DNA of 64,000 bases from Geosiphon pyriformis (Eukaryota; Glomeromycota; Glomeromycetes; Archaeosporales; Geosiphonaceae): contig JAAOMT010000376.1 in assembly GCA_016748015.1 (NCBI GenBank), positions 62,001 to 126,000 of the forward strand, read 5' to 3'. The position numbers and the translations under genes were made by a program. The notes beneath the pieces were generated by a model. That model did not search any database. It was not told the origin of the DNA and saw only the letters and a program-made list of their open reading frames with translations. Of this stretch, positions 1-64,000 are shown piece after piece (position 1 is the stretch's first letter; each line of letters starts with the position of its first letter).

Positions 1-217
1 ATTATTATTATTAAATATTATTATTTTATTGTTGTTTTTTAAAGTAATTTATTGAAATAATTTTATAATTATAAAAAAAAAATTTTACAAATTTAATAAA
101 AAATTTTTTTATCTTCCTTTGAAAAAAGAAATAGTTTTAAAATTGGTTTTTCTTTAAATTTCTCAGAGTTTCGTTTATATTTCTAAAAATTATTTTTTAC
201 TTCTTGAAATATAAGTT

Positions 218-219
<2 letters not shown>

Positions 220-250
<31 letters not shown>
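220..250. repeat. (AT)n microsatellite
   Basis: Uninterrupted AT dinucleotide run of about 31 bases in the AT-rich DNA upstream of the first gene. The rest of 1-410 shows no gene-like feature. Confidence 0.95.
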
Positions 251-252
<2 letters not shown>

Positions 253-674
253 GAAAACTTTTATCAAGGTTTTTTATAGTTTGTAAATTTTCTAATCACA
301 ATAACCTAAGATGAAACTGCCTGATATAATATTTAAATTTCTTAGGATATACGAAAATGAATCAGTTTATTTACTGAGTTTATTATTATTTGTCTTTTTT
401 TATCGGTTTAAGATACCGGAATAAATGTACAAAATAGTTTTAGGGATTTTCAGTGTTTTGTAATTTAATAAAAACAGAACTGGATCAAATGGCTTCAAAG
501 GAATGAATTCTAATCGATTAAGTGAGAATTTAAAGAAAAAATTTATTTTTCTAAATCTGGAAAGATACTTCTTTTCCATTTAAATATCAAAAATATACCT
601 TTTTAAAATATCGTTTAATCTTTTTTAAAGTAGATTTAGGAATATACGGTTTACTCAAAAAAAAAAAAAAAAAA

Positions 675-830
675 ATGCAAAATTTCTTCTTAATCAAATC
701 GAAGAAAATTTTTTTTCCAATTTTATTAATATTCTTATTTCAATTAATTTTTCTGGTGAAATTTTTTTGTTATTTCAACTATCTCAAATACACTAGTCCT
801 TTTTCAAACCATTTATTAACTATAAAGCAA

Positions 831-882
<52 letters not shown>

Positions 883-2153
883 TTCAAGAAATCCCTAAGC
901 TCTTACTTCCTGTAAAAACATTTGAGAATAACAGTATTAAATTTTCCTCAAAAAGGTCAGTTGATAGTAATGAGGGTTACCCTAATAAAAGAGCAATTGG
1001 CCTTCACAACTACGATGAAATCAAGGAACTAAGGGCTATAGCTCAGTTTTCCAATATTCCTTATTGCCTTCCTTATAATGAAATTGGGGAATTCATATTG
1101 CAACCGACTAGAATCACTGGTATTTTATGAAATTGAGTATTATTCAATTAATTAATCCTGGTTTAAGATTCTTATCTATTTATTCATACAAACATAATAG
1201 CCGATGTAGTAGACTCAATCGAAAGCGAAACACTCGTTGCTTTTTTTAAAGGCCCCCACTTGACAAAACCACAATGGCAAACTAGAAAAAACGAGCTTAT
1301 AACATTTAGTATCGCAAGAATGAAAATAAATGAACTAGTAAAAGTGGATCTAGAATGGTTTAAGGATGTTTTAAGGATGATGAGGCCTCTTTTATTTAAA
1401 ATCAGGACTTTACTAAAACTTAATGGATTTAAGAAAATTCTTTTCTGTGGACATGGTGTTGGTGGCGGTTAGTTTTTTTAAGAGAATGAAGCATATTATA
1501 TACATTAAGTTGACTAATTTTTATTTTTTCTTTTAAATGAAAAAAAAATCAAATAGCTTATGCCGCCATAGCAGGCCTATCATTTGCAATAATGAATCTT
1601 TTGGATTTAAATTTATCACTTGATATTTCTATTGGTACTTTGGGCCAACCAAGAGTCGGAAATATAATGTTTGCTAGAATGATGAATGATTTCGTAAAGG
1701 TTATAAGAATAACTCATTACAATGATTATTTCCCACATTTTCCTCCAATTGAAAATGAGAGCACAATAATGCAACATCATGAAAGAGAAATATGGATTGA
1801 AATAGATTGTATTTGTCCCCAAAACACAGAAGGGGTTGTATGGGATTGTGGACAATTAGAAGAAAATCAAGAACAAAGGCTATCTAGATTGCAACAGTTT
1901 ATTCAAGAAAAGTTCTGGATCCCTAGTTATAATCTAGCGGCGGAAAATAAGGTTTGTGAAGAAATAATTTTATCTAAAATAAATTGTTTCTTTCGAAATT
2001 TATAAACTTAATAAAACTTTATATTTTTATTGTATGAATAAATAATAATTTTAGGAATGTAACGCTGGACAAACAATTACAGACTCCAGCAGGGATAATC
2101 ACTTTGGTCCTTATTTTGGTATAACGATTGGTGATTGTACTTCTTTCAATTAA
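675..2153 (+). CDS. class-3 lipase-like protein, nucleophile Ser replaced by Gly (copy 1)
   Basis: Four exons, 675-1119, 1201-1467, 1557-1951 and 2055-2153, join in frame to 401 aa. Introns are 81, 89 and 103 bp with GT/AG ends. The ATG follows a run of As, as in the paralogue. Residues about 12-33 are strongly hydrophobic, a signal peptide or membrane anchor. An Asn run of 16 follows, encoded by a microsatellite. The lipase_3 fold is shown by GHGVGGAYAAIAGL at 232-245, by GTLGQPRVGN at 264-273, by NDYFPHFPP with Asp294 in the usual acid position, and by a C-terminal DNHFGPYFGI with His385 in the usual base position. The elbow normally reads GHSxGG; here position 234 is Gly, so no serine nucleophile is present. 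It is probably secreted or anchored. Without the serine, ordinary ester hydrolysis is unlikely, so the role is open. Confidence 0.85.
831..880. repeat. (AAT)n microsatellite coding poly-Asn
   Basis: About 50 bp of AAT repeats inside exon 1 of the first lipase-like gene, read in frame as 16 Asn. The paralogue at 7803-9217 lacks it, so it expanded after the duplication or was lost from the other copy. Confidence 0.95.
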
Positions 2154-2753
2154 TGATAATGATCAACAGATAATTTGGACGCGAGAAAAAATTTTTAATA
2201 TTTCTTTCATAGTAATTTTTATTTTAGGATCTTTACTTAGAGGCTATTTATTCATCCAAACTAATTTAAGTTTATTTAACCAAATTCTAAAAATATATAT
2301 TAGCTTTTAAGAATTATAATATTGACCCTTTATAGGTAAAAGAAATAAAATTTGAAAAATTTATTTAGAAAACTTCAACATCCACTACAAAAAGTAATAA
2401 AATAGAAAAATTTATACTTTAATTTTATTTGATATTTGGTTGCTTGATTTTAATATTTCGGTTAATTTTATTGTAAAAAAAACATATTTGGCTGATTTAA
2501 AAATATTTTACTTGCAACCACAGTGACTTTTCTTTAACATGTTGTTTTTTCGTTCTTTTAAATGAGGCAACCATAGTAAGTTTGATCCGAGAGAAAGGCT
2601 CATTCAAATTTCTAGATTAAACACGAATATCCATAATCTTATTTTGGGAAAATCAAATTTGTCCTGATTTTTTTTTGTAGACAAAAGGACACCAAAATTT
2701 ATAAAAGTAATCAGCTAATGTCTGAAGATAGTTACAAACTATCAATCATACAG
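2154..2753. other. intergenic, no gene seen
   Basis: AT-rich DNA downstream of the first lipase-like gene. An open stretch at 2128-2310 only continues past the lipase stop and has no recognisable content. A possible AATAAA polyadenylation signal lies near 2345. Confidence 0.6.
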
Positions 2754-2927
2754 AACATATAAACCTCAATAACTTGAGTTTCTTCTCTTGGTATTACAGC
2801 TCATTGGATTAAAACAGACTGGCAGATGAAGAACATAATAATTAATTTTATGTATCTACAAGGAAGCAATCTCATTAATGCTTTTTATAAATTACTGAAA
2901 AATTATGATATTGTGACCAAGGTGTAA
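2754..2927 (+). pseudogene. hAT-family transposase fragment
   Basis: One frame reads SSLGITAHWIKTDW and then about 30 more codons to a TAA at 2925. This matches the hAT transposase core, where a 'ITAHWI...W' block precedes a Leu-rich strand and helix. Two in-frame stops lie just upstream, at positions where the family often has Trp or other residues. No ends, no full catalytic core and no zinc finger are visible, so this is a relic. The preceding 250 bp are more complex than their surroundings and may hold more of it, but I cannot read them. Confidence 0.6.
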
Positions 2928-4698
2928 CTTCATATTAATTTTGAATTGATTGAAATACTAAGTTATCATGCCATTTTATAATAATAGATGTATTAAACGA
3001 TGATAATATTTTTTATTTCAATAAAATTTGTCCAGTGTTTTGGATATATTATTATTTAAATATTTTGAAAAAATTCTAAAACAAGAGAATCAACTACAAA
3101 AATAAATAAATAATAATAAGAATGTTTGCTTTTTAGAAATAATCAAAAAAATAATATAAATTACAATTGAAATTTTTGAAATTGTTCTTTTTATTTTTTT
3201 AATGAAAAGAGTTTTTTTACCTTTGCAAATTAAAATTTTATTTTTTTAACATTTAAAATTATAAAACAAATTTTTTTATTCACATCACATTTATTAATCT
3301 CTTAATAACAGCACTAATTAATAGAACTCTATCTAAATATTTTTTTTTAAGCATTAAGTTGAATCAAAATTAAACAAAATTAAAGTTTTAATAAATTTAA
3401 AATTCTGCAATATTTATAAAAACCACAAACGCTATAGATATTTGAAAATATTTCATTATTGAAATAATATTATTGATAATTCAAAATTATATCATTACTT
3501 TTGCTTTTTTAATTACTAATAGTTATTAGATTAAATGCTATCAAGTCAGGTTATAGTACATTTATAAATTAACTAGTTTAGTTTAACTTGAAACTAAACC
3601 AAAAATTAATTTGAATTCATCTAATTTGATATGAACAAAAAACTTAAAAATAAATAATTATATAATATAAATTTTTAAAGATTTATTATGCCAAATTCTA
3701 ATTTTTTGTTGTACTTTAATTTTTGAAAAATGTGGTTGCTAATTCTAATACTTTAACTTAATTGGGTAAAAATAAAAATAAAAATAAAAATATTATGATT
3801 ACAAAAATAAACATTAATTATATATTAAAAAAGCTAAAGTTTTTTTCTATTTTTAATCTATTAATAATAATTATCTTTTTAAAATTGTACAAAAATTTAG
3901 ATTTATATAAAAAATTTTTAACAAACTATTTTTTGTAGAAAAACTTTTAATTCAAATTTTTTTTTTAAAATACAAAAGAAACCAATTTTTACAAAGTTGA
4001 ATTTGACTTATAACAGTAATGACCATATTTATTTGTATATTTAAATAATTTTTTCTTGAATTGAGTCAATAAATTGATTAAGGTGAGTTTTGAAAGTATG
4101 AAATTCAAGGAAATTTAATTACTTTTATTTTAATTTTCAAATTATCTAACGTTTTTATTCTTGTTTTAAATGAGAAATATTTTATTTTATATAACATTTT
4201 AATTATACTTTTAAACGTTAATATTAATTTCCTAGATGAAGTAAAATCAAAAATACTTGAATTTTTGAAATCTTTTAATTTAAATTCGCTAATTATATTT
4301 AGATAGAAATTTTATTTTTCATTAATATTGGGAAATGATCGTAGCATAAATCTAACCTCAAATTAAAAAAAAAAAGGATTCAATAAATTTCACAAGTGGG
4401 TGCAGCAAGCATCTCTTTTTAAAATTTCTTTATATAGTTTAGACGAGTTATGCTCAATGATGATTAATGAAAAAATGCATAAATTGAATTCTCACGCATC
4501 AAGTTCTAGATTATCAAACTTGTTTTTTCAGGTCACAAAATACCTTTTAGGATTTTGACCTTTTTTGAAACAATAATGAGAACCATTTAAGATAAAAGGA
4601 AACAAATTTGCAAGGTAGAGTTAAAGGGAATACCTCAAAATCTCATATAAACTTATTTCAAAGACATTCAAACCTTGATTTTTTTTTTTCAATCTAAT
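2928..4698. other. intergenic, AT-rich
   Basis: About 1.8 kb of AT-rich sequence between the hAT relic and the membrane-protein gene. No open frame with recognisable content. The last 300 bp are somewhat richer in G and C and presumably hold the promoter of the next gene, but no specific element can be named. Confidence 0.6.
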
Positions 4699-6623
4699 AT
4701 GGACACGAATGAAAATAATACGCTATCTGAAAAAGAATTTGAACAAGAAAAAATTTCGGTTATCGTTTTGGATGATGCATCTAGCGTTGATAATGAATCA
4801 AGAAGCTCCCAAGCTTCCTCTACAAGGAGATTAATTGGAAATATTGATGTTAAGAAACGAATTTATGGTATTAACAAAATTTAACTGAAATTCATTGTCG
4901 CAAAAATAATGAAAGCTTTTGTAATAAACGTTTTCATCTTTATTTCTTCATAGAAACATTTATAGGAATCTTTAGCCCAATCAATCTCTTCTTTTTAAAC
5001 TTCTCTTCTTCAATTTCATCCTTCTTTGCTCTTATAAAAAAAAACTACATAACGGCGTTCGGTAAAAATATTTCCTCGTTGTGGAAGAATAGCCTCGCCT
5101 TAATCTCATTAGTATTGAAAAAATGCAAAGATTACACCTTAACCGATTTTTTGGAATTTTTAATCAAATTTTTTAAATTCATGGGCAAAGCCCTTCGATA
5201 TTTCTGGCTTACAATTCTCTCGACGATCTTTGTTGGATTTATTATTTTGGGTATTTTTTGGGTTTTATGGATAGCCTATTGGCTTATTTTTGGGGTAAAT
5301 ATTTGTAAAATTAAAAAAGTAAAAAAGTAAAAAAGTAAAGCGTTACATAATCAATTGATGAAAATCTTTTTCTTTTTTTTTTTTATGCAGATTCCGATTT
5401 TGATCATTAGCCAACAATGCAATAATTTGAATCCTTCTGACGGCCCTGTAACTCATTTTAGTTATGATCCATCCATATTTAAAGATTTGGATATTAATGC
5501 TTTTGGTCATAATTATATTGTAAACTTTCAATCTCTTTGAATATGAAAATTATTTATATTCTCTAGGTAAATAATTATATTTACTTTTCTTCAATAGAGC
5601 CGAAACGTTTTTATTTATCAAAATAATGCGACTACACCGAATATTACGGTAGATTTCAAATCGATAACACTTCAAAAAAAGGCCCTCAAACATACACTTT
5701 ATCAAGGTGAATATGTACATGGATTAGACTTTGTAAGTAAATTTTATCAAATTTTTAACAAAATTTCAGCCAAATATCTAACATTATTCTTAAATAAATA
5801 TTTTAAAAAAAAAAAGTATTTGCCAAGCGTCTCGAGTTTTTGGAACTTATTTTCTTTAAACACGTTAATGGGTAGATGTGCAAGCATTAACGTAGATATT
5901 CATCTACCAATAAAGCTCAAAGACCCTCAAAACACGATAACGAATTTGGAAATACTAAATTTTAATGTGAACATCATGAAAAACCCTGTAATCTATAATC
6001 ATTCTGCGCTGAATATCAAGGCAATTAATGGAAATATCAATGTTTATGTAAGTATTAAAAATTTAAATGTTAAATTTTTACCAAGATTGAAATTTTCAAT
6101 TTCTTAATTAATAATTTGATTAAATTGTTTTTAAATTAGGATTTATCAGCTCGTTCAGCCTCTTTAACAATAAAGAGAGGTGGAAATATGACTGGGGTTA
6201 TTGCTGAAATCCAAGATGAACTTTATGCAAGCAATAATGAGGGTAATTATATTAACCTTGTCATTAAAAATATCACTGGTAAAGGATCCCCTAAAATTGA
6301 AGCAAAAACAGAGAGTGGACGTTTATCCTTGATTTTTGTAAGATCAAAATTCCATTTTTACGAATTTTTTTTAGAAATCATTTTACTTTATTTTTCTCAT
6401 TATAAATATGAAAAATCTTTTGTAGGAAAACCATACCTTTTCAGGTACATACAATCTATCGACAAAAAAAGGTGATATTCTTATCAAATATCCGGATGCC
6501 ATAGATTTTCAAAAAAAAGGTATCAAAGAAAAATTTGGAACTCTTGATATTGTCGGAATGGAAAATCTTGATTCAAAGTTAATTGCAAATTCGACTAGCG
6601 GCAATATAAGAATTGGGTTTTAA
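4699..6623 (+). CDS. single-pass membrane protein with adhesin-like beta-strand ectodomain
   Basis: Seven exons, 4699-4867, 4954-5294, 5391-5519, 5598-5732, 5817-6047, 6140-6337 and 6426-6623, join without a stop to 466 aa. All six introns are 78-96 bp with GT and AG ends. Residues 1-56 are acidic and Ser-rich, probably cytoplasmic. A long hydrophobic stretch at about 139-176 (FWLTILSTIFVGFIILGIFW and onward) is the membrane segment. The outer part, about 177-466, is made of alternating hydrophobic strands with recurring short turns such as TKKGDILI, SGRLSLIF and TSGNIRIGF. This pattern is seen in beta-helix or DUF4097-like adhesin domains. No enzyme motif is visible. The acceptor before exon 5 follows a run of As and is the weakest junction. 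It sits between the two arms of the inverted lipase duplication. Function unknown; a cell-surface role is an inference. Confidence 0.75.
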
Positions 6624-6696
6624 TCTTCTTTGATTTGTTGACCTATTGTATTTAGTTTTCTTTTGTAGATTTTTTGTATTCATACTTTTTTCGTTG

Positions 6697-6699
<3 letters not shown>

Positions 6700-6743
<44 letters not shown>

Positions 6744-6840
6744 TTTATTATTGTTGTTGTTATTTTTATTGTTATTGTTATTGTTATTGTTATTATTATT
6801 GTCATTGTTATTGTAATTGTTATTATTGTTATTTTTATTA
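6700..6840. repeat. (ATT)n and degenerate (ATTGTT)n microsatellite
   Basis: A pure TAT/ATT run at about 6700-6742 passes into an imperfect ATTGTT-type repeat to about 6840, just downstream of the membrane-protein gene. Confidence 0.9.
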
Positions 6841-7802
6841 TTTGGGAATTTAATGAATAAATTGGGTTATCATGCTTTAAGCAACCAATTGAAAAGATTA
6901 AAGGTATTTTTCCAATAATCACGAGTACTATAAGTAGAAAACAGTTTTAAAACCGAAATTGTATTTTCCTCCTGATTTGAATTTTAAACAATTCAAATAA
7001 TAAGATAATATTATTAATATTATTACCTTACCAAAGATAAGTTTACCATTGCCCAAATAAATTCGAAATGATATCAAAAAGTAGCATTTTGAAAATTCAG
7101 CTTATTGGCTTTTCCTTGAAATTTTAAATTTTTGCTCATTTTCTAATCACAAAATAGTGCAGTAATTGATGAATATTAAAAAAAAAAAAAAAAAATAGTT
7201 CTTTATTTTAAGTTTAAAACTGGCCTTTAAAATATTCAGAGGAAAATAAAATGATTTTTTGACAGCTAGCCATGGTAAATTTTCTCGAGAAAACGTGTTT
7301 GAAATTTTTATCATATTTGGGATATTGTGGATATAGAATAATGGGAGTAAATAGACTTTTAACAAAAACAATCAAAAATTATTATTGAGACTTTAGCATT
7401 TTCTCTTATTGGTCTTGGATAAAGGAACTACCAATATAAAAATTAAAACTTTATCTAATGATCTTATCAGAATTTCAGTGAAATATACAAATTTTTTTCT
7501 TATAAATATTTTACCAAAAATTTCTTTTCATTTCTTTTCAAATTAGATGTCACAACAACTATATTAAAAAAAAAAGTGAGTGTCTTGGAATAAAGGATTC
7601 TTTTGAAAGTTCCCTTCATTATTTATTTTTAAATTTAATGTTAAAAATTTAACACTCATTATTTGAAAAAACAAATAATAATTTTGTGTTAGGTCAATTT
7701 GTAAAAACCATTAATTTAATTAATAACTAAAAAATTATAACTCTACCCTAGTAGCTTTTTTGAGAGAGATTCTATGAAAAAAATTCCTATAAAAAGCTCC
7801 TC
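6841..7802. other. intergenic between convergent genes
   Basis: AT-rich DNA between the stop codons of the membrane-protein gene and the second lipase-like gene, including a run of about 17 As near 7179-7195. No coding sequence recognised. The open frame at 7147-7371 on the minus strand has no family features. Confidence 0.6.
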
Positions 7803-9217
7803 CTATAAGTTCCTACAATCACCAATCGTTATACCAAAATAAGGACCAAAGTGATTATCCCTGCTGGAGTCTGTAATTGTTTGTCCAGCATTACATTCCT
7901 AAAATTATTATTCATATAAAAAAAAATATAAAGGTTTTAACCAAGTTCATAAATTTCGAAAGAGACAATTTTATTTTAAAGAAAATCATTTTGTCACTAA
8001 CTTTATTTTCCATCGCTAAATCATCACCAGGAATCCAAAACTTTTCTTGTATAAACTGTCGCACTCCAGCTAGCCTTTTTTCTTCATTTTTCTCGAATTT
8101 TCCACAATCCCATACAACCCCTTCTGTGTTTTGGGGACAATTACAATCTATTTCAATCCATATTTCTCTTTCATGATGTTGCATTATTGTTCTCTGATTT
8201 TCAATTGGAGGAAAATGTGGGAAATAATCATTGTGAAGAGTTATTCTTGTAACCTTTACGATATCATTCATCATTCTAGCAAACATTATATTTCCGGTTC
8301 TTGGTTGACCTAAAGTACCAACAGAAATATCAAGTGATAAATTTAAATCCAAAAGATTCATTATTGCAAATGATAGGCCTGCTATGGCGGCATAAGCTAT
8401 TTGTTTTTTTTTCATTAAAAAAGAAAAGAGTCTCAAAATTAGTAAACTAGATATATAATGTGCTGCTTCTCTCTCTTAAAAAAAACTAACCGCCACCAAC
8501 ACCATGTCCACAGAAAAGAATCTTCGTAAATCCAGTATTTTTTAGTTCAAATTTAACATTTTTTAAAAGAGGCTCCCACATAATTGAAATATCATCAAAC
8601 CATTCTTGATCCACTTTTACTAGTTCATTTTTCTCCATTCCCGGAACACTAAATGTTATAAGCTGATTTTTTCTAGTTTGCCATTGTGTTTTTATCAAAT
8701 CGGGGCCTTTAAAAGATATAATGATTGATTTGGCTTCTTCTTCTTTTATTACATCAACTATTTCATTTATATGAATAAATATACAAGAAAAAATTTAAAA
8801 ACAAATTAATTCATATCACAAAATAAAGAAATTAATTAATTGAATAATACTTAGTTTTCATAAATTACCAGTAACTTTAGACTGTTGCCCTGGCCCAATT
8901 TTATTAAAAGGAAAACAATAGAGAGCATTAGAAGCCCTAGCTATCAATTTTAATTCCACGATTTCATCGTATTTGTTAATTGCTCGTTTCTTAGGGTACC
9001 CTTCGTTATTATCAACTGATCTTTTTGAAAAAAAATTAATGCTATCATTTTGAAAAAAAAATTGTTTTATATTTAAGAAATGGTTTGAAAAAGGATATTT
9101 GTATTTTAGATAGTTAAAATGACCAAAGAATTTTATAAGAAAAATTAATTGAAATAAGAATATTAATAAAATTGAAAAAAAAATTTTCTTCGATTTGATT
9201 AGGAAGAAATGTTGCAT
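7803..9217 (-). CDS. class-3 lipase-like protein, nucleophile Ser replaced by Gly (copy 2)
   Basis: Minus-strand paralogue of the gene at 675-2153. Exons are 9217-8869, 8757-8491, 8396-8002 and 7898-7803, joined in frame to 368 aa. Exons 2 and 3 have exactly the same lengths as in copy 1 (267 and 395 bp). The elbow reads GHGVGGAYA at 200-208 with Gly202 where Ser is expected. The acid (Asp262 in HNDYFPHFPP) and base (His353 in DNHFGPYFGI) positions are kept. The N-terminus has the same hydrophobic anchor but no Asn run. The last residues differ, ending after GDCRNL rather than GDCTSFN. The reading frame is intact throughout and the Ser-to-Gly change is shared, so the change predates the duplication and the gene does not look abandoned. 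Confidence 0.85.
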
Positions 9218-9470
9218 TTTTTTTTTTTTTGATTAATTCGTATATTCTTAAATTTACTTTAAAAAAGATTACACGATATTTTAAAAAAAGTATACTCTCG
9301 TATTTAAAGAGAAAAGACTTATTTAAAAGTATAAATATTTGTTCAAGATTCTCATTTGATAAGATAAAAAATTTCTTTTATTTTTTTCTGAAAATCCATA
9401 CCACATGTATCAAGCTGCAAGTATCTCAAAAATATTTATTATTTACTTTTTAATACATTTATTCCGGGAA
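7803..9470 (-). repeat. right arm of inverted gene duplication
   Basis: Inverted partner of about 410-2153; see that entry for the shared blocks. The two arms are separated by about 5.6 kb that holds the membrane-protein gene and the hAT relic. Confidence 0.8.
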
Positions 9471-11020
9471 TCTTACTCTACTATCAAAGACAATAAACTC
9501 TACTATCAAAGACAATAATGAATTAACCAAATTTATTTTAGTGTTTTGTATACCTAATAAATTTAAATTTTATATTAAACAGTTTCGTCTTTTAAGTTAT
9601 TATGATCAAAAAATTTACAAATAATAAAAACTTAAAAATTGTAAGTTTTAGGATGTTTATATATTCAAATACGTTTAAGAATTTAGATCATTTCTAAAAA
9701 TATAAACTATAATTCAGAGGTGCTAAAACTTTGAAATATTTCTTTAATAATATATTTTCTCTTTTTCCTTTTTAAAATATGATAAAACGTTACTCGCAAT
9801 TTATATATTATATAATAAAAAATTATGATCAAAAATAATTGTCAAAATGTTTTACCTTATCGTACTGCTGAATCATATTTTATGTTTTCTTTTTAAATTG
9901 GTTTTTTTAATGAATCGAAATCTTCAAGTTTTAATATCTTTCAATGTCATTACATTTTATTAAATTAGCTCTTTATCTTTAACATAAGGTGAAAACCTTT
10001 ATATCAATTTAATTCATTAAATTGGGTTCAAATATCTAAAAAAACCTTTCAAAAATAAAGATACCAAAGCAATATAAACACTTTTTTATAGTAGAAAATA
10101 TAGGAGAGAATTTAATTCTAAGAGGCTCTTAAGAAGATATAAAATTAAATAGAATTAAGTTTGGGATATATTTTAAATTGAGTTCGCTTCGAGATATCAT
10201 AATGATAAATATCAAGTCTTAGGATAGCAAATAAAAGTCAATAAAATTTATGACTATTTTAAAATCAAAAAATATAGAATAAGAATAGAAAAATATCTTG
10301 AATAAATATTTAAAATATAGCTTTTATCACAAAAATTAATATTTAATAATAATTAAATATTTAAAAAATACTATTAAATTTATAATTAATTCTATAATAT
10401 AATACAGGATAAAAGTTTTTTATATCAATGAAAATGAATTAAAAAACCAAAATATTGTAAATACAAAGAACTGGAACAATTATTTTTTGCCTTTAAATTT
10501 ATTTTATATTTTATAAACTTGGTTTTTAAAATTAAATCTGATTACCTATGTAAATTTTTACAAAATTTTGATTATTTTTAATACAAATTTTATTGTAAAT
10601 TTTAAAAATGATTTAATATTTTTTATATAAATTAATTATTTTCATAATACTTAAATCTAATAAATTATTAAATATGTTAAAAATTAATACAAAAATTTTA
10701 TAAAAAATTAATCTAATATTAAATATAATTATTAAACTTATATAATAAATTAGTTTTTGCTTTTATATTTACTTTTGTCTTATAAATAACTATTATTTTT
10801 AATTATTCAAATAAAAAAATCAAAATAAATAATTAATAAATAAATTAACAATAAATTTTGAATTTTTTTGGAATTTTTAACATTTTATTTATTTATTTAA
10901 CAACAATAAATATTTTATAAAATACAAAATTAAAACTTTTTTGTTTATTACTAATATAAAATTATTAAATTATATAACAAGTAATTACAATAATTTTTTA
11001 ATGTTTTTTTAATAATAATA

Positions 11021-11070
<50 letters not shown>

Positions 11071-13319
11071 AATTTAATAAAACCAATATTATTTTTTTAA
11101 AAAAAATTTTATGTAAGTTTTAATGTATTAACCTTTAAACTAATAAATATATTTTTTAAAAATAAAAAAATAAACCAAAATAAAAAACTCTTAATTTAAT
11201 TAATAAATCATTAAAATAAAAGAGCAAATAAACAAATTTTTAAATTATACAAAAATTAAAAAATTAAAATGAGATTTAATTTTAATTTAAACATAATTAT
11301 TTTAATATTTAATAATAAAAATTTAATAATCTGTTTAAATTAAAATTTTCTAAAATTATTTAAAATTTAATTTTTATTTAATAATAAAAATTTTAATATA
11401 CATAATTAAAATAATTAATTACTTTATTAATTTAATTTAAACAATAAATTATTAATTAATTTAATTACTTAATATTTTTTAAACCAAATTTAAAAAACTT
11501 TTTTTTTTGTTTTTTCTAAAAACCCAAGAAAAAAAATTTTTAAACAAGTTTTTTGTTTTTATTTTTTTATTTAAAAATTAGTAGACGTCTATAGTTTAAT
11601 TTAAGTATGTTTAATAAGAAAACTGGTGAAAATTTTGGGTTTAAAAAAATTACAACAAATAAATTAAAAAAGTTTGAAAAAAAGATCAAAATTTTTAATT
11701 TTAACAATAATATAATTTTAAATAAGTTCGAAATATTTGGTAATAAATATAATATTGTAAATAAAAATAAACAAATAAAACTAATATCAAAATATAATTA
11801 TATAATATCATAATAGTTTTAAAATAAATACACTTAAAACAAACTTGGTAAAGAATATGATAATAGTTTTTTTAAAAAACCAAATTTTAATATATTTAAT
11901 AATAATAATAAAATAATTATAAAACTGTTTTCTGCATTTTTAAAGATTGTTTTTTTGCTAATTTCTTTTTTTTTTCAAGAAAAAAATTGTATTTGCTATA
12001 AAAAAATATTTTATTTTAAATATTAATTTATTAGTTATAAGTAAAAAATATTTCAAAAATAATTATAATAAAAAAAAGCTGTTTTATTAATAATTAGTTT
12101 TTATCTTCTTAAAATTTTAAATAATAAATAATTATTAAAAGAAATTTTAATTAATATTTCAAAAAAACTATAATTATAGTAATTTTTATGTTTAATAATA
12201 TTAAGTTAGTTAAGTTGTAATTAATTAGTTTTTGGCAAAAAAATATAATAAAATTTGCTAAATTAAATTAAATTAATAATATTATATGAATATAATTTAT
12301 CTTTATTAAAAAAAACTATACATATTATTAAAAAACTTTTAATAAAAAAATATGTACTATATTTTATTTTATATATTGCTAATAAATATTAATATTCATA
12401 ATTTTGAAAATTTTGAATATTCTATAAATAAAATATATGTATTATTAATCAAAATTAAATTATTTACACCAAATTTTAATGTATTATAATTTATTGTAAA
12501 TCAAAAAAGATATAATAAAAATTACAAATTAAATTTTTATTTAAAAAATTTAAATATAATTTTTTAAAGTATACTATTTACAATTGTTTTAATTATATAA
12601 TTATATAATTATAAAATATGGTTTTGTTAATATGTCTTATTTTAAGTTTAAAAATATTTATTTAATAATATTAAGTTGTGTTTTACTTATATTTATGCCA
12701 AAAAACTAGTTTTCATTAATTGTTTTATGACTTTTAATAATAAATTTTAAGCTTAAATAATTAGCAAATTTGGTTAAAAATACTTTTGCTTCTTTTTAAG
12801 TTTAATTTTAAGTAATATGAGTTTAAAAATAAGCAAATTTTAAAAAAAATTTAAATTGTTAATTAATTTAATTTTTTAATCAGATTTTTGTTTTTTTATA
12901 ATAATAAATTTTATGATTTTTTCTTTTTTTCCATTAGTTTTTGTTTTAATTTAGTTTTTAATAAAAATATAAAAATAATGTTGGCTTTTTTAAGAATAAA
13001 ATACTTGTTAATATTAAATTAAGATCAAAAATAAATATATTAAAAAAAAATTAAATATTTTTTAAATAAAATTTTTGATTTAACAAATAAATAAAGTTTT
13101 TAAGATACTATATTAAATTTGTTATCTATTTTTTTTATGAATATTTTAATTTGAAAATTTGTTATATATAATATTTTTAATATAAACAATTTTGCTAAGC
13201 AAAAAAAACATTATTAAATAACATAAAAAATTTAATAAAACTATTTTAATTATAATAAAAACTAAGTTGAAAAATAAAACTGGTTTTTAAATTATGCACA
13301 AATTTAAAAAATTAAAATA
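9471..13319. other. very AT-rich DNA, probable decayed repeats
   Basis: Long AT-rich stretch with an (ATT)n run near 11018-11061. A Lys- and Asn-rich frame at 11607-11813 (+) has no family features; it could be the remains of a LINE ORF1 belonging to the relic that starts near 13320, but I cannot show this. Confidence 0.5.
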
Positions 13320-14780
13320 TTTTGTTTTGGTAATAATTTTGGTTTTATAAACTTTAATGTTATTATAATTGTTAATAAAAATTTTGTTAGATATTTATTT
13401 AAGATTTCTAAAATTGCTAATAAATTTTTAGTAATTAAATTTTTGTTTAAAAAAAGTTGTTTGTTTTAATTATTAAATTTTATGTAATTATATTTGCCAA
13501 GAAATCTTTTAAGCTATTATTATTAATAATATAATTATTTAAAAACATTTTTGTAATAATAAAAGAATATTTTAATAAAAATAAAATAAAGCACAGTATT
13601 AGTTTTAAAAAATATTTAATTTTGAATTTATATAACTTTTTTAATAGCAAATATTTCTATTTAAAGAAAATTTATAAATATTATTTTTTTGTTAAGATAT
13701 TTTCAAAAACTGTGTTTTATAAATTTAATAATACAGTTAATTAAGTTTCTAATATTAGAAAAGTTGTTTTAAAAATTTTGAAAACTGTTATTAAAAATAA
13801 TTTAAATAAAAAATATAAATTATTGCTTGTTTAATATTTTTTTAACTTTTTTAAAGTTAAAAAGTTTCAGGTTTTGTCAAATATTGACAATTTTTTTGTG
13901 AATTTTTCTTTGAATTTATTTAATATTAAAAAGTTTTATTGTATTTTTAAGATTTATAAAATTAAAATAAACAAATATATAAAAAGTTTGTGTTTGATAA
14001 AAGTTATATAATTAAAAAGATATTAAACTATTATTAAAAAAATTGTTTTAGATTATTTGGTTTTTGAAAGTAATATTATTTTAAATTTAATTTAAAATTG
14101 ATATTATTATAAAAAAATGAATTTATAAATACTAAATTTTTAAAAAAAAATTTTTGAAAACAGCAATCCAAATTTTTAAATTATATAGATAATAATTGTT
14201 TTTTTAAAATTATAAAACATATTAATTTTAATAAATTATTAAATATTATAAAAAATCTACTTAAGAAAAATAATAAAATTTTCTAAGATTTTAAATAAGT
14301 TTTGAAATTATATAATCAATTTGTTGTAGATTAATTGTTAAATTTACTAGATTTTTGTTTAATAATAAAATAAATTTTATAATAATTCTTAAATTTTATA
14401 AAATAAAATTTTGATAAATATATGATCTAATTAATTTACAAAAGCTGTATTAATTTTTGGTAGTATAAAAAATTTAATATTAAGATTAATAAATTTTGAT
14501 TATAATTTTATGATTAAACATAAATAATTTTTTTGTAAACTTGTTTAAAAATATAATACAGATATTAAATATTAAAAAAAAATATGAATTAAAAGTTATA
14601 ATATTTGTTTTTTACAAATTAAAAAAATTATAGTTAGTATAATTGTATAATTTGGTTTTATTTATTAAATAATCAGTTATATATAAAAAATACATAAATT
14701 ATATCTAATTTAAAATATTTAATTATTGTATCATATTAAATATTAATTAAATTATATTTATTAAGTTTTATAAAAAATAA
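13320..14780 (+). mobile_element. deeply decayed LINE copy G
   Basis: Faint but collinear similarity to the LINEs in this window. Around 13330-13450 a frame with stops reads NNFGFINFNVIIIVNKNF and then IKFLFKKS, matching the endonuclease region of copies A and B. Around 13960-14090 INKYIKSL and KKIVLDYLVFESNIIL match the linker before the reverse transcriptase. Around 14230-14370 a segment ending NLLDFCLII matches the start of the RT domain. At 14660-14770 lies an AT-mutated version of the LINE 3' tail. Only about 300 bp separate RT start and tail, so most of ORF2 is deleted. Nearly all C and G at informative positions have become T and A. Confidence 0.55.
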
Positions 14781-16834
14781 AATCTATTGTTTTAAGTAAA
14801 ACTACTAAAAATATTTTGTTTAAAATCTTGTTAAACAAAATTTCTTGTACTTGTAAAAATAGTAAAGTTTTTTAAAATAACAATTTTTTTGTTTAAAAAA
14901 CATATATATATATATATATATTTATTATTAATTTAATTATTAAAGATTTTTTTAAAATTTAATTAATATTATAAATATTTATAAAATATATAATTTAAAA
15001 AATTAATATTATTTATAAAATAGTTTTTACAAAATTAATATATATATAAAATTTAATATTGTATTTAATTTATTATATAAATATAATATATATAATAAAT
15101 TAAACTAAAAAGAAAATTTTTTTTTTGTTAAATAAAATCAAAAAAAATAAACATATATATAGATATTATAAGAATTGTTTGTTTTGGTTTATCTTATATT
15201 TTTTTATGAAATATATATTTAATATAAGCAAGCTTACTAACTGTATTATAAAATTTCTTGTTATTTTATGTTCTATAATCTGTTTAAGATTTATAACAAC
15301 AGTTAATATATTCTTAATACTCATTATTTTTTGTACTTCTTATTTTTTATTAGAGCTATCATATTTTGTTTTAAAATTTGTTATAATATAATTTGCAATT
15401 CAGATATTTCAAAGTAATTATATTGTTTTCTTCAAATAAATTTATTGATTTTTTAATTAATAAGTATGTACAATTTAGTTGTATGTAATTAAACTCTTTA
15501 TAGCAATCTTTAATCTTTTTTAATACTATTTTTTAATTATAATTAAATATTATTTCTAAGTTTGCAGTTTTATTTTGAAAGTTGTTATTTATATCGATTA
15601 AAAAAATGTCAATTTAGTATTAGCAATAAGTAATTATTTTATTTGAAATATTTTTTTATGCTTTATAAATTAAACATATTGCTTAAAGTTGATTAATTAC
15701 ATAAATATTATCAGTATTATTATCAAAAAAATTCAATACATAATAAAAAATGGCAATAGTAATGTGTTTTAAAACAATAAATAATTTTAGCATCCATAAA
15801 CTGAATATGTACTGTTAAGTTAAATACAAACTATTCTATATAAATATTTGTAATAAATAATTGTGATTAGCAAAATTATCTATTAACAACAATATGTTTT
15901 GGTTTTTTTTATGCAGTTAATAGTCTTAATTAACAAGCTACTATTAAAAAATATTATCAGTTATTTAGTATAAATGTTTAAATAATATTAAAAACCAAGT
16001 TGTTTTTTTGTTTTCTTTTGAAAACAGCATAAATATTTAACATAACTAATAATAAGTGGTAACAAACACTTAAAGTTATCAATATTAGTTGTAAAGACAA
16101 ATATTAATTACACTTTTGATTGTTTGGTATCATAATATAATATTGTAATAAGACTTTAATTTGGTAATATGGCATATTATAGTGCAGTTTTATCTATATT
16201 AAAAATATTATATAACTTTTAATTAGCAAAAAGTGTTATTTTATATATTTACTTATCTTCAATATGCTTAATATTGGCTGATAATATATTACTATAAAAG
16301 TAAAGTAAATGCAATTTAATATAATTTTTAAATCTTTTAAGTTAGCCATTAAATAGTTTTTAATACTTATTTTCTGGAATATTTAATTAATTATAGAACT
16401 TTATATTAACAATTGAAATTATATTTTCAATAAGTATTATTCCACACAATTTTGTCTCTTAAACAAAAATAACAAATGCTTTATTAAAGTCAGAATTACA
16501 TATTATATATATATACTTACTAATTAAGTCATATATTATATTTGCTTATAAATAAAAATTTAGTTTATCTTTGATTCAAGCCAAAACTAAAGACTATTTT
16601 ATGTATAAAAAACCATTTTTTTTAAAGTGTTTTGTAATTTTTAATTGGTTTTTATTATTTATATAATATTAATTAAGTATTATAAGCTTATTATAAAGTG
16701 TAGTATTTTCACAACTTTATAAAACACAAGCTAAAAAAATAGCATGTTTTTTGTTATTAAACATAATAAAATTAAAAGACAAAAAAAAGTATAGTTAAGA
16801 CTTTAATCAAATAAAACTGATCCAAAAATTCGAC
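14781..16834. other. AT-rich, no gene seen
   Basis: Contains an (AT)n run at about 14902-14921. A hydrophobic 88-codon frame at 15125-15391 (+) has no Met start near a host-like context and no recognisable features; in DNA this AT-rich such frames arise by chance. Confidence 0.5.
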
Positions 16835-17315
16835 TTGATTACTTATATAATTAATAATAATTTAAAACTTGAAATAATTCAAAATGCTGATTTAATTATT
16901 CATATAATCAATAATAATTTAGAACTTAAGACAATTTAAAACTCTAACTTAATTACTTATATAATTAATAATAATTTAGAACTTGGAACAATTTAAAACT
17001 TTAACTTGATTACTTATACAATCAATAATAATTTAAAACTTAGAACAATTCAAAACTCTGACTTAATTACTTATACAATTAATAATAATTTAGAATTTAA
17101 AATAATTTAAAACTTCAACTTGATTATATATATAATTGATAATAATTTAGAACTTAAAACAATTTAAAACTTTAACTTGATTATATATAAAATTAGTAAT
17201 AATTTATAACTTAAAACAATTCAAAACTTTGACTTAATTACTTATACAATCAATAATAATTTAAAACTTAGGACAATTCAAAACTTTGACTTAATTATTT
17301 ATATAATTAATAATT
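16835..17315. repeat. 57-bp tandem repeat, eight full units plus a partial
   Basis: Eight consecutive 57-bp units run from 16835 to 17290, with a partial ninth to about 17315. Every unit begins TTGATTA or TTAATTA, has a central AATAATAATTTA-like block, and ends in an AAAACTTTAAC-like block. The period holds exactly over all eight copies with no length variation; only point differences, mostly transitions, separate units. All frames contain stops, so it is not coding. It lies just beyond the 3' end of LINE copy A. Confidence 0.9.
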
Positions 17316-17754
17316 ATTTTGTTGAATAAATAATATTATATTATTATATAGTATTTTTAGTTATAAAAATATTAATTTGCTTTACTGTAATTTTATCAGA
17401 ATTAGCAGAATTTAAATTAAATCTAACATTTAAAATAATTCATACTAATAGTAAAAAGTTATAAATTATTGAGTATTACAGATATAAATTATAAATATAA
17501 AAATTTTTTAACTATTAAATTGATAGATTTAAAATACTATAACTTATTACAAGTTATGAGTTATCTTAAATTTGACTGTAATATTAATTAAATTAACAAT
17601 AATTATATTATTATTATAAGTAATTTTTTTTAAATAATAAACAATTAATTATAATAATTTTTATTAATTAAAGAATTAAAAATATGTTTGTAATTTTTTT
17701 TTTATTAGCTTTTAATAAGTAAAGCCCAATTACTATCTAGTACAAAAAGCCAAA

Positions 17755-20700
17755 CTAAGTGCTATTAGCAACACCAGCAGTTCTAACATCTTTTAATGAA
17801 CTGTCTGTATAGATGTCAAACGAACTGGACCAAATCTTATGCAAACTACTTTGAATATCAGAAAACTTCACAGAATTCAGAACATTCAGCTTAAGTAGAA
17901 GATTGTTCCCAGTACAGACAGTTAATGAAAAGTCCACATCCATTAAAAACTTTGAAACAGTCACAAACCAGAAAAAAACAGAACCTCTTGGATTCAACTT
18001 TTTCCAATGATGAAAAGTCTTCTAATCCATCAAGCAATTTTTTCTATTAAACAGTCTGTTACCAAAAGTGACACCAAAACGTTTTAACAAACAAACCAAG
18101 TTAAAGTAAAGAGCATTTTCCAACACAAAAGATATAAGAAACACACCAGGACTACAAAAAGCACTCAATAAATTGTTAGCTAAAAACAACTCACTATCCA
18201 AAAAAATCTTAACCACACCAGCTAGAAAATTGTTTACAGAGCTAACACATAACTTAACAGGGAACTGCAAGGGATTCAGTGGAGCCCAATTCAGAACTTG
18301 CAAATTCAAAAATCTATGATTGAATAGACACCCAAAAATACCAAGAGCATTGAAAAATGAAATCACAGCAGCTGATTTGCACTCTGACTGCAATTGCTTA
18401 AAAAACTTCAAGCCATATAATGAGGGGTGATGCAATGCTTCAACTGGAAAATCATGTGGCAAATGTGTCTTAGACCTAAAACCTCTCCGAATTATAACAT
18501 CCCACTTGCGGCAAACCTTCAATAAAACAAAACTAAACTGGGTTTTATAGCTAATAATAGACTGCAGAATAGCCACAACCAAATAGGAGAACTGCTTATT
18601 AGTAATAATTTTTCTGAACACCACATTAACAAAAAAGTGCACATCTGAATAAGCTTTGGCCACACTTGGCTTAGACAACTCTTTAGTAGACAGAAAAATA
18701 CCCAAGTACCTATGAGTCTTACCTTTTTTAACTATTGAAATTGGCTGACCACTAATACTCAAAGATGCTACTCTAACAACTTGATTAATAGGAATGGCCA
18801 CAGTCTTTTCATTGTTGATAAAAATGTCATTGATTGCAAAAAACTTACTAGCAATATTCAGAACATACTGCATTGACATTTGACAATTACTAACCCAAAT
18901 TGTATTATCCACAAATGCATCTGCAGCCAAAAAGAAAGACATCCCACCACTAGTCTTAATTTTACCAGTTCTAGCTACAAACTTAGTGTTAATTTGATAA
19001 CCACACAAATGCTCATGCCTCTTAACTTTGCATAAAAGGGGGTTGTAAAAAATTCTCCAGAGAAGAGGCAAAAAGACTTCACCTTGATCCAAGCCATCAC
19101 AAACCCTGTATTCACCAGTAAAACTGAAGTTTGTCATAACTCTATTTATCCTATCACTATGTATACCACTAAAAAATCTGATAAACTTATCACATATTTT
19201 GATCTAACATAAGTTAGCCTCTAAGTGATGCCAGCCCACAGAATCATAAGCCTTGCATATGTCTTGAAAAACCAACCAAAGTTTTCAACCTTTTTCCAGA
19301 GCATTTTCAACAACTAAACCAACTATGAATACTGGAGATTAAATAGACATACCCTTTAAAATAGAAAAGTTATCACTCTGAAGAACACCAAACTCACTGC
19401 ATACAGAAGAGATTTTATCAGAAAGAATCTTGGAGAAAATTTTCTTAGTAGTCTCGATCAAAGCTATAGGCTGTGTGTTCGTAAGAATCTCATCCCAATC
19501 ATACAGTTTAAAGATCATTGAGATCCAAGCCCTCCTTTACAAAACAGGAACACTACCAACCAACAAATATCTATTCAATAATCTCAAGAGATATTTCAAT
19601 ACTCCAACACTACCATGCTTTCATAGTTCATTAAAGATGCCAGACAAGCCAGCTGCTTTACCATTGGGCAGGCCATTAACAACTAAGAGCAACTTATTCA
19701 AACTGATAACACCCATTACATTAGAAAAAACACAATTCTGCATATAATCCAACAGAGTATATTAATAAGTTCAGAGGTCAGGCATCATCTATTTCCTAGT
19801 CTAACTCTTCATGATTTTATCAACATTGAGCTTTACTTTCTCAGGTTCCAAAATTAATTTATCATCCACAACTAGATAATTCAGAACTACTTTGCAAGAA
19901 GGCCAATCCAAAACACTTCTAATCATGCTGTCTTTGTCAGAGCAGAAATTTTCTATGCACTTCGATATTACCAGTTTAATAGAAGCCTCTTTAGCCACTC
20001 TTGACTCATATATCTTAGATCTTCTGTATTCTTTACAAACCAATGACAAATGTCCAAGAACTACTTCAATCTTCTCACTCAAGCCAACCAAGTCAGCAAA
20101 GACATGAGCCTTGGCACTATTCAAAGTAGACCATGTTTTCATAAGGCAATCAACCCTAAGCAAATCACTCGAGACAAATTTTTTAACAATCTTGACAACC
20201 AATAATTCCAAACCAAAGAACTTAGAAGAAAATTTATTCCTAAAACAATCAAACTCACTAAACTACTGTTTTGAAAATGTCTTATCAGCTGATTCTATTA
20301 CCATTCTCTCTAAAATTATCCACATAGCATCCACATCACTGTGAGTTTCAGCACCAAGAAATTCATCAGCAACTACCAAAAGTTTGGCAAAAAGGCAATC
20401 CCTAAAACCAGTCTATTTGGGACCATTAGCATTTTTAATTTTGAACTTCCAACAATTTTTGTTAGTCTGTTTGTACAAACTATTTAACTGAACATCTAAG
20501 AGTCCACCCAAGCCAATTGAAACTGAAACAATACTATAATTAATATCAAAAAAACCAGACACAAAGCAGACCTGATGACCAGTGACAGTAAAAGAAAGAT
20601 TTCTACTGACAAAAATAAAATCAATTGTCTTCTCAACTTCCCATAAATTGCTTCATGTAGGGGTCTTTATCATATGATGATTGGCAAACAAATTGATCAA

Positions 20701-21246
20701 ACCCAGACCCAAACAAAACTTGAAAGTTGCACTCTTTCCAGACCCATTCTCATTAAAATCTCTATCTAAAACCACAAAAGTGCTAGAATTAACAGCTTCT
20801 GCAATCAAGAAGTTCACCTCTAAAGCTTGACCAAATCTGGTCTCAAAAGAGACACCAGCATACAAACCCAGAATTGTGACTGATAGTTTGCCTTTAAACA
20901 AAAGCCAAACTGAAATAATCCTGTCAGAAATCTTCTTTATCTTAGACACATGGCAAGCCAATAAATTGTTTATAATTACAACAACTCTAATGTCAAGAAA
21001 ATTTTTATTTAAGCCAGAAATAAAGACATATACACCCTTAAACTTATTAGCAATCTAAAGCTTGATACTGAACCTCAATTTAGTTTCTGTAACAAAAAAC
21101 ACCATATTGCCAAAATTCACATGCCAATGCACAACATCCATTTGCTTTGCAAGAACATTAATGCTACAAACATTGCATGCAACAAACTTCCAAACCAAAC
21201 CACTTATTGGGAGAGAGAAAAAACCAAAAACTCCAAGCCAACACAC
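17755..21246 (-). pseudogene. LINE A ORF2: endonuclease + reverse transcriptase, RNase H truncated
   Basis: Endonuclease pieces lie at 21246-20653. The GDFN motif near 20755 reads LDRDFN, a Gly-to-Arg change that G-to-A mutation would cause. The RT covers about 19800-18022, with a long uninterrupted segment of 371 codons at 19137-18022. The catalytic box near 18910 reads AFVDNTIW, where copy B has AFVDDTIW, so one catalytic Asp is now Asn. An RNase H start (DIYTDSSLKD) is at about 17780-17810 and then the frame is cut off. In-frame stops sit where copy B keeps Trp or Gln, for example KL(stop)IANKF against KLWIKNKF. Not functional. Confidence 0.8.
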
Positions 21247-23055
21247 AACTGATCTAATTTTACCAAAACAAAACCAATTGAGACTTCAAGAGCCACCAAC
21301 TTAGACTCCAGACAGTCCACCTTGGTAGTTAAGATTTTTGAGCTACTGAAGCCTAGAGCCAGAACAACAGGGGGAGTTGCAGACACTATCACTGAACCAT
21401 CCAAAACCATATTTAAATCTAAATCTACATTGACAACTATTGGGACAACTGAATGGCCAGAAGAGAGAGAGAGGGCCAAAGACACCAATTTCATGCTGCT
21501 GAGTTTGCACACAATGCCAGAAACTTGGTCAGTTAGCAGCTTTAAGGATTGTTCAAAAAAGCCAAATGAGCATCTAAAGACAAATTGCCAATCAAGACAG
21601 GAAGAAAACCATCATTTAAACCTGAAGTGACAAACAAAGGGGAACCAGAACCAAAAGCAAAGTGAAAACCATCAGAGCCCAAGATTTACCACCAAAGACA
21701 GCAGAGCAGAATATTGGAACACTTTTTTTCTTATACAACTTAGCCAACTAAAGACGACATTCATTAGACACAACTCTTTTAAATGTTTTTAAAGGCTTAA
21801 AAGAGGATGCAACAGATGCATTACATTCCAGAGCAGAATGACCAAACTTTCATATTTCTCACACCAAACCAAATCTATCCTTGCCCAAGAAAGTTTAATT
21901 CTGCCAAGAATTGGCTCTATGCAAAAGGCAGATTTCAGATCATCATCAGATTCAAAACCAACTACAGCACAGTAAATCCTATTGCCAGTTTTCAAAGATC
22001 TGTTTATGATACAAGTTTTCCTACCAGCTCTTTCTAGAAGAGTCCCAAGATCATGTGCCATCGTTTCCACTAGCAAAGTAAACAAAAGCACTCTAAACTG
22101 ATCCCTTAATGCTCAAGTCTCACAATTCTCTACTGCTTTGGCTATGTGCACAGAATTCTTACCAATTAGGAATGATTACTTAGAGGCTAACAAATTAGCT
22201 TGGTCTAATTCAGCAAACTCCACCACAGCTTTTTGTCACATTCCAATCAGTTGAATTTTGATCAACTTAATTTTCCCAAATTTGAATACTGCAGAGATAA
22301 TTATATCTTTAGGTGTATTCATGGAAATTTTTTTAATCACCACAGTCCGATCTGATCTCATTCCTTGTCTTTTAAGATCACTGTTTACATCGATCTCTTT
22401 TTTCCTGACCAATAATATAGCTATTTCTATGCTTTTTTCTAAAGTAAACGTCAATTGGATGATCCCTTCAAATTTTAAAGGGGTAGTGGCCCCCCCAAAA
22501 CCATTGATAGTTGAAAAATTTTTTCTAATGATTTGGGTTTTTGCCATCACTAATTTCCCTTCTACAGTTGAAAGATTAATGTCCAAAGCAAAAGATTGCT
22601 TAACTGAGACCTCCATCTGAGTTTTGACAATTTTGAGATCAATCCACTTTTTTTTTAAAGAGATAGAGAGGCGAGAAGAAACACTTCTTTATCATCATCT
22701 ATGTCAAAGTTGAAAAAATCAAGTGAGGAACCAAAAACAGCACCAGTATTGATACATTTTGCCTTGGAAATAGTTGCAGCTAAACCCAAAAGAGACCCAC
22801 CATTTACACCAGCCATGCCAATATTTTCATCATCATCAGACAGACTATCTATATTAGAATACATACTATTATCAAACTCAGATTTACTTAAAAAGATATC
22901 CTTTTTATCATCAGAGTGTTTAATGTTCCCAAGAACCACTTTTTTTTTTGAGCAAAAAAACCATTAGCAGAACCATGGAAAGCTTCTTTGGGTGCCTTTT
23001 TTTTTGATATATTACCACCTGAAGCAGCTTTTAAATTTATGATGAAAGAGTTATT
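21204..23055 (-). pseudogene. LINE A ORF1: RRM-like and zinc-knuckle nucleic-acid-binding protein
   Basis: Read in pieces on the minus strand. An acidic/Ser-rich N-terminus at about 23050-22655 is followed by a conserved 'INGFGGATTPLKFEGII' segment near 22500. An RRM-like fold (VVIKKISMNTPKD onward) lies at about 22350-22240. A second alpha/beta segment lies at 22091-21900. The CCHC knuckle at about 21865-21820 is damaged: its second Cys is Tyr and a one-base deletion shifts the frame. A coiled-coil segment ends it at 21512-21204. Stops fall at Trp positions, for example IGM(stop)QKAV where copy B has IGLWQKV. Its job in an active element would be to bind the LINE RNA. Confidence 0.7.
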
Positions 23056-23155
23056 ATTTAAAAAAATGTTGAAAAAACTAACAAAAGAAAATAGAAAACT
23101 TCTTTTTTTTTTAGAAAATGTGCTTTTTGAGAATTTTTAGAAATAAAAGAAAAAA

Positions 23156-26084
23156 AAAAAAGATTTGTAATTAACTTATTTTTATATCTTATTTTAAAAA
23201 ATTTTATAGATATTTAAATATTTTTTTAAATAATAACCTGATTAAATCTTGTTTAAAAAAACTTTATTTAATGAATTTTAATAATAAAACTTTAAAAAAA
23301 ACTATTTTAAATAAATAATTTAATTATTTAATATTTATTGTATTATAATTTATTTATATCTAAATATCTTATATATTTAAAAATATTTGTAATAAATAAA
23401 TAAAAATTATTATAAATTTTTTAAAATAAAAAATGTTTTTAAAAAACTTTTTAAATTACTAATTTTTAAATTTATAAATATTAAAATAACAAATAAAAAA
23501 TTTATTATATAAATACAAAATTTTTGCTGTAAATATTACAGATAATTTTTTTTATATATACAAAACATTTTTATTTCTAAAATTTTTAAAAACAAATTTT
23601 TTTTTTTGTTATTGGTTTTTAAACTATTTTAACATAATTTTTATTAAACAATTAATTAATAAATAACCAAATTTTTAATTGAAAAACTTTTTGTTAATAA
23701 AAAAATAAATTTTAAAAAACCAATTTTTAATTAGTTTTAATTATTATATATTTGATAAAAAAACAATTAAGCTAAACATAATTATAAGTAATTAAATATT
23801 ATAAATATTAATTAATATTTTTAAAAATATTAATAAAGTTATATTTTTGCTTATTATAAAAAATATTTACAAATAAAACACAGAAACAAATCAATTAAAA
23901 TTTTAAACTTAAATCAAACTTTTAAAAACTAATATTATATAAAAATATTAAATAATTTAAATTTTTGTAAATCTAAAATAATAAAATAGTTTTTTGATTT
24001 TTAAAACAAATATTAAATTAAATATGACTATATAGTTAATATTATTAAAAAAATTATTTGTAAATTAGTTTAAGATTAAAAAACATTTCGTATTTATTAA
24101 AACATAATTGTTAAGTTAATCAATTAAGTTTTTATTTTTAGATATTGTTTTTTACTAAATATTAATAAAAAATTTATTAATTACTTTTTATAAAAACTTT
24201 TTTTGACTTTAAGTATGTAAATACAAACTTAGTTAAAAATATAAGCTGGCTTAAATCTGTAATTGTATAGTATTTTAATAAAAATCTTAAATTCAATTTT
24301 ATTAATAAAAAAACAGTTGGTTTGTATATATATTTAATAATAATTTATCAATAAAAAAAATTATAATACTCAATTTTTAATTTATAAAAGAACTATATTT
24401 TGTTTGTGTTTTATTTTGTAAAAAAGCTATAAATTATGATAAATAAAAATAAGTTTTATGTTTATTATTAGTAAATATTAAATATTTAATTATCCTAATG
24501 CTTTATTTTATTATTAATATCTTTTTTACAAGTAAAAATAGTACTGGCCATATAAAACGTTATAATTATGAGTTTTTAAAGTTTGAGATTTAATTTACTT
24601 ATATATAAAATTCGGTAATCAAGTTAAATTATGAGATTTTAACTTGTATTAATTTTAAGTCAGAATATTTATAACTTAAACTCGACTTTTATGAGTTAAG
24701 TACTGAGTTAAAGAAAGTTGACTTGTCTTTTTTGAAGTTTTCGTTATTAATTTTTGCATGATTTTTTGTTTTAGTATATAATACTTAATGTTTTTTATAA
24801 TTATATTTAAAATAAAATATTAAAAAAGCAATTTTTATTTTTTTTACAATTTTTTTTAACATAATTACTTTAAAAGTTTTTTTTATAATAAATTATTTTT
24901 TAAAATAAAACAGACATAACAATTTTTAATGTTAAAAATGCTATTTTTGTCTTTAATTAAAAAAATTTTCTATTAAAATAATACATAAAAACAGTTTTAA
25001 TATAATTATTATAAAAAACTTAAAAGTTTTTAATATATATTTAATATTTTTTATTGCTAATTTTCTTTTTTTATTTAATTAATTAAAAAACCAAAACAAA
25101 AAAAACAATTAATTTTTTTAAAATACTAAAAAATAATTTTTTTTTGGTTTTTTTAAAATACTACTTTTAATTTAAAATTTATAAAAAATAGATTTTAATT
25201 AATAATATTAAATACTTAAGATAAAAAATTTAATAAAAAAATAAATAAAATATTGAACTTTAATTGCTTAATGTTTTTTTTTAATAAAAAAATATTTACT
25301 TATATAATTATAAAAAAATTAATAATCAAATTAATAATTAAGTTAATAACTTTAATTTAAAAAAAGATAATTATATTATTTGGTTAATATATATAATAAA
25401 TAATAAAAACTAAAATTTTAATTATAATAATGTTTTACTAACTTAATAAGATACTTATAATGTTTATATAATATCAAAATCATGTAATATATAATATTAT
25501 AACAATATTATGTTAAACTATATAGGTAATTAATAATTTAAATTATTAGTAAATTAAATAGTAAATAATTTATTATGTAAAATAAATGTAAATACAAGCT
25601 AATTTGTAGCTTAAAAAAAACAGCATCGCAAAAAAACAGCCTTTAGTATTTAGTTTTCTTTTATTTATTATTTTACTTTGTAATTTTCTATTTTATAAAA
25701 ATAAAACAAAGCTAACTTTTTCAAAAATACATATTTACCAAATACTATTTTTAATTACTTATTTCATTTAAATAAATGATAAAAATCTCAAATATGATAA
25801 TAATAGTTTAATTTGCCAAATAAGTTTTAATTTTTTGAAACCAAATAATTTAAACCTTAAATAAAATTTATTTATCCATATCACAAATTTAATAATTAAA
25901 ATAAAATATCAATCATAATCGTTCTTTTCGACCTAATATTCTGTAATCATGATCGTAAATTAACTGAGAACTTGAACACAATTAAGAGACGATTCATTAT
26001 AATTATGGAGTCCAAATTTAAGATAAACTTTATTCTTTCAATGTTTCTGATAAAAAAGTTGGCATTCAATTAAAATTTTCCTTC
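23156..26084. other. AT-rich intergenic DNA
   Basis: About 2.9 kb between LINE A and the aldo/keto reductase gene. Base composition is extreme and no recognisable coding remnant, tail or terminal repeat could be read. The last 200 bp downstream of the reductase stop are less AT-rich and probably hold its 3' untranslated region. Confidence 0.6.
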
Positions 26085-27571
26085 TTAATCATTGAAAATT
26101 ATTCCCCAATCAGGTTTTTGTATATAGCGTTGCTTTTTGGTTTTACTCAAGGCGTTTATGGCTTCAAAGTATTTAGTTTCAAGAAAAATTTCTTCATAAA
26201 ATTCTCGCAAGTCCATATTCGTCATGCCAGGTGCAATTACTGATGTACCACGTTGCATCCCCCAGGCAAGAAGCACCTGCCGCGGGTCTTTACCCATCTT
26301 TTCCGCAATATCTAGGATAGTAGGATCACGCCGAACTTCAGAATCCCTAAGGCCATATGGAGCATTCGAAGACACGTGAATATTACGTTTTTTGCAGAAA
26401 TCCAATAATTCGTTCTTGCAAGGTGAATCATTTAAAGATAGAATTTAGATTTAGCGAGTGAGATTTGTAGTAAATCAAAGATTGAGCGGTCAACTAACTT
26501 GTGGCAAATACGGATGCAATTCCACTTGAATAACGGCGGGTGTAATTTTCGTCTTTTTAATTAATCTGTCTAACTTGTTAATATCAAAATTGGCGACCCC
26601 AATCGCTTTGGCTTGACCGCATTCCATCAGTTTTTCCATTGCTAAATAAGTATCCACGTAATCAATATCCTCAATATCATCAATTGAATATGAATTTTTT
26701 TTCACGGATGAAGATTCCGTTTCATTGGTTATTGTTATCGTTGAACCTTGCTTAACTGAAGCCACCATTTCATGCTGCTTAAATGCAACTGGCCAATGCA
26801 TTAAAAACCTGGGTATGAATAATAATGTAAGAAAATCATTGAATCAATCCGAAACATTTTAAATTTAATTCGAATATACGCTCATCAGATACCCACTATT
26901 AGAAATATCAAGAATGATGAAAGCAACGAAATTACTCACAAATCAAAATAGGACGAGTTTATGCGGTTTAAAGATTCAATGGCAAACTCCCTAACTCTAT
27001 GTGGGGCATGGTCATGATTCCAAAGCTTTTATATTTTAGAATGGCTTATTAGTAATTCTAGAGTGGGGAATTTTGATTGAACGGAGACCTAATCAATATT
27101 TTTTAGTAGAGTGAAAAGGAATAAACCTAAAATGGCGATCAATTCCAAACGAATTACCTTTGACGTCAGGAAAAGGTTAGATCGATGCAAACGAGACATC
27201 TCGATTCCCTCGCCCAAGGGTATATCATTTTTATGCTATTTTTGAGGAAATGGTTTAAGAATATGTCGAGTTATTTGCGTAAGCCGGTAAAATTCAAAGT
27301 TTCATGTGGGAGCCTTACAATTGCCCCAGTATCAAGATGTCTGTATCCAATCGTTAGCAGTAACCTGACTCTAGCTCGTACCGCCCCGCTGTTATATTTA
27401 GTGTTCTTCACTACTGCTGGTACAGCGCAGCCAACTGTTGAGAGTAAGGATTAGTATAGGAAAAATTTTATTGATCACATGCAAAGTGAAACAAGTTTCA
27501 AAAAAACTGAAGCACGGACAAGCAGGTATGAAAGCGCCAGTATTTAATTTGAAGACTTTTCGAAGAGACAT
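26085..27571 (-). CDS. aldo/keto reductase family protein, catalytic Tyr replaced by His
   Basis: Six exons on the minus strand: 27571-27520, 27434-27319, 27235-27158, 27025-26940, 26808-26499 and 26414-26085, giving 323 aa, a normal length. Phases agree at every junction. The first intron has the unusual donor GTCCGT; the others begin GTAAGG, GTAATT, GTGAGT and GTTAGT, and TACTAAT-like branch sites are visible. Exon 1 gives VFKLNTGAFIPA, the usual N-terminal strand. Later come GYRHLDTG (Asp52), NLFLTSKLWNHD (Lys82), FLMHWPVAF (His115), GVANF, VIQVELHPYLPQ and a C-terminal barrel part. These give three of the four AKR catalytic residues. The fourth, Tyr, should follow in 'AIYKNE'; here exon 3 opens with His57 (AIHKND). 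The GLGTW loop is also altered (FGCAV). It is an NAD(P)H-dependent carbonyl reductase fold; activity is uncertain without Tyr. Confidence 0.85.
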
Positions 27572-27860
27572 CAGAAGGATAAAAAAGTTGTTTATGCGAA
27601 AGAAATTTCTCTTCGATGAGTCAAAGTTATAAATAAATATATTATTATAATCAAATGAATATGCTAATAGATAGCAAGAAAAAATAGTATAAAAATAATC
27701 AAAAAAGTAATTTAACTTTAATGAGTAAATTAAATTAGTAAGAATTTATGCAAAATTAGTCTTATAAATATTTTTAGTTACTATTCTTTTCAAAAAATAA
27801 AAGAATTTGAAAGTAGAAAAATAGTTTGTATTGTTAACAAAAAATAATACACTAATATAA
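27572..27860. promoter_or_regulatory. upstream region of the aldo/keto reductase gene
   Basis: The 289 bp between the reductase start codon and the poly(T) end of LINE B is all that remains of single-copy upstream DNA. It is AT-rich and must contain the core promoter if the gene is expressed; no specific site can be named. Confidence 0.4.
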
Positions 27861-30806
27861 TTTTTTTTTTTTTTTTTTTACGAGTGAAGTCCAAACACTA
27901 CCTAGTGCTATACATCAAAGAAATGATCTAAACTAGGCGTGAATCATGCACTTTCTACACGTGACCAGCCACTCGGGCCAATCAGAACAACACTACACAG
28001 CTATGTAAACTAAAACTGAGTTATTTACACCTGAAAAAAACAAACAAGATTTGCAAAAGCCAAAACGAACACTAAAAACATCAGTAATGCCAAGCAATTT
28101 GATCACCCCAGCTGACAACCCAGAGGCCAAACCAGAAACTGAAATGGAAACTGAATTTTTCTCTATATAAGCATGATGTTTAGCACGAACTGACTAGACA
28201 TCACTTCTAAAATTAAGATTAAGAGAGTGCACAAATTTAACAATCTTAAAACCAGTAATCTTGGGATTGTAAAAGATGGTGACTGCTTCACAAAACCAAT
28301 CATTAAAAACAAAACCCTTATAAAAAGTCATGGCCAAAGAGGAGTTAGAAACACATAAAGACAACATTTATAGTATGCCTGAAGATGAATGAAAGAAACC
28401 AAAGATTGCCTTCAAGGAGTCCACATAAAATTCCAACAACTAATGTTGGACAGAGTCATCAATCTTGCAAAAGAACACATGATTTAATGCTTTCATATCA
28501 CCACAATATAAGCATAACACACTTGGATATAGTTTATTATAAAGGTGCTTTTAAACAGCAACTGGCAGCTGGTGGTACAAAGCCTTCATAAAATAAGAGT
28601 GAATATTAGCCGAGGGTCTGCTAGTGAAACCAGCAGCCATGTGCAAGTTGGGGTGCCAAACCAAAAATAAACAGAGCCAGTCAACCTCAGAAAGCAAACC
28701 ACCTGCCAAAAACTTGGAATTAGAACCAATCTTCCAGTGCATATGACAAATCGAACGATAAATATCACGTATAAAATGTCTGAAATTGCCAGAAACCACA
28801 CTACCATCAGCCACTATGAATCTTTCATCCAAGCAATGAGGAAGATACCAACCAGAGAAAGAGGCATTACCAGCAATTGCATTAGCGTGCTCATTCCCCA
28901 AAATGTCAGAGTGGCCTTTAATTTTATGTCAGCTAACCTTCAACAATATGACAACATTCAATCCAACACTGATTATGAAAGTCAGAACATGCCAGACCTA
29001 ATTCAGACTTACAAGCATCCAGAGCAGATTAACTATCTGAAAACAGTTTAACAGAGCTCAGTAGGGGAACACACTCCAGAGCCAGCACAATAGCCTGTAA
29101 CTTTGCCAAAATAGATGACATTAAACCCAACATACCAATGCCCAAACCTAAATCAATGTTCTCAAAAAATGCAACAGTGCCAGCTCTATAACCAACTGTG
29201 CCCAGATTACTAAGAAACCCATCTGTATACACTGATAAATTGTTGGCACCAACTTGTAAGAGACAATCACAAACAGAAACAAAATTACTAGATTTAAGAA
29301 TGTTTAAAGAACCAGCCCCATCCAAAACTAAGAGATGAGTAAAAGAGAAATCTCTACCATCAAGAAATACAACAGAAAGCTTGAACCATTCAGGAACAGG
29401 GCCATAAGGGTTTAATTTTTTCTAATGCTTGAAGGTGTGTCAATCAAAAACAGAATCATGATGATCACAAAGTTAGTCTACAAAGGCAACATCATACTAT
29501 TAGAGAAAAAGAAAAAACCTGAGAAACTGTAACTCACCCAGAACAGCAGACATAGGAACCCCATCACAAAACCAAAAAGAATTGGCCAAAGAGCCATCCA
29601 GGGACAAACCACAATCAAGAAGAATACAAACCATGCCCACCAGAAAGTTAATAGAAGAACTGACACGAATATGCACAGAAGAACTCAATAGATGAACAGG
29701 GTGTCAGCACAGAACCTGCAAGTCATGGAACCTGTAAGAGAACAAATGTCCTAGGATGTCACATGAATTTGCAAAACTAACAAAAGAAGCCACTTTGCTC
29801 TTAGACTAAACTTGAAAGAAAGATTTCAAACCATAAAAAGAAGGGTGATAAACTGTATTACTAGAAAAATTGAGAAATAGGCCGGATTTAAACTTCAAGT
29901 CCCTACAAATCAAGGCATCTCACTTGTTGCATATACCAATAGGAACAAAGCTGAACTAAGTCCTATAACTAATTATAGGATAAAAAACTACTGACACCAA
30001 ATATAAGAACTGTTTATCTGAAACAGCTTTTTTCAGAACCAGGTTGGTAAAAAAACAAACGTCTGAATTCACTTTCACCAAACTAGGCTTTGAGAGACCT
30101 TCAGTTGAGAGAAAAATACCCAAATATTGATAAGATTTGCCCTTTTTGGCAATAGAAATCAGCAAGCCACTGATAGAAAGAAAAGAAGTGCTGACTCTGC
30201 TATTGATGAAAATGGCTACCATTTTGTTGTTATTGATAAAAATATCATTTATCCAAAAAAATTCACTTGTAACATCTAGAATGTGTTGAGTAGCTGCCTG
30301 ACTACTACCAACCCAAATTGTATCATCAACGAAAGCACCAGCAGCAAAAAAAAAAGAAAGCCTTACCTGGGACTCAGCACAACCATTCCTTAAAATAAAA
30401 TAAGAACTTAGCTTATAACCACATATGCTTTCCTGTCTCTTGACTTTGCATAGTAGAAGATCATAAAATATACGCCACAGGAAAAGAGAAAAAACCTCTC
30501 TTTGGTCCAAACCATCATGTACACAATAATCATTTGTCAGTCCAAAGTCTGTCATTATCCTGTTAGTACGATTTTTATAAATACTACCAAAAAACCAAAT
30601 AAATTTGTTACACATCTTGATCCTGACCAAATTTTTCTTGAGATGTTCCCAGCTGACTGAATTATATGCTTTTCATATATTCTGCAAAACCAACCAAAGT
30701 TCTCAATTCTTTTCCAATGCATCCTTAATCACTGATCCAACTGCAAAAATAGGAAACTGAGTTGTTATACCTTTTAAAACTGAAAAATTGTCCCCACAAA
30801 AAATGT
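27861..30806 (-). mobile_element. LINE copy B, 3' segment (RT end, RNase H, C-terminal part, tail)
   Basis: Starts (3' end) with a 19-base T run at 27861-27879, the poly(A) tail. The tail sequence includes CACGTGTAGAAAGTGCATGA (minus strand, about 27945-27965), found in mutated form in every other LINE and ORF1-only element here. The segment is interrupted at 30806 by a solo LTR and resumes at 31816. With the pieces at 31816-33478 and 43331-45590 it makes one LINE of about 6.9 kb, the most complete in the window. Confidence 0.85.
28400..30806 (-). pseudogene. LINE B ORF2, C-terminal half: RT core, RNase H, zinc-binding end
   Basis: RT frame at 30630-29956 is open for 224 codons and keeps AFVDDTIWVG, the only copy with both catalytic Asp intact. 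RNase H begins at about 29230 (VYTDGFLSN), but its second acidic residue is Lys in SSILAKLQ where Glu is expected. It continues through GNEHANAIA near 28880. The C-terminus at 28901-28430 ends with VLCLYCGD...NHVFFC, an intact C-x2-C...H...C zinc-binding pattern. Several stops at Trp or Gln codons break it between these segments, for example at about 28550 and 28910-29030. Confidence 0.8.
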
Positions 30807-31815
30807 TGTTACTGGAGGTTTTTGGTCTCTTTTCTTAAATGTTGTTAATGTCTGTTTGTTGTAAATTCACGTTTTCTAGAAGTAGTTGGACCTTCAGTAA
30901 CTGAATTTATTTTCAAATTATCTCCTATAATTTGACTTGTTGGGCTTATAAGTGGAATGGCCAATTTTGTGCCAGTTACTTTATGTAGTTATATTGTGGT
31001 AAATGTCAACTCTTTCCCAGAAATTGCTTGTCTGGAAGTTCACTAAAATGTGTAGTTACTTTGCTGTAAAAGTCAACTCTTCTACAGGAATCTCATCTGT
31101 AGGCTACCCTAATGATTGCAATAAAAAAATAAAAGAAAATAAAAGAAATATAAAAGAAATAAAATTCTGTCAAAGAAAACGTTTTCTATCCAGACCTGGA
31201 GTCACTAACAGTTTACTGAAATTGGTAGCTAATCAATTTCAAAATGTTAGTTGGGTTTTGGGGATTTTCCAAGTGCAATAATTAAAGAATTTTGGTTTTT
31301 CGAATTATTTGATATTTATTTTTTTTGTGTATGTAGGAACGGTTTTAAGAGATAAATCTAAAATAAGATATATTTTCCAAAAGAGAAAAGCTCTTCTTTT
31401 ATACAACTTGTTGTAGTACTAATCTATGAACTTGTACTTTTTCTCTTTGCTCAAATTTCGGCAAACTAAAAATACATTTTAATGAACTACAAGTTATTTC
31501 GCTGAACTATTGATTAATTTGGGTGAACTATTCATAATTTCAGCAAATTTCTATAAATTTCGGCGAATTTCATATAAATTTCAGCGAATTTCTGTAAATT
31601 TTGGTGAATTTTAGAATGTTATAAAGTTCAGAGTATTGTGTAATTTGATCATCTTACTTTCTGTTGTACTAATTGGATTATTAATTGAATTGTAATATAT
31701 GATAAATTAATTAAATAATAAGTGATAATTTGAATTAATATTAATATGTTAATTAATGATAGAAATTATAAGAATAATTTCATGCTAATTAATAGCTAAA
31801 ATTCTATTGGTAACA
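30807..31815. repeat. solo LTR of the Ty3 family, inside LINE B
   Basis: A 1009-bp sequence that begins TGTTAC and ends GGTAACA is similar over its whole length to the two LTRs at 33479-34458 and 42351-43330, in the same orientation. It splits the LINE B reverse transcriptase just before the conserved GDNFSVLKG block. No internal region is present, as expected after LTR-LTR recombination. No clear direct target duplication is seen: the flanks AATGT and ACATT are reverse complements of each other, so the terminal inverted repeat looks longer here. It is more diverged than the paired LTRs. Confidence 0.85.
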
Positions 31816-33478
31816 ACATTAAAAGAGCTGTATGCCAAAGAGATCCTATCAGAAAGAATCTTGGAAAGGATCTTACAAGCTGTCTTGATTAAAGCAATAG
31901 AGTGGGTATTTGTGAGAACACCTTCCCACTTATATGGTTTAAGAATCATTGAGACCCAAGCTTTTACCCAAGGTCCAGGCACTAATTTGGAAGACAAACA
32001 AAAATTCAAAAGCATTAAAAGCATATCCAGAATCAACTTGTCATAATGTTTCCAAAGCTTGTTTGTAATACCCAAGAGACCAGCAGCTTTGCCATCAGGC
32101 AGATTGAAAATCACATTAAGCAGCTTATTAAGCTCAACTGAATGCATTACACCAGAAAAAGCTTCATCAAAAACATAATCCAATGGCCAATATTGACAAG
32201 ACCAAATATCAGAGACATCAGCAACCACATCACACTTCCTGGTCCAACCTTCCATAATAACATTCACATTAGATTTGACTGAATTGGGCTCCAAAATAAG
32301 CTTATCCTTAACAACTAGATGGTTCAGAACCACTTTGTGGAAAGGACACTCCAAAACACTCCTGATAGTATGACCTTTATTTATCTCGAAGCTTTCTATT
32401 CTCTTATTTATAGCAGCTCTAATATTTGCTTCCTTAGTTGCCAAAGATTCAGCAAGCTTGGATGCATGATAAGACTTTCTCATGCCAGAGAGAGCAAAAT
32501 AAACATGACTAAAGGTTGCACCAGAGTTAATAAGATCCTGAACAACTGAAGCTTTAATACTGTTTAAAAAGTCTCAGCACTTTATAAGAGAGCTGAAACT
32601 GCCAACATTGCCCTCATGAAAGGCCCTAACAATCTTTGAAACCAAAAGCTCCAACTTATGAAACTTCGAAAAAACTTTGGTAAAAACACTATCAAAATTC
32701 TTGAACCATTTTTTTCTAAATATCTCATTTGCAGAAAGGACTACTATTCTGTGTAAAACATCTCACATGACATCCAGATCTGAAAACTTTACAGTGGCAA
32801 CAAATTCATTAGAGAACATCTCAGCATTGACCAATATAGCATTTTTAAAATTTTCTCACCTATTGTCATTAGCACTTTTGAAATCAAACTTCCAATGATC
32901 TTTATTAACCTGCTTACAAAGAGAGTTCAACTGTATATCCAAAAGTCCACCCAAACTCACTGACACAAAAACAGCTCAATAATCAGTATCAAAAAATTTA
33001 CCAACATCACACACTACATAATCTATTATAGCATTGACTAAGTTTGCAGAAACAAACAAAAAATCAATAGTCTTAGCCATGTCCCGAAAGTTAGTTCATA
33101 TGGGCAATTTAACGAGAGAACTTCCACTCAAGAAATTGATCAAACCAAGATCCAGACACTTCTTGAAACTAGCACACCTTTGGGAGCCATCCTTATTGAA
33201 GTCACCATCCAAAACTACAAACAAAGATTCATTAACTGCCTTTGCTATCACAGAATTGATATTATTAGCCTGAAAGAAACGAACAGCCAGGGACACTCCA
33301 GCATAAAGCCCCAAAATTGACATAGAAAGTTTATTTTTGAACAACAGCTTGACTAAAAGGAGCCAACCAGACACCTCAGAAACTTTACAAACATGACAAG
33401 CTAGAGAAGTGTTCATAATAATTGCAATACCAGCACCAAAAAATCCCTTATCCAACCCAGATGAAAAAATTTTAACTC
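31816..33478 (-). pseudogene. LINE B ORF2, N-terminal half: endonuclease C-terminal part and RT start
   Basis: Between the solo LTR and the Ty3 element. Endonuclease at 33478-33096 reads SSGLDKGFFGAGIAIIM and VVLDGDFNKDG, so the GDFN catalytic motif is intact. A linker with scattered stops at about 33050-32490 follows. The RT start at 32483-31816 has NLPDGKAAGLLGI and PWVKAWVSMILKPY. In frame with the segment at 43331-43500 once the Ty3 element and one copy of its target duplication are removed. Confidence 0.8.
33475..33478. repeat. target-site duplication ACTC, left
   Basis: ACTC directly before the left LTR, repeated directly after the right LTR at 43331-43334. Removing the element plus one copy restores the LINE B reading frame (KFDGV followed by KIFSSGLD). 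Confidence 0.85.
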
Positions 33479-34458
33479 TGTTACCAGAGGTTTTTGGTCT
33501 CTTTTCTGTAATGTTGTTGATACTTATTTGCTGTGAATTCACGTTTTCTGGATGTGGTTGAACCTTCAATAACTGAATTTATCTTCAAATTATCTTCTAT
33601 AATTTGAACTTGCTGGACTTATGTGTGGAATGGCCAATTCCGTGCCAGTTGCTTTATGTAGTTACATTGTAGTAAATGTCAACTCTTTCTCAGAAATTGC
33701 TCGTCTGGAAGCTTACTAAAAATGTGTAGTTACTTTGCTGTGAAAGTCAACTTTTCTACAGGAATCTTGTCTGTAGACTACCCTAATGATTGTAATAAGA
33801 AAAGAAAAAAAAAATAAAAGAAGTGTAAAAGAAATAGGATTTTATCAAGGGAAACGTTTTCTATCCAGGCCTGGAGTCACTAACAGTTTACTGAAATTGG
33901 TAGCTAATCAATTTCGAAATGTTAGTTGGTTTTTGGGGATTTTTCAAGGACAATAATTAAAGAATTTGGTTTTTCAAATTATTTGGTATTTATTTCTTTT
34001 TGTGTGTGTAGAAATGGTTCTAAGTAATAAATCTAAAGTAAGATATATTTTCTCAAAGAGAGAAGCTTTTCTTTTATACAACTTGTTGTAATACTATTCT
34101 ATGAACTTGAACTTTGCTATTTTTTACAATTTCGCTGAACTAAAGATACATTTCAGCAAACTACAAGTTATTTCGGCGAACTATTAGATATTTCGGTGAA
34201 CTATCAATTATTTTGGTGAATTTCTACAAATTTTGGTGAACTTTTGAATGTTATATAGTTCGGGGTATTGCATGATTGATCATCGCAATTAGGTTACATT
34301 TGTGTTGTGTACAATTTGGGATATTAATTAAATGATAATTTCAAACATTTTTGCTAATGTAATAAGTGATCATTTGAAACTATAATATATGCTAATTAAT
34401 GATAGGAATTATAAGATAATTTCATGCTAAATAATATCTTTAATTTCGTCTGGTAACA
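33479..34458 (-). repeat. 3' LTR of Ty3 element
   Basis: 980 bp, TGTTACC...GGTAACA, perfect 7-bp terminal inverted repeat. Contains a recurrent short motif of the type TTTCGGTGAACTA repeated several times near 34150-34250. Serves as 3' LTR because the element reads on the minus strand. Confidence 0.95.
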
Positions 34459-35146
34459 TAACCTCCTCCTCAAGACTGAGCTCCATCAAAGTCCAAGTAC
34501 TGTCTGTTATTTCCAGATAATAATCCAAAATTATTGAAGAAATTTGGTCTGAAAATTGTTGAAATTTCAGTTCTGTAAGCTTTCCAATGTATTGGATCTT
34601 CAAAGGTTGAAAAATTGGGTTTTGTAGTATGTTTTTACAGGTGTGGAATAGGTTATAAAGTCTAAGAACAGCTCTAAGCCTGTAGTGACTGTTTGTTGAT
34701 CCAGCTGTTGTCTTGAATTTGTTGTGGAGTTGTTTCTGAATAGCTTTTTTTGTGAGGTTTGCTGTTGTAAGTTCCAGTTTCCGTTCATAGAGTGTTTTTC
34801 CAATGTGAAAATATCTATAGATTAGAGGATATTCAGTGTTTTCCTCATTGAGACACAGTTGAAGTTTTTGTTGAATTGTAGCATTTGGTGGAATACTAAT
34901 CGGAGTGAGCATTAGGTTTTCTCTTAAAGTAAGCTTTAAAAGTTCTGGCAGGTGAATTCCAGTATAACTTTTTGTGTTCTTTTTATACGGATGATATTTT
35001 CGTGAATTTAGGGCTAATTTTGTAACTACTTCTGTTTGGGTATAATTTATGTGGTTTCCAGTAATAGTAATGGATAATTCGGGTATTGTTTTTAAAGTTA
35101 ACATTAGTTTTTGGAATAATTGTTGAATGTTTTGAGGAATAGTCAT
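34427..35146 (-). CDS. Ty3 element extra 3' ORF (env position), unknown function
   Basis: Open frame of 239 aa from the ATG at 35146 to a TAG at 34427, downstream of integrase. The last 32 nt lie inside the 3' LTR and the codons just before encode a GLU-rich LSLEEEVMLP that overlaps the polypurine tract. It is rich in Leu, Thr, Ile and Lys, with mostly helical-looking segments (for example QKLQLCLNEENTEYPLIYRY, KTLYERKLELTTANLTKKAI). No signal peptide, no transmembrane segment and no Cys cluster is visible, so it does not resemble a viral envelope protein. It is free of stops in an element whose pol has many, which may mean selection or chance. I do not recognise the family. Confidence 0.65.
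   Translation of the reverse strand: MTIPQNIQQLFQKLMLTLKTIPELSITITGNHINYTQTEVVTKLALNSRKYHPYKKNTKSYTGIHLPELLKLTLRENLMLTPISIPPNATIQQKLQLCLNEENTEYPLIYRYFHIGKTLYERKLELTTANLTKKAIQKQLHNKFKTTAGSTNSHYRLRAVLRLYNLFHTCKNILQNPIFQPLKIQYIGKLTELKFQQFSDQISSIILDYYLEITDSTWTLMELSLEEEVMLPDEIKDII
34459..34475 (-). promoter_or_regulatory. polypurine tract of Ty3 element
   Basis: On the minus strand the bases just before the 3' LTR read TTGAGGAGGAGGTTAT. The GAGGAGGAGG core is the expected plus-strand primer site. Confidence 0.75.
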
Positions 35147-35263
35147 TATAAGCAATTTGAAAAAATAAAAAAATTATTTTTGGTGTATGGGTTTTTATGT
35201 TATTTTTGTTTTGTTTTTGTGAGATTGTTTCTAAATTAGAAGAGAATAACTAGTAAAATTAAA

Positions 35264-36118
35264 TTAAGTGTTCAGGTTGGAAGATTGTTCAATGACAACT
35301 ATTGGTTCTAAGTTTCGGGGAATATCTTCAGAACTGACCAAAGGGGAATGTGTACCAATTTGTGGAATTAATGGTTCAGGATTGTTTCTGGAATGATAGT
35401 GTTTCAAACGATTTCCATGTACAACTTTTACTAGGATTTTGTCATCAAGTCTTAGCTTGTATGATCCGTTGCCTAGGACTTCATAAATAAAGAATGGTTC
35501 ATCCCATTTATTTTCAAATTTTCCACTCCATTGTTTTTCAGCTTTAGTTCTGTGTAAGAGAACTTTGTTTCCAATTTTAAATTCATTGGTGACTGAAGGC
35601 AATTTGTCATTATGTCGTTCTTTTTGTTGAGCTTGGGAGTGTTCAATATGGGTGGCTGCTATTCGTTGTTTTCCTTCCAATGTGCTAAGCAGAATGTAGG
35701 CTCTTTGCTGAAGTGTTTCTTGGAAATTGTTTTTATTGATTGGTTGTGCTGGGTATGTTTCCACTGTGAAACTAATTGGTAACATTGCTGTCCTTCTATA
35801 AGTTAAATCAAATGGTATGTGTTTCGTGGTATCTTGTTTTAATGTCCTATATGCTAGTAACACTGATGGAATAAAGAGATCCCATTCTTGCTCAAAATCG
35901 GTTGAGACTTTGGCTAATGACTCACACAATGTTCTGTTAAAATGTTCCACAAGTCTGTTTGTTTGTGGATGGTAGGGCAAAGACAGAGGTCTTTTGACAT
36001 TAAATTGTTCACAAATTTCTTGTATCAGGTTGTTCACAAAGTGTGTTCCCTGATTAGATAAAAGTTCAATTGGACATCCATGTCTACAAATAATGTCTTC
36101 GTAGATGAAATTTTGCAT
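35264..36118 (-). pseudogene. Ty3 integrase, C-terminal part of catalytic core and GPY/F-like domain
   Basis: 284 codons open. The second catalytic Asp lies in the usual SDQGTHF block, here SNQGTHF, an Asp-to-Asn change. The block with the catalytic Glu reads HPQTNRLVEHFNRTL, with Glu kept but the usual Gly and Arg changed to Arg and His. All three are G-to-A changes on the coding strand. The end, KWDEPFFIYEVLGNGSYKL and onward, is a GPY/F-like module. Preceded by a frameshift at about 36120. Confidence 0.85.
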
Positions 36119-36122
36119 CTGC

Positions 36123-36701
36123 TCATTGAATGGCTCTGGCTTCAGGCCATTTAGTAAGATAGTCTACAGCTACTGCAATATAACAGTTTCCTTGAGTGGT
36201 AATAGATAGTGGTCTGACTAAATTGATACCAACTTTGTCAAAAGGCTGTCCAACTTTGATTGGATTTAAAGGTTCTGTAGGGCAAGTTCCTCCTCTTCTT
36301 TGACAACTATCACAAGATTCGACATATTCATGAATGTCTTTTTTCATTCGAGACCAATAGTAGTATTCTAGTGTTCTTTGGGTGGTACTATCTTTTCCAA
36401 AGTGTGCTGACAAAGGATCTGAGTGCATATTGTATAAAATGGTCTCTTTTTCCTGTTCTTGTATTAATCTGAGTGATTTGATTGGGTTTTTGGAATTTCG
36501 ATGATAGATAATGTTGTTGTGTAGAAAATATTGTTTGGCTTGTTGTTGTAACCAATGTTTTTCGTTTGGGGACCAATCTGTTGGGATTGTTAATGTTTCC
36601 AAATATTGTTTGAGATTGTTGTAGTTTTCGGGGTTCATTGTTTGTTGTTTTGATGCTGTTAGTTCAAATGGGTGTTGGTTTTGTTTTCTAATCTTGCCTC
36701 A
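36123..36701 (-). pseudogene. Ty3 integrase, N-terminal zinc-binding part and first catalytic Asp region
   Basis: Frame open from 36638 to 36126 with an HHCC zinc finger (HSDPLSAHFG ... ESCDSCQRRG). The strand with the first catalytic Asp should read GIDLVGPL; here it is GINLVRPL, so the Asp is Asn. YIAVAVDYLTKWPEARA follows. A TGA at 36699 lies upstream in the same frame, and a frameshift near 36705 separates it from RNase H. Confidence 0.85.
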
Positions 36702-36704
36702 TTC

Positions 36705-37980
36705 TTGAAAGACAATCAATGTTGGTGTGGAGTTTTTCTGGTTTATGATGTATGATGTATTAGTAATTAGCTAAAAATCTTGTCCATTGGGTTTGTTTTG
36801 CATTCAGTTGGGTGTTTTTGTTTTGAAGCCATTTAAGTCCAATATTATCAGTGATAATATCGAATTCTTTGGGTCTGAGGTAAAGGTTGAAGTGATGTAG
36901 GGCCCAGATTACTGCTGTGGTTTCTAATTCTGTTGTAAGGTAGTTCTTTTCGGCTGGCTTTAATGTTCTACTAGCATAAACAATTACTCACTCATTTCCA
37001 TTGTCATCTAACTGTGATAGGATGGCACCAAAGGCAGTATAAGAGGCATCAGTTGCTAACCGAAATCGGTTGCTAAAGTCTGGGTAGGCGAGGATTGGAG
37101 CTGTTGTGAGTTTTTCCTTAAGTATCTCGAAGATGTTTTGGTGTTCTTCTGTCCATTTGTATTCGACATTTTTAGTAGTGAGCTGGTTGAGGGGTTTTGC
37201 AATTTCTGAGAATCCTTTGATGAATTTTCGGTAATAGGATGCTAATCCAATAAATCCTCTTAATTCTGTGGTATTTTGTGGAGTCTTGAAGTTTTTGACA
37301 GTACTAATTTTTCTGGGGTCTGGTTTAATTCCATCTTTGTTAACAATGTGACCAAGAAAAGCTAAACTTGTTTTTCCAAAGTAGCATTTTTCAATGTTCA
37401 GTTTCAATCCTGCTTTCTGTAATCATTGAAAAACTTCTCACAGGTGAATTAAATGTAGCTCGAAAGATGGTGAATAAACATCAGTGTCATCAAGATAAAC
37501 TACTACTGATTTTCAAAGGAGGTCTTTGTAAACAACATCCATGAGTCTTTGGAATGTTGCTGGTGCATTACATAATCCGAAAGGCATTACATTGAACTCG
37601 TAATTTCCTCCTTGAGTGGTGAATGCTGTTTTGGGGCAGTCTTTGGGATCCATAGCAACTTGCCAGTATCCACTCTCTAAATCTAATGTTGAAAAGTATT
37701 TGGACTTTCCAAGAGCATCCAACATGTTATCAATTCGGGAAAGAGGGTAGACATCCCCAATAGTGACACTGTTGAGTTGTCGGTAATCAACACAAAATCG
37801 TATCTTTCCATTTTTCTTTTTAACTAGGACCACAGATGAGGCCCATGGGCTTATTGATGGTTGAATAAGCCCATTGTTAAGCATCCGTTGTACTTCTTCT
37901 CGGATAAATTGGTGACTTTCTGGGGTGACTCGGTAGGCTTGTTGTTGCCTTGGTTTGGCATTTCCTGTATAGATTTGGTG
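36705..37980 (-). pseudogene. Ty3 reverse transcriptase and RNase H
   Basis: RT begins after a TAA at 37981 (probably a former Gln). It reads ISPWASSVVLVKKKNGKIRF, then STLDLESGYWQVAMD, then FGLCNAPATFQRLMD, and then the catalytic box VVVYLDD near 37500-37480, which is intact. The thumb and RNase H follow: FLGHIVNKDGIKPDP, LATDASYTAFGAILSQ (first RNase H Asp), ELETTAVIWALHHF, and IITDNIGLKWL (a catalytic Asp). In-frame TGA at 37513, 37438, 37423 and 36988 and TAA at 36760 interrupt it without changing frame. Confidence 0.9.
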
Positions 37981-39063
37981 TTAAACCAAATCAGTTCTTT
38001 CTAAGTCATTGTTGTTTTCGGCGAAGATGTCAGCAAATTCTGCAATTAGCTCTTTGAGCTGGGTCTGTTGTTGTGGTTTAAGTTGTCCCATGTTGATTTG
38101 AGATAGTTTTTCCATGACAACATGGTAGTTTTCAGAGCTAGGGTTTGGGTTGATTTTTGGTAGTAAATGTTCAATAATTTCAGGGAAATCGGGGACTGTT
38201 TGGGGTAATTCTTGTTGAAATATATTACTGTGAATAACTCCAATTTCTAAATTATTTAATAAAATTATGGGGTAATTATTGGGGTTGTAAAAAGTAACTC
38301 GGACTTTTTTTGTTCCTTTTGGAATATAAATGTTTGGGATCGAAATATTATGTTCCAAGCAGACTTGTTCATTGGACTCAAAAATTTGTTGTGTGGTTGT
38401 TGGCTTTGTGCAAGTGTAGATTTCCAGATGTTCTCCAAAAAGTGAGATGGTAATTAGTTGTGGAAGTCTGAGAATCTGGTGGGATTCGTTCTTTGTGTTA
38501 AGAACTATATTAACTGGAACTGTAAATCGTCCAGTTGAACCAAAACCTTGGGTTCCTCTATCGCTTTTTCCTAATTGTTCTCTTTGATTGACTAGTTGCA
38601 AATCTGAAATGTTGATTAAGGGTAGGTAAATAGCTTGGGCAATGTTTTCAGCATGTTCAATCTTGAATGGTTTGTCAGTTTCATTTTGAAGCATCACTGT
38701 TATGTCTCCAGTATATCCAGCATCGATTATTCCTCCTCTGACATTGATTCCTTTGCTTGCCAGAGAGAACTGGGAGGTGATTTGAACCATTGCTCCTAGT
38801 GAAATTTCGAGTGCAATTTTGAGATTGATTTTTGTAAGAGATTTGGGTTTGAGAACAAGAGTATCCTTGCCTGGATATCTTAAGTCATATCCAGCATTAA
38901 TTTCGTGTGCTTTTTCGGGTTTTATTCCTTGTCCGTTGTTGTTGAAGTATTTAAGTTGTAAGGCAGGCTGATTTTCAATAAGATAGGTGGGTGTTGTTTC
39001 AATTTCTTCCATTTCTTTAGGTTCTCCAAATTCAATTTCATTCTCATCATTTTCACTGGGCAA
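37981..39063 (-). CDS. Ty3 polyprotein segment: dUTPase domain plus RT leader
   Basis: 360 codons without a stop, part of the pol reading frame. Residues 35-180 of this segment hold the trimeric dUTPase motifs in order: AGYDL (57-61), SQFSLASKG (97-105, usual Arg replaced by Gln), GGIIDAGYTGDI (110-121) with the catalytic Asp, ENIAQAI (139-145), and the P-loop-like DRGTQGFGSTG (168-178). dUTPase cleaves dUTP to dUMP and keeps uracil out of DNA; in a retroelement it would protect cDNA. Residues 180-300 are beta-rich and not recognised. Residues 300-360 form the usual lead-in to RT (ELIAEFADIFAENNNDLERT). Its position between protease and RT differs from lentiviruses, where it follows RNase H. 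Confidence 0.9.
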   Translation of the reverse strand: MPSENDENEIEFGEPKEMEEIETTPTYLIENQPALQLKYFNNNGQGIKPEKAHEINAGYDLRYPGKDTLVLKPKSLTKINLKIALEISLGAMVQITSQFSLASKGINVRGGIIDAGYTGDITVMLQNETDKPFKIEHAENIAQAIYLPLINISDLQLVNQREQLGKSDRGTQGFGSTGRFTVPVNIVLNTKNESHQILRLPQLITISLFGEHLEIYTCTKPTTTQQIFESNEQVCLEHNISIPNIYIPKGTKKVRVTFYNPNNYPIILLNNLEIGVIHSNIFQQELPQTVPDFPEIIEHLLPKINPNPSSENYHVVMEKLSQINMGQLKPQQQTQLKELIAEFADIFAENNNDLERTDLV

Positions 39064-39626
39064 GGGGATACTAAGAGCATAGCATTCAGGACACTATTGT
39101 TCATTGCAAGGCATAATGCATTCTTTACATAGCCTAATGTTCATTTGCTCTAATCATTGAATTTGAGCTTCTTGGGTCGGGTAGGTGTGACTTGCAATTT
39201 GGTGGTAGACTTCTACTTTGTCTTCGTAATCGAATCCAGCCAATTCCATAGTGTATTCAATGTATTCTGCTTCCTTCATTTGACAAACATCTTCTTTGGT
39301 AGCTCCATTAATTAATGCTATTGCTAAGTTGAAAATCATCTTGGCATCATGAGAGTAGTAATAAAGTTTGTTAAGAGCACTGTTGTATGCTGCATTAAAG
39401 GGTGTTCCTCTTTTTACTTTTTCTGAAATTGATAAAGCATATTGGCAGGTCTGATCGCAGATGCCTCTTCTCATTGCTATATTAATCTAATTGCATTCTT
39501 CTGGTAGCATATCTCCACAAATCAAACAAGGGGTGTTGTCCCATTTTCTGCTCCTTTTTATTAGATGGCCTCATCACTCTCTGTAGCAAGCTTTGCAGTA
39601 ATAACAAGTATGATTCTCATATTCTT
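39064..39626 (-). pseudogene. Ty3 polyprotein Cys-rich segment of unknown function
   Basis: Same reading frame as protease and dUTPase, interrupted by two adjacent TGA (39574, 39571), TAG 39487, TGA 39154 and TAG 39094. Four cysteine pairs stand out: CYYCKAC, CLICGD, CKECIMPC and CPECYA, which together could hold two zinc ions. Between them is a helical stretch of about 90 residues (MRRGICDQTCQYALSISEKV onward). Not a standard part of gypsy pol that I recognise; it could be a zinc-binding insert that helps RNA or DNA binding. Confidence 0.6.
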
Positions 39627-40635
39627 TTTCAGGTGAAATGCAGGCTCCCATTGACGATAGTTTCTTGTGGTAGTCCTTATATTTAAGGGGAATATAGGGG
39701 TGTTGTTTCCTTGGTTCAGGTTTTGAGTAAGGTATATTCCATCCAGAGGTTTCAGGTTTAGTGTGTGGGGTAAAATATTCTTGTTCTGTTTCATCGGCCC
39801 AGTTGGACGTTGATCTAAGAGCCATGAATGTTTCAATTATTGGTTTTTCTTCTTCTGATTCGAATTCAAAAGCTGGGGCTTTTTCAGAGTGTTTGTTGAA
39901 TGTACTACAAATAGCAGATACCCGGGCATGTTGTCCTTGGTAGGAGATTGTTAACTCTTGTGTTTCCCAATTCAGATTAGCATTGGCTTTTTGAAGCCAA
40001 TTATTTCCAACAAGAGCTTGGTACTGGGGTACGTCCATTATAAGAACTTTGACTGAAATAGTAATTCCATCAAGAGTGAATGGAAAATTGTCAATTTCTC
40101 CTACTGAGGTCTTTTTCATGCCATCGGCAGTAATGATTACTGTTTGAGCTGGTCAGTTGACATTTCTTTTCAACTGTTGCATCAACTGGTAGATAATAAT
40201 GCTTCCGGCAGATCCATTGTCTAGGATCAAGCGAATTGGCTTTCCTTTTACTTCAGCTTCTGTGTACATTGCAGTGATGGCTTTTTGCTCATTAGCCGCT
40301 GCATTGCTAAGCAAGAATGGTGATTTATTTGCTTCAAATTCAAAAGGAAAGATATCAGAGAGATTGGCGTTTTCAGCAATTCAGGCTGGTGGAATAGTGG
40401 TGTGGTTATGAGAAGGGTTTTGTTGTTGTTGTGCTGCAGCTCTACCTTTCGAGAGTACAGTATGGTGAAAATCCTGTTCTTCCAGCATTGTTAAATAACT
40501 GGGTTGAGTGTGGTAATGGTTGGGTCTTGGTTGAGTAGTATTTCAGAGAACCAATTGGTTGTTCAAACTGATTCTACTGTTGTTTACTTGGTATCAGTTT
40601 TGTGGTGTAAATTGATTTTGTGTAATCAGTCTTCA
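39574..40635 (-). pseudogene. Ty3 protease region
   Basis: The retropepsin core reads IRLILDNGSAGSIIIYQL near 40230-40180, where DSG/DTG is expected; the Ser/Thr is Asn, again a G-to-A type change. ITADGMKK and ALVGNNWLQKANANLNWETQ follow, as in gypsy proteases. In-frame TGA at 40633, 40594, 40543, 40381 and 40153. Reached from Gag by a shift of -1 within the overlap of about 200 nt (40833-40626); no convincing slippery heptamer was spotted. Confidence 0.8.
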
Positions 40636-42305
40636 AACAGGTACTTGATAATGTTGGGTGGGTGGTTGTTGGTGTTGCTGTTGGATTGGTTGTGAGGTGG
40701 GCTGATAATAGTTATTTTGGTATTGGGGTCTTGGTAGATAGTAAGCTGGTGGTGATGATTGATAATAAGATTGCTGTGGTGGAGAGTAACATTGATTACT
40801 CTTATTTGTTGGTCTCGTTGCAGCTTTCTGCAATCTCTTTTCCAGTGGTCAGAGATTCCACAGTAATGGCAATTCTGGGGCTGGTTATTGGAAAGTGGTG
40901 CAAAGTTATTTTGATTTCGTCTTTGGGGTGGTTGATATCTTTGGGGTTGTTGTTGTTGGTTGGTAAAATAGTTTTCAACCTTCTTTGTGAGTTGGTCAAT
41001 TTTTTCCTCAGCTACTGAGCTGGTTTCTCCAATTGCCAAATTTACAAGTTTTGTATGATTGGCTTCTTCTATGGTCATTTCATATCTTTTCGCATACTGT
41101 ATGGCAGAGTTTAAATCTTCTGGTGCGTGTGGGCAAACCTTTTTAATTAGTTTATCTTTTAGGCCAGCAATAAATTGATCCAAGATTTGAGCATCAGAAT
41201 AATAATTGTTTGTCTTGAGTTGGCGAATCCATCTGAAAAGTTTGTTGAATTTCCCAATATAAGTCATAACAGATTCGGAGGGTTCTTGTTTGATATTTCG
41301 AAAACAATTGCGAAGAGTGATGGAGGTATTATTGTCGGTGAACTGTTCAAGGAAGGCTGCTTTGAAAGCATTCCAATCATTGAATGGGGGGACAAGGTTT
41401 TCAAACCATTCTCCTGCTGTTCCTTTGAGAAAATAGGGAATTGTTCTTAACATTCTGGCAGCATTCCATCCATTTGCATCTCCAGCTTTAGTAACTTGGT
41501 CGAGCCATTCTTGGGGACTGGTCTCAATATCTTCTCCATTGAATTTAGGGATTTTTGCGATGTATGTTGTCATTTTGTCTTCTTCGTTTTCATTGTCTAT
41601 TGATTCTTCTTCAGTTATTTCAGAGTTGTTTTCTTCATTTGCTGCTGTCTCAGAGTGTTCACTTTGATTTTCAGCTAGAAAATCAAGGAGATTGGAACTA
41701 GTTTGAAGGGGTTCTTGTTGTCTGGTGGGACTTCTGAGTGATGTAAAATCTTCTGGTTTTGTAAATCGATTCAAGGGTGAATTAAGTGTTTGTGCTTGTG
41801 CAAGTAAAGCTGGAAAAGGTGTGATAATAAGTGGAAATTTTGAACTGGTTCCTTGTTCAGGTGTTTGTAAATGTTTGGCAGTTGTTTTCGGTAGTGTTGG
41901 AGTATTTGGGGTGGTTCTTGAATATTGCTTTAATTTGTTTTTGCCTTTGTTGCTTGTTTCTGTTTCCGATTCAAAGTTAATAGTGTATTGAGACTGCACT
42001 AGATATGTTTCTTCACAGTATTTGATAATGTTAAAATTAAGTTTGTGAAAGTAAGTGGCAAGTGTTTCACTATTAAGGTCTTCAGTTTCCAACTGTGAAT
42101 AGTGTACTAAATTATTGTAAAGGTTGCTTCTAACTTCTGAGATATTATAATTTCTAAAAAGATAATTGTTGATGCAGTTTTCAATGTATTGGTATACTGA
42201 TTTTTTGACAACTTCAATTCCGTCTGGAATGTTGAATCTTTGCTTGCAGTGGGTGTAAATTGATTGGTAATACTCTAGAGTTGTTGTGTCTGGTGTGGTC
42301 GCCAC
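40626..42305 (-). CDS. Ty3 Gag
   Basis: 559 codons with no internal stop. The central retrotrans_gag-like region (ETSPQEWLDQ, ... KGTAGEWFENL, ... WNAFKAAFLEQFTDN) forms the capsid. A CCHC zinc knuckle, CHYCGISDHWKRDC, lies near residue 475-490 and would bind the element RNA. A Gln/Pro/Asn-rich end overlaps the protease frame. The first codon in the open frame is GTG; the first in-frame ATG is residue 245 (at 41573), before MTTYIAKIPKFNG. So either the start codon was lost, translation starts at a non-AUG codon, or only the shorter capsid-nucleocapsid part is made. Confidence 0.85.
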   Translation of the reverse strand: MATTPDTTTLEYYQSIYTHCKQRFNIPDGIEVVKKSVYQYIENCINNYLFRNYNISEVRSNLYNNLVHYSQLETEDLNSETLATYFHKLNFNIIKYCEETYLVQSQYTINFESETETSNKGKNKLKQYSRTTPNTPTLPKTTAKHLQTPEQGTSSKFPLIITPFPALLAQAQTLNSPLNRFTKPEDFTSLRSPTRQQEPLQTSSNLLDFLAENQSEHSETAANEENNSEITEEESIDNENEEDKMTTYIAKIPKFNGEDIETSPQEWLDQVTKAGDANGWNAARMLRTIPYFLKGTAGEWFENLVPPFNDWNAFKAAFLEQFTDNNTSITLRNCFRNIKQEPSESVMTYIGKFNKLFRWIRQLKTNNYYSDAQILDQFIAGLKDKLIKKVCPHAPEDLNSAIQYAKRYEMTIEEANHTKLVNLAIGETSSVAEEKIDQLTKKVENYFTNQQQQPQRYQPPQRRNQNNFAPLSNNQPQNCHYCGISDHWKRDCRKLQRDQQIRVINVTLHHSNLIINHHHQLTIYQDPNTKITIISPPHNQSNSNTNNHPPNIIKYLFED

Positions 42306-42334
42306 TTTGAAGTTGTTTTTGCTGTGTTGTTTCT

Positions 42335-42348
42335 GTGGAAGAGCACCA
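42335..42348 (-). promoter_or_regulatory. primer-binding site of Ty3 element
   Basis: Two bases inside the 5' LTR the minus strand reads TGGTGCTCTTCCAC, beginning with the TGG that pairs with the CCA end of a tRNA. The tRNA identity cannot be fixed from here. Confidence 0.8.
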
Positions 42349-42350
42349 AA

Positions 42351-43330
42351 TGTTACCGGAGGTTTTTGGTCTCTTTTCTGTAATGTTGTTAATACTTATT
42401 TGCTGTAAATTCACGTTTTCTGGATGTGGTTGAACCTCCAATAACTGAATTTATCTTCAAATTATCTCCTATAATTTGAACTTGCTGGGCTTATGTGTGG
42501 AATGACCAATTCTGTGCCAGTTGCTTTATGTAGTTACGTTGTAGTAAACGTCAACTCTTTCCCAGGAATTGCTCGTCTAGAAGCTCACTAAAAATGTGTA
42601 GTTACTTTGCTGTGAAAGTCAACTTTTCTACAGGAATCTTGTCTGTAGGCTACCCTAATGATTGTAATAAGAAAAGAAAAGAAAAATAAAAGAAGTGTAA
42701 AAAAAATAAGATTTTATCAAGGGAAACATTTTCTATTCATGCCTGGAGTCACTAACAGTTTATTGAAATTGGTAGCTAATCAATTTCGAAATGTTAGTTG
42801 GTTTTTGGGGATTTTTCAAGGGCAATAATTAAAGAATTTGGTTTTTCAAATTATTTGGTATTTATTTCTTTTTGTGTGTGTAGAAATGGTTCTAAGTAAT
42901 AAATCTAAAGTAAGATATATTTTCTCAAAGAGAGAAGCTCTTCTTTTATACAACTTGTTGTAACACTATTCTATGAACTTGAACTTTGCTATTTTCTACA
43001 ATTTTGCTGAACTAAAGATACATTTCGGCAAACTACAAGTTATTTCGGCGAACTATTAGATATTTCAGTGAACTATCAATTATTTCGGTGAATTTCTACA
43101 AATTTCGGCAAACTTTTGAATGTTATATTGTTCGGGGTATTGCATGATTGATCATTGCAATTAGGTTACATTTGTGTTGTGTACAATTTGGGATATTAAT
43201 TAAATAATAATTTCGGACATTTTTGCTAATGTAATAAGTAATCATTTGAAATGATAATATATGCTAATTAATGATAGGAATTATAAGATAATTTCATGCT
43301 AAATAATATCTCTAATTTCGTCTGGTAACA
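42351..43330 (-). repeat. 5' LTR of Ty3 element
   Basis: 980 bp, same ends and length as the LTR at 33479-34458. By eye about forty differences, of which only about three are transversions. Confidence 0.95.
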
Positions 43331-43334
43331 ACTC
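43331..43334. repeat. target-site duplication ACTC, right
   Basis: Second copy of the 4-bp duplication, directly after GGTAACA of the right LTR. Confidence 0.85.
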
Positions 43335-45590
43335 CATCAAACTTATTCTTAATCCAGAGCTTACAACTAGACCTCAGATTTGTCTCAGTAATTATCAAAA
43401 CAAATTTTCAGAATCTCTATGTCAACAGATAATGTCCTTCTGCTTGGCAGGAACATTAATACCATGAACATTACATGTCGCAAATTTTCAAACAAAATTA
43501 CTTATTGGAGAGAAAGAGAAATAAACAATCCCAAACCAGAGCACAAACAATCCAATCTTTCCAAGACAGATTCAACCGACACCTCTAAAGCCACCATCTT
43601 GGATTCTAGTCTACCCACCTTAGTGGTCAAAACTTTAGAACTACTTGAACTAAAGTCAGCAACTGAGTCTGTAACAACAACTGAAAGAGAGGGAGGAGGA
43701 GATGCCAGTGTATTATCTAGAGCCATTTCTGAGTCCAAATTAGACACTACAAGTGCAAGGACAACTGAAGGAGAAACATAAAAATCAAACACCAAAGGCA
43801 CCAATTCTACAAAGCTCAATTTTTTCATAATAGCCAAAATCTGGTCTATTAAAAGCTCCAAAGATTGTTTTAGAGAAACCAGTTGATCAACCAAGCAGGA
43901 ATTCCCAAGGAAGTTAGAAACCAACAAGACAGGTTTAGCACCTAAAAATAAACCAGTACCAAAAAAACCTGACAAAACCACACGAGAAAGTAAGCTGCTA
44001 GCAATCTGTGCCCAAGTTTTCCCGCCGAAAGAAACTGGGCAAACAATTGGTGCCTGTTTCTTCTTATATATGTTGATCAAACAGACCTGATTCTGAAGAG
44101 TTACCATTCGCTTACCATAAGTACCAGAATTCTTACCTAGTAAACACACTGTAGAGATATGACTCAATTGTTTATACTTGGTGCAACAAGCCAGAAAAAG
44201 ACCAGCTCAATACAAATTTACACCCTTATAAACTGGAACAAAACCAATAGCAGCCAATTTAGATGTTTTATTCTTAAAACAGACTACTGCACATCTGTCA
44301 TAAACATATAAATTCAGATTGCAACCAATAAAACAAGTTCTTCCACCATATGATTCCAACAGACCTGACAAATCATGAACAGTAGTACCAACAGGAAGAG
44401 TGTAAAGCAAAACTCAATGCTAGTCTCTCAATACTCATGAAACTTTATTATCCACTGCCAAGACCACACATGCCAAATCTTTTCCCATGAAAACTGATCA
44501 TTTAGATGCAACCAAACTGGCAACATCTGCTGATTTAAACTCAACCAAGACCTTTTGCCAAAGCCCAATCAATTGCATCCTAACAGAAACCACTTTATCA
44601 AACTTAGAAAAAACTGACTCTACAGCCAATTTGGGAAGATCAACTGGAATCTCCTTGACTATTACTTCCCGATTTGTGCATTTGTTTACCTGTCTAACAT
44701 CATCATTTACCACAATTTTTTAGCCTTTTTCAGACTCAATTCAGACGTAAAAGAGGATTTAATAATCCCAAAAAACTTTGAGAGAATGAAAGCCCCCCCA
44801 AAACCATCAATTTTATAAAAAATTTTTTTAACAGAGATTAATTTATTGCTATTAGTTATCTCAGGCACAGCAGCCAAATTCATGTTCAATGTGAAAGATT
44901 TAACTAGCTTAAAGCTATGTCTCTTTAAGACATGTAATTTGGTTAACAGCAGCCAATTGGACCCAGCAAATTTAGAATCAGGAAGTACCAACTCAGTATT
45001 ATTGTCACTTAAGTTTTTAAAGAATGGTTTTTTCGGCAGCTGTTCCAACATGTAGGTTCTTATTTGCATTTTCCTAGGAGTTGCATTGTCCACCATGTCA
45101 TTAGTTTCAGAAGTGTTGGAGTCTATGTAACTTGTTTCTTTGGCTACTATGTTGCCCATGTTCTCAACGTTAGACACCCCACTAATACTAGTATCCTCAT
45201 TTTTTACCTTACTGCCCTAAGACATCTTGCATTCACCACAGTCTGTCTACAAAACATGGCTAGGAAGAGGTCTAGCCAACAAATCCACTATGACACCAGC
45301 AATATCAAGTTTTTTCAATTTTTTGTATGAAAGGCCTCGAGTGTATATACTCTCAATACACACTTTCTTTTTAACAACAGACTGGGGTCCCAATCCAGTC
45401 AAACCAGAACCAGAACTACCAATAAAAGAGCCCACTGGTTCCATCGCAACAAAATTAGTAATGTCAGAAGAAATAACTACAGATAACAAAAAAAAAGGAG
45501 AAAAAAAAAAGCTAAATCTTTGGCAGTACAAATGCTTTCATTGTGGTCAGGGAATTAACAAGAAAAAGATTTTTTTTTTTTAGTTGTTTT
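43331..45590 (-). pseudogene. LINE B 5' segment: ORF1 and start of ORF2 endonuclease
   Basis: ORF2 begins at about 43500 with the endonuclease N-terminus and KLWIKNKFDGV, then is cut by the Ty3 element. ORF1 runs from about 45531 to 43502 and shows a segment 'KIDGFGGAFILSKFFGII' near 44800. It also has an RRM-like domain (VIVKEIPVDLPKLAVE) at 44713-44498 and a second alpha/beta module (PVGTTVHDLSGLLE) at 44410-44207. The zinc knuckle near 44170 has its second Cys changed to Tyr (CTKYKQLSHISTVC). A 221-codon open segment ending in a coiled coil lies at 44167-43502. It belongs to a different ORF1 subfamily from copy A. The 5' end is placed near 45590 where similarity to other LINE starts ends in a T run. 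Confidence 0.75.
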
Positions 45591-45946
45591 TAATATAATT
45601 TTATGTTTCATATTGACATTTTTAGAATTTAATATTAAGTATTAATTGTATTTTATAGTAAATATTTATTTAATATACTTAACAAAAACTAACAATTATA
45701 CAAGTTAAAAAAAAAAGATAAAAGATAATAATAAAAAAATAAAAAAGTTAATATTATTGTATTAATTTTTGCTTTAAGTAAGCTTTATTTGTTTAAAAAA
45801 TATTTTTTTACAGCTTTAAAAAATCTTACTTATATACTATTAAAAAAAAATTAATTATTAAGTTAATAATTATATTAATAATCAAGTCAATAATCAAGTT
45901 AATACTTAAGTTAATAATTAAATTAAAATTCTTTTTTTCTCTTATT
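45591..45946. other. AT-rich spacer
   Basis: No readable feature; AT-rich DNA with short tandem TTAATAATTAAG-like blocks at 45860-45930. Confidence 0.5.
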
Positions 45947-47925
45947 TTTATAATTACAAACAAAGCAAAAAGTAATAAAGTTTCAAATATTTTTTTTTTA
46001 TAGTAACAAATAAAGTTTCAACAAAAAAAAATCTTTTTATTATTAATATTATTACTATCTTTGTATAAATGGCCAAAAAAATTAAAAAATTAAAAAAACA
46101 GTAGCAGTTGCTTAAATTTATTATTATTATACTAAATTTTTTTGGTAATATCTAATTTTTTTTTAATATAAATAACAACAACAATAATATATTTTTTAAA
46201 ATAAATCAAAATTATCTACTGGCTGTATTGCCAAATATAATATCTTTAACAGATTACTAATTTTAAAAACAAAACAATTTATTAAATTACTTGATCTTAA
46301 AAATTAAGCTAATCAAATAAAAACTAAATCAACTTTTTCTTTTCTGTTTTTTAATACTATTTTAAATAGTGTTTAAAAAACAATTTCCAGTTATAAAAAT
46401 TTTTTGAATAAGTAGTTTTTATTTTAATGTTGGTTTTATTTTTAAAATTAAATTGGCTTTAATTAATTTTTTGTTTTATTTATTTTCTAATTTAGTTAAA
46501 CTTAAATTAGTTTTTAAAAACAATATTAAATTGTTTTATGTAAATTTTGCTTTTAAGACTTTTTTGGTTTTTATTACTAATATTATTATTAATAGTTTTT
46601 TTTTAATATATTTAAAGTTGCAAAATTTTTTTAATAACTTTTGGTTTTTTTTGTTTTATTTTTGTTGTATTTTATAATGTTTTTTTTAACATATTTCTTA
46701 ATAATATTAAAACTACTTTTGATGTTTTTGATATTGTTATTTTGGTAAAATTAAAGTCTACTGACTTGTAATAATATATTATTTTAAGTTTTAAAAACTT
46801 TTTCTTTACTATTGCTGCTTTTAATAACTAGTTTGTATTAATTAAAAAAAATAGTATTTAGATTTTTTTTTTTCTTAATTAAAAAAAGATTATTATTTTA
46901 AAAAAATTTTTAAGACCAAATTAATTAATCTTTTTTTTTTAAGTTAATAATTATACTTGTTTTATTCTCTATTTTTCTGTTTTTTATTATTATTAGTGTT
47001 TTATTATTGTTACTTTTAAGTTTTATAAAATGTTAAAACTTGTTATAATTAAAATTAATATTTTGCACAAATATTATATTTGGTAAAAAACTTCTGAATA
47101 TTATTGTTGTTATAGATATTAAAATTTAAATCACTTGTTTAAAGATTGCAAAATGTTATTATTTTTTTATAAGTTGTTTGCTAAGTTTACTGTTGACTTT
47201 AAGTTGTGTTTTTTTTATTAATAAAAAGTCTTATATTAAGACTTTTACTTTTTTGTTTTTTTTTTTGCTGTTTTTTTGGTACTGTTTATTATTGATTTTA
47301 TTATTAAATTTAAATTGAACTTTTTGAAATCTTAAATTTTAAGTTTGGTTACTTTGATAAAATTTGTTATTAAGTTTATTAGTTTTTTGATTACTTTAGT
47401 TATTAATCTTTTAAATAAACATATTAATAAGACTTTTTAAATAAAAAAATGTGCTTATTATAAAATATAATGCTAATAATTTTCTAATCTTCTTATTAGT
47501 GTTTTTAAAAACATTATATATTTTAAGTCTAAAATTAATTTTAATAAAATAAACTATAATAAAATGTTAATTACAAAGTTTTTTTTTAAATAAAAATATT
47601 ATTAAGTATGTTATTATTTTATAATATATATTAAATGCTAAAACCAAAGATAATATTAAAGCAATTAAATTATTTCTTAATTAATTTATCTTTAATTCTA
47701 AAAATTTAAATAGTATTATTGAAAAAATTTATAAATTAGGTTTATTTTTAACTTTTTTTGTTTTAATATAGTATTGTTTTAACTGACTTAAATAGTTGGT
47801 TATGTATAAAAAGTATATAAATCATATTTAGTTTAAATTATTTAATTTAGATTATTTAGTTTAATATATTATATTAAAATATATTTGAATCTTATTCATT
47901 ATATATAATAAATAAATAAAAAATT
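45947..47925 (+). mobile_element. ORF1-only element copy H (decayed half-LINE)
   Basis: Plus-strand relic of about 2 kb. Its start (TTATAATTACAAACAAAGC) matches the start of element D. A frame open for 74 codons at 46453-46677 contains NLVKLKLVFKNNIKLF. A zinc-knuckle remnant (CCYRY then NLNHLFKDCKM) lies near 47110-47155, with the second Cys changed to Tyr. The ORF1 end (SIIEKIYKLGLF) at about 47720-47755 is followed within some 50 bp by the LINE 3' tail, here GTTATGTATAAAAAGTATAT at about 47808. No endonuclease or RT lies between. AT decay is extensive. Confidence 0.6.
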
Positions 47926-48185
47926 AAATTAATAATAAAATAATAATTAATTCTAAAAATAAAATAGTTAATAATATTATTAATAATTAATACATGTTAT
48001 TAATTATAATAAATAATAAATAAAATTAAAAATTTATATAATAATTAATTAAACAAAAATATTTAAGTAAATATTTTATAATAAATTAAATAACTTATTA
48101 AAAAACAATTTAATACAATATTATAAACAATTTATAAATTTATATAATATTTATAAATTATTATATAAAAATTTTTCTTCTTAAA

Positions 48186-49940
48186 TTTTATGATCATAAT
48201 TAAAGCAAAAAATTAAAAAGTTTTATTGATTATTTTTTTCATAAAGTTTTAATAAAAAAAATTTTTTTTGTTATCAAACCAATTAGCAAAATATTTTAAC
48301 AATATTTTTTTTAAATATTAATAAATAAAAACTGTTTTTAAAAGTTTCTGAAATTTTTTTTTACTTTTGGTTAATAATTTTTTTTAATCAAAAGTTTTTT
48401 TAAAAAACACACTAAAATTAGTTTTAGTATTGTTTCTATTTTTTTTAAAAGCCTTAAAATTTTTAATAATAAGCCAATTAACAAATTAATTTTTTTTGTT
48501 TTTATTATTATTACTATTATTATTATTTTATAAATAACCAAAACTTCAAAAAACAATAATAATTATTTGTATTTATTATTATTATATTAAATCTCTTTAT
48601 AATTTCAAATAAAATTTTTTTAACAATATTTAGTCTTTTTTTTAATATAAATAATAATAATAATAGCATATTTTTTAAAATAAGCCAAGGTTAATCATTA
48701 ATTATAATATTAAATTTAATGTTTTTTAGCAAATAATTATTGATTACAAAATAAAATATAATATGTTTTTGGATGTGTTTTTATTTAATTAATTTATTTA
48801 ATTACTTGATTTTAAAGATTAAACTAATCAAATAAAAATAGAATTAATATTTTTTTGTTTTTTGGTATTGTTTTTGATAATGTTTAGAAAACAATTTTTA
48901 ATTATCAAAAATTTTTTGAGTAAATAATTTTTATTTTAATATCTAATATTATTTTAAGATTAAATTAATTTTAATTAATTTTTTGTTTTATTTGCTATCT
49001 GGTTTTATTAAATTTAAGTCTATTTTAAAGAAAAAATGTAAAATTGTTTGTGTAAATTTTGTTTTTAATGTTTTTTTAATTGTTATTATTAAAATTTTTT
49101 TTAATAATTTTTTTTAATTATATTTAAAATTGCAAAGTTTTTTGTAATAACTTCTGTTTTTTTATTTTATTTGCTATTATACTTTATAATATTTCTTTAA
49201 ATATATTTTTTAATGATATTAAAAATACTTTTGATGTTTTTAATATTGTTATTTTAGTTAAATTAAAATCTATTAATTTGTAGTAATATATAGTTATTTA
49301 TTTCAAAAACTTTTTTTGTTACTGTTATTTTTGTTTACTAATCTGTTTTGGTTAAAAAAATAGTATTAAAATTTTTTTTAATTAATTAAAAAAAATTATT
49401 ATTTTAAAAAATATATTTAAAGCCAAATTTGTCAATTTTTTTTTGTTTTTAAAATTAATAATTTGATTTTTCAAGTTAATAATCATATTTGTTTTATTTT
49501 TAACTTTTTTAATTCTTAATATTGTTAATATTTTATTGTTATTATTTTTAAGTCTTTGAAAATTTTATATTTTATTGTTTTAAAATTTGGTATTTTGTAT
49601 AAAAATTGTATTTAATAAGAAACTTTTAGATATTATTATTATTACAAGTATTAAAATTTAAATTATCTAATTGTAAATTATAATATATTTTCATTTTTTT
49701 TTTAAATTTATTTTTAAGTTTATTGACAGTTTTATTATTATTTTTTATCTTTTATTAATGCAAAATTTTATATTAAAATTATTGTCTTTATAACTTTTTT
49801 TTTAATTGTTTTTTTGGCTATTTTGTTATTAATTCTGTAATTAAATCTGAATTAAATTTTTTAAAATCTTAAATCTTAAGTTTACTGTTAAGCCAATTAA
49901 TTTATTGATTACTTTGGTTATTATAATTATTATTATTATT
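48186..49940 (+). mobile_element. ORF1-only element copy I (decayed, 3' end cut by LINE C)
   Basis: Starts with TTTTATGATCATAATTAAAGC at about 48186, nearly the reverse complement of the 5' end of element D (about 59935). Alignable with copy H over at least 46010-47430 against 48490-49920, in the same orientation, so the two read as direct repeats. Remnants of the zinc knuckle are at about 49625-49680. The sequence stops at about 49935 where the 3' end of LINE C begins, so C inserted into it. Confidence 0.55.
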
Positions 49941-51535
49941 TACAAATGTAGTCTAACTACTATTTAATATACAAAAACAAAAAATTAAGTTTAACTAAAT
50001 ATGACTTACATATTTAATACATATAACTGGTTATTTAGACCAATCAAAGCAATATTATACACTTATATAAATTTTTACTCTATTATCAATGTCTAAAAAA
50101 AAACACATCTTATATAAACCAAAACTTATAACAAAAAATTTATAAATATCTAGTAATCAAACAATTCTTACTGACAAAAAACTTAATACATTACTTAAAA
50201 TTACAGAAACTGAATTAATATTACCAATTAGGCCACTTTTTTTTCTATCCATCTTAAATCTTGCTTTAAACAATCACAATTTACTTCAATGCTTTTTAGT
50301 TAAACTATGAACAAAATTAACTATTACTAACACTACTTTTATTATTATTAAATATTGATACTACTTTATTAATCCAATTTTTAAAAACAAAATTTTTGCA
50401 TAAAACTATATAAATATTCAAATCTAAAATTCCAGAAAAAAGTATATATAATATTATAAAAGATAATAAAAAACTACCACTCACAAAATATTTTTACAGA
50501 TCCATATAACTTAGCAAAATTTTAAAATATATATTAATCTTCTTTAGACAAGTAAAAACATGATTAGACAACTTAATATTATCATATAATAAACATAATA
50601 CACTTAAGTAATCTTAGTCATAAAGTTTTTCTTTATATTAGTTAGTAGTTTCTTATAGACTACTTTTATTAAGCATATGGAAAGAAGCTAAAGTTTTGCT
50701 TATAAATCCTGACAACATATAAAAATTCAAATACTATACTGTAATAATACTATTTCAGTTTATTTTTTTAATTATTAACTTATTTACAATTTTAATATTA
50801 GATCTAGTTTTCTATTAAGTATAATAAATAGACTGACAAATATTTTAAACAAAGTAATAAGTGTCTCCTAATATGACTCTGTCATCAATTATAACAAACT
50901 TTTCATGAACTTTTTCTGGAAAAAAATAGCCAGGATATGCTGCTTTACTAACAAGAATGTTAATTTTATTGTTATCAGTATTTTCTGAATAACTTTTGAT
51001 TTTTATTTATTTAATAAAAATGTTCTAAATCTTATTAAATTAACTATATAATATTATTCTATTCAGTACTTATTTTAAAAGTCTGGCTAATAAAGCATAA
51101 GTTCCAAAGAATATATATATTCAAAACTGTTTAACTATTTATATGTACAACTATTAAGTAGAATGAAAAAATACATTCTAATATTAAAGTAATTTTCTAA
51201 AATTCAGTTATTATAGAAAACAGCAATTTGTATATCTTAACATTCATGTTTATTTCAATATTAGAAAAATAAACTGTTATTCTATTAGCAACTTTTTTCA
51301 TGTTCAGTTGCTTTAAAGAACTATTTGTATAAATATTAAAAATGTCTATCCATAATTTATGCAAACACTTCTGAATATTTGTAAAATTATTTAAATAAAA
51401 AAATTTTGAACAATTAAAGCTAGATGCTATTCTACCAGATTTAATAAGATGTTTATTTATATAAATTGAAGCTTTTTTAAATTACAATAATATTAGATCT
51501 CTAGAACTTAGTCTTTTCTAATAACAAAAATTTTT

Positions 51536-54500
51536 TCAATTTATAATTAATCTTTCCTTATTTAACAATTTGTTATTAAAAATGACACCAAAATGCTTTA
51601 AGAAATAAACTATGTCAAAATAAAATAAGTTTTCTAATATCTTAAATATTAAAAAATAATTAGAATCATAAAATATACTGAGTAGACTATTGGCCAAGAA
51701 TAACTTATTATTTAAAAAAATCTTTATTACATCTGCTAAAAAGTTATTTATTAGACTAATTTTTAATTTGATTAGATGCTGCAGAAGATTTATTAGAGTC
51801 CACCCCAAAATTTACAAGTTCAAAAAGCAATATTTAAACAATTAACCAAGAATTTCAAGTGTATTAAAAAACACAATCAAAGAAGCAATCTTGTTTTTCA
51901 CTTGTAACTGTTCAAACATTTTTAATTTATAAAAAGATAGATAATATAAAGTTTTATTAGAGAAATTTTTTGGCAAATTGGCTTTAGATTTTTGTTTTAT
52001 TCTTAATAAAACATTTCATTTCTGACACACAATTTTAGAAATAAAACTGAACTGTGTTTGGTAGCCAACAATGAATTGTAAAACAGCTAAAACCAAATAT
52101 GAAAATTGCTTATTTAACAATGCTTTTCTGAGAACCAAATTAAAAAAAAACCTAATATTTAATTGTGTTTTGGCAAGGCTGGATTTGGACATGTTTTTTG
52201 TTAACAAATAAATTCCCAAATACTTATAATGTTTACTATACTTAACAATAAAGATTGGTTAATCACAAATGTATAAAAACACAATTTTAATTTTCTAATT
52301 AATAGAAATTATCACAGTTTTGTCATTGTTGATAGAAATATCATTTATTTTAAAAAACTCACTAGTGATATCTAAAATATGCTGTGTTAAAGCTTAATTA
52401 TTCTTTATTTAGATTGTATTATTAACAAATATATTAGCTACAAAGAATAAAGATTTATTCTTATTAGCTTTTAATTTGTCTGTTTTTGCCACAAAGTTTA
52501 TATTGATTCTGTATTTATATAAATGTTTTTGTCTTTTAATCTTACACAATAAAAGATTGTAAAAATTTTTTTACAAGAATAGTAAAACCATTTTATTCTA
52601 ATTCAACTTATTTAGTACTTTATAACTATTTAAAAGACCAAAATCAGTTATCACTCTATTGATTTTGTTTATATATATGTTTCTAAAAAACTTTATAAAC
52701 TTTTTACATATCTTAATTTGTCTTAAACTAGCTTCCAAATAATGCTATTTAACTAAGTTATAAGTTTTACATATATCTTAAAGAACCAGCTAAACTTTTC
52801 AACACTTTTTCAAAGTGTTTTTTACTATTAAACTAATGGCAAACACAAAAAATTAAGTTGAAATACTCTTTAAAACAGAAAAATTGTTATCTCAAAAAAT
52901 GTTATATTTTATACAAGCAAATAAAATATGCTTTGACAAAATTCTGAATAAATTTTTTTTAGCTATTTTAATTAATGTAATAGATTATATATTTATTAAG
53001 ATGTCTTTTTAATTGTATGGTTTGGAAATCATTAAAACTCAAGCTCTTTTCCAAAGAATTAGAATTTTCTTAAAAGCCAAATAAAAGTTAAGCAGACCCA
53101 ATAAGTATTTTAATATTTTATCACTATAATATTTCTATAGTTTATTTAATATGCCAAACAAACTTATAGCCTTATTATTAAACAAACTATTAATTACCAG
53201 AATTAATTTACTTATACTGATCTTATTTATCACATTAGAAAAAACATTTTCTTTAATATAATTCAGCAGTACATATTAATAAAATTATATATCTAATAGT
53301 ATTAATAACATCTTTTATTTTTTTGTTTAATCTATTATAATCTTATTTACCTTAAACTTTACTTCTTTTGGCTTTAAAACCAACTTTTTTTTAATTACCA
53401 AATAATTTAAAACTATTTTGTAAAAAGATCATTCCAAAACACTTTTTATCATATTATCTTTGTTAAAACTAAAATTATCTATTTATTTTTCAATTGCATT
53501 TTTAATAGCTATATCTTCAACTATTTTAAATTTATAATATTTTAACTTTCTGTATTTTTTTCTAATTAGTAATAACTACTTTAATACATCCTTTATATTT
53601 GCACTATCTTGAACTATAATGCCAATTTTAAAAGTCTCTTTATTATTATATATTAGCTATTTTTAAAAAAAATAATTATATTCAAACTTATTTTCTATAC
53701 TTAATTCTCTTATAATCTTTGTAATTAGCAATTTCAGTTCATGAATTTCAATAATTGTTTGTTTTTTGTGTGATTGAATTTATTGTACCAATGTTTAGAA
53801 AAAGTTATATCTGCTAAACTTATTATTATCTCTTTTAATTCTTCTTACATAGTATCTAAATTGCCAAAATTTTTTGTATCTATGAATTTATTTATTATTC
53901 TTAACAGTCCAGTAAAAATATAATCTTTAAAATAGATTTATTTAGCTTTATTTATATTTTTAATCCTAAATTTTTATTAGTTTTTATTAGTTTGCTTTTA
54001 AATTGCAATCATGTATTTATCTATTAGATTTCTAAAATCAAAAAAAGATTATTACAGCCTTGTAGTCAGTATTAAAAAATTTGAACACACTGTTAATACT
54101 TTGACTTATTATAATTAATAAGAAATATTTATTAAAAAAGATAAAATTAATAGTTTTATTTACACCCCTTAAATTGTTCTATGTTGAAAGCTTAACAGTC
54201 AATCCATTTGTAAAAAAGTTACACAAATTCAAATCGAAACATTTCTTAAAACTTATTTTTTGTTTTTTTCTGTCTTTATTAAGATCATTACCAAGTATTA
54301 CATAAGAGCTTGAATTAATTGTTTTAACAATACATAAGTTCATCTTGTAAGCTTAATTAAATCATATATTAGTTGAAACACTAATATACAAATTCAAAAT
54401 TGTTATTAAAATTTTATTGTTAAATAATAAACAGATTAAGATAAGATAACTAAGAATCTAGAAACTTTGTACACATGTTAAGCTAAAATATTGTTTGTTA

Positions 54501-55571
54501 CTATTGTCATTTTAATATCTACATAACTAGTGTTTAAACCAGAAATTAAAACTTTTACATTTTGAAATCTATATTTTATTTAAGATTTAATCTGTCTTTT
54601 TAGTTTAGTCTTAGTAATAATAGAAACTCAATTGCCAGATTCAATATATTACCTAATTATATCCTTTTGTTTAATCATATTGTTTATTACACATAACTAT
54701 TTTCCAGACAAAATTATTTATTGGAGTGAAAAATTCATAAAAAAAACTGAATTAGTACACAATTAATCCAATTTTATCAAAACCAAACTAACTAAACTTT
54801 TAAGAACTATTATTTTTAATTTTAAGCCACTCATTTTAGTTGTTAAAATCTTTGAGTTATTCAAACTAAGAACTAAATTTTTATCTATTGTTACAGAATA
54901 AAAAAAGAGAAATAGCAGTAGAAAATTATCCAAAACTATATTGCAATTTGATTGATACAATTTGGCCATACTTAAATACTGTAACAATAATTATTTTTTT
55001 TGATGTGTTTATAAAAATTTTTTTGATTATTACAATCTGATCTGACTTAATTTTTTGTCTTTTGATATTATTGTTTACAATGATTCTTTTTTTTTGATTA
55101 ATAACAGTCTTTTTTATGCTTTCTTTTAATATAAACATAGATTAAATGATTTTTTTAAATTTTGAGAAGATAATAGCCCTTCTAAAACCATTTACTAATG
55201 AAAAAATTTTTCTAATTACTTAAGTTTTTGCAGTTACTGATTTACTTTTTACTATTAAGAAATTAATATTCAATACAAAAAATTTTTTAATGACCACTTT
55301 AATCTAAGTTTTTACTATCTTTAAATTAATTCACTTTTTGTCAAAAAAAACATTAAGAGAAGAAAAAAGAGGTTCTATGTTTTTATCTATTTTATAATTA
55401 ATTACACTAATAGAAAAATCATAATTCAAGCCAGTATTAATTCTTTTAATATTAGAAGTTATTATAGCTAAGTCAAAAAAATAACTATTATACATATCTA
55501 TTAATATATTAATAGCTTTACTATTACTGAATTCACTATTCATATTTGAGTATATATTATTATTAAAACTA
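51536..55571 (-). pseudogene. LINE C ORF2 and ORF1 remains
   Basis: The reading can be followed only in short frames. Both Asp of the catalytic FVDD box are Asn (IFVNNTI then a stop where Trp stands in other copies). Ser, Pro, Ala and Thr of copy A are often Leu, Phe, Ile or Asn here, which fits C-to-T and G-to-A change across the whole element. Not functional. Confidence 0.75.
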
Positions 55572-56497
55572 GTATTACTAAAGGTTTTTGGTCTTTTTTA
55601 TTAATTGTTATTAATATTAATTTGCTGTTTACTTTACATTTATTGGAAGCTATTGAATCTTTAATAACTAAATTTGTCTTTAAATTATTTCTTATAATAT
55701 GAACTGCTGGAATTATAAGTAAAATGGCCAATTTTATGCCAATTACTTTATATAGTTATATTATAGTAAATATTAACTTTTTTTCAGAAATTGCTTGTTT
55801 AGAAGCTTATTAAAAAATGTGTAGTTATTTTATAATGAAAGTCAACTCTTTTACAGAAATTTTGTCTATAGGCTACTCTAATAATTATAATAAAAAAAAT
55901 ATAAAAAAATATAAAAAATATAAAAAAAACAAAATTTTATTAAAAGAATTATTTTTAGTTAATTTTAAAATGTTAGTTGAATTTTGAGAATATTAAGTAT
56001 AATTATCTTAAAAATTGAGTTTTAAAATATAATTTTTATTTTTATTATTTATAATTAAAGATAGTATTTAAGTAATAATTCTGGGTAAAATACATTTTCT
56101 CAAAGAAAGAAGCTTTTTTTTTATACAATTTGTTATAGTACTAGTCTATAAACTTAAAATTTTTCTTTTTGCTATTATTTTAATAAACTAAAAATACATT
56201 TTAATAACTTATAAGTTATTTTATTGAACTATTAACTATTTTAATAAATTATTTATTATTTTGGCAAATTTTTATAAATTTTAGCAAATTCTTAAATATT
56301 ACATAGTTTGAAGTTTTGTTTTATTTAATCATCTTAATTTTTATTATACAAATTGGGTTTTTAATTAAATAGTGATATTTAATAATTTAATTAAGTAATA
56401 AATAATAATTAAAACAATATTAATATATGCTAATTAATAATAGAAATGATAAATATAATTTTATATTAATTTAATAACTAAAATTTTACTGGTAATA
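55572..56497. repeat. decayed solo LTR of the Ty3 family in LINE C
   Basis: About 926 bp starting TATTAC and ending GGTAATA, which are transition-mutated forms of TGTTAC and GGTAACA. Collinear with the other LTRs, including AGGTTTTTGGTC at the start and a TAATTAATAATAGAAAT block near the end. The oldest of the four LTRs by appearance. Confidence 0.8.
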
Positions 56498-57010
56498 CCA
56501 AATTTAACCAAAAAAATTTCTTTTTTATTATCCAAATGCTTAATATTATCTACAAAAACTTTTTTTTTAAAAAGAAAGTACTTTCAATTAGACCATAAAA
56601 GACTCTTTTGAATGTCTTTTTCTTAAACATGTTGTTATTTGAAACAACTTCTAAGTTTATTACAAAAAAATTATTAACTTGAAAAATATTAAAAGTAATA
56701 TTACTAAAAAACTAAAGACAAAAAACTTCTTTTTCAAGAAATTGCTCTTTGAAAAATTTTAAACATAAAAGAAAAAAAAATTTTATTTTTATAAATTATA
56801 AAATAAAAAATATTTTTTTGTTTTGTATATAAAATTTAAAAATGTAATTAATACTATTTAAAATAAAATATATATATTTTTTTTATTAGAGATTTAATAA
56901 GTATGGCCTAACCAGTAATTAGAAATTAGAACCAAACTAAGTGATTCAAGACTAATTTGGTTCATACACTTTCTACATGTAACCAGTTACTTAAGCCAGT
57001 TTAAGTTATA

Positions 57011-58401
57011 CTATGCTGCTAACCCACAAGAAAATTTGTTCAAGATAGACATTTTTTGAATTACATCAAACAAAGTAAGATTACTAAAAACCAATCTAAC
57101 AAGCCACTTAACTGTTTTTATAAGATCGAACTTAACATCAAGAGATTTAAATTTCCAGAATGCTATCAATTTACCAAACATCTTATTACTTACTCCAATT
57201 AGAACACCAGAATTACCAAACAAATCAATATTCTTTATGTTATACTCAGTTTTTAATGCCACCACCTCTTTTTCTAACTTATTAACAGATTTGCTAAAAG
57301 CACTCAAATGCACCATAAGTTCATTAACTTTGTTTCCAAGTTTGCTGCTAGATACAAGATCACCCTTAATAAACTGTTCAAAAGTGGTTATCAAACTATC
57401 AACAGACTTAACAATAGAGTTAACCAACATTGACAACTTGGCCAAACCAAATTCCAGAGAAGCTAATTGAGAAAACATTAAAGAATCAGCAACAGCCACA
57501 GAAAAAGCAGAAGCCACCAAAAGAGCAAATGCTTTTGTATAAGACAAAAAACTGACAAAATGTGGTTTAAACATCTTGGCAGCTTTAGAAGAAAGAGATA
57601 GAACAATCTTACACTTCACAGCCAAGTGATCTATTTTGTAACACCAAAAACAACACTGATAACTAGGAGTTTTTTACCAGATATGGCACTTTTTCAGTAT
57701 ACTAGTTTTGACAACAACAAGGTCCAAATCAGCTTGGGAGCCAAATGTAACCAGAGCAAAACAGAGATGACAACCAGAATCAGAAGACTAAAGAATAAAA
57801 CAAGTCTAATTACCAATCTAAGAAATCATATTACTGATTTCAAAGACAGTACAACCAAGAGAAATATTAACCAACTTGGCCTTAAATCTATTATGAGACA
57901 CAATTGTTTTTTGTTGATTTATGAAAAGAAAGATCTGAATACTATCTTTGCTCACTAAAACCAACCAGTAATTGAAAGCAGATGTGACAGCATCCAAATT
58001 CTTAAAGTAAATAACAATATATTGTCAAATACCAACAGATCTCAACTGAATGTAAGAAATTTCACCAAAAGCACCAAGAGTTGTTTTAATGTTAGCAGCA
58101 GATATACCTAAAGACATATTGAGCAATACAATAACAGCAGAAGGGAAACCAAACTCAGAAATCACCAAAAACTTGGCAATTTTAAAAGTGGCAAGGTAAA
58201 CAAAGCTTGTAAGCTTAACCAAAAATACAGTATTGAAAGAATTTTAGGAAGCAAACTCCATACAAAAAAGCTTCATATTATCTTTTAAAACAGACTTTGC
58301 ACCCAAAAAATTATGTACAAACTAAAAAACAGTCTTAACATAAGCCAATTTGATCTTGAAAGTAACACTAAACACCAGAGTAGAAGCCATCTACTTAGTA
58401 A
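57011..58401 (-). pseudogene. element D ORF1, C-terminal part: RRM-like, zinc knuckle, coiled coil
   Basis: From MASTLVFSVTF at about 58392 through an RRM-like domain (ISAANIKTTLGAFGEISYI, 58222-58025). A stop stands where other copies have Trp (RSVGI then stop then QYIV). An intact CCHC knuckle, CFWCYKIDHLAVKC, lies at about 57650-57610. Next is an open frame of 204 codons (57625-57011) with a coiled coil. It ends SCGLAA just before the 3' tail. The best preserved ORF1 knuckle in the window. Confidence 0.75.
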
Positions 58402-59251
58402 ATTTTTGATGATATTACTTATAGAATGTAAGAAGTATATTAACATATAAATTAGCCAATTAGAAGTAGTCATAATAAATGTAAAATTTCAGAATTCTTT
58501 TCAAAAAAATTGCAGGATTCCAAAAATTTCAGAATTCTCATATGAGAAATTGCAGAATTGTAGAATTCCAGGATTTTTTTTAAAAGAATTGCAGAATTCC
58601 AGAAATTCTAGGATTTCTGGTGTAAAGAATTGAGAAATTAAGGAATCTCAATTATGTATATATAGTGGTAATATTAAAAGTAGAAAGAAAAGATCTTTCT
58701 ATTTGGATTTTATCTAAGCAATGTTCTAATTCCTAAATACTAATAAATAATTATTTGTTATTTCAATTTACTCTTCACTATCAACACTTTATAGTAATAG
58801 TAACTGATACTTAACCACACTGGAACAATAGCTCTTGATTATAGCTATTGATAGAATACTAATATTTATTGCCTTAACTTACTTTTTTTTTTTATTTTTG
58901 TTATTTCTTGTTGTTGACTAATTGATTAAGGAATAAGTACTGAGTTATTGATGTCAATAATTGCCTGGTAAAAAACCTCCATGAGTGGATAAAACACATA
59001 AAAAATACAGATTACTTATCAGAGAATTGCTGGCCATTAAGCTAAAAAAAGAATTGATGGAATTGTATTTCCAAGAGGCTACTGAAAACAACCATTGAAT
59101 TTCTGTTCATTATACAAAAGACTTAACCAAAACCTTTAAACAATCAAAATCTTTAGATATTAAAATCACTATATTATCAATTAAATACCAAGTTACGAAT
59201 TTGTTATTTGATTTGAAACTCCAAATAATTATCTGTAACAATAATTAGTAA
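58395..59251. mobile_element. 843-bp unidentified insert in element D
   Basis: Sequence 58402-59244 is flanked by TTAGTAA at 58395-58401 and 59245-59251. Removing it with one flank copy puts the ORF1 halves back in the same frame. It contains repeated TTGCAGAATTCCAGAATT-like units at 58490-58640, a perfect 14-bp palindrome TTCTCATATGAGAA at 58535-58548, a TATATATAG box near 58657, and no recognised coding region. The ends show no clear inverted repeat. Possibly a nonautonomous DNA element or a solo LTR of another family. Confidence 0.6.
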
Positions 59252-59940
59252 TAGTTTCTTAAGCACTACCAAAAGTAGCACCAAAAACCAGAAGAGAGGA
59301 TAATTCAATATCTATTTGGTCAATCCAGTTTTTAAGAACAAATAACACCACAGGAAATGATTGTTTTGCTTCTAAAACTAGTGATGATCTGTCAGAAAAC
59401 ACCACATTTGGCAATACAGCCAGTGGTTAATCTTGGTTTATCTTGGATGACATATTGAATAATACAATAAAGATCTTATTTAGAACCACAAAGGAGTTCA
59501 GTATAACAATAGCAGAGACAAGCAACTGTCTCCACTTTTCTGAACTTTTGGTTTTTTTGATCATTTTCTTTGAAGAGAAAGTGTTAAAAGCACCAGACAT
59601 TAAAACTATGGAGGGGAATACCAGTTTGTTAACTGGTCTATTATTAAACACTTTTGAACTCTTAGTAAAAGTGGAGGCAATACTGGGACTAACCCAAGTG
59701 TGTCTCTTTGAAGGAACTTTGACTAGTGAAAAACCAGCCAACAATGGGGAAGTTGTTTTAATAGCTATCAAAGACAGCTTTTCATAATTACTAAGTAAAG
59801 AGAATGCTTCTAAAATGTTTTGTCTGATTGCTTTTACAACAGAAAGAGCTCTTTTGATTGAAATTTTATTAGATATCTTAGGAAAGATATTAAGTGCAGC
59901 TTTTTTACTCTTTGCTTTAATTATGATTATAAAATTAAAG
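59252..59940 (-). pseudogene. element D ORF1, N-terminal part
   Basis: Lys/Ser-rich start (SKKAALNIFPKISN) at about 59920, an open stretch at 59771-59427, and a segment ending in LFVLKNWIDQIDIE near 59300. One stop lies at about 59265, just before the insert. Confidence 0.6.
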
Positions 59941-60224
59941 AGATAAAGAATTTTATTATATAAAATATTTATTTTTAATAGACTATAAGTTTTTTATAAA
60001 TATAAATATTAATTAAGATTAAATATAGTTTTAATACTAATTATATAAATAAATATAATAAAATTTTTTTAAATAATAAAGTTTATATTAGATTAATTAT
60101 TTTTTAAAATTATTAATAATATTAAGTTTAATATAGATAAAATTATTAAATAATTAAGTAATATTATTATAAATAATAATACTTTGACTATAGTTTTACA
60201 TAAAATGTTTTTTCAGAATAAGGT

Positions 60225-60380
60225 TTGTTTTATAGTTTTAATATAATCTAATTTAAATTGAACTTGTGTTTAATTATATATAAAAAATATGTAAATTATA
60301 TCTAATTTAAATTATTTAGTTTAATATATTATATTAAATAGTTAAATTACACATTAAAAAAAATTATTATTAAATTAATA
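60225..60380 (+). mobile_element. isolated LINE 3' tail, plus strand
   Basis: AT-mutated form of the tail (AATTATATATAAAAAATATG then TAAATTATATCTAATTTAAA). The same block closes copies G (about 14680) and H (about 47808). What precedes it (59941-60224) is too decayed to read. Confidence 0.55.
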
Positions 60381-60464
60381 AAACAATTATAAGATATTAT
60401 ATAAGTTTAATAATTAATAAAAAAATGAATTTTAATTTTAATAAAATTTATTCTTAAAAAAAGG

Positions 60465-63400
60465 GGATGTTAACACTGTTCTGTCAGGTGGTGTATTTTA
60501 CAGCAGAAACCATTTTTGTAAAGACATAGTCCAAAGATAATGAGTTGGTCAAATCTGCTGCATTTTCTAGATTTTACAAGTTGGAGCTATTAGTGGCAAA
60601 GATTTTGAAAACATATAAGTCAGAAAATTTAGAAAGATTTCAGGTTTTGGTTAATAAACAGGTTGATTTGAACTTTAACCAAGCTGTAGAATTCAAGAGA
60701 TCTTTGGACAATAATTATAACAAAATAATAATTGAATATTTGCTGGCTTATTTTAGGAAATTATATAGGTTTTACAAGTTTTTGGATTTTAAGACCACTG
60801 AGAATTTTCAAATCAAGGCAGTCATTGCTAAATGTATGGAAGCTTTTGCAAACAATAAGGATCAAATAATCAGGAGTGTATTGGAGAAGTCTTTTAGAAA
60901 AGTTACATTGAATCATCTAATTAATAATGAAGATTTGGTTTTGAAGCCAGAATTGGTTAAAAACAAAGTAAATTTAATTATGAAGAATTGGACCAGGAAG
61001 TATGCAGTTAAATTTCTGTTCTTTTCTATTGGCAAAGACAATTTGCACCTCTCAATTACATTAATAATAGTACATTTTCTGGCATAATAAAGCAAATTAA
61101 TTTTGATGAGTTTTTTTTGGTGATTAAGAATTTTTCTGATGGCAAGACTGCTGGTTTGTCTGGTATTTCTAATGAAATGTGGAAACATTGTAATAAGTTT
61201 GTGTTAGTCTTTCTTTTATGTCTGCTCAACTTGTATTTAGCATATGAATTTGTTCCTGATGTCTGGAAAGAAGTCTGGGTATCTATGATTCTGAAACCTT
61301 ATGAGTAAAAAAAAGTTTTGACAAATACCAGATCTATTGCTCTTATTGAAACTGCTAGAAAAAATTTTTCAAAGATTTTATCTGATCATATTTCAAAGGC
61401 TTACAGCACACATGACATTTTACATAGTGACAATTTTTCAGTTTTAAGGGGCACTTCTACTCAGTCTCCTATCTTTGTTGTAAAATTTGTTGTAGAAGAT
61501 GCTTTGGAAAAGGGCAGAGAAATTTGGTTGGTTCTTTAAAATATGTGCAAAGCTTATAATTCAGTAGACTGGTTGTATTTGAAAAACAGTCTGAAGAAAA
61601 TCAAGATATGTGAGAAGTTTGTTAGGTTTTTTGGTTATATTTACAATGGCTACACAAATAGGATTATGATAAACTTTGATTTGTCTAAAGGTTACAAAAT
61701 TTATGATGGTCTGGACCAGAGTGAACTTTTTTTTTCTCTTCTGTAAAAGATTTTTTATGATTCTCTGTTGTGTAAGATCAAGAGGCATAAATTACTTTTT
61801 AGGTATTAAGTTGATTCCATATTTGTGACCAGAACAGGCAAAATTGAATCAAATGCTGGTCTAACTTCATATTTGGCTGCTGGTGTTTTTGTGGATAATA
61901 CCATTTGGGTTGGCAACTGTTGTACAATAACACAGAACATTTTAAATATTGCTAGTGAGTTCTTTAATTTAATAGATATATCAATTAACATGAATAAAAC
62001 AGTTGCCATTCCTATTAATCTGAGAACCAGTAACATCTCTTTAAATATTAGTGGATCTCTGATTTTGATCACAAAGACTAAGGAGGCTCATTGGTATTTG
62101 GGTATTTTTTTGTCAACTAAAGATCTTTCTGGTCTAAGTTTGAAGAAGACAAATTCAGATGTAAAATTTTTCTTATCCATAGTTTTGAACAAAGCTATTT
62201 CAGACAAGCAGTTCTTTTATTTGGTCTCGACTGTTTTATAGCTTATAGTGGAATACAAATCTTAGTTTAGCTTCATTAATAAAGGCAAATACAAGAAATG
62301 GGATTGTATAATTAGAAAGAGTTTGAAGTCTAAAGCCAGCTTGCCCAAGGATTTTCTTAATAAAGCTGTGTACCATTTATCTTTGTACAATTTGAAACCT
62401 TTTAAGCAAGTTCAAGCAGAAAGAAAAATGGCATCAGTATTACAGTTTGCTAATAGTAAAAGAATAATAAGTTGGCTTTTTGAACATAGGTCAATGAATT
62501 TGCAAGTTTTGGGCTGGATACCTTAAAATCCTCTTCAGTTTTCTGTTAAGTTAATGATCAATCCAATGGACAATTTTTTAGCTGGTATTACTAAGATTTT
62601 TTTGTGTAATGGAATCTCTTTGGCCAATGGCTTGCTCAATGCTTTTTATTTCAAGCATGGCTTTCCTGTTTTGAATATTTTGGGTCAGATGTTATACCTT
62701 TGGACTTACAGATTACTGAAGCATTTTGGGATTATTTTTGTGGATTAATTTAAACAGCCATAGAGAATGTTTTAATTAGAAAGATTTTTACCATTAGAAA
62801 TGATTAGATCCCAAGAGCCTAGTTCCCTTTTGGTTTACATTAGTTTCAGATTTTGTTAAGAGTGGTGGTCTAGTCAAAGATCTTTTTTCCACTATTTGAC
62901 ACTTTTCTATTCAGAATGTTTTTAATATGGACAGTATAGGTGTTATCCACTCTAGTTTAACAAATGCTTTTTTGTCTAAATTTCAATTTACACTGATGGT
63001 TCTGTTAAAAACTTTGGTACATCAAATGCTGTCAAAGGGACTGTTATCTATTTTTCTAATCTGGGTTTGCATATAGAAATGGAGGTCTATGGTTTGTTAT
63101 TATCTACTTTGGCTAAAATACAGGTTGTTACATTGGCTCTCAAATGCATTCCAGCTTTCTCTAAAGTCACAGTTTTTTCTAACAGTCAGGCTTTCTTAGA
63201 TGCTTGCCAAACTGAGTTGAAATTGGTGACTTCTGATTTTTACAACAAGTGCTAAATAGAGCATTATTACATTAGCAATTTAGTCAAATATAGAAACATT
63301 TCTGTCACTTGGACAAAAGTAAAGAGTCATTCTGAAATATTGGGCAATAAGCACACTAATAGATCAGCTAATTTGGCCACCTTATTGGGGCTTGTTCTTT

Positions 63401-64000
63401 TAGCAAATGTTAAGAAAAAATTCTTATTGGCAGATAGTAAGGCAATTTTTGGCAATGTATGTCAATTTGTTAGAACAATAAATAATACTATTAGGCATTT
63501 TCAATGAGAATTTGGGCCTGGTTTGAGTGCTATAGATTCTTTATGAGTTGGTGACATTAACTGGATTTGTACTGCCTTAGTCTAATACCCTAATTTCCAT
63601 ATGTCTGCTGAACATATAAGCAAAGCCACTTTTGGTTTATGCACATACTTGATAAAAGCTTTGCACAAAAGACTGCCTGTGGCTGTTAGAAAGTGCTTGT
63701 ATAATCACAGCTATCCTAGTGTTTTGTGTGTGCATTACATGGAGGTGAATTTTTTAGATCATAGTTTTGTTTGTGGCTTGGACTTTTCAACACATTAGGG
63801 CTTAGTAAGCAAACATTCTTCTCTCTGGAAGTCTCTTACTGGTGTAACCTTGTCATTGTCTGTGGTTCTTTAATCTTTGGCTTTATCTGCTTTTGACATT
63901 AGACTATATATGGTTTTATACAAGGGGTTTGTTTTTGAAAATTGGTTGGTGAAGGCTAAAGCCTCTTTTGAGGATACTAAACTTGTAATATGTAATCTAA
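60465..64000 (+). mobile_element. LINE copy F, 5'-truncated, continues beyond window
   Basis: Plus-strand LINE that begins inside ORF2, in the linker before the RT, and runs to the right edge, where the tail would follow. It is less decayed than copy C but more than copy B. Confidence 0.85.
60545..64000 (+). pseudogene. LINE F ORF2: RT, RNase H, C-terminal part
   Basis: The linker is open for 180 codons (60545-61087). RT follows with FSDGKTAGLSGISNE near 61130, VWVSMILKPYE near 61300 (a TAA then replaces Trp), and VFVDNTIWVGN near 61885, where one catalytic Asp is Asn. RNase H from about 62985 begins SIYTDGSVKN; the usual Glu is Lys (STLAKIQ). KVKSHSEILGNKHTN near 63325 and the C-terminal VLCVHYMEVNFLDHSFVC near 63720-63775 follow; in the latter one zinc-binding Cys is Tyr. 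About a dozen in-frame stops, mostly at Trp or Gln positions. Frame is otherwise kept, so point mutation rather than indels broke it. Confidence 0.8.

Follow-up and report, generated by a model that had tools for sequence, protein, structure and literature searches.

A 64-kb stretch of the genome of the fungus Geosiphon pyriformis, which we call the window, contains an element (D) that has a LINE-like ORF1 and 3' tail and gives no match to a LINE ORF2 protein, even at E 0.1. The question that this locus raises is whether D is the remnant of a full LINE or a copy of an element that propagates with ORF1 alone, and, if so, with whose enzyme. The original prediction, made from the window by itself, was that D and two decayed elements, H and I, form an ORF1-only lineage that shares its tail with the LINEs of the same window. 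Its core was right and several details had to be corrected: D is a real copy of a large ORF1-only family, which we call half-LINE (HL).

D (ORF1 class C1, tail class T1) occupies positions 56878 to 59950 on the minus strand, with the 5' end near 59950 and the 3' end near 56878. A genome search with D (40 of 6,594 candidates scored) gave two collinear blocks on either side of an insert, and the boundaries were set from the copies. Comparison of copies placed the 5' end and the N-terminal part of ORF1 at 59241 to 59950 (minus strand); this copy has ATA in place of the start codon. The next 831 bp (58410 to 59240), beginning with TG and ending with CA, were missing from the collinear copies and are foreign to the half-LINE. 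The middle and C-terminal part of ORF1 (57015 to 58409, minus strand), located by tblastn with pieces of half-LINE ORF1, comprises the RRM region, zinc knuckle, coil, and C1-type C terminus, domains that were taken from relatives. The CCHC knuckle of D itself, of the pattern CX2CX4HX4C, lies at 57611 to 57652 (minus strand) in the translation of the open reading frame 57011 to 57673. The structured tail runs from the ORF1 stop codon onward (56893 to 57014, minus strand; covariance model R1, E 6.7e-21). The description of D as an ORF1 with a zinc knuckle and no ORF2 was therefore accurate, except that 831 bp of the span belong to a nested insert; the tail, which had been placed tens of bases after ORF1, begins at the stop codon, as seen in intact copies and the tail alignment.

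We take the 831-bp repeat, from its TG...CA ends, to be solo-LTR-like. Related copies occur in L016, L027, L032, L046, and L047, inside or adjoining several other half-LINE copies, and two stand alone among the fetched loci, although the search that found the repeat favors places that hold both it and a half-LINE.

Both H (45942 to 47903, plus strand) and I (48180 to 49883, plus strand), delimited by homology to D and the tail model, match the 5' end and ORF1 of D, and so they are the decayed relatives that they had been taken for. H has a C2-type ORF1 and a tail at 47768 to 47903 (plus strand) that the structure model matched with an E value of 1.2e-4. It repeats the architecture of D but not its junction sequence, because the 3' part of ORF1 is C2 in H and C1 in D. 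A zinc knuckle had also been assigned to H and I, but we found no CCHC pattern in any frame of either. The structure model found no tail belonging to I; the tail that adjoins it is on the opposite strand and fits the LINE there.

We searched the genome with the junction between the C1 ORF1 end and the tail and found it at 137 places with at most two mismatches, D included, while the reversed control gave 0. The junction is therefore not unique to each copy. Independently of the junction, we scored 300 HL-type ORF1 places (150 of 1,369 candidates for C1 and 150 of 1,139 for C2, with none in both sets), spread over 87 and 93 contigs. An uninterrupted copy of 2,267 bp (L009) served as the reference unit. 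Seventeen of 40 fetched loci, L009 included, were uninterrupted from base 5 or earlier to base 2,241 or later of this unit, a share that is not representative since these were the best-scoring loci; L016 and D (L048) are two further, interrupted copies, and in 8 more of the 40, the first ∼1,650 bp of the unit are followed by a C2 end. The starts (CTCTTTGTCTCC...) and the ends (ATTAAA...AATAAAAAA) recur across copies. Three of eight loci fetched for long frames (L055, L056, and L057) have a single uninterrupted ORF1 of ∼700 amino acids that opens at the shared start and closes with a TAG; the tail and an A-run come immediately after. Two loci on different contigs, L019 and L030, have common flanks and are probably one insertion that was duplicated, either as a segment or as haplotypes.

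The absence of ORF2 extended to most of these loci. HL ORF1 was present in 50 of 54 loci, and in 47 of these 50 the tail lay on the same strand, 0 to 79 bp past the last matched ORF1 residue. The other three are ambiguous or too incomplete to judge: at L018, the contig ends within ORF1, and L034 is cut before the tail. At L023 (G000:C131:100000-104618), an HL ORF1 lacking a 3' end and tail is followed by an insert and then by a piece of LINE ORF2 on the same strand; in L013, L040, and L057, a piece of LINE ORF2 lies beyond the element's own tail.

Genome-wide, one of five tail patterns occurred within 200 bp downstream of 163 of the 300 HL ORF1 places, compared with 0 of 150 LINE ORF1 places (scored from 2,984). 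The 163 divide into 63 of 150 C1 places (T1, 32; T5, 29; TB, 2) and 100 of 150 C2 places (T4, 72; T3, 15; TB, 13); at the other 137 of the 300, no pattern fell within 200 bp under these strict patterns. The patterns had 85 (T1), 17 (T3), 78 (T4), 48 (T5), 495 (TB, 100 used), and 157 (TA, 100 used) places, and their reversed controls all had 0. Between 4.2 and 5.0 kb downstream, the relation was reversed: a tail was found at 13 distinct LINE ORF1 places (TB, 11; TA, 2, one of them also T1), at no C1 place, and at one C2 place. The 13 LINE tails sit at 4.36 to 4.79 kb, which leaves room for ORF2. LINE reverse transcriptase (RT) places (105 of 5,962 scored) had a TA tail 1,541 to 1,568 bp downstream in 24 of 105 cases, and LINEs with long open frames are present, for example, one of 1,811 amino acids without a stop at C330:482814. 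The single C2-type exception (G000:C182:41678-42337, 50% identity), with a T1-type tail pattern at 46764, 4,427 bp downstream, is possibly an ORF2-bearing relative or two unrelated elements. A few other C1 or C2 places had a tail at 950, 1,299, 2,374, 2,578, 5,226, or 8,840 bp, of which the first two distances belong to loci with inserts (L043 and L040).

The ORF1 protein appears to be laid out as an N-terminal part, an RRM region, a CCHC knuckle, a coil, and a C-terminal part of its own. Among five proteins, two (P0002 and P0008) had Pfam RRM_1 and zf-CCHC above the cut-off, P0001 fell just below the cut-offs, P0053 had neither, and P0101, a half-LINE/LINE fusion model, had RRM_1 only. Alignment of HL with LINE ORF1 by hhalign gave a probability of 99.5% (E 2.6e-23; 26% identity over 349 columns) and covered the RRM region and the knuckle. 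By these features, the half-LINE protein is a non-LTR ORF1 of the RRM-plus-CCHC type. A quick tree without bootstrap, built from 26 HL (the only HL copies included) and 25 LINE ORF1 proteins, placed each set on one side of a branch with SH-aLRT 100 and stems of 2.18 and 1.88. Two classes of HL C terminus, C1 and C2, were distinguished; for the HL C-terminal part, there was no convincing match among LINE proteins (best blastp E 0.03) or to two LINE ORF2 ends (hhalign, 0.4%). By these comparisons, the HL and LINE ORF1s are distant homologs, and HL ORF1 is a clade of its own. Structure prediction added little: the predicted models were of low confidence (mean pLDDT, 38.1 and 36.7), residues 325 to 395 of the first were predicted to be RRM-like only in the order of strands and helices, and a PDB sequence search gave one weak match (E 0.042).

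These results bear on the possibility that D and H arose separately, each as a full LINE that lost its interior but retained ORF1 and the tail. Such deletions would account for the homology of HL and LINE ORF1s and for the common tails, but not for the same junction at 137 places, the existence of intact copies, the C-terminal part without a convincing match in LINE proteins or the two ORF2 ends, or a single HL clade separated from 25 LINE ORF1s with SH-aLRT 100 and about two changes per column on either side; we consider this origin very improbable. The conclusion that this is a lineage and not one deletion agrees with the 137 junctions, the intact copies, and the separate ORF1 clade, and the contrast of 163 of 300 with 0 of 150 places argues against full-length relatives with ORF2 between ORF1 and the tail. 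The earlier reading that half-LINEs were mobilized as such is supported.

Public annotation suggests another origin, a dispersed host gene family or processed pseudogenes. All of the best 120 of 273 protein matches to HL ORF1 carry the label hypothetical protein and come from Geosiphon pyriformis. One matches the entire query at 100% identity, which makes the genome of the window that of this fungus or of a very close relative. In a second search, the best 120 of 294 matches were all from Geosiphon. A host gene family is hardly credible when the LINE-like tail directly follows ORF1 in 47 of 50 loci, the 5' starts are fixed, the set has target duplications, and the copies are heavily decayed. 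The 120 best-matching "hypothetical proteins" are, or contain, transposon ORF1s, which matters for gene counts. The public gene models P0087, P0101, and P0117 fuse neighboring elements.

The tails of LINEs and half-LINEs could be aligned along the full stretch between stop codon and A-run. RNAalifold folded 14 of them (T1, T3, T4, T5, TB, and TA; three from LINEs) into an outer stem around three hairpins with 30 pairs, 14 of which show double changes. In this alignment, 93.3% of cells were paired, compared with 31 to 40% when the alignment was slid, and 42 cells carried double changes, compared with 15 ± 4 after shuffling (0 of 500); of five covariation measures, one, the count of additional pair types, was unremarkable (93 of 500). 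In 72 matches fitted to the model, a set that leans to structure by construction, 91.0% of cells were paired and double-change cells numbered 192 versus 94 ± 9. Sixteen further tails from flanking DNA (unclassified), which were found with the structure model and are thus selected toward structure, gave nearly the same layout de novo when aligned without it. The tail common to LINEs and half-LINEs is a covarying RNA structure of ∼120 nucleotides.

That the tail of D and H also ends the LINEs of the window held for LINE B and a third LINE and less clearly for LINE A. The model matched LINE B (class TB, also placed by the tail alignment) at 27876 to 27996 on the minus strand (E 3.6e-27) and the third LINE (RT region at 51514 to 53482, homologous to the RT of LINE A) at 49938 to 50058 on the minus strand (E 4.1e-10); the B tail was among the 14 used to build the model, and those of D, H, the third LINE, and A were outside those 14. 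The match to a partial tail of LINE A (17711 to 17849, minus strand) was weak (E 0.0033), and clear sharing between D and LINE A was limited to the last 67 bp (74.6% identical). The word ACATGTAGAAAGTG, proposed as the core of the tail, proved to be a weak marker: it had 3 matches in the window at two or fewer mismatches versus 0.48 expected, 1 of 100 shuffles had as many, and among the LINE tails it was recognizable (1 mismatch) only in B.

A common tail could be nothing more than shared descent, functionless, with copying by the relaxed poly(A) recognition described for mammalian L1 (PMC3747384). The copies do end in A-rich runs, but the compensatory changes that maintain the 30 pairs in LINE and HL tails alike are unexpected in a functionless remnant, and we regard this explanation as unlikely.

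The association of tails with ORF1 classes suggested that tails have been exchanged. C1 occurs with T1, T5, and TB, and C2 occurs with T3, T4, and TB; T4 is the tail that the three intact copies carry. In the 5' block of the tail, mean identity was 0.82 between T1 and T5 and 0.68 between T1 and TA, whereas in the 3' block, it was 0.53 between T1 and T5 and 0.74 between T1 and the TA of LINEs. The 3' block of half-LINE TB was closest to LINE TB (0.77; next best, 0.67), in a comparison where LINE TB is one sequence and TA is two. The 5' block is thus lineage specific, and the 3' block follows a LINE. Since one ORF1 class can be joined to several tails and the block identities differ in this way, the simplest reading is that the 3' part of the tail was replaced, and tail exchange among half-LINEs and LINEs is probable. 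A further step, that a long-separate half-LINE lineage with a distinct protein family tracks the RTs of its genome by swapping the 3' part of its tail, may well be right, although we lean slightly against it.

We also considered that the half-LINE derives from an autonomous LINE clade with an HL-type ORF1, still present here at a low copy number, and uses the RT of that clade rather than that of LINE A or B. The listed LINE places included none with a T3, T4, or T5 tail, at the C182 place 4,427 bp separate a C2-like ORF1 from the tail downstream, and L023 has a piece of ORF2 behind an HL ORF1 with no tail between them, all of which would fit such a parent. The tail directly after ORF1 in 47 of 50 loci and the resemblance of the 3' blocks of T1 and half-LINE TB to the TA and TB tails of LINEs point away from it, and we judge a hidden parent clade quite unlikely.

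Half-LINE copies terminate in A-rich runs, and as a set they bear target site duplications (TSDs). In 26 of 27 copies tried (one was dropped because its 3' end was not found, and L030 was unused), the mean TSD score of each copy's own flanks was 11.77, compared with 9.27 for mismatched pairs (0 of 20,000 permutations). Taken singly, 10 of the 26 (e.g., L009, L026, L031, and L060) beat 95% of mismatched flank pairs; D was not among them. The expected marks of insertion were therefore present for the set, while the duplication of D itself is unclear.

The copies have decayed almost solely by transitions. Among five T4 copies, 220 of 271 singleton changes were C>T or G>A and 10 were transversions, and D differs from L009 by 336 transitions and 12 transversions. 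Within L055 to L058 and L061 and between D and L009, transitions were 26 to 28 times commoner than transversions, with C>T and G>A alike; CpG was most affected on the C>T side and not on the G>A side. We offer RIP-like mutation or deamination of methylated cytosine as readings of this bias. With decay of this kind, an identity of 76 to 84% probably overstates age. Of 28 ORF1 pairs, which are not independent, 16 had a significant third-position excess of transversions (P < 0.05), with counts at codon positions 1, 2, and 3 of 46, 30, and 63 for L057 and L060 and of 23, 4, and 27 for L056 and L045. The 12 pairs without a significant excess include two within T4 in which transversions number just 10 and 6. 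For the copies most alike, NG86 dN/dS was ∼0.6 to 1.2, which is uninformative, as expected of decay after insertion. These results fit an ORF1 that was constrained between subfamilies while the lineage propagated, and whose individual copies then decayed neutrally.

Based on these results, we consider it highly probable that D belongs to a long-lived non-autonomous lineage of non-LTR retrotransposons that encodes ORF1 only and is copied by the endonuclease (EN) and RT of LINEs via the tail. The half-LINE transcript would be translated into ORF1p, which would coat its own RNA in cis to form a ribonucleoprotein. The ∼120-nucleotide tail would be recognized by the EN/RT of autonomous LINEs whose tails are similar; this enzyme would nick the target and copy the RNA of the half-LINE in trans by target-primed reverse transcription. 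That half-LINEs are copied with the enzyme of other elements is very probable; we infer that this is a LINE RT from the common tail, with its conserved structure behind it.

The closest known system is HAL1 of mammals, a non-autonomous element that encodes only ORF1p, has poly(A) and target duplications, and is described as dependent on LINE RT and EN (PMC5753468, PMC5322556). The half-LINE likewise encodes ORF1 only, without EN or RT, and has an A-rich end and target site duplications (as a set and in 10 of 26 copies singly). HAL1 is reported to have arisen several times from L1 (PMC5753468), whereas half-LINE ORF1 is one lineage, 26% identical to the sampled LINE ORF1 and with its own C-terminal part; the half-LINE also has a structured LINE tail in several variants, and its host is, by protein identity, a fungus, whereas HAL1 is a derivative of the mammalian L1 clade. 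The half-LINE works like HAL1, and it may likewise be mobilized in trans by a LINE RT, but it is not HAL1.

SINEs code for no protein, and we rejected a SINE reading because the half-LINE is not short and non-coding: it measures ∼2.2 kb and encodes a ∼700-amino-acid ORF1. In the homology of its 3' tail to a LINE of the same genome, it does resemble the tail-sharing SINEs. SINE/LINE pairs with a tail of the stringent type, the fungal Mg-SINE/MgL and SINE2-1_BG/Tad1 included, are described as sharing a 3' stem-loop tail with compensatory changes, through which the RT is proposed to be recruited (PMC3747384). The half-LINE also resembles HeT-A of Drosophila in being without RT. HeT-A carries a Gag protein only and is telomeric; half-LINE places are spread over 87 and 93 contigs and have set-level target duplications, and we set a HeT-A reading aside as less likely. 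HeT-A is described as encoding no RT, with TART or TAHRE as the likely source (PMC5537684). Titles and abstract openings in the open literature yielded no published fungal half-LINE. If our reading is true, the ORF1-only way of life extends from mammals to fungi and is joined there with tail recognition of the SINE type. The combination of a constrained protein with an apparently exchangeable tail would allow a direct test of the role of ORF1p in cis with RT in trans.

The window also contains other repeats. On the minus strand, positions 34427 to 42395 hold what we take to be an LTR retrotransposon with gag, RT, and integrase-like frames; a frame at 37981 to 39093 is presumably dUTPase-like. 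Repeats resembling the ends of this element also occur at 30807 to 31815 and 55575 to 56495. A segment at 239 to 2139 is duplicated in inverted orientation at 7814 to 9664 (73 to 81% identical), and the duplicated segment presumably carries a lipase-like frame.
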